Position numbers and translations under genes: made by a program. Positions 1 through 64,000 of a DNA stretch of 64,000 nucleotides are shown piece after piece (positions within the stretch are counted from its first letter, which is position 1; every line of letters starts with the position of its first letter). Where the stretch lies: NCBI RefSeq assembly GCF_025231485.1, contig NZ_CP104003.1, positions 3,534,001-3,598,000 on the forward strand, given 5' to 3'. The DNA comes from Salinirubellus salinus (GTDB lineage Archaea > Halobacteriota > Halobacteria > Halobacteriales > Haloarculaceae). Under the pieces are notes generated by a model that ran no database searches, was not told the origin of the DNA, and worked only from the letters and a program-made list of their open reading frames with translations.

Positions 1-77
1 TCCGCGCCGGGGTCGGTGGCAGCGAACCCACTGCATCCGGCCAGGAGGAGACACAGGACGACCGCGACCCCACGCAT
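1..77 (-). CDS. Lipoprotein, N-terminus only (cut by window edge)
   Basis: The minus strand opens with an ATG at 77 followed by a hydrophobic stretch and a lipobox (residues LLLAGCSG). This is the standard N-terminus of a haloarchaeal lipoprotein that is exported and lipid-anchored at the Cys. Only the first 25 codons are in the window, so the mature protein cannot be identified. It lies downstream of, and in the same direction as, the lipoprotein at 150-1040, 72 bp away, so the two are probably co-transcribed and may be paralogues. Confidence 0.6.
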   Translation of the reverse strand, partial: MRGVAVVLCLLLAGCSGFAATDPGA

Positions 78-149
78 ACCACGAGGTTCGGGTGCACGAC
101 ACAAGACCCCTCGGCTCGGGGCTATCGAGGCGGTGGGCGACGGCGCCGC

Positions 150-1040
150 TCACTCGGAGCGAGTCGTCTCCGTCGTCGCGACCGTCCCGCCGAGGCCCGT
201 CGCCGCCAGCGCCTCCCCGTACCACGGCGGCCGCTCGACGGGGGTGGTCCCCACGGCGACGTGTCGGACCGTGGTCCGGACCGCCACCGGCGTCCCGCGG
301 AACTCGCGGGCCGTGTACGCGAGGTCCCAGCCCACGACGAGGCCGTCGGCCCGGACGTACAGCGAGACGGTCCCCGGCTCGGGGTCGAGCCCGAACGGTG
401 ACCCCGCCTCCCGGAGGCTGTCCGTGGTCGCGGTCAGGCGGTAGTCTGCCCCGGTGGGACCGTCCTCCCCGACGCGGGTCACGCGAGCCTCGTCGGCCGC
501 GACGAGGAGGCTCAGGAACGACCGGCGGTAGGCGTCTTCCAGTGCGTGTGGGCCGCCGCGGCGGCGTTCCCCGGCGTAGGTCACGGTCCCTCCGCTGACC
601 TCACGGGCCAGCACGACCGTCTCGCTCCACCGCTCGACGCTCCGGTTCCCGACCCGCGAGGTCCAGTACAGGCGGTCGCGCTCGGCAGCGACCGCCACCC
701 GCTCGTCCAGTCGGACGACGGTCCCGTTCGGGTACTTCACCCGGACGACACGCTCGACGGTGAGGTTCCGGTCGGTGAGCGCGAGGCGGTGGGCCGACCC
801 CAGTCCGATGGCGTCGACGACCCCCTCGGCGGTGACGCCGGGCGCGAGCTCCCCCCCGGCGGTCACGGTCGGCCCCCCCACGGGTGGTATCGTCCGGGTG
901 GCCGTGGGCGTGAGGTCGGGGACGGGCGCGGGCGTGGCCGTCGCCGTCTCGGGGACGCGGTCGTCGGCCCCCGGCGTGGGCGCACCGCTGCACCCGGCGA
1001 GCACCAGCAGCGCCGCGATCAGCAGGACACGCCCCGTCAC
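150..1040 (-). CDS. Secreted lipoprotein, haloarchaeal family of unknown function
   Basis: A 296-aa protein that starts with a short signal sequence ending in a lipobox (LVLAGCSG, Cys at about residue 16). A Thr/Pro/Ala-rich linker follows to about residue 55, then a globular domain of about 230 residues with alternating beta-like segments. The family is not one I can name with a function; similar haloarchaeal lipoproteins are annotated as hypothetical. The ATG at 1040 sits directly before the hydrophobic segment, so this start is firm. The protein should be anchored to the outer face of the membrane. Confidence 0.7.
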   Translation of the reverse strand: MTGRVLLIAALLVLAGCSGAPTPGADDRVPETATATPAPVPDLTPTATRTIPPVGGPTVTAGGELAPGVTAEGVVDAIGLGSAHRLALTDRNLTVERVVRVKYPNGTVVRLDERVAVAAERDRLYWTSRVGNRSVERWSETVVLAREVSGGTVTYAGERRRGGPHALEDAYRRSFLSLLVAADEARVTRVGEDGPTGADYRLTATTDSLREAGSPFGLDPEPGTVSLYVRADGLVVGWDLAYTAREFRGTPVAVRTTVRHVAVGTTPVERPPWYGEALAATGLGGTVATTETTRSE

Positions 1041-1183
1041 TGTCTCACGTGCGGGACCCGCGCGTGAAACGTTTGCGCTGCCGCGTGTCGACCCTCGTGT
1101 CGCCGCGACGACGGCTTTCCCACCCGCTCGCTGCCGCCGCCGAACGGGTACGCTTAATCCACCTCGTGCAAGATTTGCCTCAC

Positions 1184-2188
1184 ATGGCCGAGCACGAAAC
1201 CCTGCTGTTGAACCCGCAGGACGTCACCGACAACGCGAAGATGGGGGAGGTGATCCGGGCCGTCGAGGACGCGTTCGCCGCCTACGAGCGGGGGGACGCC
1301 CAGATGCCCGCGAAGTCCTACATCGACCTGCCGCAGTACAACGGCGACTTCCGGTCGATGCCCGCCTACCTCGAGGCCGAGGACTGGGACGCCGCCGGCA
1401 TCAAGTGGGTGAACGTCCACCCGGACAACCCCGAGGACTACGACCTCCCGACCGTGCTCGGGACGATGGTCTACTCCGACCCGCGCAACGCCGTCCCGCT
1501 GGCCATCATGGACGGGACGACGCTCACGCGACTCCGGACGGGGGCCGCGGCTGCAGTCGCCACGAAGCACCTCGCCGTGGAGGACGCCACCTCGCTCGGT
1601 ATCGTCGGCGCGGGCGTCCAGTCCTACACGCAACTGGAGGGCATATCGCAGGTCCGGCCCATCGAGGAGGTCGTCGTCTCCGACGTGAGCGAACGGGCCG
1701 TCGCGAAGTTCATCGACCGCTTCGAGGACGAGTTCGACGTCCGCGCCGGCTCTATCGACGAGGCCGCCTCGTGTGACGTGCTCTCGACGGTGACGCCGGT
1801 GGAAGAGCCCATCGTCTCTCGCGAGATGGTGGGCGAGCACACCCACGTCAACGCGATGGGGGCGGACGCCGAGGGGAAACACGAACTCGCCGACGAACTC
1901 CTGCTCGCCGCGAAACTCGTCATCGACGACTACACCCAGACCACTCACTCCGGCGAGATCAACGTCCCGTGGGCCGCCGGCGTGCTCGACGACGAGGACA
2001 TCTACGGCGAACTCGGGCAGATCGTCGTCGGCGAGCGGCCGGGGCGCGAGGCCGCGGACGGTGTCACGGTGTTCGACTCGACCGGCCTCGCCATCCAGGA
2101 CGTGGCCGCCGCTCACGTCGTCTACGAACACGCCGAGGAGAAGGGGAACGGCTACCCGTTCCAGCTGGTCGACTCGCGACTGCGGTAG
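1184..2188 (+). CDS. Ornithine cyclodeaminase / alanine dehydrogenase family protein
   Basis: A 334-aa NAD(P)-dependent enzyme of the ornithine cyclodeaminase/mu-crystallin family. The N-terminal half carries the substrate-side motif with MPAKSY and IKWVNVHP. The Rossmann fold is marked by GIVGAGVQS (about residue 130), with the family's TRLRTGAAAAVA just before it. A late segment, DSTGLAIQDVAAA, is typical of the family C-terminus. The archaeal branch includes both ornithine cyclodeaminases and alanine dehydrogenases, and the sequence alone does not separate them. The ATG at 1184 is preceded by a TATA-like CGCTTAATC about 30 bp upstream, which supports it over the longer open frame. Confidence 0.88.
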   Translation: MAEHETLLLNPQDVTDNAKMGEVIRAVEDAFAAYERGDAQMPAKSYIDLPQYNGDFRSMPAYLEAEDWDAAGIKWVNVHPDNPEDYDLPTVLGTMVYSDPRNAVPLAIMDGTTLTRLRTGAAAAVATKHLAVEDATSLGIVGAGVQSYTQLEGISQVRPIEEVVVSDVSERAVAKFIDRFEDEFDVRAGSIDEAASCDVLSTVTPVEEPIVSREMVGEHTHVNAMGADAEGKHELADELLLAAKLVIDDYTQTTHSGEINVPWAAGVLDDEDIYGELGQIVVGERPGREAADGVTVFDSTGLAIQDVAAAHVVYEHAEEKGNGYPFQLVDSRLR

Positions 2189-2203
2189 GCGGTCACGAGC
2201 GTC

Positions 2204-2461
2204 TCAGGCGGCCGGGCGGCGTCCTCTGCGGGGTTCATCGCTCTCGTCGCTCACGGTGCGGCGGACGACGGCGACGCCCTTGCTCACCAGCCAGATGACC
2301 GCGAAGATGGGGAGCAGCGGGATCAGCAACACCAGCATGAGGCCGGCCATCAGCAGGCCGAACCCGTGCATCTCGTTGTCTGGACGCATCCCGGCGGACT
2401 CGCTGACGGTCCGGAGCGGTTCGGGGAGTTTCGGGGTGGAGCCGGTACTGTCGATACTCAT
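2204..2461 (-). CDS. Small single-pass membrane protein
   Basis: An 85-aa product with one long hydrophobic helix (about residues 30-55, rich in Leu/Ile/Pro) and a basic, Arg-rich C-terminus that should stay inside by the positive-inside rule. The ATG at 2461 gives a polar N-terminus before the helix. The open frame extends further upstream but there overlaps the divergent gene region. No family recognised. It is convergent with the cyclodeaminase gene, with only 15 bp between stops. Confidence 0.6.
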   Translation of the reverse strand: MSIDSTGSTPKLPEPLRTVSESAGMRPDNEMHGFGLLMAGLMLVLLIPLLPIFAVIWLVSKGVAVVRRTVSDESDEPRRGRRPAA

Positions 2462-2546
2462 GCCTCCCTCTACGCGCGCCGAGGACATAGCCATACACCT
2501 GTCGCGGGCCAACACCGCTTTGGCCACTCGTGGCCTCCGGTCGGAC

Positions 2547-2924
2547 ATGGCACAGCGTCCGTTCCTCGTCCGTGCGCTCTGGTTCGTCCTCGTCGGCTGG
2601 TGGCTCACGCCCCTCGTCGTCAACATCGCGTGGGCGCTCAACGTCACCGTCGTCCTCATCCCGCTCGGCATCAAGCTCATCAACCTCGTCCCGACGGCGC
2701 TCACGCTGGCCGAGCCCCGGTCGCTCGCGGCACCCGACGAGGGCCGTGGCCAGCGCTCGCTGTTCGTCCGAGCCGTCTACTTCGTGCTCGTCGGCTGGTG
2801 GCTCTCGTTCCTCTGGGCGAACGTGGCGGCGTTCTTCGCGCTCACCGTCATCGGCCTGCCGGTGGCGTTCTGGATGTTCAACCGGCTGCCGTTCGTCACG
2901 TCGCTGTACCGGTTCCACGGCTGA
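2547..2924 (+). CDS. YccF-domain inner membrane protein
   Basis: A 125-aa membrane protein with two copies of a short repeat, FVLVGWWL (about residues 14 and 80), each followed by a hydrophobic segment. The second copy ends with VIGLPVAFWMFNRLP, the signature of the YccF (DUF307) family of small membrane proteins of unknown function. The length matches the family. The start at 2547 removes a polar upstream extension and places MAQRPF directly before the first helix. Confidence 0.78.
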   Translation: MAQRPFLVRALWFVLVGWWLTPLVVNIAWALNVTVVLIPLGIKLINLVPTALTLAEPRSLAAPDEGRGQRSLFVRAVYFVLVGWWLSFLWANVAAFFALTVIGLPVAFWMFNRLPFVTSLYRFHG

Positions 2925-2965
2925 CCCGGACGGTTCTTGTGGGAGGCGCCGGTACGAACGTCTGA

Positions 2966-3040
2966 GGGCACGTAGCTCAGCTAGGACAGAGCGTCGGACT
3001 TCTAATCCGATGGCCGTGGGTTCGAATCCCACCGTGCTCG
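2966..3040 (+). tRNA. tRNA-Arg (anticodon TCT)
   Basis: A 75-nt cloverleaf. The acceptor arm GGGCACG pairs with CGTGCTC (one G-U pair), the D-arm contains AGCTCAGCTAGG, the anticodon loop is CTTCTAA with TCT, and the T-loop is GGTTCGAATCC. The discriminator base is G and CCA is not encoded. The 3' half is the insertion target of the element that follows, and the tRNA stays intact because the element brings its own copy of the 3' end. Confidence 0.95.
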
Positions 3041-3042
3041 CT
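3020..3042 (+). repeat. attL, 23-bp direct repeat
   Basis: Begins GTTCGAATCCC and ends GTGCTCGCT. It covers the T-loop and 3' acceptor strand of tRNA-Arg plus two following bases. The identical sequence recurs at 17576-17598. Confidence 0.92.
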
Positions 3043-3079
3043 CCCGCGCATACGATGGCGGATTGCACATACGGAGCCG

Positions 3080-3108
3080 GGTTCAGGGTCGAATAAGCCC
3101 TGAATCAC
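3080..3108. repeat. Left inner palindromic repeat of the element
   Basis: GGTTCAGG and CCTGAATCAC flank an 11-nt spacer, forming an imperfect palindrome about 40 bp inside attL. The same pair in the same orientation, with a longer spacer, lies at 17499-17531 beside attR. By analogy with integrase arm sites or accessory-protein sites, these may bind the recombinase; this is inference. Confidence 0.6.
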
Positions 3109-3221
3109 ACGTGGTGTCCGTCATCTGGTGGGTTGCCAATCGATTAACCGTCCGTAGTCCCGTGATTCTGTTAGATATTGTAGCCGTAGATACTAGTAAC
3201 CTCGCCTCCTCACCTTACCAT

Positions 3222-3488
3222 ATGAGTGATGAAATTGACGCACTGGAGAAAATGGCAGAAGCTTGGGTCTTCATGGCAAAGGCAGAAACCCGACTTGCGG
3301 AAGCAGGCAAAGCAACTGACAACGACTACACGCACCAGAATCTCGTCTCGATGCACAAGGATATGAAACAGTCTGGACTCAACCTCCGCAAAGCTCTGGA
3401 GAACTCTCACAAAGGGGAGAAGCTGCTTGAGGAAGCCAGTGCGGAAATTGCTGAATGGGACGATATGGAAATGTCTGACGACGAGTAG
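3222..3488 (+). CDS. Small acidic helical protein, unknown function
   Basis: An 88-aa protein, predicted almost entirely helical from its pattern (many Ala, Glu, Lys, Leu; no Cys or Pro) and with an acidic tail. The ATG at 3222 was chosen because MSDEID is a typical haloarchaeal N-terminus and the open frame before it is low-quality AT-rich sequence. No family recognised. It is the first gene inside the left end of the element and is convergent with the integrase unit, with 2 bp between stops. Confidence 0.55.
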   Translation: MSDEIDALEKMAEAWVFMAKAETRLAEAGKATDNDYTHQNLVSMHKDMKQSGLNLRKALENSHKGEKLLEEASAEIAEWDDMEMSDDE

Positions 3489-3490
3489 CG

Positions 3491-3631
3491 TCACTCGGAC
3501 GCAAGCACGCTCGTCTCTTGCAGGCTCCCGTCGCATTCGGGGCAGTCGTCTTCTTCTAACTCCTGAAAAATTACTCCAGAGAACGGGCAGGAGTCGCAGC
3601 GGATGCCGACCATGGCCTCGCTCTCCTTCAT
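3491..3631 (-). CDS. Micro zinc-finger protein (two CxxC pairs) coupled to integrase
   Basis: A 46-aa protein with CDSCP near residue 13 and CPECDG near residue 32: two CxxC knuckles as in the CPxCG-type small zinc-finger proteins common in haloarchaea. Its ATG overlaps the TGA of the upstream integrase (ATGA, 3628-3631), so translation is coupled. It could be an excision or directionality factor, or simply a DNA/RNA-binding accessory protein. Function is inferred from position only. Confidence 0.65.
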   Translation of the reverse strand: MKESEAMVGIRCDSCPFSGVIFQELEEDDCPECDGSLQETSVLASE

Positions 3632-4221
3632 ACTAAACCAGCCTCAGTCATCATTGATATTGCAATCTCGTCGGGTACTCTCCCGATATAGTGGCTGGTG
3701 AATACCTGCTCACTATCCCATCCTCCCCAACTCATCACAGTCTGCTTCGCACGGTCTCCAGCAAGCTGGTAGTAAGTGAATGTAGCCCACGTTCTTCGCA
3801 AGTCGTGCGCAGTCACGTAGTCCCACTCTTCTTTCTCAGCAGCGAAGTGAGCGGCAGCTTCGTCTACCCAGTTCTGGATGGTCTTCGTAGTGTAACTCAG
3901 AATCGGCTCGTCTTGATGAAGGCTCTGCGCAGAAGTGAGAGCGTAGGCTGTTGTCTTGGTCGAAGCGGATACTGGACATTCTCTATGTCCCGTCTTCCCT
4001 TCTCGGATTGTCAGCATCCACCCTTCCTGTTCAGTCTCCATTCTGCGGAAGTCTTCTTTTCTAACTTGGATTACTTCATCAGCACGGAGACCGTCGAGGA
4101 GAAGCTCCACGGCAAGCTGTCGCTCTAAGTTTTCCGAGTAGTAGTTCTCAATCTGTTCTTGTTCGTCTTGGGAAAGCCAGCAGCGATAGCCAGCTTTCTC
4201 GTCGTAGGGTTCTAGTTGCAT
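3628..4221 (-). CDS. Short tyrosine recombinase/integrase
   Basis: A 197-aa protein covering essentially only the catalytic domain of the phage integrase family. It has the first Arg in LLLDGLRADEV (about residue 45), the HDLRRTW box (about residue 147), a Trp/Gly segment SWGGWDS and the nucleophile Tyr in FTSHYIG (about 179). The usual N-terminal core-binding domain is missing or reduced to about 35 residues, as in short integrases of haloarchaeal pleolipovirus-like elements. An imperfect palindrome (CCTAGCTCTAGG, 4231-4242) lies just before the start and could be an operator. It is read toward attL and overlaps the zinc-finger gene by 4 bp. Confidence 0.85.
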   Translation of the reverse strand: MQLEPYDEKAGYRCWLSQDEQEQIENYYSENLERQLAVELLLDGLRADEVIQVRKEDFRRMETEQEGWMLTIREGKTGHRECPVSASTKTTAYALTSAQSLHQDEPILSYTTKTIQNWVDEAAAHFAAEKEEWDYVTAHDLRRTWATFTYYQLAGDRAKQTVMSWGGWDSEQVFTSHYIGRVPDEIAISMMTEAGLV

Positions 4222-4405
4222 TCAATTATCCCTAGCTCTAGGTAGGTTCGCTTATTGCTTAAGATTTATGCGAAGACGAAATTCATCTTGCTCTGAGCGC
4301 TCAAACCCTACCCTTCAGGGAGGAGAAGTCGGGAAAACAGGGGTGTTTGAGAAGGTCGGTTCGTAGAATAGCCTACTCTCGGAAACACCGCCCTACACCA
4401 CAATT

Positions 4406-5461
4406 ATGTCTCTCGACCACAACCACAATCTGATGCATAAGCAGCTTTTCTCATTTGAAGAAGGGGGGAGTGAGAACGACAAGGGGACCGAAATTAATGT
4501 TAGTCTTTTTGAATTCGATAACGGCATCAGCCTTACAATTTCTCTCGAACACGTAGAAGACGAGTACGGTTCATTTTCAACAAAGTCTGAAGAAGAGATC
4601 GAGATTACAGGTTTGACTGAGGAGCAGCTTCATTCGATTCAAAACCTAATTGACGAGTTCCTTGAATCGGTGTCCAGAGCCACTATAATGGAATCTGTCC
4701 AAGGAATTGAAGGAGAGTATGTAGAACTAAATAACCTGTCGGGTCGGAATGGAAAGCCACGAGAACGAGATTTTCAGTTTGATGAGTTGCTAGTAAATGT
4801 AGGTGAGGTCTCTCTTAGTCTGAGTGGAAAAAAAGAGGACGGAGACTATGAGGGTGTGAAAGTACCTTCCGCTAAGAGACTTGAATCAGTCCCTCAGGAT
4901 GTGGAAATTCTAAGAACAATCAATAATGTCTTCTATGAATTTCTTATTAACCGCTACTCTGGTGATATCACTGGCTTAGACATTGAACAGCCCGACGACA
5001 TGGAAGTTGGTGCGGTCAGTCATGTCGAACTGATTTTCGATAGGTTTGGAGAGATATGTGACCAATTGAGGGAGCGAGACCGAGGTCGAGATCCCCTCAC
5101 TATGGATGATGAATACGATGTTCAGTATCTCCTGCATGGGTTGCTCAGACTCTACTTTGATGATGTTAGAGACGAGACATACCTTTCGAGAGTAGCGACG
5201 AAATCACCGCGCATTGATTTCTTACTTGAGGAACACGATATTGGTATTGAGGTTAAACGAGCCTCGGAGACCCGTCCAGTACGACGGCTTCTCACGGAAA
5301 TTTCAGAGGATAAGGAAGTGTACCGGAAAGACCCCCTCTGTGACACTCTATTAGTATTCATTTACGACCCTGAGCGCACGGAAACGAATCCAGCAGAAGT
5401 AGAGAAAGACCTCTCAGAAGCAACGAAGAACCTTACAACACGAGTCAAAGTAACTCGATAG
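4406..5461 (+). CDS. Stand-alone nuclease with DpnII/MboI-type PD-(D/E)XK domain
   Basis: A 351-aa protein. Residues about 230-345 match the restriction-endonuclease fold seen in DpnII/MboI-like domains: a helical lead-in (LLHGLLRLYFDDV), then RIDFLLEEHDIGIEVKRA, giving the catalytic Asp (about 270) and the E-x-K pair (about 282-284), then LLVFIYDPE, typical of the same family. Residues 1-200 are acidic, beta-rich and not recognised. No partner methyltransferase is adjacent; the nearest is hsdM, 1.5 kb away across an opposing gene. Codon use is AT-rich compared with the host. It is likely a defence nuclease; the target and trigger are unknown. Confidence 0.7.
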   Translation: MSLDHNHNLMHKQLFSFEEGGSENDKGTEINVSLFEFDNGISLTISLEHVEDEYGSFSTKSEEEIEITGLTEEQLHSIQNLIDEFLESVSRATIMESVQGIEGEYVELNNLSGRNGKPRERDFQFDELLVNVGEVSLSLSGKKEDGDYEGVKVPSAKRLESVPQDVEILRTINNVFYEFLINRYSGDITGLDIEQPDDMEVGAVSHVELIFDRFGEICDQLRERDRGRDPLTMDDEYDVQYLLHGLLRLYFDDVRDETYLSRVATKSPRIDFLLEEHDIGIEVKRASETRPVRRLLTEISEDKEVYRKDPLCDTLLVFIYDPERTETNPAEVEKDLSEATKNLTTRVKVTR

Positions 5462-5604
5462 AATCGACACTGCCGACAACGAAATACGAACCAGCCGGTG
5501 CGGGTCAGCGTAGATTGGCCACAACGCGGGCACTCCTTACCATTTGGAGGGACGCAAGCAAGATTTCTCGCGCTCGTTCAGAGACATAAGAGTACATCTC
5601 CTGA

Positions 5605-6528
5605 TCAGTTTGGAGAACTGGACTCCCGATAGCGCAGTTTCCTCAGCGTCCAATCTAAATCACGCAGTTGATAGGGGTCGTATCCCCGCGTCTCTCCGAA
5701 GTGCTGCTGGCACAGTTTCCATTCCCCATCAGGATAGCCATTAGGGGCGGGGAGACCTCGAGATGCTACCGCTGTACACCCTTTTGCCTGACACACCGGC
5801 TCTGGGGATTGCTCAGGGAGGACAGTCTCGTCACCTCGGGCAGCATCTTCCACTTCTCTAGCGTAGTCCTCTTGACTAATTGGTGGGTGGTTACGTACGA
5901 AGTGGTGAAGGGCGGCGGAATGCTCGTCTGGTATCTGGTCTGGAGCATAAAACCGCCAGTTCGGTTCTGCCATCGGGCCACGTCTGCAATGGAGGCGGTA
6001 GTCACGGAGGCGTGATTTCACCACAGCTTCGGCATAAAGAATAGTCTCCTCCTTGTCCACCCAAGTCGTGAGTACCTCGATCTCGCAACCCAATGCCTCT
6101 GCGCGGCGAAGCAAACGTTGGCGCTTCATCATGACCGCTTCGCGAGATGCCTCAAATACCGACTGGTAGAAATCGTCGGGGACGGGCAGGAAACAGGGGG
6201 GCATCTCGTATTCAGTGACGGACTCTCCCGCTCCCATTTGGATTTCGTATGTACTGTACTCCTCCTCATTTTCTTGTACAATTGGATGCCCAGCCGGAAG
6301 CTCGGGGCGTGCCATCCACTCTCCTTCACTCCTGACCGTGGCCTCTGGCTCGACCGTCCCGTCAATGGATAAGCGACCTTCCAATTCGACAGCGGGCGCA
6401 TTACTGGGCTTGGAGACGAGAACAACATCAATTTCGAATTCAACAGGGTGATCTCGCACTTGATACGCCGTCTCAAACGAGTCAATTTTTGTTCGTCCGT
6501 CAAGCCCATCGTCGTTCTTGGTAGACAT
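5605..6528 (-). CDS. Orphan protein with possible C-terminal zinc site
   Basis: A 307-aa protein of unknown function. The N-terminal 120 residues are acidic and beta-like. The central part (about 130-200) is helical and rich in Arg with paired Cys/His. Near residues 247-280 there are CQAKGC and, about 25 residues later, CQQHF, which together could bind zinc. A TATA-like stretch (AATATAAT, about 6553-6560 on the plus strand) lies about 27 bp before the ATG, suggesting a leaderless transcript. It is convergent with the nuclease gene and divergent from hsdM. It may be a defence accessory protein, but nothing in the sequence proves that. Confidence 0.6.
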   Translation of the reverse strand: MSTKNDDGLDGRTKIDSFETAYQVRDHPVEFEIDVVLVSKPSNAPAVELEGRLSIDGTVEPEATVRSEGEWMARPELPAGHPIVQENEEEYSTYEIQMGAGESVTEYEMPPCFLPVPDDFYQSVFEASREAVMMKRQRLLRRAEALGCEIEVLTTWVDKEETILYAEAVVKSRLRDYRLHCRRGPMAEPNWRFYAPDQIPDEHSAALHHFVRNHPPISQEDYAREVEDAARGDETVLPEQSPEPVCQAKGCTAVASRGLPAPNGYPDGEWKLCQQHFGETRGYDPYQLRDLDWTLRKLRYRESSSPN

Positions 6529-6539
6529 CGTACAAACAA

Positions 6540-6986
6540 GTCGGAGATGTGGTAATATAATTGTTTCGGCTATCTGGGGTGAGAACTAATAGAATATGGT
6601 TCTCAGACGGGTTTTTGAGAACAATTCTGGGCACATTAAGTTGTTTTGCGTATTATATTTCGAATATTGTCGTCTTCACGTCTCCGCTAGAACTCCCGTC
6701 AACGAATATATGTCTGATTTAGAAAGGTTACTTCGAAAGCATATCCGAGCGATTCGTTTGGGTATTGCTACATCTCTCGTGATTTCGGATCCGAGCAATC
6801 CTACAACATCGATTCCCCCCAAGCTACGCCGCCGCGAACGGGAATCTGTAGCCGAGACGGGGTGGCTCAGAGCAGGCTTCTGCACAACGGACTATCCGTA
6901 GATGCGTCGAGTATCATCAGCTCAGTTTTCGGCTAAACCGAACTCTCCACACCACTTATGAGCCTCTCTTTCCACGTGTGCTGTAG
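6540..6986 (+). promoter_or_regulatory. AT-rich intergenic region with hsdM promoter
   Basis: About 450 bp between two divergent genes. A TATA-like CACTTATGAG (about 6951-6960) lies close to 30 bp before the hsdM ATG at 6987, consistent with a leaderless mRNA. The minus-strand promoter for the 307-aa gene is at the left edge. A short open frame exists from 6710 to 6901, but it shows no good start context or haloarchaeal amino-acid bias, so I do not call it a gene. Confidence 0.5.
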
Positions 6987-8978
6987 ATGGTCGATAACTT
7001 CAACGAGAAGGCTGATTTCATTTGGTCTATTGCGGATCTTCTCCGTGGGGATTACAAGCAGTCCGAGTATCAGAAGGTCATCCTCCCGCTGACGGTTCTG
7101 CGCCGTCTCGACTGCGTGACCGAGCCGAGCAAAGAAGAAGTGCTGGAGCGATACGAGATGCTCCAAGAGCAGGGTGTAGAGAACGTCGCCCCCTCGCTCA
7201 AGCGTGTCTCCGGGCAAGAGGTCTACAACACGAGCGAGTACACGTTCGAATCGCTCTGTAACGACCCGGACCAGATTGCCAGCAACCTCCAGTACTACAT
7301 CAACTCCTACGACGAGGACACCAAGGAGATTTTCGAGAAGTTCGACTTCGGCCACCAGATCCAGCGCCTCGACGAGGCGGACCTACTCTACAAAGTCGTT
7401 CGGAACTTTGCCGAAATCGACCTCCACCCCGACGAAGTGCCGAACGAGGAGATGGGCTACATCTACGAGGAACTCGTTCGGAAGTTCAACGAACTCAGCA
7501 ACGAGACTGCCGGGGAACACTTCACCCCGCGTGAGGTCATCGAGCTGATGGTGAACCTCATCTTCGACAAAGACGACGAAGTGTTGACCGAAGATGGGGT
7601 CGTTCGGACGGTGTACGACCCAGCCTGTGGGACTGGGGGGATGCTCAGTGTCGCAGAAGACCACGTCCGCAGCCTCAACGAGGGCGCGAAACTCCACGCA
7701 TTCGGGCAGGAACTCAACCCCGAGACATACGCAGTCTGTAACTCGGATATGCTGATTAAGGGGCAGGACCCGGACAACATCGCGTATGGAAACTCGTTCA
7801 CCGACGATGGATTTCCGAGCCGGACCTTCGACTACATGCTCTCTAATCCACCCTTCGGGGTTTCGTGGAAGAAGGTCAAGGACGAGATAGAGCGTGAACA
7901 CGACGAGATGGGGTACGCCGGTCGCTTTGGCGCAGGGACCCCGCGAATCGACGATGGTGCATTACTATTCCTCCAACATATGATCGACAAAATGAAAAGT
8001 CCAGAGGAGGGCGGGTCACGAATTGCTATCGTGCTCAATGGCTCCCCGCTATTCACAGGAGGTCCTAATAGCGGTGAATCTGGCATTCGGAGATGGATAA
8101 TTGAGAATGATTGGTTAGAATCGATTATCGGCTTACCTGACCAGCTCTTCTATAATACGGAGATCCACACATACCTTTGGATTATTAACAATAATAAGCC
8201 TAAGAATAGACGAGGAGAGGTTCAGCTTGTTGACGCCCGTGATATGTACGAGAAGATGGACGAAGGGTTGGGCAAAAAACGACATAGAATCTCTGACAAG
8301 CAGATCTCTAAAATCGTCTCAACAGTCGGGACTCACCAGACGGAAGAACGATCAAAAATATTCTCTAATGAATCGTTCGGCTATCGGCGGATTGTGATCG
8401 ATAGACCATTACGGATGAGCTTCCGCGCAACTAAAGAGCGTATCAACAGCTTGGATGATGAGCGTGCCTTCACCAATCGTGATGAAGATATACAAGAGAG
8501 AGTGAAATCAGCACTTTCGGAAATTGACTCAGACAAGGTATGGATGAACCGGGACGAGTTTATCGACGAAGTAGAATTTCGGTTTAATATGGCGGGTCTT
8601 GACGTTCGGAAAAGTGTATATAACGCCGTTGAGAGGTCTCTTGGTGAACGAAATCCGGACGCAGATGTTGTTAGAGATAAGAATGGGAATCCAGAACATG
8701 ATATCGATCGACGAACTAGAGAAAGAGTTCCACTAGAGCAAGATCCAGAAGAGTACTTTGCAAATGAAGTGAAACCTTATGCAAATAATGCTTGGATCAA
8801 TGACTCAAAAAAATACTATGATGATGAGGATGGTCAACTGGGAGTTGTAGGATATGAAATAAACTTTGACAGGCATTTTTATCAATATGACTCACCCAGA
8901 GATCTTCAGGAGATAGACAGAGAACTCCAAAAGGTGAATCAAGAGATACGGAATTTACTTGATGAGGTGGCCAAGTGA
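6987..8978 (+). CDS. hsdM: Type I restriction-modification system, methyltransferase subunit
   Basis: A 663-aa N6-adenine methyltransferase subunit of a type I system. The N-terminal HsdM helical domain begins FNEKADFIWSIADLLRG. The AdoMet-binding motif DPACGTGGML is at about 211-220 and the catalytic NPPF at about 288-291. It is longer than the usual 480-540 aa, with about 150 extra C-terminal residues rich in charged helices. From roughly position 7970 to the end the DNA turns AT-rich (22 of 60 G/C at 8161-8220 against 36 of 60 at 7501-7560), so the gene is a composition hybrid. It is first in an operon with hsdS (GTGA overlap). Confidence 0.95.
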   Translation: MVDNFNEKADFIWSIADLLRGDYKQSEYQKVILPLTVLRRLDCVTEPSKEEVLERYEMLQEQGVENVAPSLKRVSGQEVYNTSEYTFESLCNDPDQIASNLQYYINSYDEDTKEIFEKFDFGHQIQRLDEADLLYKVVRNFAEIDLHPDEVPNEEMGYIYEELVRKFNELSNETAGEHFTPREVIELMVNLIFDKDDEVLTEDGVVRTVYDPACGTGGMLSVAEDHVRSLNEGAKLHAFGQELNPETYAVCNSDMLIKGQDPDNIAYGNSFTDDGFPSRTFDYMLSNPPFGVSWKKVKDEIEREHDEMGYAGRFGAGTPRIDDGALLFLQHMIDKMKSPEEGGSRIAIVLNGSPLFTGGPNSGESGIRRWIIENDWLESIIGLPDQLFYNTEIHTYLWIINNNKPKNRRGEVQLVDARDMYEKMDEGLGKKRHRISDKQISKIVSTVGTHQTEERSKIFSNESFGYRRIVIDRPLRMSFRATKERINSLDDERAFTNRDEDIQERVKSALSEIDSDKVWMNRDEFIDEVEFRFNMAGLDVRKSVYNAVERSLGERNPDADVVRDKNGNPEHDIDRRTRERVPLEQDPEEYFANEVKPYANNAWINDSKKYYDDEDGQLGVVGYEINFDRHFYQYDSPRDLQEIDRELQKVNQEIRNLLDEVAK

Positions 8979-10291
8979 CCCCAAGCAGGAAGTTCGGAGA
9001 GACAGGGGCGCGTGACGTGACCGAGGTTCGTCTGAACTATGTAACGGAGATAAACCCTTCAAAATCTGAAGTTTCGTCACTACCTGATGAAACTGAGGTG
9101 TCATTCATACCGATGGAGGATTTTGGGAGGAGAAATTCAATCAACGGATCAACGACACGTCCGATTAAGGAAGTGTATGATGGCTATACCTATTTTGCAG
9201 AAGGAGATGTTGTAATTGCAAAAATAACTCCTTGCTTTGAGAATCAAAAAGGAGCTATTTGCAGGAATCTTACAAACGGAATCGGATTCGGCACAACGGA
9301 ACTCTATGTCCTGCGTCCCAGCTCTGATCTCGAGCCACGATACCTCTGGTACGTATTGCGATCTAAGCCGTTCATGGATGACGGCGTGGCATCAATGAGA
9401 GGGGCAGCGGGTCAACAGCGAGTACCAAGTGAATTTGTAGAGAACTTTTCAATACCTCTCTATGAGCAAGAAACTCAAAGGGCAATTGCCGACTATCTGG
9501 ATGAGCGGATAACCAAGATAGATACCTTGATTGATAAAAAATCAGAGCTTCTTGACTTGCTCGAAGACAAGAAAGAGTCAATCACTACTGAGTACACAAC
9601 ACGAGGGGTTGACTCCCAAAATACGCTGAAGAGCGTTGAACAAGAGTGGGTGGGGAAAGTACCATCTCATTGGGAAGAAACACGAATTGGAAGTTTGATT
9701 GAGGAGGTCAAAAACCCGGTTGATGTAGATGAGTCAGAGGAGTACCAAGAAATTGGGATACGCTCATATGGGAAGGGGATATTCCACAAAGAACCAGTTG
9801 AAGGTGAAGATATCGGGGACAAGCGTGTGTTCTGGGTCGAGAATAATGCACTTATCTTTAATATTGTGTTCGCTTGGGAGGGGGCAGTCGCCGTAACTTC
9901 AGAGGACGAAGTAGGTATGATTGCATCGCATCGATTTCCGATGTACGTCCCAAAGCAAGATGTATGTTTAGAGTATTTGAAATATTTCTTCACCCATGGA
10001 TATGGGCAAGGGATCCTTGATTGGAACTCACCGGGTGCAGCGGGACGGAATCGGACCCTAAATAGGAGCGCAATGTTGAACGAACGATTTTGGTTTCCGT
10101 CTTTTGAGGAGCAGCAACGAATTGTAGAGTCAATTAGTAGGAAAGTGAATCTTATTGACGAATTATCGGGCAATATTGAAAAATCAATTGAACTTCTGAA
10201 GGAGAAAAGAGAGACCCTGATTACTGCAGCAGTCGCGGGGCAGATTGATGTCACAGAAGAGCAAGGTGAGGAACAAGAGTCCTTCGCATGA
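8975..10291 (+). CDS. hsdS: Type I restriction-modification system, specificity subunit
   Basis: A 438-aa specificity subunit with two target-recognition domains (about residues 1-170 and 200-380). Each is followed by a conserved helical region: EQETQRAIADYLDERI and FEEQQRIVESISRKV, then the usual KRETLITAAVAGQIDV end. It starts with GTG overlapping the hsdM stop and ends with ATGA overlapping hsdR, so all three genes are translationally coupled. The whole gene is AT-rich compared with hsdR and the 5' half of hsdM, which fits replacement of the specificity module by recombination. The recognition sequence cannot be read from the protein. Confidence 0.95.
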   Translation: MTPSRKFGETGARDVTEVRLNYVTEINPSKSEVSSLPDETEVSFIPMEDFGRRNSINGSTTRPIKEVYDGYTYFAEGDVVIAKITPCFENQKGAICRNLTNGIGFGTTELYVLRPSSDLEPRYLWYVLRSKPFMDDGVASMRGAAGQQRVPSEFVENFSIPLYEQETQRAIADYLDERITKIDTLIDKKSELLDLLEDKKESITTEYTTRGVDSQNTLKSVEQEWVGKVPSHWEETRIGSLIEEVKNPVDVDESEEYQEIGIRSYGKGIFHKEPVEGEDIGDKRVFWVENNALIFNIVFAWEGAVAVTSEDEVGMIASHRFPMYVPKQDVCLEYLKYFFTHGYGQGILDWNSPGAAGRNRTLNRSAMLNERFWFPSFEEQQRIVESISRKVNLIDELSGNIEKSIELLKEKRETLITAAVAGQIDVTEEQGEEQESFA

Positions 10292-13251
10292 GCAGTAAGT
10301 ACGACGAGCAGGCGTTTGAGACCCACATAGAACAGCACCTGCTTGATGGTCAGTACGAGCAGCTCGACTCCGACGAGTTTGATGCCGAGCGGGGACTGTT
10401 CCCCGACGTGCTTGTCTCGTTCGTCAAAGACACTCAACCTGATCGCTGGCATCAATTGGAGACTGCCTACAAGGGGAATGCCCGTCAGCGGTTCCTTCAG
10501 GAACTTACGAGTGCCCTTGAAAGACAAGGAGCGCTAGAACTCCTACGCCACGGTCTCAAAACCACGGGAACTGTAATCAAACTCGCCTTCTTCCAGCCTA
10601 ACACCGGAAAGAACCCAGAGATTCAGAAGCAGTACGAAGCCAATCGGCTTGGGGTCACCCGGCAGTTCTACTACTCGGCGACGAAAGAGTCGCCCAGCAT
10701 CGACCTCGCTTTGAGCGTCAACGGCATTCCTGTGGCGACAGCAGAGCTGAAGAACCCCGCTACTGGTCAGACTGTTGAAAACGCCAAACAGCAGTATAAA
10801 CAGGACCGAGACCCCGGTGAACCGGTACTCAAATTCAAGCGCGGGTGCTTGGTCCACTTTGCGGTAGACCCGAACGAGGTTGAGTACACCACCGAGATAG
10901 ACGGCGAAGACACGTACTTCCTCCCGTTCAACAAGGGTCACGACGGGGGTGCGGGAAACCCACCGAACGAGAACGGTCACCGGACAGCGTACCTCTGGGA
11001 GGAGGTTTGGGCGAAGGACTCGTGGATGGAAATTCTCCAGCGTTTCATACACATCGACGAGGAGGAGATCCGCAAGGACGGCGTAAAGGTGGAAGAAGAG
11101 GAGACGATGATCTTTCCCCGCTACCACCAACTGGAGTGCGTTCGTCAGCTGGTGGCCAGCACGCGTGAAGACGGGGCTGGAGAGGACTACCTTGTCCAGC
11201 ACTCTACTGGGAGCGGTAAGAGCAAGTCTATCGCGTGGCTGGTCCACCGACTGGTCTCTCTCCACAACGATGCAGACGAAGCTGTGTTCGACGGGGTTGT
11301 CGTCGTCACTGACCGAACAGTCCTTGACGAGCAGCTCCGGAACACCATCTACGAACTCGATCACAAGACTGGCGTCGTCCACGCAATCAAGGGAGAGGGA
11401 CAGTCGAAGTCGAAGGAACTCGCGGAGGCACTCGAAGCTGGGAAGCCAGTCGTCATCACCACTCTCCAGACGTTCCCCTACGTCATCGAGCACACGCAAG
11501 GACTACCAGACCGAGACTACGCCGTGGTTGTCGATGAGGCGCACAGTAGCCAGACTGGGGAGATGGCGAAGGAGATGAAGCAGATACTCGCGGGAGAAAA
11601 CATCGAGGAGGATGACGACTGGGAGGACCTCCTCGCCAAGAGCGCCTCAGCGCGGGGGAAACAGGACAACCTCAGCTTCTTCGCTTTCACCGCGACGCCC
11701 AAGGGGAAGACGCTGGAGGCGTTCGGAGATGTCCCCGAGGGTGGAGACAAACCTGAACCGTTCCACGTCTACTCGATGCGACAGGCAATCGAGGAGGGAT
11801 TCATCCTCGATCCTCTCCAGCACTACACCACCTACGACACGTTCTATAACATCGCCAAGGTCATCGAGGAAGACCCACAGGTGCCGCAAAAGAAGGCTGT
11901 CAAGGCGGTCTCGAAGTTCCTCAAGCTTCACCCCCACAACATTTCGCAGAAGGTGGAAATCATCGTCGAACACTTCCGCAATCACACTCAGCACAAGATA
12001 GGGGGAAAGGCGAAAGCGATGGTCGTCACGTCCTCGCGGCTCCACGCCGTGCGGTACAAGAAGGCGATAGACAAATACATCGAGGAGAACGGGTACGATA
12101 TCGGTGCGCTAGTGGCCTTCTCTGGGACGGTTGACGACGATGGCATCGAGTACACAGAACAGGGAATGAACGACGGTATCAAGCAGTCAGAACTGCCCAA
12201 CAAATTCAGCTCGTCGGACTACCAAGTGCTGGTCGTAGCGGACAAGTACCAGACTGGCTTCGACCAGCCACTCCTCCACACGATGTACGTGGACAAGAAG
12301 CTCTCTGGGGTGCAAGCGGTTCAGACCCTTTCCCGTCTCAACAGGACTCATCCGGGGAAAGAGGACACGTTCGTCCTCGACTTCGAGAACGATCAAGAGG
12401 ACATCTACGACGCTTTCAAGCCCTACTACGAAACAACGACTGTCGAGGAGACGACCGACCCCCAGCACATCTACCAGCTGGAGTCGGAACTCGACGCGAT
12501 GCAGATGTACAGCCGCGAGCAGGTAGACAAGTTCGCGGAAGCCTTCTTCAGTCCCGATAACCGAGCGACTGAGCAAGCCCATGCGAAATTGAGTAGTCTC
12601 GTCCAGCCCGCCCACGACAACTTCATCGTCGCGGATGAGGAGACGCAGGACGAATTCCGGTCGAAGCTTCGCTCATTCCTCCGTCTCTACAAGTTCCAGT
12701 CGCAGGTCGTGACCTACGAAGATACTCGGCTCGAGAAGCTGTACACGTTCGGACGGTTCCTCTACAAGGAACTGCCCCGCAAGTCTGGTGAGTCACGGGT
12801 CGAGTTCAACGATGAACTGGCACTCCAGTACTATCGGCTAGAGAAGTCTGGTGAGGGGAAAATCGAACTTGGTTCTGGAGGGGGAGAGGTCTCGGTGCCA
12901 ACGGAGACTGGTACCGGTGGCAAAGACGACGAAGAAGTCGAACTGTCGTCCATCGTCGAGAAAATCAACGAGGCACTTGGGACCGACTTTACCGAGGCTG
13001 ACCAGCTGTTCCTTGATCAACTGAAAGAAGACGCGCTGGAGGATGACCATCTGCGACGGTCCGCGCAGGTGAATAGCCCCGAGAATTTCGCGCTTGAATT
13101 TGACGACACGCTAACCGACATGTTCATCGACAGGATGGACCAGAATCAGGAACTCTTTGCGAAGTTTATGGACAACGACGAGGTGCAACAGGCGATTACG
13201 AAACACCTCCGTCGAGAGGTCTACGAGGAGAGCCAGACTGCCGACAGTTGA
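10288..13251 (+). CDS. hsdR: Type I restriction-modification system, restriction/translocase subunit
   Basis: A 987-aa motor and nuclease subunit. The N-terminal PD-(D/E)XK nuclease is marked by SIDLALSVNGIPVATAELKN (about residues 136-155). The helicase core follows: Walker A HSTGSGKSKS (about 305-314), DEAH box VVVDEAHSSQ (about 412-421), motif III FTATPKG (about 466) and motif VI QTLSRLNRTHPG (about 679). The C-terminal third is charged and helical, for contact with HsdM/S. All key residues are present, so the system looks functional. Base composition returns to host-like values at the start of this gene. Confidence 0.95.
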   Translation: MSSKYDEQAFETHIEQHLLDGQYEQLDSDEFDAERGLFPDVLVSFVKDTQPDRWHQLETAYKGNARQRFLQELTSALERQGALELLRHGLKTTGTVIKLAFFQPNTGKNPEIQKQYEANRLGVTRQFYYSATKESPSIDLALSVNGIPVATAELKNPATGQTVENAKQQYKQDRDPGEPVLKFKRGCLVHFAVDPNEVEYTTEIDGEDTYFLPFNKGHDGGAGNPPNENGHRTAYLWEEVWAKDSWMEILQRFIHIDEEEIRKDGVKVEEEETMIFPRYHQLECVRQLVASTREDGAGEDYLVQHSTGSGKSKSIAWLVHRLVSLHNDADEAVFDGVVVVTDRTVLDEQLRNTIYELDHKTGVVHAIKGEGQSKSKELAEALEAGKPVVITTLQTFPYVIEHTQGLPDRDYAVVVDEAHSSQTGEMAKEMKQILAGENIEEDDDWEDLLAKSASARGKQDNLSFFAFTATPKGKTLEAFGDVPEGGDKPEPFHVYSMRQAIEEGFILDPLQHYTTYDTFYNIAKVIEEDPQVPQKKAVKAVSKFLKLHPHNISQKVEIIVEHFRNHTQHKIGGKAKAMVVTSSRLHAVRYKKAIDKYIEENGYDIGALVAFSGTVDDDGIEYTEQGMNDGIKQSELPNKFSSSDYQVLVVADKYQTGFDQPLLHTMYVDKKLSGVQAVQTLSRLNRTHPGKEDTFVLDFENDQEDIYDAFKPYYETTTVEETTDPQHIYQLESELDAMQMYSREQVDKFAEAFFSPDNRATEQAHAKLSSLVQPAHDNFIVADEETQDEFRSKLRSFLRLYKFQSQVVTYEDTRLEKLYTFGRFLYKELPRKSGESRVEFNDELALQYYRLEKSGEGKIELGSGGGEVSVPTETGTGGKDDEEVELSSIVEKINEALGTDFTEADQLFLDQLKEDALEDDHLRRSAQVNSPENFALEFDDTLTDMFIDRMDQNQELFAKFMDNDEVQQAITKHLRREVYEESQTADS

Positions 13252-13342
13252 TGAGATTCATTGGGGAGCCGCTGATTACAATATAATTCCGCTCGGTCCG
13301 TATCAGGACCCGGTAGCCAGAACAGCTATATCTGTACTTGTG

Positions 13343-13633
13343 TTACAAGTGCGCTCGCTCAAACGCTTCTTCAGCTTTATTCTGCATATCGTCAGTCATC
13401 GACTCAAACATCGCCCGATTATACCAGCGTAAGCAAGCCTCAAAGGTCTCTGCTCCCTCAAGTTCGAGCAACTCGGTGCCATTGATAAAACCAGTACCAA
13501 GCCGCTTCTTGCGCTCTATCTGCACGTCTCTGACCATCTTGTGCTTCATCTTACTCATCTCGCTCTCTGATGGAGGCGTAGCACCCTCATAGGCAATCTC
13601 CGCTGAGGTCGGCATCGCATCAAAAGTCGTCAT
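13343..13633 (-). CDS. Small protein, last gene of a micro-ORF operon
   Basis: A 96-aa protein with a polar N-terminus and a helical, Met/Glu-rich C-terminus. Its ATG overlaps the TGA of the preceding 49-aa gene (ATGA at 13630-13633). No family recognised. It is the third of three overlapping minus-strand genes between hsdR and the 309-aa gene. The stops of hsdR and this gene face each other 92 bp apart. Confidence 0.5.
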   Translation of the reverse strand: MTTFDAMPTSAEIAYEGATPPSESEMSKMKHKMVRDVQIERKKRLGTGFINGTELLELEGAETFEACLRWYNRAMFESMTDDMQNKAEEAFERAHL

Positions 13634-13779
13634 TGCTTGTCACCCCGGATCTTAGCAGCCTGTTCCTCCAACTTCTCTGCCTGCTCTCGCAATCTCTCCG
13701 CTCCATCTTCCAATTCGTCAGCAACCGAATCATCGCGAAATGAGAGAGCAAATCCATCATCCAGTGGCTCGGTACGCAT
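13630..13779 (-). CDS. 49-aa acidic coiled-coil micro-protein
   Basis: Translates as a short protein with an N-terminal MRTEPLDDG and then a heptad-like helix of repeated Glu-Gln/Lys-Leu. It overlaps the upstream stop by one base (TAATG at 13777-13781) and the downstream start by four (ATGA), so it is clearly part of a coupled unit even though it is small. Possible roles are dimerisation or antitoxin-like; this is speculation. Confidence 0.5.
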   Translation of the reverse strand: MRTEPLDDGFALSFRDDSVADELEDGAERLREQAEKLEEQAAKIRGDKQ

Positions 13780-14033
13780 TACGTACCACCTCCAATCCGG
13801 GCGAGCAGCTTGAGTGCGTAAATCGCGTCATCAACGTTGAAATCCCTGAATTGAGTGTTGGTCAGTTGCTCACGTGCCCCTTCGAGCTTTTCAGCGACTC
13901 TTGATGCATCCTCTGGAGTCTCGCACAAGTCTGCAAACCGCCAGTACAGTTGCTCAGAGCGAGGAGTGATCCAATTCACCGACTGTTCCACATCGTGCTT
14001 CCGTGATTGGAAGCTGCAGTTACATCCTGTCAT
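13779..14033 (-). CDS. Small protein, first gene of micro-ORF operon
   Basis: An 84-aa protein with a Cys pair close to the start (TGCNCSF) and a helical remainder. A TTTAAG/TTATTTTTT stretch about 45-50 bp before the ATG (around 14070-14085) is the likely promoter. It is followed with a 1-base overlap by the 49-aa gene. No family recognised. A later in-frame GTG could be the true start, giving a protein without the Cys pair. Confidence 0.5.
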   Translation of the reverse strand: MTGCNCSFQSRKHDVEQSVNWITPRSEQLYWRFADLCETPEDASRVAEKLEGAREQLTNTQFRDFNVDDAIYALKLLARIGGGT

Positions 14034-14265
14034 CGTTATCTAAAGGTTGATTACTATCTACACACTCGTAGGAAAAAATAACTTAAATATTTGTCGGCTA
14101 TATGGGTCGAGAATTGGTCGTACGCACGTATATGGGGTGTCAAAATACGCAGAAACGCAATAAAAGCTACAAATTCGTAGCTCTCGCTCACTCAGCTGTT
14201 AGTTCCGTAGTAAGCGTCAACCCGACCAGCAAACACGATAAAATCGAGTTAAAACAGTCCACGAA

Positions 14266-15195
14266 TCAAACCGGTGCTTCGTGGTTCTCTCTCCAGTTTG
14301 ATTGGACATACTCCCGTAAGTCGTCATCCAGTAGACCCGCGTCATCGTAAGCCCGTAGGACACGCGTAGCCGTCTGATAACCTGCAAAATCATACGTGCT
14401 GACAACAGTCACGATCTTGCCAACGTCCTCCTGAACTTCAGTGCGCACCGGCTTGTCAATCAAGTTGTTTGACCCGATTTCTAGGCTGACACCAAGGTTG
14501 TCCTTGATTGACGACCCAAATTCTTCCTCGTACTTCCGACGGGCAGTAGCCTCCGAATCCTTCGAATTTTCCCCTATTGTATATCGCGCTCGGTGGTCGT
14601 TCTGCTGGATACCAGTTTCCACAACTGCATTAAGAAGGTCGTCTTCATCCACTATTTGATTAGTCTCGTACTTGATGTACTCCCGAGCGTACCGTCCGAT
14701 AGTAGACCGCCCATAGCCAGCGATTTTGTACGCTTGCTCCACCGAGTCGCGGTCTGAAGTCTCCCAGAACCGGAGAATTCCAGTAATGAGGTCGTCCGCA
14801 TCATAGGGAGATGCCCCACGACCAGACGCAGCTTCTAACGCTTCTTGACTCCAGTTGTCGGGATTGACTTCTACATCATCTTGCTCAAGATGGTCAGCAA
14901 GCTCAATGGTCTCCTCCGACCAGCTTTCAGATTGGGATGGAGAGGCATCCGCAGGAGGGTTAACAGTGTGTGTTGTATTTTCAGGTACACCCATCATCTC
15001 CGCGACCCACGAGTGGATATCGTCAACTTGGGATTCCATCGACCCGTCTGGATTGTACGACTGGACGATGCGGTCTAAGACCAAACCCTTCTTTTTTGAC
15101 GTTCCATACCACTCTTCCTGCAATTCTTCTAAGATACGATTCGTTTCCGCGTCAACCGGTACGTTGACTGTCGTTTTCTCGTCTGACATGTCCAA
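14266..15195 (-). CDS. Element protein with ribbon-helix-helix-like N-terminus
   Basis: A 309-aa protein. Residues about 8-50 (TTVNVPVDAETNRILEELQ, then KKKGLVLDRIV) resemble the beta strand and two helices of a ribbon-helix-helix DNA-binding domain. A Ser/Pro-rich acidic linker (about 70-105) leads to a helical C-terminal region with GYGRSTIGRYAREYI (about 165), which may be a second helix-turn-helix. The start at 15195 has TATA-like TATAAATAG about 25 bp upstream, so the mRNA is probably leaderless. Plausible roles are element regulator, partition or replication control; none is proven. Confidence 0.55.
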   Translation of the reverse strand: MDMSDEKTTVNVPVDAETNRILEELQEEWYGTSKKKGLVLDRIVQSYNPDGSMESQVDDIHSWVAEMMGVPENTTHTVNPPADASPSQSESWSEETIELADHLEQDDVEVNPDNWSQEALEAASGRGASPYDADDLITGILRFWETSDRDSVEQAYKIAGYGRSTIGRYAREYIKYETNQIVDEDDLLNAVVETGIQQNDHRARYTIGENSKDSEATARRKYEEEFGSSIKDNLGVSLEIGSNNLIDKPVRTEVQEDVGKIVTVVSTYDFAGYQTATRVLRAYDDAGLLDDDLREYVQSNWRENHEAPV

Positions 15196-15237
15196 TTTGG
15201 CTCAGGAAATAGCACTATAAATAGTCTTTGGCAACTC

Positions 15238-15310
15238 GTATGTTTTATCTTATATATTATAAATAATAAATGTTAGTTAGTAAGTAGTGTATGTGTATAT
15301 TGGTAATAGC
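15238..15310. other. Strongly AT-rich tract
   Basis: A run of mostly A and T (including TTATATATTATAAATAATAAATG) between the 309-aa gene and the small genes to its right. It is the most AT-rich stretch in the element. It may be a promoter region or a DNA-unwinding site for replication of the excised element. No clear iterons were seen. Confidence 0.4.
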
Positions 15311-15473
15311 AACAACCAATCAGCCTGTGTCAACCAACTCTAAACTTCTGCCAGAAGCCGTCTGTAACAGTATCTTGTTCAGCCGTGGTCCCCCCCGATG
15401 ACAGACCACCGTCTAAATCAGAAACAAACACACACTCTCGTACTGGCTGTGCGGGGCTTATCCTTCTCGGCTG

Positions 15474-15608
15474 TTACTCATCCCGGTCAGCGGCAATCCT
15501 AACATCATAGAACCGAGGATTGGCTTCCAGTCGCTCCTCAGCTTTCTCCCAGTCGATATCCTGCTCAGATAGACATTGCAGCTTGGTCTCAATCGTCTTG
15601 TCGTCCAT
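15474..15608 (-). CDS. 44-aa micro-protein coupled to wHTH regulator
   Basis: A short charged protein with a Trp-containing helix and a C-terminal IAADRDE tail. It starts at ATG 15608 inside the last codons of the upstream wHTH gene (20-bp overlap), so translation is likely coupled. No family recognised. Confidence 0.45.
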   Translation of the reverse strand: MDDKTIETKLQCLSEQDIDWEKAEERLEANPRFYDVRIAADRDE

Positions 15609-16125
15609 TGGAAGTCAGGACTGCCATCTCGACGTTCCGTCCCTCCACCTCTCCATCCAATAACTCAACAAGCCGCTCAATGCGAGTATGCGCAAGCTTG
15701 GCTCCGTCGTTGTTCGTTTCAACTCGCTCAGTGATCTCTCGCATCTTCTCCGGTAACGTCTGATTGATGTATTCCTTCACCTCTTCTAATTTTTCCTCAT
15801 GCTCGCTTACCTGTTCGCTTAGGTCCTCTACCGCCAATTCTAATTCCTCAACCCGTTCGTTTCCAATGGAGAAGCGGGCTTGGCCACTCTCGGTCAGGGT
15901 GTAGTGGGCGACCTCGTTCCCATTGACCTCTCTACTGTATTCCTCGACTAGCCCTGTTTCTAACAGATGCTCGTTGACGGCGTGCCGGACTTGGTGCTTC
16001 TCTAAGCTCTGGACTCCGGCGTTACCCGAGGCGTCTGCTATCTGTTTTAGAGATGCTGGTCGGGGGTACTGACTGATTGTCTGCAGTACTCTATCGGCGT
16101 TGACACTGATTTTCTGTTGGCTCAT
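15589..16125 (-). CDS. Winged-helix plus coiled-coil regulator
   Basis: A 178-aa protein. Residues about 8-80 have the pattern of a winged helix (VLQTISQYPRPASLKQIADA, then a recognition-helix-like segment, then LTESGQARF at the wing end). Residues about 88-160 form a long acidic coiled coil. This layout is common in haloarchaeal plasmid and virus regulators. It probably controls genes of the element, perhaps the neighbouring integrase. The operator is not identified. Confidence 0.6.
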   Translation of the reverse strand: MSQQKISVNADRVLQTISQYPRPASLKQIADASGNAGVQSLEKHQVRHAVNEHLLETGLVEEYSREVNGNEVAHYTLTESGQARFSIGNERVEELELAVEDLSEQVSEHEEKLEEVKEYINQTLPEKMREITERVETNNDGAKLAHTRIERLVELLDGEVEGRNVEMAVLTSNGRQDD

Positions 16126-16248
16126 ACTCTGTACTACGTGTTTTCTGTTGCAAAGGGCTGTACCTGCGAGGGAGTGTCTGCACGCTCCGACTGCTGTCCT
16201 TGGGGGACTGCCAGCGATGCCGATTCCCGAGGAGGGGTGCAGAATGGA

Positions 16249-16467
16249 TTACTCCTGCTCGACCCGCACCTTGATCTCCTGCTCATCTTCCTTTTGAGTG
16301 GACCCCCCGAAAGTCCCCAACACGAAGGCGAGTCCAAGGACTCCATACATCAATATATCTGTCATCAGTAAGTCAGCCAGCCAAGCGTAATCCATGCTCC
16401 AGTACAGGATGGCGATGTACACGATAGCAGCTCCAATAGCCGTCTTAATCCCGTCTGCTGCTCCCAT
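16249..16467 (-). CDS. Small two-helix membrane protein
   Basis: A 72-aa protein from ATG 16467, with hydrophobic segments at about residues 10-25 and 38-55, a Gly-rich start and a charged Lys/Glu tail. A TATA-like GATTATC lies about 26 bp before this ATG, which favours it over the TTG at 16476. Small membrane proteins are common in haloarchaeal viruses and islands. No function can be assigned. Confidence 0.5.
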   Translation of the reverse strand: MGAADGIKTAIGAAIVYIAILYWSMDYAWLADLLMTDILMYGVLGLAFVLGTFGGSTQKEDEQEIKVRVEQE

Positions 16468-16531
16468 ACCTACCAAGACGGCAGAAGATCAGATAATCAT
16501 ACTTTAGACGACTCTGAAGATATCAACCCAG

Positions 16532-17491
16532 TCAGTCAGTGAAGAACTGCCTTCGCTGCTCCATCTTCGTTCGCTCATCTCTCCCATCATAGTGCTTCTC
16601 AAGAATCCGCTCAGACACCTGCGCTCTATCTGAAACCACCTCTTTGGGTTTATCTGACTCCAGCCAGTGAGTGATAGCTCCTCTCCTCCACGCATGCGCT
16701 CCTACGCTGTTCTCACATTCGTATTTGTAGTTCGTATTTTTCCCGCAGTCACACTCAGCGTAGAACTCCGGGCAAGTCACCCTGTATGACCACTTTCTGA
16801 TAGTATTGGCTGCAATCCTACCGTTAGGTGTAGTCAACAAGGGATGACGACCGTGTTCATCCTGCGTGTCCAAGCGGTTCTCAGCGATGTAATCATCCAA
16901 GACAACACAGGTAGGGGATGAGAGGGAGACGAGCCGCTGTCCATTGTCTGCGTTCTTGAGAGGGGTAGAGTATTCAGGGCGGTGATGAAATTCGATATAC
17001 TGCTGTTCAGCGTTGTAGTCTTCCACATCAAGCCCTCTAACCGCTCCAGTGCGAGCGGCAGTCTCCCAAAAAATCTGAAACAAAGCATGTTCCTTCGAAG
17101 CGTAGCGGAACTTGTCCAACTGATTCAGAATCTGCTCTGCTTTCTCTCTGGGAACGATATCATCTCGAACGTTCTCAGAGTCCGTCAGCGTGGGAGATTC
17201 AGCAACCTCATGGACTCCTTCCTCGGCAAAATCCAGCTTCTCAATATACCGGAGGCAGGCTCTCAGCGTGTCAGTATTGGCTTTGTAGGTGGTCTTAGCC
17301 AAGTCTTGCTTTCGGTGTTGGAGGAAGTCGTGAACGTCTTTTTTCGAGACGTTCTCAATCTCTTCGAGTCCGTTTTCCTCACACCACTCAACGAAGAAGC
17401 GGAGGCGGTATTCGTAAGCCTCGATGGTCTGTTGGCTAAGCTCTGAGCTTCGGTGTTCTACGTAAATCTGGATGGCGTTCTCTATTTTCAT
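16532..17491 (-). CDS. Full-length tyrosine integrase
   Basis: A 319-aa site-specific recombinase. The N-terminal SAM-like core-binding domain spans about residues 1-100 (LSQQTIEAYEYRLRFFVEW). The catalytic domain shows the first Arg in TAARTGAVRGL (about 153), HAWRRGAITHW (about 265) and the nucleophile Tyr in EKHYDGRDE (about 299). A Cys-rich insert (CPEFYAECDCG and a later Cys) sits just before the HxxR box and may bind zinc. The gene abuts attR (stop-to-start direction away from it, 84 bp between its start and attR), so this is the likely enzyme that placed the element in tRNA-Arg. Confidence 0.9.
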   Translation of the reverse strand: MKIENAIQIYVEHRSSELSQQTIEAYEYRLRFFVEWCEENGLEEIENVSKKDVHDFLQHRKQDLAKTTYKANTDTLRACLRYIEKLDFAEEGVHEVAESPTLTDSENVRDDIVPREKAEQILNQLDKFRYASKEHALFQIFWETAARTGAVRGLDVEDYNAEQQYIEFHHRPEYSTPLKNADNGQRLVSLSSPTCVVLDDYIAENRLDTQDEHGRHPLLTTPNGRIAANTIRKWSYRVTCPEFYAECDCGKNTNYKYECENSVGAHAWRRGAITHWLESDKPKEVVSDRAQVSERILEKHYDGRDERTKMEQRRQFFTD

Positions 17492-17498
17492 GGTCTCG

Positions 17499-17531
17499 GG
17501 TTCAGGTGTATTCGATTGTTGCCTGAATCAC
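17499..17531. repeat. Right inner palindromic repeat of the element
   Basis: GGTTCAGG and CCTGAATCAC around a 15-nt spacer, in the same orientation as the left copy at 3080-3108. It lies immediately upstream of the integrase start at 17491, so it could serve both as a recombinase arm site and as an operator for int. Confidence 0.6.
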
Positions 17532-17575
17532 GAGATTTCGAACAGTTCGGGTGGGTGAGACCCTCTTTGAGTGGC

Positions 17576-17598
17576 GTTCGAATCCCACCGTGCTCGCT
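17576..17598 (+). repeat. attR, 23-bp direct repeat
   Basis: Identical to 3020-3042 over 23 bp. The bases before it do not continue the tRNA, so this is a 3'-end fragment and marks the right end of the element. Confidence 0.92.
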
Positions 17599-17677
17599 TC
17601 TGCGAGCGCCAGCGAGCAGAGCGAGCTACGGGACCCGAACCACGCGAGACGAGCGAAGCGAGTCTCGCCTCGGGTGA

Positions 17678-17694
17678 GAATCCCACCACGCTCG
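17678..17694 (+). repeat. Partial tRNA-Arg 3'-end remnant 1
   Basis: GAATCCCACCACGCTCG matches the tRNA 3' end at 15 of 17 positions, about 80 bp outside attR. It could be the scar of an earlier integration at the same tRNA. Confidence 0.45.
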
Positions 17695-17753
17695 TCGGTC
17701 ACTCGGTTCGCTCCTCGCACGGTGTCCCTCGCGAAGCCCGCGGCTTCGCTCGG

Positions 17754-17767
17754 TCCCACCGTGCTCG
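17754..17767 (+). repeat. Partial tRNA-Arg 3'-end remnant 2
   Basis: TCCCACCGTGCTCG is identical to 14 bp of the tRNA 3' end, and the downstream bases start TC. It is a second candidate scar outside attR, but short enough that chance similarity is possible. Confidence 0.4.
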
Positions 17768-17922
17768 TCATCTCCGAGCGATAGCGAGACGGGTCCACGT
17801 GGCGCCGAGGCTCACGCTCGTCCAGCTGTCGGTGCAGAGATGGACGTTCGTGCTGTGGATTCGATATTGCCCAATTGCTCTAGATACTCGAAAGCGTATT
17901 AGGTGCATAGTAGACAAACGTT

Positions 17923-18084
17923 ATGCGTCGAAACGCGGACGTTCGTACTGTGATGGCCGCAGCGAACAATCCGTCCGTCCGGTCCGCGAGCTACGCCCCC
18001 TGTTACGACTGCAACGAAGGCACCGTCGTCTGGGACCACGAGTCCCAGACGAGCCGGTGCCGCGAGTGTGGGAGCGACCTGTAG
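17923..18084 (+). CDS. Small zinc-ribbon protein
   Basis: A 53-aa protein with APCYDCNEG and CRECGSDL: two CxxC pairs about 20 residues apart, the pattern of a rubredoxin-like zinc ribbon. A TATA-like GTATTAGG lies about 26 bp before the ATG at 17923, which supports this start; a second in-frame ATG at 17953 would give 43 aa. It lies just outside the element. Such micro zinc proteins are abundant in haloarchaea, and most lack a known function. Confidence 0.6.
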   Translation: MRRNADVRTVMAAANNPSVRSASYAPCYDCNEGTVVWDHESQTSRCRECGSDL

Positions 18085-18565
18085 CCCGCCAGCATCGCCC
18101 GAAGAGGTCCACAGCGCCGTCGACGGTCTCCCGACCGTCTCTCTGTCTCGCAGCGTCGGCACGCCCACAGCCACGGCTCACTCGGCCGGCACGTGGGATT
18201 CCAGAAATAATCCGTCAGAGTATCTGTTCGTCTACCGAATCTGGTTGTTGATGTGGTATTGGATACTGAAATCCGTATAAGGTTGATTACAGGGAAGACT
18301 TATTACTCCGGGTCGACCAGACGTGAGTGTAATGTTCACGAGGAACGGTCCGACGGTCGCACCGGCCCGCGCGTTCGGGTCCGGCACCGGACGGGCGCCG
18401 ACACGGGGGTGGTCCGCTGGAGACGGCTGAGCGACCCATGGCTCGAAGACCTGCGTGTGCTGCAGGCGACGCGGTCGCTCTCTGGCGTGGCTCCGTCGCC
18501 GCTCTCGTCCCACCTCGGGACGCCTGCTCTCTGTCGAAACCTGCCCGTCGAGAGACGTCGCGGGC
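18085..18565. other. Intergenic region with no firm gene
   Basis: About 480 bp. A TATA-like ACTTATTA (about 18297-18304) lies about 30 bp before an ATG at 18332 that opens a 32-codon frame ending at 18430. The frame is Gly/Arg/Pro-rich and I cannot say whether it is translated. Nothing else recognisable was seen. Confidence 0.4.
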
Positions 18566-19657
18566 CTACGCTTCGAAGCCCTCTTCGAAGCGGAACGTGC
18601 CGTTCCGCTGGACGACCTCGCCGTCGACCTCGATGTAGGAGTCCTCGCTCATGTCGACGATCATGTCGACGTGCTGGGCCGACTGGTTCGCCTCGTTGCC
18701 CTCGCCGACCGCGTCGTCGTAGGCCCGCCCCACCGCCATGTGGACGGTGTCGCCCATCTTCTCGTCGAACAGCATGTTGTAGGTGAACCGGTCGATGTCG
18801 CGGTTCATCCCGATGCCGAGCTCGCCCAGCCGGCGGGCGCCCTCGTCGGTGTCGAGGATGCCCGTCAGGACCGCCTCGTTCTTCTCGGCCGAGTGCTCGA
18901 CGACGACGCCGTCCTCGAAGACGAGGCGGGCGCCGAGGATCTCGTGGCCCTGCTGGTAGACCGGCTTGTCGAACAGCACCTCGCCCTCGACGCTCTCGGG
19001 GACGGGGGTCGTGAACACCTCGCCGCCGGGGAGGTTGTGCTCGCCGTAGTCGTTCAGACAGGGGTTCCCCGCGACGGACATCGTGACGTCCGTGGTGTCG
19101 CCGCTGACGATGCGGACCTCGTCTGCGGGGTCGAGAATCTCCACCATCTGTTCCTGGTGCTCGCGCACCGCGTCCCAGTCCTTGTTGATGGCGTCCCAGA
19201 CGAAGTTCTCGTAGCCCTCGCTGGAGAGTTCGGCGAGCTGGGCCTGCGCGGGCGACGGGAACTGCGTGACGCACCAGCGCTTCGAGAGGCGGGTCGACTG
19301 TACCGGCTGGTGGGCCTTGCTCCGGGCGGCCATCGTCTCGCTGTCCACGTCGCTCGTCTCCGTCGCGTTCTGGTTCGACCGGACGGCGATGTCCACGTCC
19401 GTCTCCTCGTACATGGCGAGTTCGTGGGTGGGCGTCTCGAAGTCCTCGGGGTCGCTCGCTCGGAGGTACGCCCGGCCGGCCCGGGCCGAGGAACCGACGT
19501 AGAGGGGGTTCGCCCCCCGGTCGCCGATGACCTCGTGGAGGGCGACGACGAGGTCCTCGGCGTGTGCGGGCGCGGTGATGAGCACGTTGTCGCCGGCCTG
19601 CACGTCGGTGGAGTGGTCGACGAGTATCTCCGCCTGTTCGCGGATGCGTGGGTCCAT
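18566..19657 (-). CDS. M29-family metallo-aminopeptidase
   Basis: A 363-aa cytoplasmic aminopeptidase of the M29 (AmpS/aminopeptidase T) family, which uses a two-metal centre to remove N-terminal residues from peptides. Typical segments are the N-terminal VDHSTDVQAGDNVLI, LPGGEVFTTPVPESVEGEV (about 222) with its conserved Glu residues, EHSAEKNEAVL (about 270), ELGIGMN (about 300) and the C-terminal QSAQHVDMIVDM with a metal-binding His. The length is close to family members at about 360-410 aa. It stands alone, 58 bp downstream of hemL in the same direction. Confidence 0.9.
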   Translation of the reverse strand: MDPRIREQAEILVDHSTDVQAGDNVLITAPAHAEDLVVALHEVIGDRGANPLYVGSSARAGRAYLRASDPEDFETPTHELAMYEETDVDIAVRSNQNATETSDVDSETMAARSKAHQPVQSTRLSKRWCVTQFPSPAQAQLAELSSEGYENFVWDAINKDWDAVREHQEQMVEILDPADEVRIVSGDTTDVTMSVAGNPCLNDYGEHNLPGGEVFTTPVPESVEGEVLFDKPVYQQGHEILGARLVFEDGVVVEHSAEKNEAVLTGILDTDEGARRLGELGIGMNRDIDRFTYNMLFDEKMGDTVHMAVGRAYDDAVGEGNEANQSAQHVDMIVDMSEDSYIEVDGEVVQRNGTFRFEEGFEA

Positions 19658-19715
19658 GTCCCGACGGTCGGTGAGCGACCGGAAACGGTTTTCGAAAGAA
19701 TTGCCGGGTCGCGCC

Positions 19716-21056
19716 CTACAGACAGCGCTCGTACGCCTCGATGGTCCGGTCGATGTCGGCCTCGGTGTGCGCGTACGAGACGAACTGGCTCTCGAACTGG
19801 TTCGGCGTGAGGAAGACGCCCTCCTCCTTCATCGCGGGCCAGAACAGGCGCTCCCAGCGGTCGGTCTCGGCGTTCCCCACGTCGGCCCCGTTCTTCGGGC
19901 ACTCGCCGAATCGCTCGCAGGCGGCGTCCTGCGTACAGCCCGCGGCACAGCACTCGCTCTGTGGGCCCGAGTCAGCCCGCGTGAACACGACCTTGAACAT
20001 CGAGTCCGTGCCGACGACGGTGTACTCGGGGGCGCGGTCGGCGACCACCTCGGTCAGCCCCTCGCGCAGCCGGTCGCCGAGCGCGTTCACGTGGTCGTAG
20101 ACGTCCTCCTCGGCGCAGAACTCGAGCGTGGCGAGGCCGGCCGCCATCGTCACCGGGTGGCCCGAGAAGGTGCCGGACTGGAAGACGTCGCCGGCTGGCG
20201 TGAAGTGCTCCAGTATCTCGGTCTTCCCGCCGATGGCGCCGACGGGGAACCCGCCGCCGACGATCTTGCCGAACGTGGTCACGTCCGGCGTGACGCCGAA
20301 CCGCGATTGGGCACAGCCGAGGCCACCGACCCGGAAGCCGGTGATGACCTCGTCGAACACGAGCAGGGCGTCGTGGTCGTCGCACAGGTCTCGGAGGTGT
20401 TCGTGGTACCCCTCGACCGGCAGTACGATGCCGTTGTTCCCGAGGATGGGTTCGGTGAGGACGCAGGCGATCTCGTCGCCGTGCTCCTCGAACACCTCCG
20501 TGATGGCCTCGTGGTCGTTGAACGGCACGGGGACGGTGTGCTCGGCGAACGACTCTGGGATGCCGTTCGTCGAGGGGTGGACGTGGCCGGGTTCGCCCTC
20601 GACGAGCGTGGTCTCCTGGGCGCCGTGGTAGCCCCCCTGCATCACGACCACCTTGTCGTTGCCCGTGTAGCCCCGGGCGAGTCGAACCGCCGAGACGGTG
20701 GCCTCGGTCCCCGAGTTGACGAACCGTATCATCTCGACGCTCGGGACGTGCCGGGCGACGAACTCCGCGAGGTCGACCTCGACCTCCGTGGGGGCGCCGT
20801 ACATCGGGCCGGCGCTGGCGTACGACTGCACCGCCGACTGCACCGACTCGGGCATGTCGTGACCCAGCAGGAGCGGGCCGTACCCCATCGCGTAGTCGAG
20901 GTAGCGGTTCCCGTCGGCGTCGACGACGTGCGCGCCGTCGCCTCGTTCGACGAAGAACGGGTACGGCCGGGGGGCCGCCCGCACCGAGGAGTTGACCCCG
21001 CCCGGCATGACGGAGAGGGCTCGGTCGTAGAGTTCGCGCGAGCGCTCGTGGTTCAT
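19716..21056 (-). CDS. hemL: Glutamate-1-semialdehyde 2,1-aminomutase
   Basis: A 446-aa PLP enzyme that converts glutamate-1-semialdehyde to 5-aminolevulinate in the C5 heme route. It begins [14 protein letters not shown], followed by [11 protein letters not shown]. The PLP lysine is in [14 protein letters not shown], with [12 protein letters not shown] before it and [15 protein letters not shown] after it. A Cys-rich insert ([19 protein letters not shown], about residues 375-393) interrupts the C-terminal domain; it is absent from bacterial HemL and may bind metal. The start at 21056 was chosen because the open frame upstream has no conserved sequence. HemB, the next enzyme, is at 27474-28463. 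Confidence 0.95.
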
Positions 21057-21601
21057 GGACGGCGGTTCGACGGCGCCCCGAAAGTACCTTTCTGGTACCG
21101 CGGCGCCGTCCGTCGGGCGGTGGGTGTCGGAGCGATACGCTGGTTTCACAGTTCTGGTCGATATCAGTGCACGATTCTGGCTCGAAAATCGATACTGGTG
21201 AGTATATTGCCGTTCAGGACAGATATTTACCACCGCGTGTCTTACGATGTACTGTCGAGGCCCGAAGGTCTCGGACGTGCGGTGTCGAACAGTCCGCCAG
21301 GCAGTCACCTGCGCCGAACGAACCACATCGGCTGGCGCCGTGCACCACACGGCGAACGTTCCTTCGTTCCGGCCGTGCCGCTGTCCTCGGCACGGCCACT
21401 CGGGGACGGGCTGTCCCCCGTCCTCGGTTCGAACTCGAACTCGGGAGCGGTGCGGCTCGCCGAGTCGTCGCCGTCTCTCCCGCGAGTGGCGGTCGCCACG
21501 AGTGCGAGGACGTGACGCCGACGTCACCGCAGCAGCCGCTCGGCGGTCGATTCGTGCCGAGAGAGAAGTGGTGACCGGACGCGTGCGCGTCGCGGCCGTG
21601 T
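21057..21601. other. Intergenic region between glnK and hemL
   Basis: About 545 bp, moderately AT-rich at 21160-21260 (possible hemL promoter on the minus strand, e.g. around GTATATTG at 21200) and GC-rich beyond. The open frames here are mutually overlapping and lack conserved features. I see no RNA gene. Confidence 0.4.
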
Positions 21602-21967
21602 TCAGACCGCTTCGGTGCCGGTCTGGCCGGTCCGGATCTGCGTCGCGGACTCGACGGGCAGGACGAACACCTTGCCGTCACCCGGCTCGCCCGTGTGGGC
21701 GGCGTCGGCGATGGCAGCGACCACGTCCTCGGCCGGGATGTCGGCGACGATACACTCCACCTTCACCTTCTGGTGGAGGTCGACCGTGTACTCCTCGCCG
21801 CGCCACTGGCCCTTCTTGGCGGGCTGCGAGCCGCGGCCGGAGATGTTCGTCACCGTGATGCTGGGCGCGCCGACCTCGGCGAGCCCCTGTTTCACGTCGC
21901 TCAGTTTGTCGGGGCGGATCATCGCCATGACGAGCTTGATGCCGCCGTCGTTGGGTTCGTCGGACAT
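21602..21967 (-). CDS. glnK: PII nitrogen regulatory protein (copy 1)
   Basis: A 121-aa PII signal protein that binds ATP/ADP and 2-oxoglutarate and gates the ammonium channel. It shows the family N-terminus [13 protein letters not shown], the T-loop region [19 protein letters not shown], with the tip Tyr position replaced by Trp in QWRG and a nearby Tyr kept, and the C-terminal [19 protein letters not shown]. It follows amt copy 1 with one base between the genes, so they form one mRNA and one functional unit. It is about 85% like copy 2 by eye. Confidence 0.95.
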
Positions 21968-21968
21968 G

Positions 21969-23306
21969 TCAGTTCACCTCTTCCTCGTCCACACCACCGT
22001 CCGTCTTCAGTCGCCCGCTCGGGACGCCGCCGTCCGTGGCGGTGTCCGGGCGGCCGAACTCGGGGTAGGTGTCGACGCCGTGTTCCGAGACGTCCAGCCC
22101 GTCGAGTTCGTGCTCGCGGGAGACGCGGATCTGGCCCATCGCCTTGAGGACGCCGAACACCAGCGCCGTCGCGAGGATGGTCCAGCCTGCGATGACCGCG
22201 ACGAACACGACCTGGTTGACGAGGCTCACACCCGCTCCGGGGACCGTGAAGATGGGGATGCCGACCAGCAGCGCGCCCAGCACGCCCGCACTCCCGTGGA
22301 CGGGGAACACCGCGCAGACGTCGTCGATCTTGAGGTACTTCTCGACCAGTTCGAAGACGATGGGGAGCTGCGCACCGGCGAGCCCGCCGATGACGAGCGC
22401 CGCCCACCACGTGATGATGTCGGTGTTCGAGGTGATACCGACGAGGCCGGCGAGCATCCCGTTGGCGACGTACAGCGTGTCGACCTTGCCGGTCTTGAGC
22501 GTCGCGACGCCCGCGGCGCCCAGCGCGCCGGCGGCCATCCCGAGGGTCGTGGTCAGCGCGACGCGGCCGACGTAGCCGAAGTCGGCGAGCGCGGTCGCGT
22601 CACCCGCGATGGGTGCAGCGGCCGTGCCGACGTTGAAGCCGTACCAGCCGAAACAGAGGATGAGCGTCCCCAGCACCGCGAAGGTGATCGAGTGCCCGGG
22701 GATGACGTTGGCGCTCCCGTCGTCGTTGAACCGGTCGAGGCGGGGACCGACGATGGCCGCCGCCGTCAGGCCGGCGATGCCGCCCATCCCGTGGACGATC
22801 ATGCCGCCCGCGAAGTCGTGGAAGCCGAAGGCGTCGAGCGCCCCGCCGGCCCACGTCAGGCCCGTCACCACGGGGTAGATGACGCCCGCGAGGAAGATCG
22901 TGTACGTGACGTACGCACGCAGTTTCATCCGACCCGCCACCGCCCCGCTCACGATGGTCGCCGCCGTCATCGCGAAGACGGCGCCGAACAGCCAGTCGAC
23001 CCAGCCGAGCGTCGACTCGGGGCTGAAGATGGCGAACAGGGAGTAGTTCCCACCCGTCGTCACTCCCGCGATGACCGCCTCGACGGTCGCGCCCACCAGG
23101 AAGAACATGATGACGCCCACGGACCACGTGAGCATGTTCTTCGTCAGCTGGTTCGCGACGTTCTTCGAGCGGACCTGGCCGGCCTCCAGCATCGCGAAGC
23201 CGGCGTGCATGAAGAAGATGAGGAACGTCACGGTCAGCACCCACACGTAGTTGATGCTGGTCGCGACGGACCCGGCGTCCACCTGCATCGGGAGGAGTTC
23301 GAGCAT
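21969..23306 (-). CDS. amt: Ammonium transporter (copy 1)
   Basis: A 445-aa channel of the Amt/MEP/Rh family with about 11 membrane helices. Hallmarks are [26 protein letters not shown] at the first helix, FGWYGFNVG, and [10 protein letters not shown] and [14 protein letters not shown] with pore histidines. A cytoplasmic C-terminal tail ends in acidic residues. GAGGTG lies before the ATG as a Shine-Dalgarno site, unlike most genes here, which are leaderless; this fits the long leader described below. It is paired with glnK to shut ammonium entry under nitrogen excess. Confidence 0.95.
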
Positions 23307-23788
23307 CAGTTACCCACCTCCTCCGTACGACTGTCCATTAGCTGGCACCATTCCGAAGCGTTCGTGTTCCGAATCACGGTAGAACCGTACTGAACTCCTC
23401 TACTTAACTGTTGGAGTCTATAACGTCAAGAAAGAAGGTGTGTATGTAGACGAACGACAGAAATTGGGTAGGATAATATCGATATAAGGTCGTCTATCGT
23501 CCAGATCCGTCGGTGTTCGTGGGGTCGTTCCCCGACGAACGTCCACGCCGTTCCGGTGGTCGCGGGGCCGATTCCTCCCTCGACGGCCCGCGCGCGGTCT
23601 CTCGTGCCGCTTCGCGGCAACCTTTGCTACCCGTCGGGGTGGCACGTGGGGCCGAGTAGCACGCTGTTCGGGTTCCGGAGCGCGTCAACCCCTCGAATTC
23701 GTGTGGTACGGTGCGTGGTTGGACGAACGTCGACCGCCGTCGCGACCGCTGGACGTTCGGTGAGTATTGCCGTGAAGAAGTGTCGGGG
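23307..23788 (-). promoter_or_regulatory. amt copy 1 promoter and long leader
   Basis: On the minus strand, ACGACCTTATAT (23482-23493) is a TATA-type promoter about 176 bp before the amt start, followed by TCGATATT. An almost identical block, with two extra bases, lies 182 bp before amt copy 2. Upstream of it a 26-bp inverted repeat (23515-23540, arms GTTCGT-GGGG and CCCC-GACGAAC) could be a nitrogen-regulator operator. The leader has a Shine-Dalgarno site. No other gene is seen here. Confidence 0.6.
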
Positions 23789-24187
23789 TCAGTCGAGCGG
23801 GGGGGCGTCGTACTCCAGCACCGTCCGCGAGACGACGTTCGCCGCTACCACCCCGACTCGGTCGTCGGTCGCCAGCCGCCCGAGGAACCGCTCGAGACCG
23901 CCCGCCTCCCTGAACCGGGTCACGAGCAGCGCGTCCCACGGACCGGTCGTCTCGTGCGCGTCGGTGATGGGACCCGCGTGGTCTGCGACCAGCGACTCCA
24001 GATCACCGTCGACGCGACAGAACACGAGCACCGTCTGGACGCCGAGGGCCGCGAGGTCCGCCCGCGGGACGAACCCCTCTATCCGCCCGGCGCGTTCGAG
24101 TTCACGCACCTGCTCGTCGGGGACCCACCCGCGTGGTTCGCGACCCCCACCCCCGCCGGAGACGTCCCGGTCGGGGGTGCCCGCCAC
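23789..24187 (-). CDS. Lrp/AsnC-like protein with reduced HTH
   Basis: A 132-aa protein starting at GTG 24187, two bases after the glnK copy 2 stop. The segment PDEQVRELERAGRIEGFVPRADLAALGVQ matches the end of an Lrp-type HTH and the linker to the effector domain. The rest (VLVFCRVDG, WDALLVTRFRE, a late VVAANVVSRTVL) has the alternating strand-helix pattern of the RAM domain. The first two HTH helices are absent, so it may be an effector-binding partner rather than a DNA-binding protein. Its place in the amt-glnK operon suggests a role in nitrogen or amino-acid sensing. Confidence 0.65.
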   Translation of the reverse strand: MAGTPDRDVSGGGGGREPRGWVPDEQVRELERAGRIEGFVPRADLAALGVQTVLVFCRVDGDLESLVADHAGPITDAHETTGPWDALLVTRFREAGGLERFLGRLATDDRVGVVAANVVSRTVLEYDAPPLD

Positions 24188-24189
24188 CC

Positions 24190-24549
24190 TCAGACCGCCT
24201 CGGGCCCCGTCTTGTCCGTCCGGATCTGCGTCGCGGACTCGACGGGCAGGACGAACACCTTGCCGTCGCCGGGTTCGCCGGTCTTGGCGCCCTCGACGAT
24301 GGCGGCGACCACGTCCTCGGCCGGGATGTCCGCGACGACACACTCCACCTTCGTCTTCTGGTGGAGGTCGACCGTGTACTCCTCGCCCCGGTACTGGCCC
24401 TTCCTGGCCGGCTGCGAGCCGCGGCCGGAGACCGAGGTGACCGTTATCGAGGGTGCGCCGACGTCGGCCAGCGCCTTCTTCACGTCGCCCAGTTTGTCCG
24501 GGCGGATGTACGCCATGACGAGCTTGACCTCGCCGTCGTTGGCGCTCAT
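24190..24549 (-). CDS. glnK: PII nitrogen regulatory protein (copy 2)
   Basis: A 119-aa PII protein almost the same as copy 1, with T-loop [19 protein letters not shown] keeping the tip Tyr (QYRG) that copy 1 has as Trp. Its ATG overlaps the stop of amt copy 2 (ATGA, 24546-24549), so translation is coupled. The difference at the T-loop tip may change which Amt each copy prefers; that is inference. Confidence 0.95.
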
Positions 24550-25949
24550 TCGTCCACCTCCTCGTCGTCGGCCGCGTCACCGAAGTGCGTGAACGCCGTG
24601 GTCACGCCACCGTCGGTCTCCACACGGACACCACCGTCCGCCAGCGCGCCGGGTTCGTCGCCCGCCGTGAACTCGGGGTACGTGTCGAGGCCGTGTTCGC
24701 CACGGTCCAGCCCGAGTTCCTCCTCCTCCTCGGAGACGCGCAGGCCGATGGTCGCCCCGATGACGCCGAGGACGACCATCGTCACGAGGACCGTCCACGT
24801 GCCGACGACGAGCGTGCCCGCGACCTGCATGAGCAGCTGGTTCAGCGAGAAGCCGGCCACGTCGAAGAACGGGATGAGCATCGTGCCGATGAACCCCGCG
24901 CTGCCGTGGACGGCGAAGACGCCACACACGTCGTCGATCTTCAGGTTGTCGACGACCCAGCGGTAGACCAGCGGGGTCTGCGCGCCGCCGACGATGCCGA
25001 TGACGAGCGCGCCGGGCCACGAGACGTGGACACACGCGCCCGTGATGGCCACGAGACCGGCGAGCAGGCCGTTGGCCGCGAACAGCGGGTCCGGCTTGCC
25101 CTCCCAGAACGTGGTGACGAGCGTGGAGGCGACCATGCCGGCGCCCATCGCCAGCGTGGTGTTCAGCGCGACGCGACCGAGCGCCTCGCCGTTGAACGCG
25201 CCCTCGCCCGTGAGGACGGTGGCCTGCGTGCCGACGTTGAAGCCGTACCAGCCGAACGCGAGGATGAGCGTGCCGATGACCGCGAACAGCACGCTGTGCC
25301 CCGGAATCGGGCGGGCGTTCCCCTCGCTGTCGAAGCGACCCGTGCGCGGGCCGACCATGTACGCCGCCGTCAGGCCGGCGATGCCGCCCAGCGCGTGGAC
25401 GACCGTCGCGCCCGCGAAGTCCTTGTAGCCGACGCCGCCGAGCGCCTGCCCGATGTAGCCGGCACTCGAGAGCAGGCCGTCACCGCCCCACGCGAACCCG
25501 GAGACGACCGGGTAGATGAACGCCACCATGGCGAACGCGTAGACGACGTACGCGGAGAACTTCATCCGCTCCGCGACCGCCCCCGAGACGATGGTCGCCG
25601 CCGTCATGGCGAACACCGCGCCGAAGAGCCAGCCGATCCACGCCCCTGGGCTGTTCACGTACGCGAACGCCGAGGAGACGTCGAGCGACGCCCCCGGCGT
25701 GGTCGCGTACCCGGCCAGCGCGGAGACGCCCGCGCCGACGAGGAAGAAGACCAGTACCCCCATCCCCCAGTCCATCATGTTCTTCATCACGACGTTGCCC
25801 GCGTTCTTCGCGCGGACCTGGCCGGCCTCCAGCAGCGCGAACCCCGGCTGCATGAAGAAGATGAGGAAGGTGACGGTGAGCACCCACACCGCGTTGATGC
25901 TGTCCGCGATGGCGGTGATGTCACCCTGAATCGGGAGTAACCCTAACAT
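24546..25949 (-). CDS. amt: Ammonium transporter (copy 2)
   Basis: A 467-aa Amt channel with [47 protein letters not shown] and [13 protein letters not shown]. The start at 25949 (MLGLLPIQ) lies at the same place as in copy 1; the longer frame upstream is rejected. It differs from copy 1 by an insert in the third/fourth helix region and a longer acidic tail. GAGGTG is found 11-16 bp before the start. It is probably a recent duplication of the amt-glnK pair, now with the Lrp-like gene attached. Confidence 0.95.
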
Positions 25950-26443
25950 CCACGCACCTCTTCCGAACGAAGCTTCGATTCGTCCACTCGTTCCGCATTC
26001 TGCATGACGTTCGTCATCTGTGTCACGGGAGAGGCTGAACGCGAGGGGATACATAAATCTTGCAGTCACCAACGTCCACTCGTGGGTCAGAATACTGGTC
26101 GAACAGGCGATTTAACCAACAATATCGACAATATAAGGTCGTGATTCGTCAACTAATTCGGCGTTCGTCGTCTCGATTTCCGGACGTACGTCGGCCGCAC
26201 CGCGTGCGTCGCACGGCGGCCCGCCACGGTCGCGTCCGTCGCGCGGTCGACCGCGGCAACCGTTGCACGAACTCCGGGTCGGGTGTGGCCGGTCGACGCT
26301 CCCCGAACGCGGATAGACGGTTCGAGCGTACCGATGCCGACGGTCTGGGACATCCGTGGACGAACGGTCACCGGCCCAGCCCCTCGAGTTCACTCACGTG
26401 TGGCGGCTCGGGTTTATTACGCCGGGGGGACTCTCGCCGCGGT
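25950..26443 (-). promoter_or_regulatory. amt copy 2 promoter and leader; divergent kinase promoter
   Basis: ACGACCTTATAT (26131-26142 on the minus strand) followed by TGTCGATATTG matches the amt copy 1 promoter block. The distance to the start codon is 182 bp, giving a long leader with a Shine-Dalgarno site. On the plus strand, GGTTTATTAC about 30 bp before 26444 is a probable promoter for the histidine kinase. No gene is seen in between. Confidence 0.6.
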
Positions 26444-27466
26444 ATGGCAGGGGAGAGCGGCTCCGCCTTCTCCGAGGAGATGGTGGAGGCGGTGGGCGTC
26501 GGGGTGGCTATCTACGGGGGCGACGGGCGCTACCGGTACGTGAACGACGCGTACGCGGACCTGCTCGGGACCGACCGCGAGGCGCTGGTCGGCCGGGCGC
26601 TCTGGGACGTGAACCCGTCGCTGGAGCGCGAGCGGTTCGCGGACTACTGGGCGTCGTTCGCGGACGGCGAGACCCGGACCGCGGAGACCGAACACGAGTT
26701 CGCGGGGACGTGCGTCCCCGTCACCACGGTGACGACCCGGCGGTCCATCGACGGGACGCCGTACCACTTCGGTACCATCCGCGACATCACCGAGCGGCGA
26801 GCGCGCGAGCGCGAACTCGAGCGGCAGAACGAGCGACTCGACTCGTTCGCGGGGATCGTCAGCCACGACCTGCGCAACCCGCTCGGCGTGGCGAAGGCGT
26901 ACCTCGATATCGCGCGCGAGGAGCGCGAGTCGGCCGAACTCGACATGGTCGGGAGCGCGCTCGACCGGATGGAGATACTCGTCGGGGACCTGCTGACCCT
27001 CGCGCGGAAGGGGGTCGCCGTCGAGGACCCGGAGCCGGTGTCGCTCCGCGGGGTGGCGACGGCCGCGTGGCGGAGCGTCGACACGGGCGAGGCGGCGTTC
27101 GAGGCGACGACCGACCGGCTCCTGCTCGCCAGCGAGAGCCGTCTCCAGCAACTGCTGGAGAACCTCTACCGGAACGCTGTCGAGCACGGCTCTGCGGACG
27201 GTTCGCTCACCGTCCGCGTCGGGCCGCTGGAGGCGGGAGCCGACGCGGGTGCGGGCTTCTACGTCGCCGACGACGGCCCCGGCATCCCGGCCGAAGACCG
27301 CGACGCCGTGTTCGCCGCCGGCGAGACCACCCACGAGGACGGCACCGGCTTCGGCCTCGCCATCGTGAAGGGTATCGCCGAGGCCCACGGCTGGACGGTC
27401 GAACTCACAGAGTCGGCCGCCGGCGGTGCCCGCTTCGAGTTCACGGGCGTCGCGTTCGAGGGCTGA
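26444..27466 (+). CDS. PAS-domain sensor histidine kinase
   Basis: A 340-aa soluble kinase. A PAS domain (about residues 12-120) begins VEAVGVGVAIYGGDGRYRYVNDA and ends with a PAC-type GTIRDITERR. A HisKA helix pair has the phospho-accepting His in FAGIVSHDLRNPLGVAK (about 146). The HATPase domain shows an N-box LLENLYRNAVEHG (about 240), a G1 box DDGPGIP and a G2 box GTGFGLAIVKGIAEAHG. It has no membrane helices and no receiver domain, so it is a cytoplasmic sensor with an unlinked partner. It is divergent from amt copy 2; a link to nitrogen is possible but unproven. Confidence 0.9.
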   Translation: MAGESGSAFSEEMVEAVGVGVAIYGGDGRYRYVNDAYADLLGTDREALVGRALWDVNPSLERERFADYWASFADGETRTAETEHEFAGTCVPVTTVTTRRSIDGTPYHFGTIRDITERRARERELERQNERLDSFAGIVSHDLRNPLGVAKAYLDIAREERESAELDMVGSALDRMEILVGDLLTLARKGVAVEDPEPVSLRGVATAAWRSVDTGEAAFEATTDRLLLASESRLQQLLENLYRNAVEHGSADGSLTVRVGPLEAGADAGAGFYVADDGPGIPAEDRDAVFAAGETTHEDGTGFGLAIVKGIAEAHGWTVELTESAAGGARFEFTGVAFEG

Positions 27467-27473
27467 CCGCCAC

Positions 27474-28463
27474 TCAGAGCCGGTCGGCGACCGTCTCCGC
27501 CCAGTAGGTCATGATGAGGTCCGCCCCCGCCCGCTTGATGGAGAGCAGCGACTCGTAGGCCGTCTCCTCCAGGTCGAGCCACCCCTTCTCGGCGGCGGCG
27601 TGGAGCATCGCGTACTCGCCGCTGACGTTGTAGGCCGCGACGGGGTGGTCGAACTCCTCGCGCACCGCTCGCACGATGTCGAGGTACGGGAGCGCGGGCT
27701 TGACCATCAGGACGTCCGCCCCCTGTTCCACGTCGAGCCGCACCTCGCGCATGGCCTCGCGGGCGTTCGCGGGGTCCATCTGGTAGTGTCGGCGGTCCCC
27801 GAACGCCGGTGCACCGTCCGCGGCGTCGCGGAACGGGCCGTAGAACGCCGACTGGTACTTCGCGGCGTAGCTCATCACCGGCACGTCGTCGAACCCCGAC
27901 GCGTCGAGTCCCTCGCGGATGGCACCCACCATCCCGTCGGTCATCGAGGAGGGGGCCACCATGTCCGCGCCGGCCTCCGCGTGCGAGACGGCGGTCCGGG
28001 CGAGGTTCTCGAGGGTGGGGTCGTTGTCGACGGTGAGCCCCTCGCCGGCCTCGGCGCCGGGTTCGAGCACCCCGCAGTGGCCGTGGTCGGTGTACTCACA
28101 GAAGCAGACGTCCGTGACGACGTAGGCGTCGGTCTCCTCGGTCACCGCGCGGGTTGCCCGCTGGACGACACCGTCGGGGGCCCACGCACGGCTCCCGACC
28201 TCGTCTTTCGACTCGGGGATGCCGAACAGCATCACCGCCTCGACGCCGGTGTCGAGTATCTCTCGCACGCGGGCGACGGCCTCGGAGACGGGGACCCGTT
28301 CGTGGCCCGGCATCGAGTCGATGGGGACCCGTTCGTCGGCCGTGGCGTCGACGAACACCGGGGCCATCAGGTCGCTTGCCCGGACCTCGGTCTCGCTGAC
28401 GAGGCCGCGGACCCCGTCCCGCCGCAGGCGCCGCGGGCGGTCCGTGAGGTCGTGGTCGCTCAT
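27474..28463 (-). CDS. hemB: Delta-aminolevulinic acid dehydratase (porphobilinogen synthase)
   Basis: A 329-aa enzyme that joins two 5-aminolevulinate molecules to porphobilinogen. It shows the zinc site DVCFCEYTDHGHCGV (three Cys, about residue 118-131), the first catalytic Lys in MSYAAKYQSAFYGPFR (about 195), the second in VLMVKPALPYLDI (about 247), and VAAYNVSGEYAM. The length is typical. Together with hemL it gives two consecutive steps of heme synthesis within 9 kb, although other genes lie between. Confidence 0.96.
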   Translation of the reverse strand: MSDHDLTDRPRRLRRDGVRGLVSETEVRASDLMAPVFVDATADERVPIDSMPGHERVPVSEAVARVREILDTGVEAVMLFGIPESKDEVGSRAWAPDGVVQRATRAVTEETDAYVVTDVCFCEYTDHGHCGVLEPGAEAGEGLTVDNDPTLENLARTAVSHAEAGADMVAPSSMTDGMVGAIREGLDASGFDDVPVMSYAAKYQSAFYGPFRDAADGAPAFGDRRHYQMDPANAREAMREVRLDVEQGADVLMVKPALPYLDIVRAVREEFDHPVAAYNVSGEYAMLHAAAEKGWLDLEETAYESLLSIKRAGADLIMTYWAETVADRL

Positions 28464-28709
28464 ACGAGCGACTCGGAGTGGCCCCGGCAAAGGTCCGTCG
28501 TTAGGGGTCCGCTGGTGCGCCGTGGTCGGCGCTCTCGTCGGTGCGTTCGAGCGGGAATGCCGTCGTGGTACACTGGAACCACACCGTGGTCCGTCACGGT
28601 CCACCGCCGGCACCGTGGCCGCTGTGTGGGTCACGCCGTCGGCACCGTCCAGCCGTCCCCTTCGACCGTGCCACAACGCCTATGCCCGTCCCTGCCTCAC
28701 CAACGAGCG

Positions 28710-29324
28710 ATGGCAGAGGCCACCGCCACGTCCTCCCCGCTCCGCGCGTTCCTGCGGGACTACGGCGTCTTCCTCGTGGTCGGCGTGGTACTCCTCGCGG
28801 CCGGCATCGCTGTCGGCCTGTTCGTCTTCGGCGACACTGAACTCGCCCGGTCGCTCATCGACCGCTACGGCCTGTACGCGCTGTTCTGCATCCTCGTCCT
28901 CGAGGGGGCGATGCTGCTCTACTTCGCGCCGAGCGAGGCGCTGGTCCCCGCCGGGGTGGCGCTCCTCGCCGAGACGACGTCGGAGGTGGCCGCCGTGATA
29001 CTCGTCGCCGTCGCGGGCGCGACGGTGGGACAGTTCCTCCTGTTCTCGTTCGCCAAGCGCGCGGGCCGGGAGTACCTCCTCGAACGGCCGTGGTTCCGGG
29101 TCGACGAGTCCCGACTGGAGCGGTTCGACCGGTGGTTCGACCGCTGGGGGCCGGTCGTCGTCCCCGTCTCGAACGCCCTGCTGTTCACCCGCGGGATGCT
29201 GACGGTGCCGGCGGGGTTCGCCGAGATGCGTGACTGGCAGTTCGTCGTCCTCTCGGCGTTCGGGTCGCTCGTCTTCCAGACGTGGCTGGCGCTGGCGGCG
29301 CTCGGTCTGCTGGGGCGGCTCTGA
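28710..29324 (+). CDS. DedA/SNARE-associated family membrane protein
   Basis: A 204-aa protein with about five membrane segments. It shows the DedA-type reentrant helix with FAPSEALVPAG (acidic residue after Pro-Ser) and a later VVVPVSNALLFTRGMLTVPAGFAEM with the conserved Arg-Gly and Pro-Ala-Gly. Relatives move undecaprenyl or other phospholipids across the membrane; in archaea the lipid substrate is unknown. The ATG at 28710 removes a long polar frame upstream. Confidence 0.82.
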   Translation: MAEATATSSPLRAFLRDYGVFLVVGVVLLAAGIAVGLFVFGDTELARSLIDRYGLYALFCILVLEGAMLLYFAPSEALVPAGVALLAETTSEVAAVILVAVAGATVGQFLLFSFAKRAGREYLLERPWFRVDESRLERFDRWFDRWGPVVVPVSNALLFTRGMLTVPAGFAEMRDWQFVVLSAFGSLVFQTWLALAALGLLGRL

Positions 29325-29378
29325 GCCTCGATCACACGCCACCAGAAACGCTTTCGCCCGGCCCGTCCCGCTTCGGGT

Positions 29379-29930
29379 ATGCCCGGTCTAGTCTTCCTGC
29401 ACACGGACGACGACGCCGTCGCCCTCCGGACCGTCGAGGAGGAGGACCTGCCGTTCCTCCAGCGCAACTGGAACGACCCGGACGTGCGGCGACTGCTCCG
29501 GTCGCCCACGCCCCGTAACGGGAAACAGACCGACGAGGCGTTCGAGGAGTGGCTCAGCGACGACGACAGCGTGAACCTCCTCGTCAGCGACGAGTCCGAC
29601 GGTGGCGACGACCCCGAGCCGGTGGGGACGGTGTCGCTGTTCCGCATCGACGAGCAGGCCGGCGTCGGCACGCTCGCCTGCTGGATCACGCCCGACGCCC
29701 ACGGCGAGGGGTACGCCACGCTCGCCACGGAAGCGATGGTCGCCCACGCGTTCGAGGAACGGCGGCTCCACAAGGTGGTCGGCGAGGCCTACGCGCACAA
29801 CGCGGCCTCCCGGCGGGTGCTGGAGAAGGTGGGGCTGCGCGAGGAGGGGGTCCTCCGCGACGAGAAGTTCGTCGACGGTGACCACGTCGACGTCCATCGG
29901 TACGGCCTGCTCGCGGACGAGTGGGCCTGA
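29379..29930 (+). CDS. GNAT family N-acetyltransferase (RimJ/RimL type)
   Basis: A 183-aa acetyltransferase. Motifs are VALRTVEEEDLPFLQRNWND at the N-terminus, LACWITPDAHGEGYATLA (acetyl-CoA loop, about residue 112), and a family-typical end, AHNAASRRVLEKVGLREEGVLRDEKFVDG. The target (ribosomal protein, antibiotic or amine) is not known. It lies 55 bp behind the DedA-like gene in the same direction. Confidence 0.9.
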   Translation: MPGLVFLHTDDDAVALRTVEEEDLPFLQRNWNDPDVRRLLRSPTPRNGKQTDEAFEEWLSDDDSVNLLVSDESDGGDDPEPVGTVSLFRIDEQAGVGTLACWITPDAHGEGYATLATEAMVAHAFEERRLHKVVGEAYAHNAASRRVLEKVGLREEGVLRDEKFVDGDHVDVHRYGLLADEWA

Positions 29931-30011
29931 GTCCGTCGTCGCGCTACGAAAGTTTCACCTTCACCGAGCCGTAGCCTCCGAGTAGAGCCGCCACGCGGCC
30001 CCCACCAATCG

Positions 30012-30704
30012 ATGCTCCCCAACTCCTGGAAACGAGACATCGCCAGCGGTCTCGTCGTGCTGGTGCCCATCCTCCTCACCGCCTACGTCGTCGCCTTCGT
30101 GTTCCAGGCACTGGCACAGATCCCGTTCCTGCAGGACGCCTTCCCCGGCCTGGAGGCCTACCAGGTCGCCGTCGCCCGCGTCGTCATCATCCTCGTCATC
30201 TTCGCCCTCCTCGTCCTCTCGGTGGGCTACCTGATGCGGACGACGCTGGGCGACGTCTTCGAGAACGCGCTCGACGGCGTGATGAACCGCCTCCCGGGCC
30301 TCCGTATCGTCTACAACGCCTCGAAGATGGCCGTCGAGACGGCCCTCTCGGGCACCGACGACCTCCAGACACCCGTGAAACTCGAGACGTGGAACGGGAT
30401 GCGGATGACCGCGTTCAAGACCGGCAAGTCGACCGACGACGGCCGGGACGTCCTGTTCCTGCCCACCGCTCCGAACATCACCACCGGGTTCGTCGTCGAG
30501 GTGGAACCCGACGACTACCACGAGACCGAGGAGACCGTCGAGGACGCGCTGACCCGCGTGCTCTCGGCTGGCTTCGGCGAGTCACGCGAGAACCGTGGCA
30601 TCGCCATCGACGTCGTGGAGGAGATGAACGGGGGCAGTGACGGCGACGGTGACGGCGGGGAGACGGGTCCGAGCGACCCGGCGCCGGCCCGGAACGACGA
30701 CTGA
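30012..30704 (+). CDS. DUF502 family membrane protein
   Basis: A 230-aa protein with two N-terminal membrane helices (about 12-35 and 62-82) and a soluble domain that includes PGLRIVYNASKMAVETAL and FLPTAPNITTGFVVEVEPDD, typical of the DUF502 family of unknown function. The acidic, Gly/Asp-rich C-terminus of about 30 residues is disordered. The family is widespread in bacteria and archaea. No neighbour gives a clue to its role. Confidence 0.85.
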   Translation: MLPNSWKRDIASGLVVLVPILLTAYVVAFVFQALAQIPFLQDAFPGLEAYQVAVARVVIILVIFALLVLSVGYLMRTTLGDVFENALDGVMNRLPGLRIVYNASKMAVETALSGTDDLQTPVKLETWNGMRMTAFKTGKSTDDGRDVLFLPTAPNITTGFVVEVEPDDYHETEETVEDALTRVLSAGFGESRENRGIAIDVVEEMNGGSDGDGDGGETGPSDPAPARNDD

Positions 30705-30757
30705 CGGTCACTGCTCACACCTCCTCGGCACTCGACGTGGACGTGCTGGCCTTCTGC

Positions 30758-31144
30758 TCAGTCGAGCGTCCGAACGACGACCCGCTCGTTCTCGACGTAG
30801 GTGCGCACGCGCTCGGCGAACGCCCCCTCGCCGGGCCACTCGGTGGCCACACCCAGCCGCGACGGGTCGCCCACGTACGTCTCGACGGTCCCCCCGGATT
30901 CCCGTGGGACCGAGACCCGGACGTACAGCCCCGAGTCGACCCCTTCGTAGGCGTCGAGGGCGGCGACGTGGTCGGTGTGGAGGAGTCGGCCCTAGACGGC
31001 GCCACCGGGGGCGAGCGTCGGGTAGCGCCCGTCGACGGGGTGCAGGCCGGTGAGGCGGGCATCGGGACCGTACTCGGAGGCGTCACCGAGGACGCGCGTG
31101 GCCACGTCCGAGTCGGTGAGCGTCCCGTAGACGAACACGTCCAT
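30758..31144 (-). pseudogene. Gamma-glutamylcyclotransferase-like gene split by in-frame TAG
   Basis: Reading from ATG 31144, the protein starts MDVFVYGTLTDSD, the family's glycine-rich substrate loop, and continues to LAPGGAV (50 residues). There a TAG (30992-30994) interrupts the frame. The same frame then continues GRLLHTDHVAALDAYEGVDSGLYVRV and ends normally at TGA 30758-30760, for a total of 128 codons. The second part is the conserved half, with the catalytic-type acidic DAYEG. No frameshift is needed, so one substitution (for example GAG or CAG to TAG) would explain it. It could also be a sequencing error; the downstream part has no obvious internal start. Confidence 0.8.
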
Positions 31145-31191
31145 ACCGGGTCACGCGCCCCCCGAACGCTTAGGTGCCACCTCTCGCAACG

Positions 31192-31731
31192 GTGGCTGTG
31201 GACCGACGTGCCCTCCTCGCGTCGCTCGCGGCGGGAACGACCGCACTCGCCGGCTGTGCATCGCTCACTGGTCCCGGCCCCACCGAGAACGTCCGGCTCG
31301 CTCGTGGACAGAGCACCGTCAGACCGCTGGCGGACCCCCTGATCCGTGGGGCCCCGAGCACCGCCGACGCACCGTACTTCTTCGCCAGCACCTACGCCCC
31401 CGGCGACACGCTGGCGGTGACCGACACCGAGCGTGCGGAGGGGTACGCCGATTCGGTGGCGGACCTCTCGGACCGGCAGTTCGCGGTCCTGACCTACCTC
31501 CGGGTGGCCGGCGCCGCCCCGGCCTCTCTGTTCCCGGAACCCAGCGGTCCCCGGGAGAGCGAGGACGGCCGTGTCGAACTCTCGCTCCGCCGCGATACCG
31601 TAGGGGACCCGCTGGAGAGCGACGAGGCCATCGGTGTCTCGCTCGCGGTGTTCGAGTACGAGGGCGGGACGCCCGAGTCCGTCGTGGTGGAACTCCCGGG
31701 CGGTGCGACGTTCGAGCTGGCGGGACCGTAG
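31192..31731 (+). CDS. Secreted lipoprotein, unknown function
   Basis: A 179-aa protein from GTG 31192 (GTG 31198 is an alternative), with a DRRALLASLAAGTTALAGCAS signal: a twin-Arg pair, hydrophobic stretch and lipobox. CGCTTAGG about 27 bp upstream is a plausible promoter. The mature part is beta-like with no known domain. It is convergent with citrate synthase, with 44 bp between stops. Confidence 0.65.
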   Translation: MAVDRRALLASLAAGTTALAGCASLTGPGPTENVRLARGQSTVRPLADPLIRGAPSTADAPYFFASTYAPGDTLAVTDTERAEGYADSVADLSDRQFAVLTYLRVAGAAPASLFPEPSGPRESEDGRVELSLRRDTVGDPLESDEAIGVSLAVFEYEGGTPESVVVELPGGATFELAGP

Positions 31732-31775
31732 CTGCTGCTCGGGGGTGGGGCAGAAGTCGCGAGGGGCGACGGTCG

Positions 31776-32909
31776 CTACCGCTCGTCGACCGGGACGAAC
31801 TCCTCGTCCTTCGGGCCGACGTAGCGGGCGCGGGGCCGGATGAGGCGGTTGTCCTCGAACATCTCGATGACGTGGGCGATCCACCCGCCGACGCGGCTCA
31901 TCGCGAAGATGGGGGTGTAGATGTCGATGGGGATGCCCATCTGGTAGTAGGTGGAGGCGGAGTAGAAGTCGACGTTCGGGGCGAGCCCCTTCTGCTCGCC
32001 GAGGTACTCCTCGATGGTGCGGGACATCTCGTACCACTTCATCTCGCCGGCCTCGCCGAGGGCCTTCGACTTCTCACTCAGGATGCGCGCACGTGGGTCC
32101 TTCACGTTGTAGACGCGGTGGCCGAAGCCGGGGACGCGCCGGCCGCGGTCGAGGGCGTCGACGACCCAGTCCAGCGGGTCCTTGCCGGAGTCGTCGACCT
32201 CCTTCAGCATCTCCATCACGTCCTGGTTGGCGCCGCCGTGGAGGCTCCCGGAGAGGGTGCCGACGGCGCTCGTGACGCCGCTGTGGAGGTCCGCGAGCGT
32301 AGAGCAGGTGACCATCGCGGAGAAGGTGGAGGCGTTCAGGCCGTGGTCGGCGTGGAGCACGAGCGCCATGTCGAACGTCTCGGCGAGGACGTCGTCCGGC
32401 TCCTCGCCGTTGAGCATGTAGAGGAAGTTCGCGGCGTGGCTCAGATCCTCGCGCGGCGCGACCGGGTCGTCGCCCTCGCGCTGGCGGGCGAACGCGGCGA
32501 GCGCCGTCGGGATCTTCGCGGTGAGGCGGCGGGCCTTCCGGAGGTTCGCGGCCTCGTCGGTCGGGTCCGCGTCGGCGTCCGGGTCGTACGCCGAGAGCGT
32601 CGAGACGATGGTCCGGAGCGCGGCCATCGGTTCCTCGTCGGCCTCGGCGAGGCGTGTGACGGTCTCGTGGACGCCGTCGGCGAGTTCGCGCTCGGCGACC
32701 ATCGCGTCGGTGTACTCGGCCAGCTCGGCCTCGTCCGGGAGGTGACCGTGCCAGAGCAGGTAGACCGTCTCCTCGTAACTCGCCTCGCGGGCGAGGTCGT
32801 CGATGGAGTATCCCCGGTAGATCAGTTCACCCTCGTCGCCGTCGATGAACGACAGCGCGGATTCCGCGACGAGGACACCCTCAAGGCCCTTCTTCAGTTC
32901 CTCGGTCAT
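31776..32909 (-). CDS. Citrate synthase
   Basis: A 377-aa type I citrate synthase that condenses oxaloacetate and acetyl-CoA. It starts MTEELKKGLEGVLVAESALS. The substrate His is in LHADHGLNAST (about 215), followed by LSGSLHGGANQDVMEML, then the catalytic-loop GFGHRVYNVKDPRA (about 285), NVDFYSASTYYQMGIP with the catalytic Asp, and an Arg-rich end RLIRPRARYVGP. The archaeal short form is about 370-390 aa. The family also includes 2-methylcitrate synthases, but no propionate genes are nearby. Confidence 0.95.
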   Translation of the reverse strand: MTEELKKGLEGVLVAESALSFIDGDEGELIYRGYSIDDLAREASYEETVYLLWHGHLPDEAELAEYTDAMVAERELADGVHETVTRLAEADEEPMAALRTIVSTLSAYDPDADADPTDEAANLRKARRLTAKIPTALAAFARQREGDDPVAPREDLSHAANFLYMLNGEEPDDVLAETFDMALVLHADHGLNASTFSAMVTCSTLADLHSGVTSAVGTLSGSLHGGANQDVMEMLKEVDDSGKDPLDWVVDALDRGRRVPGFGHRVYNVKDPRARILSEKSKALGEAGEMKWYEMSRTIEEYLGEQKGLAPNVDFYSASTYYQMGIPIDIYTPIFAMSRVGGWIAHVIEMFEDNRLIRPRARYVGPKDEEFVPVDER

Positions 32910-33159
32910 ACCACACGGTTTTCCGTGGGGTTGGGAAAAGGATTGTCGTTCGTGCATGCGACCCTCACACGTCGCGCGGTTTGCCGGTTCCTCGACCCCC
33001 GGTTGGCCACCGGCAGCGAGGCGGTTATCTCCGCTGGGGGTCCGCGGACGGTATGGAGACGCGAGTCCAGCCGCCGGCGGGACGGAGCGTGGCCTGATGC
33101 GGTTGCGTCCTCCCCGTCGGGGAACGTTTTTGTCCGGTCCCGCGAAATCCCGGGCCAGT

Positions 33160-34383
33160 ATGGCCGTCGACGACGTCGAGTACGAACCGGTCTCGGTGAA
33201 GGCGGTGCTGGCGGAGATGAAAGACACCGCCGAACTCCTCATCGACCTGTCGTACTCGGCGGTGTTGCTCGGCTCCGACGCGGTCGCCGAGGAGGTGCTC
33301 GAACTCGAGGAGCGGATGGACGTCCTCCAGTTACAGGCCCGGATGAGCCTGCTGATGGCCGCGCGCAACCCCGAGGACGCCGAGGCACTCGCGCCCGTCC
33401 TCGGCGTGGTCGGGGCGGCCGAGAAGATCTCCGACGCGGCCGGCGACATCGCGAAGGTCGTCCTCGAGGACATCGGGCTGCCCGAGGCGATGCGAGCGGC
33501 GCTCCCGGAGGCCGTCGAGACCATCGTCAGGGTCGGTGTCGACAGCGAGTCCGCACTCGCCGGTCGGACGCTTGGCGAGACGAACCTCGAGACCGAGACC
33601 GGCGTGCGGGTCATCGCCATCCGGCGCGCGGGCGACTGGCTGACGAACCCCGACTACACGACGACCCTCGACGTCGGCGACGTGGTCCTCCTCCGGGGGA
33701 CGGAACTCGGCGTCGCGGCGGTGTACGAGGACCTCTCGGGCGCGGAGTACGAGGCGCCCGACGCCCCCGACCCGACCGTCGAGGACCTCGAACGCGCGGT
33801 CGACTCGGTCGTGCTGATGAAGAACATGTCCGAACTCGCCGTGGACCTCGCGTACGGGTCGGTGCTGTTCGACTCCGACGGCATCGCCGAGGAGGTGCTC
33901 GAACTGGAGGCCGAGGTGGACGCGCTGGAGGACCGCTTCGAGGCGTGGATCCTCCGTGCCGCCGCGGACATGGAGGACCCCGTCCGGTTGCGGGGGCTGA
34001 TGCACCTCGCCAGCGCGACGGAGGTCATCTCCGACGCCGCCCTCGAGATCAGCGAGGGGGTGTTGCGGGGGCTGGGTGCCCACCCCGTCATCGCGGAGGC
34101 GGTCCGCGAGTCGGACGAGGTCATCGTCCGCCTGCAGGTCGCCGACGGGTCGCGACTCGACGGGGCGACGCTGGCCGAGGAGATGGTCAAGACGGAGACG
34201 GGGATGCGCGTCATCGCGGTGCGCCGAGCGCGCGAACCCGGCACCACGCGCGTCGGCGACTGGGTGGTCTCGCCCGGTCCGACGACGGAACTCCACGCGG
34301 GCGACGTGCTCGTGGCGAAGGGGACCCGCGACGGCAGCGAGCGACTGGCCGGGCTGGCAGGTGTGGCGTCGACCGAGCCCTGA
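33160..34383 (+). CDS. Tandem PhoU-like/TrkA-C protein
   Basis: A 407-aa cytoplasmic protein with two near-repeats. Each has a PhoU-like helical bundle (LLIDLSYSAVLLGSDAVAEEVLELEE at about 25, LAVDLAYGSVLFDSDGIAEEVLELEA at about 228) followed by an RCK_C/TrkA-C domain (AGRTLGETNLETETGVRVIAIRR at about 135, DGATLAEEMVKTETGMRVIAVRR at about 345). RCK_C domains bind small ligands such as cyclic di-AMP or nucleotides and gate K+ or other channels. The protein probably arose by duplication of a one-unit ancestor. It is followed by a convergent gene, so its channel partner is elsewhere. Confidence 0.85.
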   Translation: MAVDDVEYEPVSVKAVLAEMKDTAELLIDLSYSAVLLGSDAVAEEVLELEERMDVLQLQARMSLLMAARNPEDAEALAPVLGVVGAAEKISDAAGDIAKVVLEDIGLPEAMRAALPEAVETIVRVGVDSESALAGRTLGETNLETETGVRVIAIRRAGDWLTNPDYTTTLDVGDVVLLRGTELGVAAVYEDLSGAEYEAPDAPDPTVEDLERAVDSVVLMKNMSELAVDLAYGSVLFDSDGIAEEVLELEAEVDALEDRFEAWILRAAADMEDPVRLRGLMHLASATEVISDAALEISEGVLRGLGAHPVIAEAVRESDEVIVRLQVADGSRLDGATLAEEMVKTETGMRVIAVRRAREPGTTRVGDWVVSPGPTTELHAGDVLVAKGTRDGSERLAGLAGVASTEP

Positions 34384-34388
34384 GCCGG

Positions 34389-34682
34389 TCAGTCCAGCTC
34401 TCGGACCTTCCTGACCAGCGACCCGACGGTGAACACCATCGTCAGCAACAGCCCCACGCCCGTCGCGAGGACGAACGCCAGTCCGGCGTAGTAGAAGACG
34501 GGGTAGTCGGAACTGCCGGCGTTGCTGACGATGAGCGCGAGCAACCCGAGGGCGAGGACGACGCCGATGCCGAACCCCGCCTTCGCGTTGCGCTGGACGT
34601 TGATGGCCCGGAAGAAGTTCGCGGTGCCGCCAGGGCGGTCGGGGACGTCCTCGCCCGGTCCGGAGTGGGTGTCCTCGCTCAC
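34389..34682 (-). CDS. Small two-helix membrane protein
   Basis: A 97-aa protein from GTG 34682, with a polar Gly/Pro-rich start of about 30 residues and two membrane helices (about 38-55 and 65-88). A conserved-looking NVQRNAKAGFGIGVVLALGL leads the first helix. It is typical of small haloarchaeal membrane proteins of unknown function. The stop lies 6 bp from the stop of the PhoU/TrkA-C gene. Confidence 0.6.
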   Translation of the reverse strand: MSEDTHSGPGEDVPDRPGGTANFFRAINVQRNAKAGFGIGVVLALGLLALIVSNAGSSDYPVFYYAGLAFVLATGVGLLLTMVFTVGSLVRKVRELD

Positions 34683-34805
34683 ATCCCACCGTAGGCGGGC
34701 CGACGGCATAGGACTGTCCGTCCGCCCTCGGCGATTCGTGCCGGAATCCCGCCTGCTGTGCCGATACCGAACGGTCTATAGGCGTCCCCGGTCCGAGTTC
34801 GTGTA

Positions 34806-35762
34806 ATGACGACCCTCGGTACCGCCAGCGCGGCCCCCGGTGAGACGTCCGTGGGGCGGCTGCCGGTCGGGCAGGCCCGTGACGGCTCCGAGGTCGCGCT
34901 CCCCGTCTGCGTCATCAACGGCGCGAGCGAGGGACGCACCCTCTACGTGCAGGCGGTCTCGGACGGCGACGAACTGAACGGTCTCGGCGTCGTCCAGCGG
35001 TTCGTCCCGCGCATCGACCCCACCGACCTCGCCGGCCAGATACTCGTCGTCGGCATCGTGAACCACTACGGCTTCCAGGTCGCCGAACACCGCAACCCCA
35101 TCGACGACACGAAGCTCAACCGAACCTACCCCGGGAACGAGAACGGCACCGCCTCCGAGCGCATCGCCCACGCGACGTTCCAGGCCGCCTCCTCGGCGGA
35201 CCTCGTCCTCGACCTGCACCAGGGCTCTACCTCCCGGATGATTAACGAGGCTCGCGTCCGCTGTGGGAAGCGCCACCGCCTCCACCGCGAGTGTCTCGAA
35301 CTCGCCAAGGTGTTCGGCTGTGGGCACGTCCTCGACCAGAAGGGGCCGGACGGCCAGCTCGCCCGTGCCGCCCCCGACGAGGGCGTCCCGACCATCGACC
35401 CCGAACTCGGCGGCGCGGTGGGCTGGGACGAGGAGTCCATCCGCATCGGCGTTCGCGGCGTGATGAACGTCCTCACATACTACGACTTCCTCGAGGGGAC
35501 CGTCTCGCCCGAGACCCAGACCCGCGCGACGGGCTTCGACCAGTACGGCTCGCCCGCCGGCGGGCTCGTCGACTTCACCGCCGACCTCGGCGACCGGGTC
35601 TCGCGGGGCGACGTGCTGTTCCGCATCACGGACCCGTTCGGCACCGTCCAGTCGACGGTGAAGGCCGAGTCCTCGGGCATCTTCTGGCGGACGCGGCGGC
35701 TGCCGCAGGTGGCGACGGGGGAGTACGTCTGTTCGGTCGGCACCGACATCGACACCTACTAG
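34806..35762 (+). CDS. Succinylglutamate desuccinylase/aspartoacylase-family protein
   Basis: A 318-aa M14-fold carboxypeptidase-like protein. It has VVGIVNHYGFQVAEHRNP, NRTYPGNENGTASERIAH (substrate Arg segment) and LVLDLHQGSTSRM, which holds the second metal-binding His (about residue 138). The first metal motif, HxDE or HGDE in relatives, reads SDGDELNG (about 57), so the His is an Asp or is missing. The C-terminal 80 residues form a barrel-like segment (GGLVDFTADLGDRVSRGDVLFRI) as in biotinyl-like tails of this family. The substrate is unknown. Two hairpins follow the stop. Confidence 0.82.
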   Translation: MTTLGTASAAPGETSVGRLPVGQARDGSEVALPVCVINGASEGRTLYVQAVSDGDELNGLGVVQRFVPRIDPTDLAGQILVVGIVNHYGFQVAEHRNPIDDTKLNRTYPGNENGTASERIAHATFQAASSADLVLDLHQGSTSRMINEARVRCGKRHRLHRECLELAKVFGCGHVLDQKGPDGQLARAAPDEGVPTIDPELGGAVGWDEESIRIGVRGVMNVLTYYDFLEGTVSPETQTRATGFDQYGSPAGGLVDFTADLGDRVSRGDVLFRITDPFGTVQSTVKAESSGIFWRTRRLPQVATGEYVCSVGTDIDTY

Positions 35763-36015
35763 GACCCACTTTTACTCCTCGGGTGCGCTCGCTGCGCTCG
35801 CGCACCGCTCGTCGCAAAAACGTCCTCAGAAGTCGAAGACTTCTGATGGGCTGCGGTAGAGCTCTGCTCTACCGAACGTGGGGAAAAACTGCGCCCCTCG
35901 CTGCACTCGCGCCGGGTGGGTGCACTGGTGCCTACCGCACCGCGGCGGCCAGTACACGCTTGCTCGTCCGCGTCGGCCCCAAAGACCTATCAACGGAGGT
36001 GTAAGACTCGCTGCC
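35763..36015. repeat. GC-skewed intergenic repeat with two perfect hairpins
   Basis: After the gene stop come CTCGGGTGCGCTCGC-type palindromic DNA and two perfect hairpins: CAGAAGTC/GACTTCTG with a 3-nt loop (35827-35845) and GGTAGAGC/GCTCTACC with a 3-nt loop (35855-35873). Then comes a GCGCCGGGTG block. Parts of this pattern recur at 43692-43860 and 37430-37460. It probably ends transcription and belongs to a dispersed non-coding repeat family. Confidence 0.55.
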
Positions 36016-36258
36016 ATGCGCATCGACCGTGCCGCCAAGTTCGGTGTCGTCGCGACAGCCCTCCTCCTCCCCATCTCGGTGGCCGCCGTGCTGATCTCGC
36101 GGCCCGTGCTCGAGAGTTCCATCACCGACAACACCGTCGTCGTCTTCGTCGCCATCGGGGCGTCGGTGGTGAACATGACGTTCCTGTTCGCACTGGTCGG
36201 GCTCTACCTCGACCGGGAACTGGCAGCGCGGGGACTCGCCAGTTCCGACGGGGAGTGA
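36016..36258 (+). CDS. Small two-helix membrane protein
   Basis: An 80-aa protein with helices at about residues 8-28 and 42-63, a basic start (MRIDRAAK) and an acidic end. No family recognised. The ATG at 36016 was chosen since the longer frame upstream runs through the repeat region. It is followed 49 bp later by the threonine-synthase-like gene in the same direction. Confidence 0.6.
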   Translation: MRIDRAAKFGVVATALLLPISVAAVLISRPVLESSITDNTVVVFVAIGASVVNMTFLFALVGLYLDRELAARGLASSDGE

Positions 36259-36307
36259 CGACTCCCGACATCGAAACCCACACCCTCCCCGCCCGCCTCC
36301 CCCCGCC

Positions 36308-37369
36308 ATGCTCCGCTGTCCCGCCTGCGACGCCACCTACGCGGACCGCTGGCGCTGTACCTGCGGCCACCCGCTGGAGTTCGCCGAGCGACCGCTCCCC
36401 GAGGCCGACTCGCCGGCCGACGTCGACCCGCGGGACGGCCTCTGGGCCGTCGCCGAGTTCCTGCCCGTCGACCGGCACGTCTCGCTCGGCGAGGGGTGGA
36501 CGCCGCTCGTCGACGCGCCCGACTGGGACGCCGCGTTCAAACTCGACTACGTGTTCCCGACGGGGTCGTTCAAGGACCGCGGTGCGGCGCTGACTCTCTC
36601 GCGGGCCGCCGAACTCGGCGTCGAGACGGTCGTCGAGGACTCCTCGGGCAACGCCGGCGCGGCCATCGCGACCTACGCCGCACGCGCCGGTATCGACGCC
36701 CGCATCTTCGTCCCCACGGGGGTGAAGGAGCGCAAGGTCCGGGCCATCGAACGGGCCGGCGCGACCGTCGAACGCGTCGAGGGCTCACGCGAGGCCGTCA
36801 CCGATGCGTGTCTCGAGGCGGTCGAGGCCGGAGCGGGCTGGTACGCGAGCCACGCGTGGAACCCCGCGTTCTTCGCGGGGACGGCAACGATGGCGTACGA
36901 GATCGCCGCCCAGTTCGACTGGGCGGTCCCGGACGCCGTCGTCCTCCCGCTCGGCCACGGGACGATGTTCCTCGGTGCGTACCGCGGGTTCACCGCGCTT
37001 CGCGACGCCGGGTGGACCGACCGGGTCCCGCGGCTCCTCGGGGCACAGGCCGAGGGCTACGCGCCCATCGCGGACGAACTCCACGCCTCGACGGGCGCAC
37101 AGAACGACCTCGCGGACGGCATCCAGATCCGTGAGCCGGTGCGCCGCGACGAGATTCTCGATGCCATCGAGGCCACGGACGGGGACGCCATCGCGGTCTC
37201 CAGCGAGGCCACCGAGCGCGAACTCGACCGACTCCACCGCGCGGGGTTCTACACAGAACCGACATGCGCCGTCGCTCCAGCCGCCCTCGCCGAGTACCGC
37301 GAGCGCGGAGTTCTCGACGAGGGGGCGGACGTGGTGGTCGCGCTGTCTGGGTCCGGACTGAAGGGGTAG
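36308..37369 (+). CDS. Threonine-synthase-like PLP enzyme
   Basis: A 353-aa fold-type II PLP protein. The N-terminal zinc knuckle has CPACD and CTCGHPL (residues about 4-22). The PLP lysine is in PTGSFKDRGAALT (about 90), followed by VVEDSSGNAGAAIATYAARAGI, the Asn-containing cofactor loop. PLGHGTMFLGAYRGF holds the phosphate-binding Gly loop, and VVALSGSGLKG ends the protein. Threonine synthase converts O-phosphohomoserine to threonine, but this short version also resembles pyridoxal-dependent lyases of unknown substrate. Most haloarchaea have another thrC, so a different reaction is possible. Confidence 0.85.
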   Translation: MLRCPACDATYADRWRCTCGHPLEFAERPLPEADSPADVDPRDGLWAVAEFLPVDRHVSLGEGWTPLVDAPDWDAAFKLDYVFPTGSFKDRGAALTLSRAAELGVETVVEDSSGNAGAAIATYAARAGIDARIFVPTGVKERKVRAIERAGATVERVEGSREAVTDACLEAVEAGAGWYASHAWNPAFFAGTATMAYEIAAQFDWAVPDAVVLPLGHGTMFLGAYRGFTALRDAGWTDRVPRLLGAQAEGYAPIADELHASTGAQNDLADGIQIREPVRRDEILDAIEATDGDAIAVSSEATERELDRLHRAGFYTEPTCAVAPAALAEYRERGVLDEGADVVVALSGSGLKG

Positions 37370-37429
37370 CGGTGCTGTGGCGGAGCGGTCGCGGTGCTGT
37401 CGTAGCACCAGCGCACCTACCCGCCACGA

Positions 37430-37460
37430 GGCGCGCTCGCGCGCCGGGTGGCGCCTTTTT
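37430..37460. terminator. Hairpin and T-run between convergent genes
   Basis: GGCGCGC/GCGCGCC with a 2-nt loop (37430-37445), then GGCGCC and five T residues (37456-37460). It lies between convergent genes, so it can terminate the threonine-synthase-like gene; a reading of carS transcripts from the other side is also possible. Confidence 0.55.
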
Positions 37461-37521
37461 CACCCATGTCTTTGCGCAAGCGGTTCGCGCCGTAGGCGCG
37501 AACCCGAGCGGAAAATGATGG

Positions 37522-38064
37522 TTAGTAAGGTTCGTCTTTCAGTCCCAGCAGATACGCTCCCGCGTTCGTCCCGAGGTGGAGCAGCGGCGTCAGTACCAGG
37601 ACGACCGCCAGGACAGGGAGCGTGAGAACCCCGAGGAGCCACGCGGGTGCGACCACGAGCGTCAGGACGAACGCGCCGACGACGAAGTCGAGCTGGTCGA
37701 CGACGGGGAACGCCGCCCCGCGCTCGCGGCCGGTGCGCCGCTTGAGGAACGACGCGGTGACGTCTCCCAGCATCGCGCCGAGGGGGAGCGAGAGGATGGC
37801 TGCGGGAGGGAACAGGGGGAGGGCGAACCCCGAGACGGAGACTGCGGGGTCGTGGAGGAGGTTGAGTGCGAGCGCGACCAGCGCGCCGGCGAGCGTCCCC
37901 ACGAGCGTGCCGCGCCACGTCTTGCCGTCGCCGAGCAGTCGCCGGCCGTCACGGGTCCGTCCGCCGTCGATAGGTGCCCCACCACCCGCGAGGACGGCCG
38001 CGTTGTTCGGGATGTACGCGGGGAGCATCACCCAGAACGCGACGGCCACCGCCTCGGCTATCAT
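37522..38064 (-). CDS. carS: CDP-archaeol synthase
   Basis: A 180-aa membrane enzyme that transfers CDP to 2,3-di-O-geranylgeranylglyceryl phosphate, a step of archaeal membrane-lipid synthesis. The sequence is the CarS (DUF46) type: [13 protein letters not shown] near the start, [18 protein letters not shown] (about 45, substrate-binding), [15 protein letters not shown] (about 100, acidic residue plus basic pair) and [12 protein letters not shown]. About five membrane helices are present. The length matches the family at about 170-185 aa. This is strong evidence for an archaeal host. Confidence 0.95.
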
Positions 38065-38152
38065 TGTCTGCGAGGTTGGCGGGGACGGGCTTAATTTCGG
38101 TGGGTTCGAGCCGGGTACGTTCTCACCCGGCAGCAGGAAACGGGACGGGCGT

Positions 38153-38431
38153 TCAGGCGGTCCGACCGACGTCGCCCTCGGTGGTCGACTCGGTCGTCTC
38201 CTTCCCGCGGTAGGTGTTCATCCCGAGCGCGTTGTTCAGCGGGCACTTCTGGGTGACCGCCGTGACGCTCAGCACCAGTCCGACCAGCACCGCGAGCCCC
38301 GCGATGGCGAGGCCGAGCGTGCCGGCCGCGATGGTGAACAGTCCGAGCAGGGCCGCCGCTCCGACGATGATCAGTACAGGTCCGAGGACGAACCGGGCGA
38401 TTCGGTCGTAGCCGCCGACGTTCTTCTCCAT
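38153..38431 (-). CDS. DUF2892-like small membrane protein
   Basis: A 92-aa protein starting [17 protein letters not shown], the classic opening of DUF2892 membrane proteins, followed by two hydrophobic helices and a conserved [13 protein letters not shown] end. In bacteria relatives are linked to rhodanese (YgaP) domains. Here it stands alone. An alternative ATG at 38449 would add six residues. Confidence 0.8.
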
Positions 38432-38548
38432 GAATCTTTCACCGTCCATCGATACACCGGCTCGGGTCTCAATCGTGCCGCTGGTTCCCACACCACGAGA
38501 ACGCTCACGGCGGGAGGAGTACGTCCCCGAGCGGCGCCGGACGCCGGG

Positions 38549-39151
38549 TCACATCGAGACGTTCGACTCGCTCTCGGCGTCCTCGGTGGCGTCCTCCAGC
38601 CCGCTCTCTTTCACGTCGGCCGTGAGTTGCTCGGCGGCCGCGTCGGTGAACAAATCCTCGAACTCAGCGCGGAAGCGCCCGGACACCCGGCGCTCCTCGG
38701 CCTGCGCGTCGAGGACGCGCCGGTAACGCCGCACCGTCGACTCGCTCACGTCGAGTTCGGCGGCCGCGTCGGCTACCGACCCGTCCGCGAGCAGCGAGCG
38801 AAGGCGTTCCAGGTCGAACGGGGCGTCGGTGTCGCGGTCACGGAGGAGGTGGAGCGCGAGGCGGGCGCGGACGACGGTCCGGCGGTCCTCGTCGAGGGCC
38901 GCGGCGATGTCGGTGTCGGACTCCCCCTCGAAGAAGCCGACGACGACCGTGACGAGGGCGTCGTCGTCGAGCGTGGTGTCGAACGCACAGCGCTCGCGCA
39001 GCTCGGCGATGGTCTCGTGGATGCGCTCCTCGCGGTCCTCGGGGACGTCCCCCGCGAGCGAGCCACGAGCTTCCTCCTGTCGCTCTGTCACCGTCTCCGA
39101 CTCGGTGACGTTCACGAAGATGTCACGGAGTTCGGCCGTCTTCTCGTCCAT
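38549..39151 (-). CDS. Conditioned-medium-induced-protein-like regulator
   Basis: A 200-aa acidic protein opening MDEKTAELRDIFVNVTE, which resembles the haloarchaeal 'conditioned medium-induced protein 4' family. The middle (about 85-165) shows a double HTH pattern (FFEGESDTDIAAALDEDRRTVVRARLAL; then GSVADAAAELDVSESTVRRYRRVL), so it is likely a DNA-binding regulator responsive to cell density or medium. The functional link comes from the family name, not shown here. The start at 39151 was chosen because upstream sequence is promoter-like (CCCGGTATTTAAACTG). Confidence 0.75.
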   Translation of the reverse strand: MDEKTAELRDIFVNVTESETVTERQEEARGSLAGDVPEDREERIHETIAELRERCAFDTTLDDDALVTVVVGFFEGESDTDIAAALDEDRRTVVRARLALHLLRDRDTDAPFDLERLRSLLADGSVADAAAELDVSESTVRRYRRVLDAQAEERRVSGRFRAEFEDLFTDAAAEQLTADVKESGLEDATEDAESESNVSM

Positions 39152-39222
39152 CTGACCGCGGAGATACGTGCCCCCGGTATTTAAACTGTGTGTCTCCGTG
39201 ACACGCGGTCGCGGCCGGCGTT

Positions 39223-39254
39223 TCGTCAACCGGTAGCTTGAGTATAGTTGACGA
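39223..39254 (+). promoter_or_regulatory. BirA-operator-like palindrome before the biotin transporter
   Basis: TCGTCAAC and GTTGACGA form perfect 8-bp inverted arms separated by exactly 16 nt, the spacing of known biotin-repressor operators. It lies just before the bioY start (39268) and overlaps the expected promoter/transcription start region. It fits repression of bioYMN by biotinylated BirA or a similar regulator. Confidence 0.7.
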
Positions 39255-39267
39255 CGCGCCTCGGGGC

Positions 39268-39855
39268 GTGAGCACCACCACCTCGGACGTCGACCTCGTC
39301 GGCGACGAAGTCGTCGGAAACGTGGCCCGTGCGGCGCTGCTGGCGGCGTTGACGGGTGCGTTCGCCTACGTATCGTTCCCCAATCCCCTCCCCGCCGCGG
39401 GGGTCCCGGTCACCCTGCAGGTGCTCGGCGTGTTCCTCGCGGGCATCTTCCTCGGGCCCGTCTGGGGCGGCCTCTCGCTGGTGTTCTACCTCGCCGCGGG
39501 GGCGCTCGGCGCGCCCGTCTTCGCCAGCGGGAGCGCCGGCTTCGAGGCCCTCGTCGGCTCCTCGGCGGGCTACCTCTGGTCGTACCCGGTGGCGGCGGCC
39601 GCCATCGGCCTCGTCGTCCACGACGGCCTCTCGCTCCGGTCGCCGTCGGCCGCCGGCCTGCCCCGACTCGTCGGTGCGATGGTCCTCGGCACCGGCGTCA
39701 TCTACGCGATGGGCGTCGCGGGCCTGATGCTCGTCCTCGGTCTCGGCCTGCCGGAGGCGTTCGCCGCCGGCGCCGCCTCGTTCATCCCGGCCGAGGTGTT
39801 CAAGATCGCCGCCGCCGTCGGCATCGTCCGCTCGGACGCCGTCGTCGCGGAGTAG
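39268..39855 (+). CDS. bioY: Biotin transporter substrate-binding component BioY
   Basis: A 195-aa membrane protein, the S component of an ECF transporter for biotin. It shows ARAALLAALTGAFAYVSFPNPLP, VTLQVLGVFLAGIFLGP (second helix with the Gly motif), VFYLAAGALGAPVFASGSAG, and a late GLPEAFAAGAASFIPAEVFKIAAAV with the acidic/basic pair that is typical of BioY. GTG 39268 gives a sensible start; TTG at 39238 would run through the operator. It is first in an operon with the ATPase (10 bp) and the T component. Confidence 0.9.
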   Translation: MSTTTSDVDLVGDEVVGNVARAALLAALTGAFAYVSFPNPLPAAGVPVTLQVLGVFLAGIFLGPVWGGLSLVFYLAAGALGAPVFASGSAGFEALVGSSAGYLWSYPVAAAAIGLVVHDGLSLRSPSAAGLPRLVGAMVLGTGVIYAMGVAGLMLVLGLGLPEAFAAGAASFIPAEVFKIAAAVGIVRSDAVVAE

Positions 39856-39865
39856 CCGCTCGCCG

Positions 39866-40594
39866 ATGATAGAGACGCGGGACCTCGTCTTCACCCACGA
39901 CGGTGCGACCCGCCCCGCCCTCGACGGCGTCTCGCTGACCATCCCGGACGGCGAGAGCGTCGTCCTCGCGGGCGCCAACGGCGCAGGCAAGACCACCCTC
40001 GTCCGGCACTTCAACGGTCTGCTGGCCCCCGACGCGGGCGAGGTGCTCGTCGACGGGGACCCCGTCGACGAACACCCCGTGCACGCCCGGACCCGCGTGG
40101 GGATGACCTTCCAGGACCCGCGCGACGCGTTCGTCTCCGCGACGGTGGGTGCCGACGTGGCGTTCGGTCCGGAGAACCTCGGCCTCCCGCACGCGACGAT
40201 CGACCGCCGGGTCGAGGTGTCGCTCGCGGCGGTCGGGATGGACGGCCGCGAGGACGAGCGCATCGACGCCCTCTCGGGCGGCGAGCAGGCCCGCGTCGCC
40301 ATCGCGGGGGCACTGGCGATGGACCCGGCCCACCTCGTGCTGGACGAACCGTTCGCCGGCCTCGACTGGCCCGCCCGCCGGTCGGTGCTCGCCCACCTCC
40401 GCGACCTGCACGCCGACGGGACGGGGCTGGTCGTCGTCACCCACGACCTGCGTGACCTCGCGTGGGTCGACCGCTGGGTCGTGTTGCGCGAGGGCCACGT
40501 GGCGGCCGACGGCGACCCCGAGGCGGTCCGCCAGCGCCTCGAGTCGCTCGACGTCCGTCCGCCGGACGGCCCTGCCGGCGCTCCCGAACCCTGA
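39866..40594 (+). CDS. bioM: ECF transporter ATPase (BioM type)
   Basis: A 242-aa ABC ATPase with Walker A LAGANGAGKTTLVRHF (about residue 33), Q-loop TFQDPRDAFVSATVGADVAFGPENLG typical of ECF ATPases (about 82), signature LSGGEQARVAIAGALAMDP, Walker B LVLDEPFAGLD and H-loop VVTHDL. Two copies would drive the BioY/BioN channel. Confidence 0.93.
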   Translation: MIETRDLVFTHDGATRPALDGVSLTIPDGESVVLAGANGAGKTTLVRHFNGLLAPDAGEVLVDGDPVDEHPVHARTRVGMTFQDPRDAFVSATVGADVAFGPENLGLPHATIDRRVEVSLAAVGMDGREDERIDALSGGEQARVAIAGALAMDPAHLVLDEPFAGLDWPARRSVLAHLRDLHADGTGLVVVTHDLRDLAWVDRWVVLREGHVAADGDPEAVRQRLESLDVRPPDGPAGAPEP

Positions 40595-40595
40595 G

Positions 40596-41324
40596 ATGGT
40601 CCTCCAGTACACCCCCGGCGAGTCGCTGGCACACGCGCTCGACCCGCGCTCGAAACTCGCGGTCCAGGCGGGGTTCGTGGCCGCGGCGTTCGCCTACACC
40701 ACCCCGTCCGGGCTGGCCACGATGACCGTCCTCGCCGCCGGGGTGCTCGCGGTCGCCCGGACCTCGCCGCTCGCGACGCTCCGCGAGGTGTGGGTCGTCC
40801 TCCCGCTGCTCGTCGCCGCGCCGTTGTTGCAGGGACTGACCCTCTCGGCGCCGTACTTCTCCGTCGCCGAGGCGCGGTTCCCGGCGCTGGCGGCCTACCG
40901 GACGCTCCTCGTGCTGCTCGTCGCCGCCGCGTACGTCCGGACCACGCCGGCCCGTGACTCGCGGGCGGCCGTCCAGCACACCGTCCCCGGTCGACCCGGC
41001 CAACTGCTCGGGATGGGCGTCGCGTTCGTGTTCCGCTTCCTCCCGGTGCTCCAGCGCGACCTCTCGCGCATCCGAGACGCCTCGCGGGCACGGCTCGGTG
41101 ACCAGCGGCGACTCGACGAGCGGATGCGGACGGTCGCGCTCGTCGGTCTGAACCGCGCGTTCTCGCGCTCCGACGCGTTCTCGCTCGCCCTCCGTGCCCG
41201 GTGTTTCTCGTGGAATCCCACCCTCCCACGACTGCGGTTGGGCCGGGCCGACTGGGCCGCGCTGGCGTTCGCCGCCGGCCTGTTCGGGGCAGCGCTCTGG
41301 CCCCGGATATCCACCGTCATATGA
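40596..41324 (+). CDS. bioN: ECF transporter transmembrane component (BioN type)
   Basis: A 242-aa membrane protein with several helices and the T-component start LAHALDPRSKLA. The coupling segment follows at about 155-200 (FRFLPVLQRDLSRIRDASRARLG and the late AFSRSDAFSLALRARCF with conserved Ala-Arg-Gly-like pairs). The ATG follows the bioM stop by one base, so it is in the same operon. It couples BioM ATP hydrolysis to BioY. Confidence 0.9.
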   Translation: MVLQYTPGESLAHALDPRSKLAVQAGFVAAAFAYTTPSGLATMTVLAAGVLAVARTSPLATLREVWVVLPLLVAAPLLQGLTLSAPYFSVAEARFPALAAYRTLLVLLVAAAYVRTTPARDSRAAVQHTVPGRPGQLLGMGVAFVFRFLPVLQRDLSRIRDASRARLGDQRRLDERMRTVALVGLNRAFSRSDAFSLALRARCFSWNPTLPRLRLGRADWAALAFAAGLFGAALWPRISTVI

Positions 41325-41453
41325 ACGCCCCGTCACTGGCCGGTGAGACGTGTAAGTTACGGTGAGGAAACGACCGGTATCGGCCGCCGAAACCGCCCGA
41401 GGCGGCCGATTTCGATACCAAGACTTAAGCGCTTAGGTTCCCCGCAACGCGGT

Positions 41454-43691
41454 ATGGCACCGACACTCCCACTCCAGGCGGGAGACACGATCACGCGAGA
41501 GACCTTCTGGGGTATCTCGCACACGGGCGAGGTGGTGTTCTACTACCTCGCGTTCGTGACGATCGTCGTCTTCGCGTGGGGGGTCTACGACCGTTTCGCC
41601 CGCTACTCCGAAGGGACCGAGGACTGGTTCGAGCGACTCGACGACCTGCCCGGACGCATCAGCAGGGCCGCCAAGGTGGTCGGCTCCAACGAGAAACAGT
41701 TCAACCGCGACCTGGTCGGCGGCATCATGCACTCGTTCATCCTGTGGGGCTTCCTCACGCTCCTCATCGGGACGACCATCATCGCCATCGACATCGACAT
41801 CTTCCGGAACGTCACCCAGTTGTTGACCGGCGAGCGCCAGTCGTTCTTCGTCGGTGATTTCTACCTCTCGTACTCGCTGGTGATGGACTTCATGGGACTG
41901 CTGTTCGTCGTCGGCGTGGGCATCGCCATCTACCGGCGCTACGTCTCGCAGAAGGAGCGACTCCGTGGCCCCCACAGTAGCCGCGAGGACGACTTCCTCG
42001 TCTGGTCGCTGTTCCTGCTCGGCGTCGGCGGCTACGTCCAGGAGGGCCTGCGCATCCTCGGCACCGCCGACGTCACCGCCAGCGGCGTCCAGTTCATCGA
42101 GTTCGAGAAGGTCTCGTTCGTCGGCTGGTTCGTCGCCGACGTGATGAACGCTGTCGGGATGACCCCCGGCATGGCCGAGGCGGCCTACCCCGTGATGTGG
42201 TGGAGCCACGCACTACTCGCGTTCGTCTTCATCGCGGCCATCCCGTACGCCAAGCCGTTCCACATGATCTCCTCGTTCGCGAACGTCGTCACGGCCGACG
42301 AGAAGGCCGGCAAGCGCCTCCCCGGCATCCCGGCGGACCTCGACCACACCAACGCCGAGTCCATCGAGGACTTCACGTGGAAGGAACTGCTCGACCAGGA
42401 CGCCTGCACGAAGTGTGGCCGCTGTTCCTCGGTCTGCCCGGCCAACGCCTCCGGGCGCGACCTGAACCCGCGCGACGTCATCCTCGACCTGAAGGCCTAC
42501 CGGGAGGACCTGGACGCGGGCGGCGACGAGAAGCCCATCATCGCCGATGGCTCCGGCGGCGTCATCAAGGCCCAGACGATGGAGTCCTGCATGGCCTGCA
42601 TGGCCTGCATGGACGCCTGCCCGGTCGAGATCGAACACCTCAGCAGTTTCACCCGGCTGAACCGCCAGCTCGCCGACCAGGGTGACATCCCGCCGAGCCT
42701 GCAGGACGTGTTCCAGAACGTGATGCAGAAGGACAACACGTTCGGCGACGCCAACCGGACCCGCGGCGACTGGACCGAGGACCTCGAGTTCGAGGTCACC
42801 GACGCCCGCGAGACGGAGGTGGACTACCTCTGGTACGTCGGTGACTACCCGAGTTTCGACGACCGGAACAAGCAGGTCGCCCGCTCGCTCGCCAAGATAT
42901 TCCAGCACGCCGACGTCGACGTCGGCATCCTCTACGAGGACGAGGTCTACGACGCCAACGACATCCGTCGCGTGGGCGAGGAGTTCCTCTTCCTCGAACA
43001 GGCCGGCACGCTCGTCGAGACGTTCGAGGAGTGCGAGTTCTCGAAGATCGTCTGTACCGACCCCCACTCGTACAACACGTTCAAGAACGAGTACCCGGAG
43101 GTCGACTTCGAGGAGTACGCCGACGACCCGATGATGCCGTTCGAGCTGACCGAGCGGTGGAACGCCGACGAGAGCATCGAGGTGCTCCACTGGACGCAGG
43201 TCGTCGAGGAGCTCACGAACTCCGGGGCGCTCGGCCTGCGTGGCAACGAACTCGACTACACGGTCACCTACCACGACCCGTGTCACCTCGGCCGCTTCAA
43301 CGACGAGTACGAGGCGCCCCGCGAACTCGTGCGGGCGACGGGCTGTGACCTCCACGAGATGCCGCGCAACCGCGCCAACTCCTACTGCTGCGGCGGCGGT
43401 GGCGGTGGCCTCTGGATCGACCAGGAGGAGGACGAGAAGCCCAGCGAGGAGCGACTCCGCGAGGCGCTCGAGGACACCGAGGCCGGCAGCGCGGTCGAGA
43501 AGTTCGTCGTCGCCTGCCCGATGTGCATGACCATGTACGAGGACGGCCGCAAGACCGGCGGCTTCGAGGACGACATCGAGATCGTCGACATCGCCGAACT
43601 CATCGTCGAGGCACTGGAGACCGGCGGGAAGATCAGCGCCGGTGCGACGAGCGAAGACGATGGCGACGCGGCGGCGCCCGCCGACGACTAA
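41454..43691 (+). CDS. HdrD-like Fe-S membrane oxidoreductase
   Basis: A 745-aa fusion. The N-terminal part has about six membrane helices of the nitrate-reductase-gamma/HdrE type, with His residues that can bind heme b (MHSFILWGF, WWSHALLAF). The middle holds two 4Fe-4S ferredoxin motifs, CTKCGRCSSVCP and CMACMACMDACP. The C-terminal half has two CCG-type domains; only the second shows a full CCG (SYCCGGGGGG, with HDPCHLG before it), whereas the first lacks the canonical Cys and is divergent. Similar proteins are annotated in haloarchaea as heterodisulfide-reductase-like respiratory Fe-S proteins; the electron donor may be acyl-CoA dehydrogenase/ETF. TATA-like ACTTAAGCGC precedes the start. 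Confidence 0.88.
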   Translation: MAPTLPLQAGDTITRETFWGISHTGEVVFYYLAFVTIVVFAWGVYDRFARYSEGTEDWFERLDDLPGRISRAAKVVGSNEKQFNRDLVGGIMHSFILWGFLTLLIGTTIIAIDIDIFRNVTQLLTGERQSFFVGDFYLSYSLVMDFMGLLFVVGVGIAIYRRYVSQKERLRGPHSSREDDFLVWSLFLLGVGGYVQEGLRILGTADVTASGVQFIEFEKVSFVGWFVADVMNAVGMTPGMAEAAYPVMWWSHALLAFVFIAAIPYAKPFHMISSFANVVTADEKAGKRLPGIPADLDHTNAESIEDFTWKELLDQDACTKCGRCSSVCPANASGRDLNPRDVILDLKAYREDLDAGGDEKPIIADGSGGVIKAQTMESCMACMACMDACPVEIEHLSSFTRLNRQLADQGDIPPSLQDVFQNVMQKDNTFGDANRTRGDWTEDLEFEVTDARETEVDYLWYVGDYPSFDDRNKQVARSLAKIFQHADVDVGILYEDEVYDANDIRRVGEEFLFLEQAGTLVETFEECEFSKIVCTDPHSYNTFKNEYPEVDFEEYADDPMMPFELTERWNADESIEVLHWTQVVEELTNSGALGLRGNELDYTVTYHDPCHLGRFNDEYEAPRELVRATGCDLHEMPRNRANSYCCGGGGGGLWIDQEEDEKPSEERLREALEDTEAGSAVEKFVVACPMCMTMYEDGRKTGGFEDDIEIVDIAELIVEALETGGKISAGATSEDDGDAAAPADD

Positions 43692-43914
43692 CCACCTCTT
43701 ACCCCTCGGGTGCGCGCTCCGCGCGCACCACGCGCTGCTCACGGTCGCTACGCGCTCGTCCGCACGGTAGGTGGCGGCTCGGCCGCCACGCGAGTCGCGA
43801 CGACGTGGGGGAACACTGTGGCGCTCACTCCGTTCGCGCCGGGTGAACCTCGTCTCCCGCGACCGCTCCGGGGCCCCCAGATTCTTCACCGAAGCGACCG
43901 GACCCCTTCGTGCG
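43692..43914. repeat. GC-palindromic intergenic repeat
   Basis: About 220 bp beginning CTCGGGTGCGCGCTCCGCGCGCACC (several self-complementary runs) and containing a GGGGGAACACTG and GCGCCGGGTG block like that at 35763-36015. No coding potential was seen beyond shadow frames. It may be non-coding repetitive DNA or a terminator cluster. Confidence 0.5.
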
Positions 43915-44643
43915 ATGAAGAAGGTCCTCGCGACAATCGGCATCGGCAACGCCAGCGTCGACACCGTCCTCCCCTCCACCACCGTCCGCCCCGGCGAGAG
44001 CGTCGAGGCGGAGGTCAGGATGCAGGGCGGCAACGCCGAACAGGACGTCAGCCGCATCGAACTGGAGGTCGAGACGCGGTTCCTGACCGACGACGGCTAC
44101 CGCGACGGCACGGTCGGCCGGATGCACCTCTCCGACGGGTTCACCCTCGACCCGGACGAGGAGCGCGTCGAGACGACCACCATCGAGGTCCCGTGGGACA
44201 CGCCCGTCACCGTCGGCAGCGTGGACGTCTGGGTCGAGACGGAACTGGACGTGACGGGGGTGGACCCGGAGGACGTCGACTACCTCGACGTCCAGCCGAC
44301 AGCGCGCCTGCAGGCCGTCTTCGACGCGCTCGAGGAACTCGGCCTGTCGCTCTACCAGAGCGAGTGCTCGCGCGACCCGTACAGCCGCTACGGCGGGGGT
44401 ATCGTCCAGGAGTTCGAGTTCCGACCCTCGGGCGGCCCGTTCGCGGGCGACCTGGACGAGCTGGAGGTCGTCGCCCGCGAGTCGGCCGAGGAACTCGTCG
44501 TCTACCTCGAGGTCGACCGGCGCGGTGGCCTGCTCAGCGAGATGGCCGACACCGACGAGTCACACACCTCGCTGACGGTGACGAGTACCGATCCGACGGT
44601 GGTCCGCGAGGACCTGCGCCGGGTCGTCGAGAAGTACGTCTGA
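43915..44643 (+). CDS. Spo0M (sporulation-control protein) homologue
   Basis: A 242-aa arrestin-like protein of the SpoOM family: MKKVLATIGIGNASVDTVL at the start, RPGESVEAEVRMQGGNAEQDVSRIELEVETR, and a second beta domain with LGLSLYQSECSRDP and RYGGGIVQEFEF. In haloarchaea, which do not sporulate, the role is unknown; in Bacillus it modulates a developmental pathway and may act as a scaffold. The length matches the family. It is convergent with the DUF4382-like gene. Confidence 0.88.
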   Translation: MKKVLATIGIGNASVDTVLPSTTVRPGESVEAEVRMQGGNAEQDVSRIELEVETRFLTDDGYRDGTVGRMHLSDGFTLDPDEERVETTTIEVPWDTPVTVGSVDVWVETELDVTGVDPEDVDYLDVQPTARLQAVFDALEELGLSLYQSECSRDPYSRYGGGIVQEFEFRPSGGPFAGDLDELEVVARESAEELVVYLEVDRRGGLLSEMADTDESHTSLTVTSTDPTVVREDLRRVVEKYV

Positions 44644-44649
44644 GCCGCC

Positions 44650-45309
44650 TCAGGCCGTCGAGTTCTCGGGGTCGTCCGTGCCGTTCTCCGAGGGTTCGGG
44701 CGTCGGCGTGGCCGTCGACTCGTCCTCGTACGTGACCTCCACCTCGTCGGCGACGGGCTGGAGGATGTAGCCGCCACTCTGGCCCTGCTCGACCGGCGTG
44801 AAGTCCGCGAGGAACGAGGTCGTCTCGCCGGCGCGGATCTCGAACGACTCGTTGAACTTCAGCGGGGCCTCGCCCGGCGTCTGGACGGTGGCCTCGCCAC
44901 CGTCGGCCAGCGACGCGTCGACGACCTCGCCGACCTCCAGCTGGAGGTAGGCGTACTCACCGGTCTCCAGTTCCCCGGAGCCGATGGTCTCGGAGGCGTC
45001 GCCCTGCAGTTCCACGAGGTCGACCTCCGTAGCCTCGATGTCGACCGTCGTGCGTTCGCTCTCGCCGCTCGAGTCGTCGTCGGACTCGTTCCCGTCGCCG
45101 TCGTCGCTGTCCTCGCCGCCGCTGCTGCCCTCCCCAGCGTAGACCGTCGTTATCTCGAGCACCAGCGTCTCGAAGTCGGTGATGTCACCGGGCTGGTCAG
45201 AGACGGCGGTCTGGAGGGTGCCGGTCTCGGCGCCGGTGATGGCACTACAGCCGGCGAGGCCGGCCGTGGCTGCCGCTCCCGTGGCTGCGATAAACTCTCG
45301 TCGTCGCAT
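44650..45309 (-). CDS. DUF4382-like secreted lipoprotein
   Basis: A 219-aa protein with a Tat/lipobox start (RRREFIAATGAAATAGLAGCSA). A short domain, VLEITTVYAG then VDLVELQGDASETIGSGELETGEYAYLQLEV, is typical of DUF4382 domains. An Asp/Ser/Gly-rich acidic insert (about 62-82) and a Thr/Pro-rich end are present. Function unknown; it is anchored outside the cell. Its ATG and the Cas4-like GTG face away from each other, 82 bp apart. Confidence 0.8.
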   Translation of the reverse strand: MRRREFIAATGAAATAGLAGCSAITGAETGTLQTAVSDQPGDITDFETLVLEITTVYAGEGSSGGEDSDDGDGNESDDDSSGESERTTVDIEATEVDLVELQGDASETIGSGELETGEYAYLQLEVGEVVDASLADGGEATVQTPGEAPLKFNESFEIRAGETTSFLADFTPVEQGQSGGYILQPVADEVEVTYEDESTATPTPEPSENGTDDPENSTA

Positions 45310-45391
45310 ACTCCGAAAAATAGCCGACGCGCCCGTAAGGGTCTGGTGGCCGACACGAGGGTCTTTACCACATGAGGCGGCCAGACTCGCC

Positions 45392-46042
45392 GTGTTCGCG
45401 TTCACCGACCTCGCCACGGCCGCCTACTGTCCCCGACAGCTCTACTACCGACGCAAGCACGACGACGTCGGTCGCTCGCCCGAGGCCGCCCGGGTCCGGG
45501 AGTCGGCCTTCCGGTACCCCGAGTTGCTGGACGAACGGACCGACCTGCCGCCCGACGTCACGGTGACGCCGACGCAGTTCCGGACGAACCTCGCGTGTGC
45601 GAGCGAGCGGCTGGACGCGTGGGACGGGCTCGCCGACCCGCCCGCCCGCGACGTGCTGCTGGAGGGCCGCGAGGCCCGCGGCATCGCGCACAAGGTGCTG
45701 GAGGAGCCGCTCGCCCCCTCGCTCGTCTTCGCCGGCGACCCGCCGCCACGGGGCTTGTGGGTGCCCGCTACGGTCCGACTCGTCGCCGCCTGCAAGGCGC
45801 TCTCGTGGGAGCGCGAGCGGCCGGTCCAGCGCGGGTTCGCGGAGTTCCCGACGCACGGCGTGGTCCGGGAGATACGGCTCACGACGCGACGGAAGGCGCA
45901 CTACCGCCGGACCGTCAGGGCCGTCGAGGCGATGGACGGCCCACCGGCCCGCGTCGAGAACGACGAGAAGTGCGTGCCGTGCGAGTACCGGGGAGAGTGC
46001 GGGACGAGGGCACGGTCGCTCCGGTCGTTGCTGGGGTTGTAG
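45392..46042 (+). CDS. Cas4-like Fe-S protein outside a CRISPR locus
   Basis: A 216-aa protein that begins with a GTG in FAFTDLATAAYCPRQLYYRRK, as in Cas4/Dna2-type RecB nucleases. It ends with KCVPCEYRGECG; together these give the four Cys that can hold an iron-sulfur cluster. In between, the usual catalytic Asp and E-x-K are hard to find: the corresponding segment reads GFAEFPTHGVVREIRLTTRRK with no clear Lys after the Glu. No CRISPR array or other cas gene lies in the window. The promoter (GGTCTTTACC about 30 bp upstream) supports a leaderless GTG start. It could be a structural or regulatory Cas4 relative. Confidence 0.75.
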   Translation: MFAFTDLATAAYCPRQLYYRRKHDDVGRSPEAARVRESAFRYPELLDERTDLPPDVTVTPTQFRTNLACASERLDAWDGLADPPARDVLLEGREARGIAHKVLEEPLAPSLVFAGDPPPRGLWVPATVRLVAACKALSWERERPVQRGFAEFPTHGVVREIRLTTRRKAHYRRTVRAVEAMDGPPARVENDEKCVPCEYRGECGTRARSLRSLLGL

Positions 46043-46044
46043 TC

Positions 46045-46644
46045 CTACTCCGCCTCCAGCCACTCCACGATGGCCCCGGCGAACGCCCCCTCGCGGACGA
46101 CGCGGTTCTCGCGCACGTCGACGACGGTGCTCTCGGTGCCGGGGGTCTCCCCTCCGTCGACGACCGTCGCCCGCTCCCGGATAGCGGGGCTCACCTCGTC
46201 GACGGTGCGACTGCTGGATTCGCCCGAGCGGTTCGCCGAGGTGGCGGTGACGGGCGTCTCGGCCGCCTCGAACAGCGCCAGCGCCACCTCGTGGTCGGGG
46301 ACCCGGACCCCCACCTTCTCGCGGCCGCCGGTCAGCACGTCCGGGACGACGTCGCGCTTCGGGACGACGACGGTGACGGGGCCGGGGAGGAACGCCCGCA
46401 TGAACCGCAGTTCGCGGTCGTTCGGGGTGGTGAACTCCAGTGCGGCGTCGACGCTCGGGACCCCCAGCGAGAGGGGCTTGTCGCGGTCGCGCCCCTTCGC
46501 CTCGAACACCGACTCGACGGCGGCGGGGTTCAGCGCGTCCGCCCCCAGACCGTAGACCGTCTCGGTCGGGTAGACGACGAGGCCCCCCTCGCGGATGGTG
46601 CGGGCGGCGGCCTCGATTCCGGGGTCGGTGTCTGCGGGGGACAT
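46045..46644 (-). CDS. Threonylcarbamoyl-AMP synthase (Sua5/YciO/YrdC family)
   Basis: A 199-aa enzyme of tRNA t6A37 synthesis, which makes threonylcarbamoyl-adenylate. Motifs: GGLVVYPTETVYGLGADAL (about 20-38), KGRDRDKPLSLGVPS (basic P-loop-like site), VGVRVPDHEVALALF and VTATSANRSGE. It lacks the C-terminal Sua5 domain (length 199), so it is the YrdC type. The stop is 2 bp from the stop of the Cas4-like gene. Confidence 0.93.
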   Translation of the reverse strand: MSPADTDPGIEAAARTIREGGLVVYPTETVYGLGADALNPAAVESVFEAKGRDRDKPLSLGVPSVDAALEFTTPNDRELRFMRAFLPGPVTVVVPKRDVVPDVLTGGREKVGVRVPDHEVALALFEAAETPVTATSANRSGESSSRTVDEVSPAIRERATVVDGGETPGTESTVVDVRENRVVREGAFAGAIVEWLEAE

Positions 46645-46647
46645 GGC

Positions 46648-47166
46648 CTACAGGGACTCGACGGCTTCGCGGACCTCGCTGTACGGTGGGAACGCCGGGA
46701 ACTCCTCGGCGACCCACGCGTACTGCACCGTGCCGTCGGTGTCGACGACGAACGCCGCGGGGCGGTGCTCGGTGATGCTCATCCCGTCGAGGTCGTGCGT
46801 GACGCCGTAGGCCTCGCCTACCTCACACGCGGGGTCGGAGAAGAACCGGAACGCCTCGAAGCCGGTCCACTCGCGCTGGAACTCCCGGTGCTCGTACGGC
46901 GTGGAGATGCTGACGCCGACGACCTCGCACTCCTCCCACTCGCCCCAGCCGTCGTCGCGGATGGACTGGAAGGTGTAGGTGGCGGGGAAGTCACCGTCCA
47001 TCGAGTGGAATATCAGGACGACCGGGCCGTCGTCGAGGAGTTCCGAGAGTGAGACGTCCTCCCAGAACTCGTCGTTCACGAGTGGCTTCGTGAACTCGGG
47101 GGCCGTCTCGCCCACCTCGACGTGGTCGGCGGCGGGGAGTTCCGTGACGTCGAACCCGAGGTTCAC
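46648..47166 (-). CDS. Redoxin (AhpC/TSA-like) protein without the usual peroxidatic Cys
   Basis: A 172-aa thioredoxin-fold protein: VGETAPEFTKPLVNDEFW at the start, then VVLIFHSMDGDFPATYTFQSIRDD where relatives have the peroxidatic Cys (P-x-x-T-x-x-C), and GVSISTPYEHREFQREWTG, HRPAAFVVDTDGTVQYAWV in the second half. A Cys near 80 (WEECEVVG) and another at about 116 (DPACEVG) remain. It starts with a GTG that overlaps the stop of the glutaredoxin-like gene (GTGA), so the two are coupled. It may be a thiol-redox partner or a divergent peroxidase. Confidence 0.85.
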   Translation of the reverse strand: MNLGFDVTELPAADHVEVGETAPEFTKPLVNDEFWEDVSLSELLDDGPVVLIFHSMDGDFPATYTFQSIRDDGWGEWEECEVVGVSISTPYEHREFQREWTGFEAFRFFSDPACEVGEAYGVTHDLDGMSITEHRPAAFVVDTDGTVQYAWVAEEFPAFPPYSEVREAVESL

Positions 47167-47465
47167 GCGTCACCACCGTCCGTTCGAGCGGCGGCGCGGG
47201 CCTCGGCGCTCGCGTCGGCGCCGTAGGTGCCCTCGAGGTACTCGACGATGTTGCCGGACTCGGCCATCGTCACGCCCGTCTCCTCGTCGACGAGGACGGG
47301 GACGGTCCGGACGCCGGCGACGCGCTTGACCACGTCACGGCGTGAGTGGCGTGCCTCGACGAACCGGGAGTCGTACTCCAGTCCCAGGTCGTCGAGCTTG
47401 CGAACCACTCGCTCGCAGAACGGACAGGCCTGCAGTCGGTAGACGGTCAGATGCGGCGCTGACAT
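47163..47465 (-). CDS. Glutaredoxin-like protein
   Basis: A 100-aa thioredoxin-fold protein with a CPFC active site (LQACPFCERVVRKL, about residue 14), a cis-Pro in VRTVPVLVDEE and the GST/glutaredoxin-type GNIVEYLEGTYG. It is probably reduced by gamma-glutamylcysteine or thioredoxin systems in haloarchaea, which lack glutathione. It is translated just before the redoxin gene, suggesting the two act as a pair. Confidence 0.88.
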   Translation of the reverse strand: MSAPHLTVYRLQACPFCERVVRKLDDLGLEYDSRFVEARHSRRDVVKRVAGVRTVPVLVDEETGVTMAESGNIVEYLEGTYGADASAEARAAARTDGGDA

Positions 47466-47629
47466 GGCTGGAACTTCGGGCGTGAGTGCGGTAAAACTTC
47501 GGCTCTCGGGTGCCGGCCGCGCCGGAGCGTCGCACCCGCCCGAGCACGCGGTTCGGCGCCGTGGCCATCGATTCGACGGGTTCGCATGGTAACTCTTAAT
47601 CCCAGGGGCGGCCTACTCCGATTGTCATA

Positions 47630-49030
47630 ATGGGGTTACCGGCGTCAGCGCCGCTCCGGCCGTCCGCGCTCGTGCAGGCTCAGGTGGACGTGCTGGGCCT
47701 GTTCACGTTGAGCGAGAGTGCCTTCCTGTGGATCGGTGCGCTCACTATCGTGGTGCTCATCGGCCTCTCGGCGTTCTTCTCCTCCTCCGAGATAGCGATG
47801 TTCTCGCTCGCCGAGCACCGGGTGGAGTCGCTCGTCGAGGAGGGCAGCCGTAGCAGCCAGGTGCTCAAGGCGCTCAAGTCCGACCCCCACCGCCTGCTCG
47901 TCACCATCCTCGTCGGCAACAACCTCGTCAACATCGCGATGTCCTCCATCGCGACCGGGTTGCTCGCCATCCTGCTGGACAACCAGGGACTCGCGGTGGT
48001 CGCCTCCACGTTCGGCATCACCGCGCTGGTCCTCCTGTTCGGTGAGTCCGCACCGAAGTCCTACGCCGTCGAGAACACCGAGTCGTGGGCGCTGCGCATC
48101 TCGAAGCCCCTGAAGTTCGCCGAGCAGATCCTCCTCCCGCTGGTCGTCCTGTTCGACTACCTCACCCGGCAGGTGAACAAGGTCACGGGTGGTCGCGGCG
48201 CCATCGAGACGTCCTACGTCACCCGCGAGGAGATACGGGACATCATCGAGACGGGCGAGCGCGAGGGCGTCATCGAGGAGGACGAGCGCGAACTCCTCCA
48301 GCGCGTCTTCCGGTTCAACAACACCATCGCCAAGGAGGTGATGACCCCGCGCCTCGACATGGACGCCATCCCGAAGGACGCGACCATCGACGACGCCATC
48401 ACGACCTGTATCGAGTCCGGGCACGCCCGCATCCCGGTCTACGAGGGGTCGCTCGACAACATCGTCGGCGTCGTCCACATCCGTGACCTCGTCCGGGACC
48501 TGAACTACGGGGAACGCGACGGCGAGGACCTGAAACTGGAGGACATCATCCAGCCGACGCTGCACGTCCCCGAGTCCAAGAACGTCGACGAACTGCTGGC
48601 GGAGATGCGCCAGAACCGGATGCCGATGGTCATCGTCATCGACGAGTTCGGGACCACCGAGGGGCTGGTGACGATGGAGGACCTCACCGAGGAGATCGTC
48701 GGCGAGATACTCGAGGGCGAGGAGGAGGAGCCCATCGAGTTCGTCGACGACGACACCGCGCTCGTCCGCGGCGAGGTCAACATCGAGGAGGTCAACGAGG
48801 CACTCGACATCGAACTCCCGGAGGGCGAGGAGTTCGAGACCATCGCCGGCTTCATCTTCAACCGCGCCGGCCGCCTCGTCGAGGAGGGCGAGGTCATCAC
48901 CTTCGACAGCGTCGACATCCGCGTCGAGGAGGTCCAGAACACGCGCATCATGAAGGCCCGCATCTCGAAGGTCGAGCGGGGGGAGGTCGAGGAGGAGCTG
49001 GAGGCCGGCGAGGTCGAGACGGACGACTAG
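47630..49030 (+). CDS. CNNM/CorC-type membrane protein with CBS domains
   Basis: A 466-aa protein. A DUF21 (CNNM) membrane domain with about four helices spans residues 25-200 (ALTIVVLIGLSAFFSSSEIAMFSL, the conserved Ser-Ser-Glu). A CBS pair follows at about 215-335 (VMTPRLDMDAIPKDATI, RIPVYEGSLDNIVGVVHIRDLV; MPMVIVIDEFGTTEGLVTMEDLTEEIVGEI). The CorC/HlyC transporter-associated domain ends it (FNRAGRLVEEGEVITFDSVDIRVEEV). Relatives export or regulate Mg2+. The TATA-like CTCTTAATCC about 37 bp upstream supports the ATG at 47630. Confidence 0.93.
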   Translation: MGLPASAPLRPSALVQAQVDVLGLFTLSESAFLWIGALTIVVLIGLSAFFSSSEIAMFSLAEHRVESLVEEGSRSSQVLKALKSDPHRLLVTILVGNNLVNIAMSSIATGLLAILLDNQGLAVVASTFGITALVLLFGESAPKSYAVENTESWALRISKPLKFAEQILLPLVVLFDYLTRQVNKVTGGRGAIETSYVTREEIRDIIETGEREGVIEEDERELLQRVFRFNNTIAKEVMTPRLDMDAIPKDATIDDAITTCIESGHARIPVYEGSLDNIVGVVHIRDLVRDLNYGERDGEDLKLEDIIQPTLHVPESKNVDELLAEMRQNRMPMVIVIDEFGTTEGLVTMEDLTEEIVGEILEGEEEEPIEFVDDDTALVRGEVNIEEVNEALDIELPEGEEFETIAGFIFNRAGRLVEEGEVITFDSVDIRVEEVQNTRIMKARISKVERGEVEEELEAGEVETDD

Positions 49031-49043
49031 GACCGGCGTCCCG

Positions 49044-50234
49044 TCACAGCACGGCGTCCACCGCGAGGAACAGCCCGTAACTCACCGTCCCGGCGAGTAT
49101 CAGCGACCCGAGCCACGCGAGCACCGTGTACCCCATCTTCCGCCCGGAGACGCCGGCACCGCCCGCCGCGTAGCCCGACCCGACGATGGCGCTGACGATG
49201 ATCTCGTTGAACGAGACGGGCACCCCGAAGAAGACGGCCGTCTGCGCGATGGCGAACGAGGGGATGAGCGCGGCGATGGAGCGCCGTGGCCCGAGCGCCG
49301 AGTAGTCCTGTGCGAGCGCCTTTATCATCCGCGGCGCGCCGGTCCACGACCCGGCGAGCAGGCCGAGCCCGCCACCGAGCAACAGGAGTGTGAGCGGTAG
49401 CGTGAACGCCTGGTCGTCCAGGAGCGGGAGCATCGGCCCGAGCGCCAGTCCCACCTGCGACCCGCCGGCGGAGAACGCGACGAGGCCGCCGAGGACGAGG
49501 AGGAACCGGCGCTGGCCCCGCGCCTCGTCGGCGACCATCTCGCGGTAGAGCGCGCTCCCGACGAGGCCGGCGGCGAGGAGCGAGACGCCTGCGCGAGCGG
49601 CGAGCGCACCGTTCCCGGAGAGGCCGGCGGCGGCCTGCCCGGCGACGCTCGCGGCCTCACCGGCCGGCCCGAGCAGGACGAACTCCACGTTGACGAGGAT
49701 GACGCCGACAATGCCCGCGAGCGCCGGGACCGCGAGCCGTTCGGCGACACGCTCGTCGCGCAGGAGGCGGGCCGTGGCGTAGGCGATGCCGCCGCCGACG
49801 AACGGCACGGAGACCCAGAGCGTGACGATCTCTCGGTACTTGGGCCACGCGGGGTCACCACCCAGTGCGAGCCCGACGCCGACGACGGCCCCCGTGACGG
49901 TGAACGCCGTAGCGATGGGGTAGCCGGTGAACACGCCGATGGCGACGAGGACGGCCGCGGTGAGCAGGCCGACCACCGCCGCGGTCGGCGAGAGCGTGAC
50001 GTTCAGGATGAGTTCTCGACCGACGGCCTCGGTGACGTTCGCGCCCTGCAGGACGGCGCCCATGAGACCGAGGATCCCGACGACGAAGCCGGCGCGCATC
50101 ACGCCGATGGCGTTCGCGCCGACGGCGGGGGCGAACGGCGTCGACCCCGAGGATCCGGCGCCGATGGCCCACGCCATGAACAGGCTGGCGAACGCCGCGA
50201 CGAGGAGTGTCGCCGCTGTCGAGAACGCGACCAT
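49044..50234 (-). CDS. Inorganic phosphate transporter, PiT family
   Basis: A 396-aa membrane protein with 10 or more helices. The two inverted repeats show the PiT signature: PAVGANAIGVMRAGFVVGILGLMGAVLQGANVTEAVG near the N-terminus and VSFNEIIVSAIVGSGYAAGGAG near the end. PiT carriers move phosphate or metal-phosphate with H+ or Na+. The usual small DUF47/PhoU partner is not fused; the preceding gene (50309-51001) is a different family. Confidence 0.93.
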   Translation of the reverse strand: MVAFSTAATLLVAAFASLFMAWAIGAGSSGSTPFAPAVGANAIGVMRAGFVVGILGLMGAVLQGANVTEAVGRELILNVTLSPTAAVVGLLTAAVLVAIGVFTGYPIATAFTVTGAVVGVGLALGGDPAWPKYREIVTLWVSVPFVGGGIAYATARLLRDERVAERLAVPALAGIVGVILVNVEFVLLGPAGEAASVAGQAAAGLSGNGALAARAGVSLLAAGLVGSALYREMVADEARGQRRFLLVLGGLVAFSAGGSQVGLALGPMLPLLDDQAFTLPLTLLLLGGGLGLLAGSWTGAPRMIKALAQDYSALGPRRSIAALIPSFAIAQTAVFFGVPVSFNEIIVSAIVGSGYAAGGAGVSGRKMGYTVLAWLGSLILAGTVSYGLFLAVDAVL

Positions 50235-50308
50235 GTGGCTGAACCGCGCGTGGGAGAGGGATGCCTGTTACGGTCGGCGCGTGGCGTTGCCGCGGTCCGG
50301 TCGCCGCC

Positions 50309-51001
50309 TCAGTTCGTGTGCGGTCGCGAGCGGCCGTCGGTCCCGGCCTCCTCCGTGGCGTCGGGGACGCCCTCGGCCACCTCCACCGCCTCGGTGTCCT
50401 TCTCGGTGTCGACATGCCAGCGGTCGACGGTCTGTTCGAGGTCGGCCAGCGCGTTCGACACCCGTATCTTCAGGTCGTCGTCGTTGACGTTGACCTCGAA
50501 CACGTAGTCGTCCTGCCCCGCGCGCCGGAGGTTCGCACTCACCAGTTCGTTGTCGAAGTAGTACGGCGACACCTGCGTCATCACCGACTTGTAGACGGCC
50601 CCCTCGACCTTCCGTATCGCCTTGCGGCCCGCGCTGTCGACCGCCCGCTTCAGGTGCTCGATGGACTCCTTCGCCTCCTCGACGGCCTTGTCCGGTTCGT
50701 CGAGATGCTCGTAGGACTCGCTGAGCTTCTCGCCGGCGGTCTGGACGTCCTCGTCGGGTGCCTTGCCGGCCTTCTCGCCCTCGCCCTCGGCGACGGCGGC
50801 CTTCTCGGCCGTCTTCTCCGAGACGTCCTCGTCCAGTCGCTCCTCGACCTTCGGACGCCACTCGTCCCACTCCGCGAGGGGGCCGTCGGGCACCTCGGCC
50901 TCCTCGGCCACGTCCTTCAGCGCCCGCGTGACTCGCTCGCCGTGTTCGACGATGTCGACCCACGACCCCCGTTCTTTGAACCCCGCGACGCTCTCTTCCA
51001 T
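50309..51001 (-). CDS. Acidic haloarchaeal protein (DUF5828-like)
   Basis: A 230-aa protein, MEESVAGFKERGSWVDIVEHGERVTRAL at the start, resembling the haloarchaeal DUF5828 family. It has a long acidic helical region (about 60-115), a middle segment with QVSPYYFDNELVSANLRRAG, and a helical end. Function unknown. It lies 74 bp upstream of the phosphate transporter gene, same strand, so it could be a regulator. Confidence 0.7.
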   Translation of the reverse strand: MEESVAGFKERGSWVDIVEHGERVTRALKDVAEEAEVPDGPLAEWDEWRPKVEERLDEDVSEKTAEKAAVAEGEGEKAGKAPDEDVQTAGEKLSESYEHLDEPDKAVEEAKESIEHLKRAVDSAGRKAIRKVEGAVYKSVMTQVSPYYFDNELVSANLRRAGQDDYVFEVNVNDDDLKIRVSNALADLEQTVDRWHVDTEKDTEAVEVAEGVPDATEEAGTDGRSRPHTN

Positions 51002-51106
51002 CCGGTTGAGACGGCGCTACGTGTTGCTCGCTCTTACGTGTTGGCAGTCGTCCGCCGCTCGTCTGTCGGGTGTCTGCCCGGACGGGACCGGACGACGGGT
51101 CGCCGC

Positions 51107-52396
51107 CTACTCCGCCTCACCGGTCGGCGTCGGCAGCGCCCGCAGCGACCGCGGCACGACGAGGAAGTTCCCCCGCTTCTTCGTGAAGATGTACTCGAGG
51201 ATGCCGTTGTTCACGCGCTGTCGGACGGCCGGCGTTATCTGTGGGATGTCCTCGCCGTTCATCGCCCGCCGGACGGCCTCGAACTGCGAGATGCCGGTCT
51301 GGAGCGACGGGAAGTGGAGGCTGGCGATGTCGTCGTCGGCGCTCTCGAAGTGCCGGCGCAAGAGGAGCGGGTTCCCGTCGGCGTCACGGTTGGCGCGGGC
51401 GGCCTTCTGGGCGTGGCCGACCCGGCCGTACTCGCGCGCGTGGATCTCGATGTCGTCTACGAACTGGTCGATACCGGAGTCGTCGCCGAGGTTCTCGCCG
51501 ACGCCCTCGACGAGCCCCTGCTCGACGTGGCCCGGCGAGAACATCTCCATCACGCGCTCCTCGTAGGACTGCTCGCCGTACCAGTCGGCGAGGCGCTGGC
51601 GGATGTTCGAGACGTGCTTGGTCGTGCCACCGGCGAACGGCCCCGAGTCGAGCGTGACGTAGTCCTCGGTGGCCTGGTTCTTCGCGAACCCGGCCTTGAA
51701 CCCCATGAACAGCGGACTCGCCTCGGGGATGGGGTTGCCCTCGGGCACGCCCTCGATCTGGTCGCCACGCTCGTGGGGCATCCCGGCGCCGACGAACCCC
51801 GTCCGGCGCTCGTCCACCTCGAACACGTCCGTGAGCGCGGCCTCCACGCTGGTGCCGTTGAGCGTGTCGCGCTCGCCGGTCAGGGCCTCCTCCACGCGGA
51901 GGAGGAGGTCCGGCTTGTCCGTCGCGAGGTGGAGCAGGGCGTCCTGCCGGTCGAGTTCGGGGTCCTCGAACGAGGAGAGCGCCCGCGGTTCCGGCAGGTC
52001 GAGGTCCTCGGGCAGCGACTCGTCGTAGTGCCGGTCGAAGTACGCCGGGGAGTAGCCGATGGAGTGGAGCAGCCCCTCGTGGTTCCGGGCGAGCGCCCGG
52101 TCGAGCGTGGAGAGGGCGGCCTCGACCGTGTCTCGAGCGTCGGCGTTCGGCTCCTCGGTCAGGTTCAGGTAGAGCAGCGTCTGGTGGCGTGGGAGCGCCT
52201 CGTTGCCGAACTCGTCCTCGCGGACGCGGCCCTTCCAGGCGTGCTGGCGCTCGGGGAGCGTCGAGAGGTCGTCCGGGCCGGCGGGGGCGCTCGACTCGCC
52301 GCCGATGGCGTCGACGCACGCCGAGAGGCCCACTGCCCCGCCCACGGCTACGGCCGCCTTCACCACCTCGCGTCGAGTGGGACCGGTGTCGCTCAT
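51107..52396 (-). CDS. Tat-exported Dyp-peroxidase-like protein
   Basis: A 429-aa protein with a twin-Arg leader (TRREVVKAAVAVGGAVGLSAC) and an atypical Cys after it, so it may also be lipidated. The body resembles the Dyp-type peroxidase (EfeB-like) fold: LYLNLTEEPNADARDTVEAALSTLDRAL in the first half, SPLFMGFKAGFAKNQATEDYVTL in the middle, and a late HVEQGLVEG with a potential heme His and RRHFESADDDIASLHFPSLQTG. The normal GxxDG motif is not evident, so activity is not certain. Its neighbours suggest a role with metal lipoproteins. Confidence 0.75.
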   Translation of the reverse strand: MSDTGPTRREVVKAAVAVGGAVGLSACVDAIGGESSAPAGPDDLSTLPERQHAWKGRVREDEFGNEALPRHQTLLYLNLTEEPNADARDTVEAALSTLDRALARNHEGLLHSIGYSPAYFDRHYDESLPEDLDLPEPRALSSFEDPELDRQDALLHLATDKPDLLLRVEEALTGERDTLNGTSVEAALTDVFEVDERRTGFVGAGMPHERGDQIEGVPEGNPIPEASPLFMGFKAGFAKNQATEDYVTLDSGPFAGGTTKHVSNIRQRLADWYGEQSYEERVMEMFSPGHVEQGLVEGVGENLGDDSGIDQFVDDIEIHAREYGRVGHAQKAARANRDADGNPLLLRRHFESADDDIASLHFPSLQTGISQFEAVRRAMNGEDIPQITPAVRQRVNNGILEYIFTKKRGNFLVVPRSLRALPTPTGEAE

Positions 52397-52460
52397 CTGT
52401 TCGACGCTCGTTCTCGCGACACCAAAGGTCGCTCGTTCGCCCGGTCGGCCGTTCGGACGC

Positions 52461-53528
52461 TCACGAGAGCGTCACCTCCGTGTCCGGCATCTCGACGAAC
52501 GCCGTCTCGTAGCCCTCGTGTCGGGCCACCTGCGGGGGAACCGTCACCGACAGGCCGAGCGTGTCGCCCGACTCGACGCTCGGGACCGCCGCCCCGTAGT
52601 GGTACTTCGCCTCGGGGTGGAGCGTGCGGGTCAGTTCCCCCTCGAACACCGTCTCGCCGTCGCGGGTGAGCGTCCCCTCCAGTCCCATCGCCGGCACCAC
52701 CATCCGGTTGTACGGGGTGCGGGCCGAGACGTAGAGGTACTGCGCGCCCTCGCCGTCGACGCCCGACGGCACCGTGTCGAGCGACTGGACGACGAGTGTC
52801 GCGTCGCCCGTACTCGTCTCGCCGCGGGTGGTCCCCGGCAGGTCGTCGGCTTCGGGGAGCACCGACAGTGGCATCATCCCCATCTCCATCGGTGGGCGCG
52901 CCGCGGCCTCGCCCGCGCGGTCCATCGTCCGCTCGAACAGTATCTCGTCGCGGGCCGACTGCGCGTACTCGAACGCGATGTCGGCGCTCGCGGGGTCGGC
53001 GAACCGGCCCTCGAACCCGCCCACCCGGCGCGTGTTCACCCCACCGACGCTGACCGTCACGGTGTAGGTGCCGTCGCCGTCCAGCCCGAAGTTCGCGCCG
53101 TAGTGGAACCCCATCGGCTGCGAGAGCATCGGGTAGATGACCTCCTCGCTGACGAGCTCGCCCCCCCTCGAGATCTCGATGGTGAGGCCCGTGTCGGGCA
53201 GGACGGTCCCGGTCTCGGGGTCCCACACCGAGGCCATCAGGTGCACGTCGTCGTCCTCCTGTATCTCGGTCATCGAGGTGCTCGTCCCGTTGACGTTCCA
53301 GAACCGGTGTGGGTACGAGTACATCAGCCCGAACTGGTACTCGCCGGACTTGCCCATCCCGGACATCGACATCCCCTCCACGTGGGTGGGGAAGTAGACC
53401 GCACTCGGGCGGTTCGAGAGGACCGGTGGGGAGGAGGGTATCGCTCGTGTCTCGACGATGCCGGAACACCCGGCGAGCGCCGCCGCCCCTGCGCCCGCGA
53501 GGCCAGTCAGGTACGTCCGTCGTCTCAT
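52461..53528 (-). CDS. Tp34/P19-like metal-binding lipoprotein (paralogue A)
   Basis: A 355-aa lipoprotein (RRRTYLTGLAGAGAAALAGCSG). Residues about 40-180 resemble the iron/copper-binding Tp34/P19 domain: MSMSGMGKSGEYQFGLMYSYPH (Met/His pairs), DVHLMASVWDPETG, YPMLSQPMGFHYGANFGLDGDGTYTVTVSVG. A second, related-looking half (about 200-350) repeats a Met-rich turn PPMEMGMMPLSVLP and KYHYGAAVPSVESG. The same architecture occurs in the paralogue at 56624-57709. Relatives take up Fe or Cu across the membrane, mostly with a separate permease. Confidence 0.8.
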   Translation of the reverse strand: MRRRTYLTGLAGAGAAALAGCSGIVETRAIPSSPPVLSNRPSAVYFPTHVEGMSMSGMGKSGEYQFGLMYSYPHRFWNVNGTSTSMTEIQEDDDVHLMASVWDPETGTVLPDTGLTIEISRGGELVSEEVIYPMLSQPMGFHYGANFGLDGDGTYTVTVSVGGVNTRRVGGFEGRFADPASADIAFEYAQSARDEILFERTMDRAGEAAARPPMEMGMMPLSVLPEADDLPGTTRGETSTGDATLVVQSLDTVPSGVDGEGAQYLYVSARTPYNRMVVPAMGLEGTLTRDGETVFEGELTRTLHPEAKYHYGAAVPSVESGDTLGLSVTVPPQVARHEGYETAFVEMPDTEVTLS

Positions 53529-53596
53529 TGGTGTCCCTAGTGGACTGCCGGAAAAGGGGATTCTGGTCCGACCGTCGAAACCCCCGTGTCACCGAC

Positions 53597-54100
53597 TCAC
53601 TCGGCCAGTAACGAGTCGACCAGCCGCGTGAACCGGTCGACCAGCCGCCCCGGTGTGGAGGGCTCGGCCCGGCGCAACAGCCGGGCGGTCCCTTCGGGGT
53701 CGACCAGCGAGAGCACGACCCGGTTGCGGGCGTCCCGGTCATCGCGCACCAGTTCGGCCTCGGTGAGTCGGTCGAGGTGCCACGAGAGCGTGCTCCGGGC
53801 GATGCCGACCCGCTCGGCCACGTCGGTCGCCGGGAGCGCCCCCGCCTCCAGCAGGACCGCCACCACGTCCGCCGCCGTCTCCCGGCGGAGGAGCGCCAGC
53901 GCCCGCCGTTCGTCCGCGTCGTACCCCGGCGGGTAGTAGTGGGTCTGCCCGTAGAGGTCGGCCGCCACAACCCACTCCAGCCGACGGAGGTGGTACTGGA
54001 CCTGTCCCGGCGCGAGGTCGAGCGCCCGGACGAGTTCGTTGAAGTGGACCCCGGGATCCGCGCGAACGCGAGCGGCGATCAGGTCGCGGGTCTCAGTCAT
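53597..54100 (-). CDS. Two-HTH transcription regulator
   Basis: A 167-aa protein from ATG 54100, with a first winged-helix (VRADPGVHFNELVRALDLAPGQVQYHLRRLEWV, about 10-50) and a second ArsR/MarR-like one (ALPATDVAERVGIARSTLSWHLDRLTEAELV, about 90-120). The start overlaps the stop of the small membrane-protein gene at 54093 (eight bases), so both are coupled. Such a pair is common in haloarchaea; it may control this metal-lipoprotein cluster. Confidence 0.85.
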   Translation of the reverse strand: MTETRDLIAARVRADPGVHFNELVRALDLAPGQVQYHLRRLEWVVAADLYGQTHYYPPGYDADERRALALLRRETAADVVAVLLEAGALPATDVAERVGIARSTLSWHLDRLTEAELVRDDRDARNRVVLSLVDPEGTARLLRRAEPSTPGRLVDRFTRLVDSLLAE

Positions 54101-54422
54101 CCTCCCCACCTCCGTAGCCACGGTCGGCCGCGGCCGCCGACCGCCGGGCGCTCCGGGCGGTGTAGACGGCCGCGATGACCAGCCCCGCCATCAGCACGTC
54201 CAGCAGGTGCTCGGCGGTGTGGTGTGTCGGTATCGAGAGCATGCCCAGCAGCGAGAACGCGCCGACGACGGCCCGCGCGCCGAGCGTCACGAGCGCCAGC
54301 GTCACCAGCAGGTAGGGCACCGACCGGCGCTGGACGAGCGCCACGAGCGCCAGCCCGACGATGCCGGCGCTCCCCACCCCACCGAGCGCGAGCACCACCG
54401 CCAGCACCCACTCGTTCGCCAT
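54093..54422 (-). CDS. Small three-helix membrane protein (DUF7521-like)
   Basis: A 109-aa protein with three hydrophobic segments (about 8-28, 35-58, 68-88), a conserved-looking His pair (PTHHTAEHLLDV) between helices two and three, and a charged tail. It always appears together with the following regulator in related haloarchaea as far as I recall (DUF7521 family), and may sense membrane state or redox for it. Confidence 0.75.
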   Translation of the reverse strand: MANEWVLAVVLALGGVGSAGIVGLALVALVQRRSVPYLLVTLALVTLGARAVVGAFSLLGMLSIPTHHTAEHLLDVLMAGLVIAAVYTARSARRSAAAADRGYGGGEDD

Positions 54423-54479
54423 CGGCCCTCCTAGCGGCCCTGACGGTAAGCCGATTGTGGTCCGGGCGTCGCGGGGCGG

Positions 54480-55490
54480 TCATCGCTCCCCTCCGCGGCG
54501 GCCGCGGCGTCGGGCCAGCAGCGCGGTCCCTGCCAGTCCGGCGACAGCCGCGACGAGGCCGAAGCCGGGGCCGTCACCGGCGGTGTCGGTCCCGCCGACC
54601 GTGTCCCCGGGGGTGCCGTCGGCGGCGGTCGGCGTCGGCGACGCCGTCGGTGTGTTGACGAACGACTCGGTCGGCGTGGGGGTCCCCGCTCCGGTCGCCG
54701 TCCCCGCACCGACCGAGGTGGTCGGTGGGACCGTCCCCGTCGCGAGGCCCGACCGACGGACCCGGAACCGCGTCGAGACGACGGTCCCGTTGGCCGTCAC
54801 GCCGGGGTCGCTCGCCCGATAGGTGTCGTCGCCGTCGTCGCCGTGGAGGGTCGCCCGCAGGCGGTAGTCCCCGTCGCCGTCGAACGCGGCCGCCTCGTCC
54901 AGCGTCACGTTCACCGACTCGTGGGTGCCGGCGGCGAGCGCGGTGCTCCCCAGCACGGTCCCCGTCGAGGCGTTCCGGACGACGACGTGGCCCGCCTCGG
55001 GGAGCGTGACGCGACGCAACTCGAGCGTGCTCTCGTTCACCCAGTCGGGGGCGAACGCCTCCTCGGTGACCAGCGCCCGCGGTCCCTTCCGGAGCGGGAC
55101 GGCCTCGCTCGCCTGCCGTCCGAACGTCGTCAGTACCTGGTCGTCCTCGCCGGGTTCGAACTCGCCGTCGTCGTCGCTGCCGAGCAGGGCGACGTGGACG
55201 GTCCGCTCGTCGAACTCGGCCCAGTGCTCCGCGTCGATGGTGACGGTGACGTCCGTCTGGAAGCCGTCGGCAGCGAGCTTCCGGAAGCCGAGCACCTCCG
55301 TGTGGTCGGCGTCGGCGAACACGGCGATCCAGCCGTCGCTGGCGACGTAGGCCGACTCGGCGACGACGGTCCCGTCGGGCGATACCTGCGCGTCGGCGCT
55401 CACGTCGTTGATGTGGGCGCTCGCGGGGGTCACGGCCACCAGCGACAGCACGAGGAGGGCGGCGAGGACGAGCGCGCCGGACCGTTGCAT
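54480..55490 (-). CDS. Secreted tandem DUF7282-like protein with PGF-CTERM tail (A)
   Basis: A 336-aa protein with a Sec signal (LVLAALLVLSLVAVTPASA) and two beta-sandwich repeats (about 30-125 and 140-245). Each ends with a line like FEPGEDDQVLTTFG or ANGTVVSTRFRV, resembling haloarchaeal DUF7282 domains. A Thr/Pro/Gly-rich linker precedes a GPGFGLVAAVAGLAG helix and an Arg cluster: the PGF-CTERM signal for archaeosortase A and lipid anchoring. Paralogous to the next gene (55599-56570). No catalytic residues are recognised. Confidence 0.8.
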   Translation of the reverse strand: MQRSGALVLAALLVLSLVAVTPASAHINDVSADAQVSPDGTVVAESAYVASDGWIAVFADADHTEVLGFRKLAADGFQTDVTVTIDAEHWAEFDERTVHVALLGSDDDGEFEPGEDDQVLTTFGRQASEAVPLRKGPRALVTEEAFAPDWVNESTLELRRVTLPEAGHVVVRNASTGTVLGSTALAAGTHESVNVTLDEAAAFDGDGDYRLRATLHGDDGDDTYRASDPGVTANGTVVSTRFRVRRSGLATGTVPPTTSVGAGTATGAGTPTPTESFVNTPTASPTPTAADGTPGDTVGGTDTAGDGPGFGLVAAVAGLAGTALLARRRGRRGGER

Positions 55491-55598
55491 ACCACGGCTT
55501 GCAGTCGCTCGTCCAAGAGGGTTGTTCCAATTTCCGCCCGAATCGGGGGACTGCTCGGTGGCTCCCGGCAGTTCCAGCCGGGAGCGACGGCTCGGGAC

Positions 55599-56570
55599 TC
55601 ACCGGCGGTTCCAGCCGAGCGCGACGGCGAGCGCGACGAGTGCGGCGAGCGTCACCACGAGGCCGAAGCCGGCGCCGTCCTCGGCCGTCGGGGTCCGGGT
55701 CTCCGTCGCTGTCGGCGTGGTCGGCCTGTCGGTCGACGTGGGCGTCTCCGTCGCCGTCGGCGTGTTCACCAGCGCCGGCGTGGGCGTCCCGTCCGTCGGC
55801 CCCTCGCTCGGCCTGACGCTGAACCGGGTGGCGACCAGCGACCCGTTCGCCCTGACGGGCCGGTCGTCGGCGTCGAGGACGCCGTCACCGTCGTCGGCGT
55901 AGACCGTCGCGAACACGGCGAACGTGTCGTTCTGGCTCGCGAGGAACGAGCGGTCCAGTTCCACCCGGAGGTCCTCGTGGGTGCCGGCGTCGAGCGAGAC
56001 GTGCCCGAGCGTCCGGCCCGGTTCGCCCCCCTCCGAGAGCGACAGGACGAGGTGGCCGGGGTCGGCGAGTGCCGCCTCCCGTACCGTCACCTCGCCGGCC
56101 GAGCGCTGGGCGCCGAGCCCGGCCGCGGAGACGTACGCCGGGGCCTCGCCGCGGGCCACGTCGAACGTCGCCTGCGTCACCCGGCCGAACGACACCTGCG
56201 GGTCGTCCGTGGCCGGGTCGAACGTCCCGTCGTCGTCGGTGTCCGCGTAGAGCACCGCCGTCACCGTGGCGTTCCCGTCGACGGCGTCCCACGCCGCGTC
56301 GTCCACGCCCACGGGGACCTCCGTCACGTCGACGCGCGAGGCGGAGAACGGCGTGACACCGACCACCTCGCCCGAGCGGCCGTCCCACCCCCGGTAGAGG
56401 ACGACGAACCCGTCGCTCGTGGCGTAGGCCGACTCGAGGACGACCGTACCGTCGGCCGACACCTGGGGGTCGGCCGAGAGGTGGTTCACGTCGTGGGCGA
56501 GGGCGGGGGCCGCGAGCGTCGCGAGACAGGCGAGGAGCGCCAGCGCGACGGCGGGGAGGGACCGTCCCAT
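55599..56570 (-). CDS. Secreted tandem DUF7282-like protein with PGF-like tail (B)
   Basis: A 323-aa paralogue of the protein above, with a signal peptide ending ALAHDVNHLSADPQ, the same two repeats (VLESAYATSDGFVVLYRG; VSFGRVTQATFDVARGEAPAY), a Thr/Pro-rich linker, and a DGAGFGLVVTLAALVALAV helix then an Arg pair: a looser PGF-CTERM variant. The ATG at 56570 was chosen since it precedes the signal peptide directly. Both copies lie between the two Tp34/P19-like paralogues, suggesting one block duplicated. Confidence 0.78.
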   Translation of the reverse strand: MGRSLPAVALALLACLATLAAPALAHDVNHLSADPQVSADGTVVLESAYATSDGFVVLYRGWDGRSGEVVGVTPFSASRVDVTEVPVGVDDAAWDAVDGNATVTAVLYADTDDDGTFDPATDDPQVSFGRVTQATFDVARGEAPAYVSAAGLGAQRSAGEVTVREAALADPGHLVLSLSEGGEPGRTLGHVSLDAGTHEDLRVELDRSFLASQNDTFAVFATVYADDGDGVLDADDRPVRANGSLVATRFSVRPSEGPTDGTPTPALVNTPTATETPTSTDRPTTPTATETRTPTAEDGAGFGLVVTLAALVALAVALGWNRR

Positions 56571-56623
56571 ACCCCGACTCCGCACGCGAGGGCGAAAAGC
56601 GTGTTCCAGTCCGGGTCGTCCGC

Positions 56624-57709
56624 TCAGACCCCGAACTCGACGGGATCCATCTGGAGGAACGCCCGCTCGTACCCCTCGTGTCGCGCGACCTGCGGGGGGA
56701 CGGTCGGTTCGAGCGTGACCGTGTCGCCGGCCTCGACGCGGCCGTCGATGGCCGCGCCGTAGTGGTAGCCGAGGGCCGGGTCGAACGTCCGGACGAGCGG
56801 CCCCTCGTAGGTGGTGCCGCCGCTCCCCTCGACGACGGCGTCCAGCCCCATCGCCGGCAGGACGAGCCCGTTGTAGGGGGTGCGCGCCGAGACGTAGAGG
56901 TACTCGCCGCTCCCCTCGACTCCCTCGGGCACCCCGCTCGTGCCCGTGAGGAGGACGGCGTCGTCGCTCTTCGGCTTCCCGAGTACGTTCGGGAGCTCGG
57001 CCTCCGGCAGCGCGGTGGCCTGTGGCATCATCCCCATCTCCATCGGCTTGACGGCGCCGCGCTCGCCGTAGGCGTCGAGTTCGGTGACGGTCACCTTCTC
57101 GCGTTCCGCCTCGTCGAACACGAACGGAATCTCGACGGTCGCCGACTCGCCGAACCGCCCCCGGAAGGCGCCGGTCCGCCGGACGTTCATCCCGCCGATG
57201 GAGACGCGCCCGACGTACTCGCCGTCGCTCGGGAGCGTGAAGTTGCCGCCGTAGTGGAAGCCCATCCGCTGGGAGAGCATCGGGTAGATGACCTCCTGAC
57301 TGACCAGCTCGTCGTCCTGCAGTATCTCGACGGTGACGCCCGTCTCCGGGAGGACGGTGCTCGTCTCGGGGTCCCAGACCACGGCCATCAGGTGGATGGA
57401 GCCGGTCCGTGGGGTCTTCTGGAGGTCGGTCCCGTTGACGTTCCAGAACGCGTGCGGGGCGGCGTACATGAGGCCGGCGGCGAACTCGCCGCTCTGGGCG
57501 GTCCCCTGCATCGCCATCGACTCGCGGAAACTCTGGACGTAGACGCCGTCGGGCAGGTCCGACTCCGAGCCGGTCGGGGTGGCGGTGGAGGTGTCGGTCG
57601 GCTCCGCGGTGGCCGTCGGGGTCGGGTCACCGGTCCCCCCCAGCGAGGTACAGCCCGCGAGTCCCGCGAGGCCGACGGCCCCGGCCGCGAGGAACGTGCG
57701 TCGTCTCAT
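56624..57709 (-). CDS. Tp34/P19-like metal-binding lipoprotein (paralogue B)
   Basis: A 361-aa lipoprotein (RRRTFLAAGAVGLAGLAGCTS) followed by a Thr/Pro-rich linker and two halves like paralogue A: MAMQGTAQSGEFAAGLMYAAPH, HLMAVVWDPETS, YPMLSQRMGFHYGGNFTLPSDGEYVGRVSIGG, then KPMEMGMMPQATALP and GYHYGAAIDGRVEAG. The conserved Met/His positions support copper or iron binding. The two paralogues differ at many surface positions and may bind different metals. Confidence 0.8.
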   Translation of the reverse strand: MRRRTFLAAGAVGLAGLAGCTSLGGTGDPTPTATAEPTDTSTATPTGSESDLPDGVYVQSFRESMAMQGTAQSGEFAAGLMYAAPHAFWNVNGTDLQKTPRTGSIHLMAVVWDPETSTVLPETGVTVEILQDDELVSQEVIYPMLSQRMGFHYGGNFTLPSDGEYVGRVSIGGMNVRRTGAFRGRFGESATVEIPFVFDEAEREKVTVTELDAYGERGAVKPMEMGMMPQATALPEAELPNVLGKPKSDDAVLLTGTSGVPEGVEGSGEYLYVSARTPYNGLVLPAMGLDAVVEGSGGTTYEGPLVRTFDPALGYHYGAAIDGRVEAGDTVTLEPTVPPQVARHEGYERAFLQMDPVEFGV

Positions 57710-57796
57710 TGCATCCCGGTTGTGCGTATCCGCGCAAAAGGCGTCTGGTACGACCGTCGAATCGACGGCCGCAGCGACCCGTCGATGTCCGGGGGT

Positions 57797-59188
57797 TCAG
57801 GCCACGACCGGCCGGGAGATGACGAACAGCGAGACGAGCGTGTACGCCACCATCACGAGCGTGAGTGGGACGTGTGCGCGCCCGACCGTTCCGCCCGTGT
57901 CGCGTCGCCCGATGGCCCCCCGCCGGAGGACGGCGTGGGCCGCCACGACGGCCACGACGTGCCCGAGGACGACCAGCGCGACCTGCAGTCCCCAGTAGAC
58001 AGGCAACGAGAGCCACGCGGTGGGATCCACCGAGAGTGACAGGCCCACGCGGCCGGCCACGAGCGTGCCGAACTGCCCGGCGTTGACGAGCAGGTAGTCG
58101 ACGTTGTGGGCCACCTCGTAGGCGGCGGCGATGGGGAGCACGGTCGGGGCGAGTCGGCCGGTGGTCCGACCGGGGTCGGCGTCGAGCAGCGTCGCCGTCA
58201 GCCACGTGGCGGCGACGAACACGACGAGGAACAGCACGGCACCGAGGCCGTAGACGGGGAGCGCCGCGCCGAGGCCGGGCCCGAAGGTCTCGCGGAAGAC
58301 GCCGGCGACCGACTGGAACTCGGGCGTCTCGCGGAACCCGTCGAAACTCACCGTGAACACCGCGAGGACGACGACGGCCGCCTCCGCCGGAGGTACCGGC
58401 GCGAGCGTGCCGCGCCACGGCGGCCGGAGCGACAGGGCGTACCCGCCGCGGTCGGTCCGTTCGACGTCGAGCACGCGGACCCGGCCGAACAGCCGGTAGA
58501 GCACCGCGAGCGTGTCGGCGCGGTCGAACCACGTCGGGCCGAACGCGACCCCACCGAGCAGCATCGCGAGTGCGTAGCTCGCCAGCAGCGCCGCCGTCAG
58601 GAGCGGGTCACGCGGCAGGACGGTGAGGTTCTCGACGAACCCGAGCGCGAGCACACCCAGCAGGGCCGGCCACGCGCCGAGCCACGCGGGGTACTCGCGC
58701 AGCGCGACGGTGTCACCCTCGAGTCGACAGAGCCCGCGATAGAGCGTGTGCCACGGCGAGAGGACACGCCACGGGCTCCCCGCCAGCACCGAGACGAGCG
58801 CGACCCCCTTCAGCCAGAGCGGCCAGACGAAGACGGTGGCGAGGTTCTCCAGCTGGACCTGCCGGCCGAAGGCGCCGTCGGCCAGCGCGGCGACGAACAG
58901 CACGAGGAAGCCGCCGGCGCCGAGTGTCCGGAGCGCGCGGCCGGTGCCGGGGCCGAGCCGGCCGAGGGCGCGCTCGCCGGTCCGGACCTCACGTTCTCCG
59001 ACGGCGAGGTAGCCGGCCGTCGCGGCGACGGTCAGCCCCGCCCCGGCGAACAGCAGCGGGAGCGGGAGCGGCGCGTCGAACTTCGTCCCGATGCCGGGGT
59101 GGGCGGCGACGAGGCCCGTCCCGGCGAGCAGGAAGGCGAGCGCGGTGCTCGCGAGTGTGACCGGACGCGCGAGGGACGGACGACCCAT
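57797..59188 (-). CDS. Polytopic membrane protein of the metal-lipoprotein cluster
   Basis: A 463-aa protein with about 12 hydrophobic segments, including a His-rich one (AYEVAHNVDYLLVNAGQ, about 365; VVLGHVVAVVAAHAVLRR, about 420) and SPWRVLSPWHTLYRGLCRL in an early loop. A similar fold occurs in membrane proteins annotated loosely as 'fenitrothion hydrolase'. I do not recognise a permease motif such as REXXE of Ftr1. It lies 87 bp upstream of paralogue B, same strand, and may be its partner. An alternative ATG at 59215 would add nine residues. Confidence 0.7.
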   Translation of the reverse strand: MGRPSLARPVTLASTALAFLLAGTGLVAAHPGIGTKFDAPLPLPLLFAGAGLTVAATAGYLAVGEREVRTGERALGRLGPGTGRALRTLGAGGFLVLFVAALADGAFGRQVQLENLATVFVWPLWLKGVALVSVLAGSPWRVLSPWHTLYRGLCRLEGDTVALREYPAWLGAWPALLGVLALGFVENLTVLPRDPLLTAALLASYALAMLLGGVAFGPTWFDRADTLAVLYRLFGRVRVLDVERTDRGGYALSLRPPWRGTLAPVPPAEAAVVVLAVFTVSFDGFRETPEFQSVAGVFRETFGPGLGAALPVYGLGAVLFLVVFVAATWLTATLLDADPGRTTGRLAPTVLPIAAAYEVAHNVDYLLVNAGQFGTLVAGRVGLSLSVDPTAWLSLPVYWGLQVALVVLGHVVAVVAAHAVLRRGAIGRRDTGGTVGRAHVPLTLVMVAYTLVSLFVISRPVVA

Positions 59189-59313
59189 GCCGGCGACTCC
59201 TCGCGGGACGGGCATGAGGATGCTGGTCGGGCGGTGTGTGGCGGCGCTGGTCCGGTCGTCGAACGCCGCGAGGGAGTGGACAGCGACTTTAGCGCCGCGG
59301 CCCTACGGGACCC

Positions 59314-60564
59314 GTGCGTCTCCCGACCGTCCTGGCGCTGGTCGCGCTGGTCGTCGTCCTCGGCGGGGTGGGTGCCGTCGCCGTCGTGGACTCCGGGTCG
59401 ACCCTGAACGAGCGCTGGGTGAGCGACACGCCCAGCGACATCGAGGGGAACCACCACGCGGTCGCCGCCGCGCGCATCGACGGGCAGGGGTACGTCTTCG
59501 CCCCCATCGGTGGCCGGTCGGGCGAGACGGGGTGTATGCTGGCCGCGCTCGACGACGAGGGGGCCGTGCTGTGGGACGACCCGGTCCCGCCCGCCGACTG
59601 CACCATCCACGCCGTCGCCGACCCCGCGGTGGCGACGTGGCCGGGCGAAGAGCCGGCGGTCCTCTCCTCGACGACCGAGGACCGCGTCTACGCCCACGAC
59701 CCGGCGAGCGGGACCCTCACGTTCTCGTTCGCCCTGCGCGACTACGGCTACACCAAGCCCGTCGTGGCCGACGCGACGGGCGACGGCGACCCCGAGCTGG
59801 TCGTCCTCGACGTGACCGGGTCGGTGTTCGTGGTCCGTGCCGACGGCGACGGCCGGGAGCGCCCCGCGAACGGCACGACGGTCTGGGACCGGCGGTTCGG
59901 CGCGTACACGTGGGCCCAGCCGGTCGTCGCCGACCTCGACGCCGACGGCGACCCCGAGGTGGTCGCGGGGTTCGACGACCGACAGGTCCGGCTGCTCGAC
60001 GGTGCGACCGGGCGCACGGAGTGGAACGCCTCCGCCGGCGGCGCGGTGACGTGGATGACGACCGGCGACGCCGACGGGGATCCCGCGACCGAGGTGTTCG
60101 TGGCGACCAGCAACGGCCACGTGGTCGCGTTCGACGGCGCGACCGGCACGGTCGAGTGGAACCGGACGTTCGACCGACTGGCCGCGGTCCGGGCGTTCGG
60201 CGACGCCGACGCCGACGGCCAGCCCGAACTCTACGCCGTGGCGCGTGACGGCGTCCTGCGGGCGCTCGACGCGAGCAGCGGCGAGACGGAGTGGACGACG
60301 ACGCTCACCACCGGCGACGTGCAGATGACGCCGCCGCCGTCGCTGGGCGACGTCGACGGCGACGGGGACGACGAGGTGGTGGCGGTCACGAACGACGGCA
60401 TCGTCCGGGTGCTGGACCCGGTCGACGGTGCCGTCCTCGCCACGTACGAGCGGGACTCGACCGTCTACACGCACGTCACGCTGGCCGACCTCGACGGCGA
60501 CGGGGCCGACGAGGTCTACGTGCCGTACGGCGACGGGCGGGTCGTGTCACTCGGACTCGGGTGA
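59314..60564 (+). CDS. Secreted beta-propeller protein with FG-GAP/PQQ-like repeats
   Basis: A 416-aa protein starting at GTG 59314 (ACTTTAGCG promoter about 25 bp upstream) with a signal-anchor (LALVALVVVLGGVGAVAVV). Its repeats contain Asp-rich calcium-loop motifs: ATGDGDPELVVLD, LDADGDPEVVAGFDD, DADGDPATEVFVATS, DADADGQPELYAV, VDGDGDDEVVAVTND, LDGDGADEVYVPYGD. At least six blades are visible, so it forms a propeller, exposed outside. Possible roles are surface adhesion or electron-transfer scaffold. Confidence 0.85.
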   Translation: MRLPTVLALVALVVVLGGVGAVAVVDSGSTLNERWVSDTPSDIEGNHHAVAAARIDGQGYVFAPIGGRSGETGCMLAALDDEGAVLWDDPVPPADCTIHAVADPAVATWPGEEPAVLSSTTEDRVYAHDPASGTLTFSFALRDYGYTKPVVADATGDGDPELVVLDVTGSVFVVRADGDGRERPANGTTVWDRRFGAYTWAQPVVADLDADGDPEVVAGFDDRQVRLLDGATGRTEWNASAGGAVTWMTTGDADGDPATEVFVATSNGHVVAFDGATGTVEWNRTFDRLAAVRAFGDADADGQPELYAVARDGVLRALDASSGETEWTTTLTTGDVQMTPPPSLGDVDGDGDDEVVAVTNDGIVRVLDPVDGAVLATYERDSTVYTHVTLADLDGDGADEVYVPYGDGRVVSLGLG

Positions 60565-60595
60565 GTGGTCGCAGAGAAGTGAGTACGGTCGGCCG

Positions 60596-60745
60596 CTACG
60601 TGAGGTCTATCTCCTCGTCCTCGTAGAGTTCCTCGAAGTCGACCTCCTCGTCCCCACGTTCGAGAGCGAGTTCGATCTCGCGTTCGGTCTGCCGGCGCTC
60701 TTCGCGGTGGTACTTGCGCACGCGGCCACGCTTCGTGTCGGCCAT
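60596..60745 (-). CDS. Small charged conserved protein
   Basis: A 49-aa protein with a basic start (MADTKRGRVRKYHREERR) and an acidic end (FEELYEDEEIDL). The abrupt basic-to-acidic layout is found in many short haloarchaeal nucleic-acid-associated proteins. It is absent from long-ORF predictions because of its size. It stands alone on the minus strand. Confidence 0.6.
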   Translation of the reverse strand: MADTKRGRVRKYHREERRQTEREIELALERGDEEVDFEELYEDEEIDLT

Positions 60746-60952
60746 ACCCACCACACATCCGCTCCGAACTTAACCCTGTCGGACGTTATCACACTGCGTG
60801 AAACGGGGGCCGGGGTTCGTCAGCGTCTGGCGACCTCGCTGGTGCTATCTGTGTGGTGTGTCTACATCTCTGGTCGAACGTCACATTCGGTGCCGAACGC
60901 GCCGGTTCGACACTCGGGGCGCAGTCCGGTCCGTCCAGTCGCTCGTCTCCGT

Positions 60953-61957
60953 TCAGTCGCCTCTCGGCGTCGGCGCCAGTTCCGCCGGCGGGCCTCCCGG
61001 GAGTTCGTCCCGGCCGTGGGGCGCCTCGAAGTCGAGGTCCGGACCCACCGCGACGAACCCGGTCGGGTTGATGTCGGTGTGGGTCGTGTAGTAGTGCTCC
61101 TTGATGTGGTCCACGTTGACCGTCTTCGCGATGCCCGAGGTCTGGTAGAGGTCGCGGACGTACGGCCAGAGGTGGTCGTACTGGCTCACGAGCCTCCGGT
61201 TGCACTTGAAGTGCGTGTGGTAGACGTGGTCGAACCGGACCAGCGTGGCGAACAGGCGGAGGTCCGCGAGGGTCAGGCGTTCGCCGTCCGCGACGAGGTA
61301 GCGCTGGTCGGCCAGTCGCTCGTCGAGGGCGTCGAGCGCGTCGAACAGCCGGTTCACGTTCTTCTCGTACACCTCCTGCGTGCCCGCGAAGCCCGCCCGG
61401 TAGACGCCGTTGTTGATGGGCTCGTAGATACGGTCGACCATCTCGTCCACCTCCTCGCGGACGTCTTCGGGGTAGAGGTCGACACCGTTACCGAGCTCCT
61501 GCATCGCCGTCGAGAACGTCTCCATCACCTCGATGGACTCGTTGTTGACGATGGTCTCTCGCTCCCGGTCCCACAGCACGGGCACCGTCACGCGCCCGGT
61601 GTAGTTCGGGTCCGCCTCGGTGTAGAGTTCACCGAGGTAGTCCGCCCCGAGGATGGAGTCCTCGGTGCAGTCGTCCTTCTCGGGGGTGAACTGCCAGCCC
61701 ATCTCGTCGCGGTACGGGTCGACGATGTCCATGGAGACGTGGTCCTCGAGTCCCAGCAACGAGCGGACCATCGAGGCGCCGTGGGCCCACGGGCAGGCCC
61801 GCGAGATGTAGAGGTGATAGCGGCCGGACTCCGCAGGGAACGCCTCGGTGCCGAGTCGGTCACGGAACGACGTGGGCTGGCGGTCGAACTCACCCTCCTC
61901 GTCGTTGAACTCGTAGGTGTCCGTGCGCCACTCGCCGTCGACGAACATGTTGACCAT
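60953..61957 (-). CDS. Glutathionyl-hydroquinone-reductase-like protein
   Basis: A 334-aa GST-superfamily protein of the Xi/GS-HQR type. It shows the active-site CPWAHG (about 56), a long N-terminal extension with VDGEWRTDTYEF and FRDRLG, VPVLWDRERETIVNNESIEVM, and a C-terminal helical domain with GDRLTLADLRLFATLVRFD-like (here GERLTLADLRLF) and VYHTHFKCNRRLV. In haloarchaea gamma-glutamylcysteine probably replaces glutathione as thiol donor. The ATG at 61957 was chosen over a longer frame in GC-rich DNA. Confidence 0.92.
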   Translation of the reverse strand: MVNMFVDGEWRTDTYEFNDEEGEFDRQPTSFRDRLGTEAFPAESGRYHLYISRACPWAHGASMVRSLLGLEDHVSMDIVDPYRDEMGWQFTPEKDDCTEDSILGADYLGELYTEADPNYTGRVTVPVLWDRERETIVNNESIEVMETFSTAMQELGNGVDLYPEDVREEVDEMVDRIYEPINNGVYRAGFAGTQEVYEKNVNRLFDALDALDERLADQRYLVADGERLTLADLRLFATLVRFDHVYHTHFKCNRRLVSQYDHLWPYVRDLYQTSGIAKTVNVDHIKEHYYTTHTDINPTGFVAVGPDLDFEAPHGRDELPGGPPAELAPTPRGD

Positions 61958-62569
61958 CGGTGGTCGTGCGTTGGGCTGGGAGACGCATAGGTTCGGTGGC
62001 GACACCGGTGTAACTCGGTGTACCCGGGGCCGGTGGGGTGGTGGGTTCGCCCCGGCGGCGGGTGCGCGAACCACGGTGCGGTGTCTCGGGTGGGGTGGTC
62101 ACGTGGTGTCTCGGGTGGTGCGGCCAGCAGGCAAATGCGCGAGTCACGGTACAACTGACTCCGCCGCCGGACCAGCGAGCGGCCGGTCGCCCGCGAACGC
62201 GGGCGATACGGCTGCCGACCCTTCCCCACCTCGGACACACGCGGCGGCGCCGCGTGGTCCTCGGCGGCCAGTCGTGTCGGAGAATCGAATCGAACCCGGT
62301 GGCCCGCGGCGGCGCTCGTGCCGCCGCGCGGGGGAGGGCAGGGCCAGCCGTGTCAGCCCGGCAGGGCTGACCGGCCGCTCGACTGGGCGGGGCTGGGCGG
62401 TACACGTTGTACCGCGCTAGCTCCTCCGCTTCTCGACACGGGAGAGGGGATAGCCACTTCTCGACCGGGAGACGCGGCGACAGCCGCACTCCACGCCACG
62501 CCGCCACACACCACGCAGCCCCTAGACTTCGAAGCGTTCATTAACGCGCTTGCCGTCCGATTCGACAAT
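61958..62569. other. Intergenic region with strong GC hairpins, no gene seen
   Basis: About 610 bp. GTCAGCCC/GGGCTGAC-type inverted repeats (around 62355-62378) and GGCGGCGC/GCCGCCGCG (around 62310-62330) can form hairpins. The end (TTCATTAACGCGC around 62538-62550) is a probable promoter about 25 bp before the L10e ATG. It does not fit RNase P or SRP RNA signatures that I know, so I make no RNA call. Confidence 0.4.
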
Positions 62570-63103
62570 ATGAGCGACAAACCCGCCTCGATGTACCGGG
62601 ACATCGACAAGCCGTCGTACACGCGACGGGACTACATCACCGGCATCCCCGGCTCCAAGGTCGCACAGTACAAGATGGGACGAATCGACAAGGACCCGGA
62701 GGAGTACCCGGTCCAGATCAGCCTCATCGTCGAGGAGGCCGTCCAGATCCGCCACGGCTCGCTCGAGTCCGCGCGCCTGTCGGCCAACCGCCGCCTGCTG
62801 AAGGTGCTCGGTGAGGAGGGTGACTACAAGATGATCCTCCGGAAGTTCCCCCACCAGATCCTCCGGGAGAACAAGCAGGCGACCGGTGCGGGCGCCGACC
62901 GTGTCTCCGACGGGATGCGCCAGTCGTTCGGCAAGATCGTCGGGACCGCGGCCCGCATCCAGGCCAACGAACAGCTGTTCACCGCGTGGTGCCACCCCGA
63001 GGACGCCCCCGAGGTCAAGGACGCGTTCCGCCGCGCGTACAACAAGATCACGCCGCCGTGCCGCATCAAGGTCGAGCGCGGGCAGGACCTCCTCGTCTCG
63101 TAA
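62570..63103 (+). CDS. rpl10e: 50S ribosomal protein L10e (uL16)
   Basis: A 177-aa ribosomal protein close to the family length. It shows [24 protein letters not shown] at the start, [37 protein letters not shown] in the middle (tRNA-contacting loop with Gly-Ala-Gly-Ala), and [23 protein letters not shown] at the end. It sits alone near a TATA-like element about 25 bp upstream. This is an archaeal/eukaryotic-type large-subunit protein. Confidence 0.96.
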
Positions 63104-63206
63104 TCCGGCTCGTTTCTCTCTCCGTTCTTCGCGTCTCCCAGCGGTGCGACCGTCCCGACTGCCGCACTCGCCGTCTTCATATCCTCGCCGGCCGAGTCAC
63201 CGACCC

Positions 63207-64000
63207 GTGAGCGACCCGGACGCCGACACGGACCTCAGACTCGCGGTAGCCACCGACGCCGAGACGCTGGCCCGGATCCGCGACCCGCTGGCCGAGCGTG
63301 GCATCGAGGCCGAGTTCGTCCCCACCAGCGAGCGCACGCTCGCGCTGACCGCCGACCTCGGGGCGTTCGACGTCGGCTTCGTCTTCCCCTCCAGACTGGC
63401 CGAGGGCGGCGTGGTCGACGCCCTGCTCGAGGTGCCGTGGGTCAACGGCCGCGAGGCCATCCAGCGCTCGCGGTACAAGGCCGAGACGCTGGCGCGGCTC
63501 TCGCGGGCCGGCGTCCCGACACCCGAGACGACGATGGTGTCGAACCCCGTGAGCGAGGCCGACCTCGTCGCGGTCTGGGAGTCGTTCGACCCGCCCGTCG
63601 TCGTCAAGCCCAACTCCACCACGCGCGGGACGGGCGTGGCGAAGTGTGCGGACCTCGACTCCTTCCTCGGCGTCGTCGACTACCTCGACCTGGTCCACGA
63701 CTACCGCGCGACCGGCGACCGCTCGTTCCTCGTCCAGGAGTACCTCGCCGACGCCGTCGACTACCGCGTGATGTGCGTCGAGGGGGAGTACGTCGGCGCC
63801 GTCGAACGCCGGCTCACCGACGCGGCGCTCGCCGAGGGGCGCTGGAAGCACAACGTCCACCGCGGTGCCGAGGCGGCTGGCGTCGCCCTGCCCGCCGACC
63901 TCCGCGTGCTCGCCGAGGACGCGGCCGACGCGCTCGGCGTCGACTGGCTGGGCGTCGACCTGCTCGTCACCGACGACCGGGCCGTGGTCAACGAGACGAA
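63207..64000 (+). CDS. ATP-grasp ligase, RimK-like (cut by window end)
   Basis: The first 264 codons are present, from GTG 63207. Features: an N-terminal domain like RimK (LRLAVATDAETLARI; FDVGFVFPSRLAEGGVVDALLEVPWVNGREAIQRSRYKAETLARLSRAGVP), then PPVVVKPNSTTRGTGVAKC for nucleotide binding, RSFLVQEYLADAVDYRVMCVEGEYVGAVERRL and LGVDWLGVDLLVTDD near the cut, as in glutamate/lysine ligases of the LysX/RimK group. The end is outside the window, so the substrate group cannot be determined. Confidence 0.88.
   Translation, partial: MSDPDADTDLRLAVATDAETLARIRDPLAERGIEAEFVPTSERTLALTADLGAFDVGFVFPSRLAEGGVVDALLEVPWVNGREAIQRSRYKAETLARLSRAGVPTPETTMVSNPVSEADLVAVWESFDPPVVVKPNSTTRGTGVAKCADLDSFLGVVDYLDLVHDYRATGDRSFLVQEYLADAVDYRVMCVEGEYVGAVERRLTDAALAEGRWKHNVHRGAEAAGVALPADLRVLAEDAADALGVDWLGVDLLVTDDRAVVNET

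What the first reader, a model, noticed from the sequence alone, without database searches (positions are those of the whole stretch)
3020..17598. tRNA-Arg-integrated island with a 23-bp att pair and a complete defence cargo
The exact 23-bp duplication of the tRNA 3' end, integrases at both ends and A/T-rich cargo define a discrete element of about 14.6 kb. It carries type I restriction genes plus an orphan nuclease and at least eight genes I cannot name. It lacks virus structural genes, so it may be a satellite, plasmid or defence island that moves with helper functions.
Basis: partly seen in the sequence, partly recalled or inferred. Interest (0 to 1): 0.78.

Follow-up and report, generated by a model that had tools for sequence, protein, structure and literature searches.

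The report
Archaeal defence island at tRNA-Arg
A 14.6-kb block of foreign DNA sits at the end of a tRNA gene in a salt-loving archaeon; it belongs to a lineage of integrating elements, some of which carry the coat genes of a membrane-vesicle virus, but this one carries anti-virus restriction genes instead of virus particle genes.

Summary
tRNA-Arg(TCT) (2966-3041) is followed by a discrete element bounded by an exact 23-bp copy of the tRNA 3' end (3020-3042, 17576-17598); G+C is 51% inside and 70% outside. The repeat alone proves little, because element-free relatives also carry tRNA-3' remnants just downstream. The proof is that the joined flanks align unbroken across the junction to the empty site in 10 of 20 relatives. 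The right-end integrase belongs to a well-supported seven-member clade. All seven carry a tRNA-Arg(TCT)-like core beside that integrase, and the intact tRNA lies at the far end in the six whose contigs reach it. All seven also have a second, catalytic-domain-only tyrosine recombinase. Four carry a gammapleolipovirus-like (His2-like) cassette. Three (this one included) lack it, and all three carry defence genes: here type I restriction-modification plus a DpnII/MboI-AgaN-type nuclease. So this is an ordinary kind of haloarchaeal integrative defence island, but a new variant: a virion-less, defence-loaded sister of pleolipovirus-like proviruses. It has no detectable replication, virion or conjugation gene, and neither cassette protein tested occurs elsewhere in its genome. 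Satellite behaviour is possible but unproven.

The parts
2966..3041 (+). tRNA-Arg(TCT), intact; integration target
   Evidence: ARAGORN
3020..3042 (+). attL core, 23 bp (3' end of the tRNA)
17576..17598 (+). attR core, 23 bp exact copy; native tRNA-downstream DNA starts at 17599
3222..3488 (+). small helical ORF, 88 aa, no family
3491..3631 (-). 46-aa ORF with CxxC...CxxC (zinc-ribbon-like)
   Evidence: sequence read directly
3628..4221 (-). intL: 197-aa catalytic-domain-only tyrosine recombinase; about 200-aa homologues are widespread, so it is not an obvious truncation
4406..5461 (+). nuclease, 351 aa: two predicted N-terminal beta4-alpha repeats plus C-terminal DpnII-MboI PD-(D/E)xK domain similar to AgaN
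5605..6528 (-). 307-aa protein; unknown N-terminal part, C-terminal Cx4C..Cx2H domain shared with other haloarchaeal islands, including the element at the same site in G237
6987..8978 (+). HsdM, type I methyltransferase (663 aa; PADLOC MTase_I 911 bits)
8975..10291 (+). HsdS, specificity subunit with two target-recognition stretches
10288..13251 (+). HsdR, restriction/translocase subunit (987 aa; HSDR_N, SWI2/SNF2)
13343..13633 (-). 96-aa ORF, unknown
13630..13779 (-). 49-aa coiled ORF, unknown
13779..14033 (-). 84-aa ORF, unknown
14266..15195 (-). 309-aa protein; N-terminal segment shared (24% overall) with a 309-aa protein of island L178; structure model failed
15589..16125 (-). 178-aa predicted winged-helix plus coiled-coil protein; similarly built proteins in islands L178, L190, L163 at 19-23% identity
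16249..16467 (-). 72-aa predicted membrane protein
   Evidence: hydrophobic stretches read from sequence
16532..17491 (-). intR: XerC/D-like integrase (319 aa), start codon 85 bp from attR; tRNA-Arg(TCT)-associated clade
17674..17696 (+). degenerate tRNA-3' remnant outside the element (17 of 23 bases), matching the native tandem remnant of relatives
18566..19657 (-). right-flank marker: M29-type aminopeptidase, found next to this tRNA in relatives

Best explanation
This is a site-specifically integrated mobile element of 14,556 bp. Shown: it occupies the 3' end of tRNA-Arg(TCT) exactly; its flanks are contiguous in relatives; its integrase lies next to attR as in six other clade members; it carries a complete type I restriction-modification operon and a PD-(D/E)xK nuclease; and no replication, virion or conjugation gene was recognised. 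Inferred: intR recombines attP and attB through the 23-bp core, rebuilding the tRNA, with intL or small DNA-binding proteins perhaps steering excision. HsdRMS protects the host and the element against unmodified incoming DNA, and the nuclease acts as an additional effector triggered by foreign or damaged nucleic acid. The element shares its integrase clade, target and two-recombinase layout with pleolipovirus-like proviruses, and in this lineage a virion module and defence cargo come and go. This copy is the virion-less, defence-loaded form; it is vertically inherited as a tRNA-anchored island and moves only occasionally (cell mating, or helper-borne transfer).
For: Empty site: joined flanks align across the junction in 10 of 20 relatives, while similarity on the element side stops within about 8 nt of the tRNA end; the flank past attR matches native tRNA-downstream DNA of G028 and G008; the tRNA and the M29 gene lie 459 bp apart in G004 and G097. 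Integrase geometry: the same layout at tRNA-Tyr, tRNA-Phe and tRNA-Arg(TCG) in other genomes. Clade of seven, support 99/97, score gap 468 to 393 bits; TCT site with repeats of 19-25 bp in G237, G431, G364 and G309, imperfect 20/26 in G235, core only in G413 where the contig ends; second recombinase in 7 of 7, of two kinds. Pleolipovirus cassette in G309, G235, G364 and G431. Defence cargo in G413 (KwaA, KwaB, type IIG), G237 (GmrSD, Mrr, PLD-SNF2) and G235 (GmrSD-like); nuclease also in G309. Cargo here.
Against: No read data, so excision and a circular form are not shown. The empty sites are in other genera, not in sister strains. intR is on a long branch (0.68) and its place inside the clade is less certain (89/86) than the clade itself. 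Several proteins have no assigned function (AF2 of the 309-aa protein failed), so an unrecognised replication or mobilisation gene cannot be excluded. That the defence genes are active is inferred from intact reading frames and motifs.
Confidence: 0.82

Rival explanations
1. Satellite of a pleolipovirus: the element excises, is replicated and packaged by a co-resident or incoming helper virus, and in return restricts competing viruses.
For: Same site, integrase clade and two-recombinase layout as provirus-like elements with a His2/HHPV-type NTPase and His2 VP1-like protein. The 14.6-kb size lies within the range of pleolipovirus genomes (about 7-16 kb, PMC13107129). Three of seven clade members lack the cassette and carry defence genes. 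Haloarchaeal virus satellites have been reported (Zhou et al. 2025, known here only as a reference in PMC13107129).
Against: No gene or site for hijacking packaging was identified. Two cassette families (phrog_1979, phrog_2231) are absent from the host genome. The cassette-less G237 element is 34 kb, too large for known pleolipovirus genomes.
Confidence: 0.12
2. Decayed provirus: a pleolipovirus-like provirus that lost its virion and replication genes and gained restriction genes, now immobile.
For: Clade sisters G309 and G235 carry the cassette. No replication gene found.
Against: Both recombinases, the att cores and the hsd genes have intact frames. No remnant of the two cassette proteins with profiles (NTPase, 290-aa membrane protein) or of the primase was found in six frames. 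Cassette-less members lie in two sub-branches with their own defence sets.
Confidence: 0.2
3. Integrative plasmid with an unrecognised replication protein.
For: Three relatives carry a primase-helicase (G237, G431, G413). The 309-aa and 307-aa proteins are unassigned.
Against: No Rep, primase or MCM match in Pfam, PHROGs or NCBIfam. The two largest unknown proteins tested have no plasmid homologue.
Confidence: 0.1
4. Chance or tandem tRNA remnant: the second 23-mer is a pre-existing tRNA-3' remnant and the low-G+C region arrived by another route.
For: Tandem tRNA-3' remnants exist in element-free relatives.
Against: DNA beyond attR is the immediate native tRNA-downstream sequence and the next remnant is still present beyond it. 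Joined flanks align across the junction in 10 relatives. The same architecture recurs in the clade.
Confidence: 0.02

Closest known systems
Integrase-bearing genomic islands with restriction genes in Halorubrum ezzemoulense (PMC11078007)
   Same: Integrase, low G+C (40-55% against 68%), tRNA proximity, many unknown genes; there the island-borne restriction genes occur only on integrase islands
   Different: Here the site, the empty site, the integrase clade and the relation to pleolipovirus-like proviruses are resolved; two recombinases
Integrating pleolipoviruses SNJ2, HHPV4 and HRPV9
   Same: Nearest viral integrases (35-37% identity); integrating viruses of similar size; HHPV4 encodes a restriction endonuclease (PMC10101028)
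   Different: The window element has no spike, NTPase or replication gene and carries type I restriction-modification
Gammapleolipovirus-like proviruses at tRNA-Arg(TCT) found here (G309, G235, G364, G431)
   Same: Same integrase clade, same tRNA, second tyrosine recombinase; G309 also has the nuclease
   Different: They carry an NTPase/spike-like cassette; the window element does not
Haloferax virus LSV-48N (PMC12714723)
   Same: Homologues of both intR (35%) and intL (36%) in one genome, plus a DNA methyltransferase
   Different: A 24.9-kb lemon-shaped virus with structural genes
AgaN, nuclease partner of a prokaryotic Argonaute (PDB 23wq)
   Same: C-terminal nuclease domain (E 5.5e-11)
   Different: No Argonaute next to it here; predicted N-terminal beta4-alpha pair instead

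Membership tests
tRNA-site integrative element (tyrosine integrase) | Intact tRNA at one end and direct repeat of its 3' end at the other | tested here: met
tRNA-site integrative element (tyrosine integrase) | Empty site in relatives equals the joined flanks | tested here: met
tRNA-site integrative element (tyrosine integrase) | Excised circular form | not testable with these tools
   no reads held
Type I restriction-modification | hsdM, hsdS and hsdR present, complete and adjacent | tested here: met
Type I restriction-modification | Methylation and restriction activity | not testable with these tools
   needs a methylome or a plating assay
Pleolipoviridae (provirus) | NTPase and spike cassette | tested here: not met
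   six-frame profile search with clade NTPase and 290-aa membrane proteins finds none in G000; no PHROG match
Pleolipoviridae (provirus) | Integrase of the group | tested here: met
   35-37% to HHPV4, SNJ2, HRPV9; tree
Virus satellite | No virion genes but shared integration site and integrase with helper-like proviruses | tested here: met
Virus satellite | Helper-dependent replication or packaging | not testable with these tools
   two cassette families absent from own genome; needs infection experiment
Integrative conjugative element | Relaxase or type IV secretion genes | tested here: not met
   no Pfam or NCBIfam match
SSV-type (suicidal) integration | Integrase gene split by the att site | tested here: not met
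   attR lies 85 bp outside the intact intR frame
AgaN / Argonaute-associated nuclease system | Argonaute gene adjacent | tested here: not met
   no Argonaute match among the tested island proteins

The most novel reading that the evidence does not exclude
A lineage of haloarchaeal tRNA-Arg(TCT) elements with two tyrosine recombinases switches between pleolipovirus-like proviruses and virion-less defence-carrying satellites that use those viruses for transfer: an archaeal, vesicle-borne counterpart of bacterial phage satellites that carry antiviral systems.
Probability: 0.12. Interest if true: 0.78.

Novelty: new variant of a known kind. Interest (0 to 1): 0.47.

Why it matters
It ties one archaeal attachment site and one integrase clade to two states, virus-like and defence-only, in closely related elements. 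That gives a tractable system for asking whether archaeal membrane-vesicle viruses have satellites, and how restriction systems travel in haloarchaea. It also points to a small haloarchaeal nuclease family, found on such elements and alone, that could be a stand-alone defence effector.

Tried and rejected
The 309-aa, 307-aa and 178-aa proteins were tried as element markers. Only domain-level relatives of the first two were found, and the 309-aa and 307-aa proteins have no homologue in the phage and plasmid collections tried. The first 30 intR loci had no credible tRNA within 1.5 kb because the intact tRNA lies at the far end; widening the search resolved this. An IMG/VR scan with intR gave nothing. 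AF2 of the 309-aa protein failed (pLDDT 35). AF2 of the nuclease was usable only in its N-terminal half, and the PUR/Whirly resemblance is weak (best E 0.015), so it is offered only as a lead. SSV-type split integrase, conjugative element and chance repeat were rejected (see membership tests).

Full report
Setting. The window lies on the 4.13-Mb main replicon of a haloarchaeal genome. Outside the element G+C is about 70%; between the repeats it is 50.7%.

Observation. tRNA-Arg(TCT) is at 2966-3041. GTTCGAATCCCACCGTGCTCGCT occurs exactly twice in the window, at 3020 and 17576, in direct orientation. The spacing is 14,556 bp. In relatives, near copies of the tRNA 3' end commonly sit 75-100 nt behind the tRNA even without an element (22-24 of 24 bases). 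The repeat alone would therefore be weak evidence.

Empty site. In relatives the tRNA is followed by a convergent M29-type aminopeptidase gene, the same gene that lies at 18566-19657 here; the gap is 459 bp in G004 and G097. The DNA just right of 17598 matches the DNA just right of the tRNA in G028 and G008, and the next degenerate tRNA-3' copy is still there. With the element left out, the joined flanks align through the junction in 10 of 20 relatives, whereas on the element side similarity stops within about 8 nt of the tRNA end. The insertion point is therefore inside the 23-bp core.

Gene content. From left to right: small ORFs; intL (197 aa); a nuclease (351 aa); a 307-aa protein with a C-terminal zinc-type motif; hsdM, hsdS and hsdR; small ORFs; a 309-aa protein; a predicted winged-helix/coiled-coil protein; a small membrane protein; intR. 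HsdM matches a PADLOC type I model over its whole length (911 bits). No replication, virion or conjugation family was found.

The integrase. intR homologues occur in 125 of 148 genomes of the family. In other genomes they show the same layout: an intact tRNA at one end and an exact copy of its 3' end 80-195 bp upstream of the integrase start (tRNA-Tyr 30 bp, tRNA-Phe 32 and 35 bp, tRNA-Arg(TCG) 42 bp). One of these, in G001, carries hsdM/hsdR-like genes. A profile of intR and its closest relative separates seven members (468 bits or more) from the rest (393 or less), and the tree supports the clade at 99/97. Four of the six relatives (G237, G431, G364, G309) have tRNA-Arg(TCT) and an exact repeat of 19-25 bp. 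G235 has the tRNA and an imperfect copy (20/26). G413 has a core beside intR but its contig ends before the tRNA. tRNA-Arg(TCT) is listed among the most used archaeal integration sites (PMC8371274). All seven have a second, catalytic-domain-only recombinase: one family in G000, G235, G309 and G413, another in G237, G364 and G431. The second kind was recognised from its sequence and position and was not tested against a family library.

Relation to viruses. G309, G235, G364 and G431 carry a cassette whose ATPase matches the NTPases of His2, HHPV3, HHPV4 and HRPV-3; in G309 the large secreted protein matches His2 VP1 weakly (E 3e-4). The nearest viral integrases are those of HHPV4, SNJ2 and HRPV9. 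LSV-48N has homologues of both recombinases. The window element, G237 and G413 lack the two cassette proteins for which four-member profiles were built. These three carry defence genes: type I plus nuclease; GmrSD, Mrr and PLD-SNF2; Kiwa A and B plus a type IIG enzyme. G235 (GmrSD-like) and G309 (nuclease) carry both a cassette and defence genes. Cassette-less members fall in two sub-branches, so cassette and cargo have been exchanged or lost more than once; direction is not resolved.

The nuclease. The PD-(D/E)xK residues (RxDFL..GxEVK) are essentially invariant in eight homologues, and the C-terminal domain matches AgaN. In the seven relatives examined the gene has lower G+C than most neighbouring ORFs, and in G172 and G298 it sits alone among host-like genes. 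The N-terminal half is predicted as two beta4-alpha repeats, faintly like PUR/Whirly nucleic-acid-binding folds. A stand-alone effector is my inference.

Judgement. The island is real and of a known kind (integrase islands with restriction genes, PMC11078007). What is new is the resolved lineage: one clade, one tRNA, two recombinases, with virion and defence modules alternating. It is not a pleolipovirus provirus, because the cassette test failed. Whether it is a satellite cannot be decided: NTPase and phrog_2231 searches of the host genome found no helper candidate, and no packaging data exist.

Noticed in passing
L165:8081-9112; L167:8123-9175; also L163, L164, L166, L168, L169: Homologues of the window nuclease have lower G+C (38-48%) than most of their neighbours, and in two genomes stand alone between host-like genes; possibly a single-gene mobile defence.
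   Followed up: partly
L104, L105, L107, L108, L109, L111: Tandem degenerate copies of the tRNA-Arg(TCT) 3' end 75-100 nt downstream of the tRNA in element-free genomes; perhaps scars of earlier integrations.
   Followed up: partly
L227:15461-15700: In G413 the DNA next to the attR-like core contains what looks like a decayed tRNA (TAGCTCAG...GACTTCT...).
   Followed up: no
L178:2035-14293: G197 island beside a prematurely ending endonuclease III-like frame, with a large adenine-methylase-like protein (1197 aa), a serine-recombinase-like protein and relatives of the window's 309-aa and 307-aa proteins; possible insertion into a protein gene.
   Followed up: partly
G000:C1:4125503-4126410: A further M29 peptidase copy in the host genome appears split into two frame-shifted pieces near the contig end.
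   Followed up: no
L108, L111, L112, L103: tRNA-Arg(TCT) carries an intron in several relatives but not in the window.
   Followed up: no
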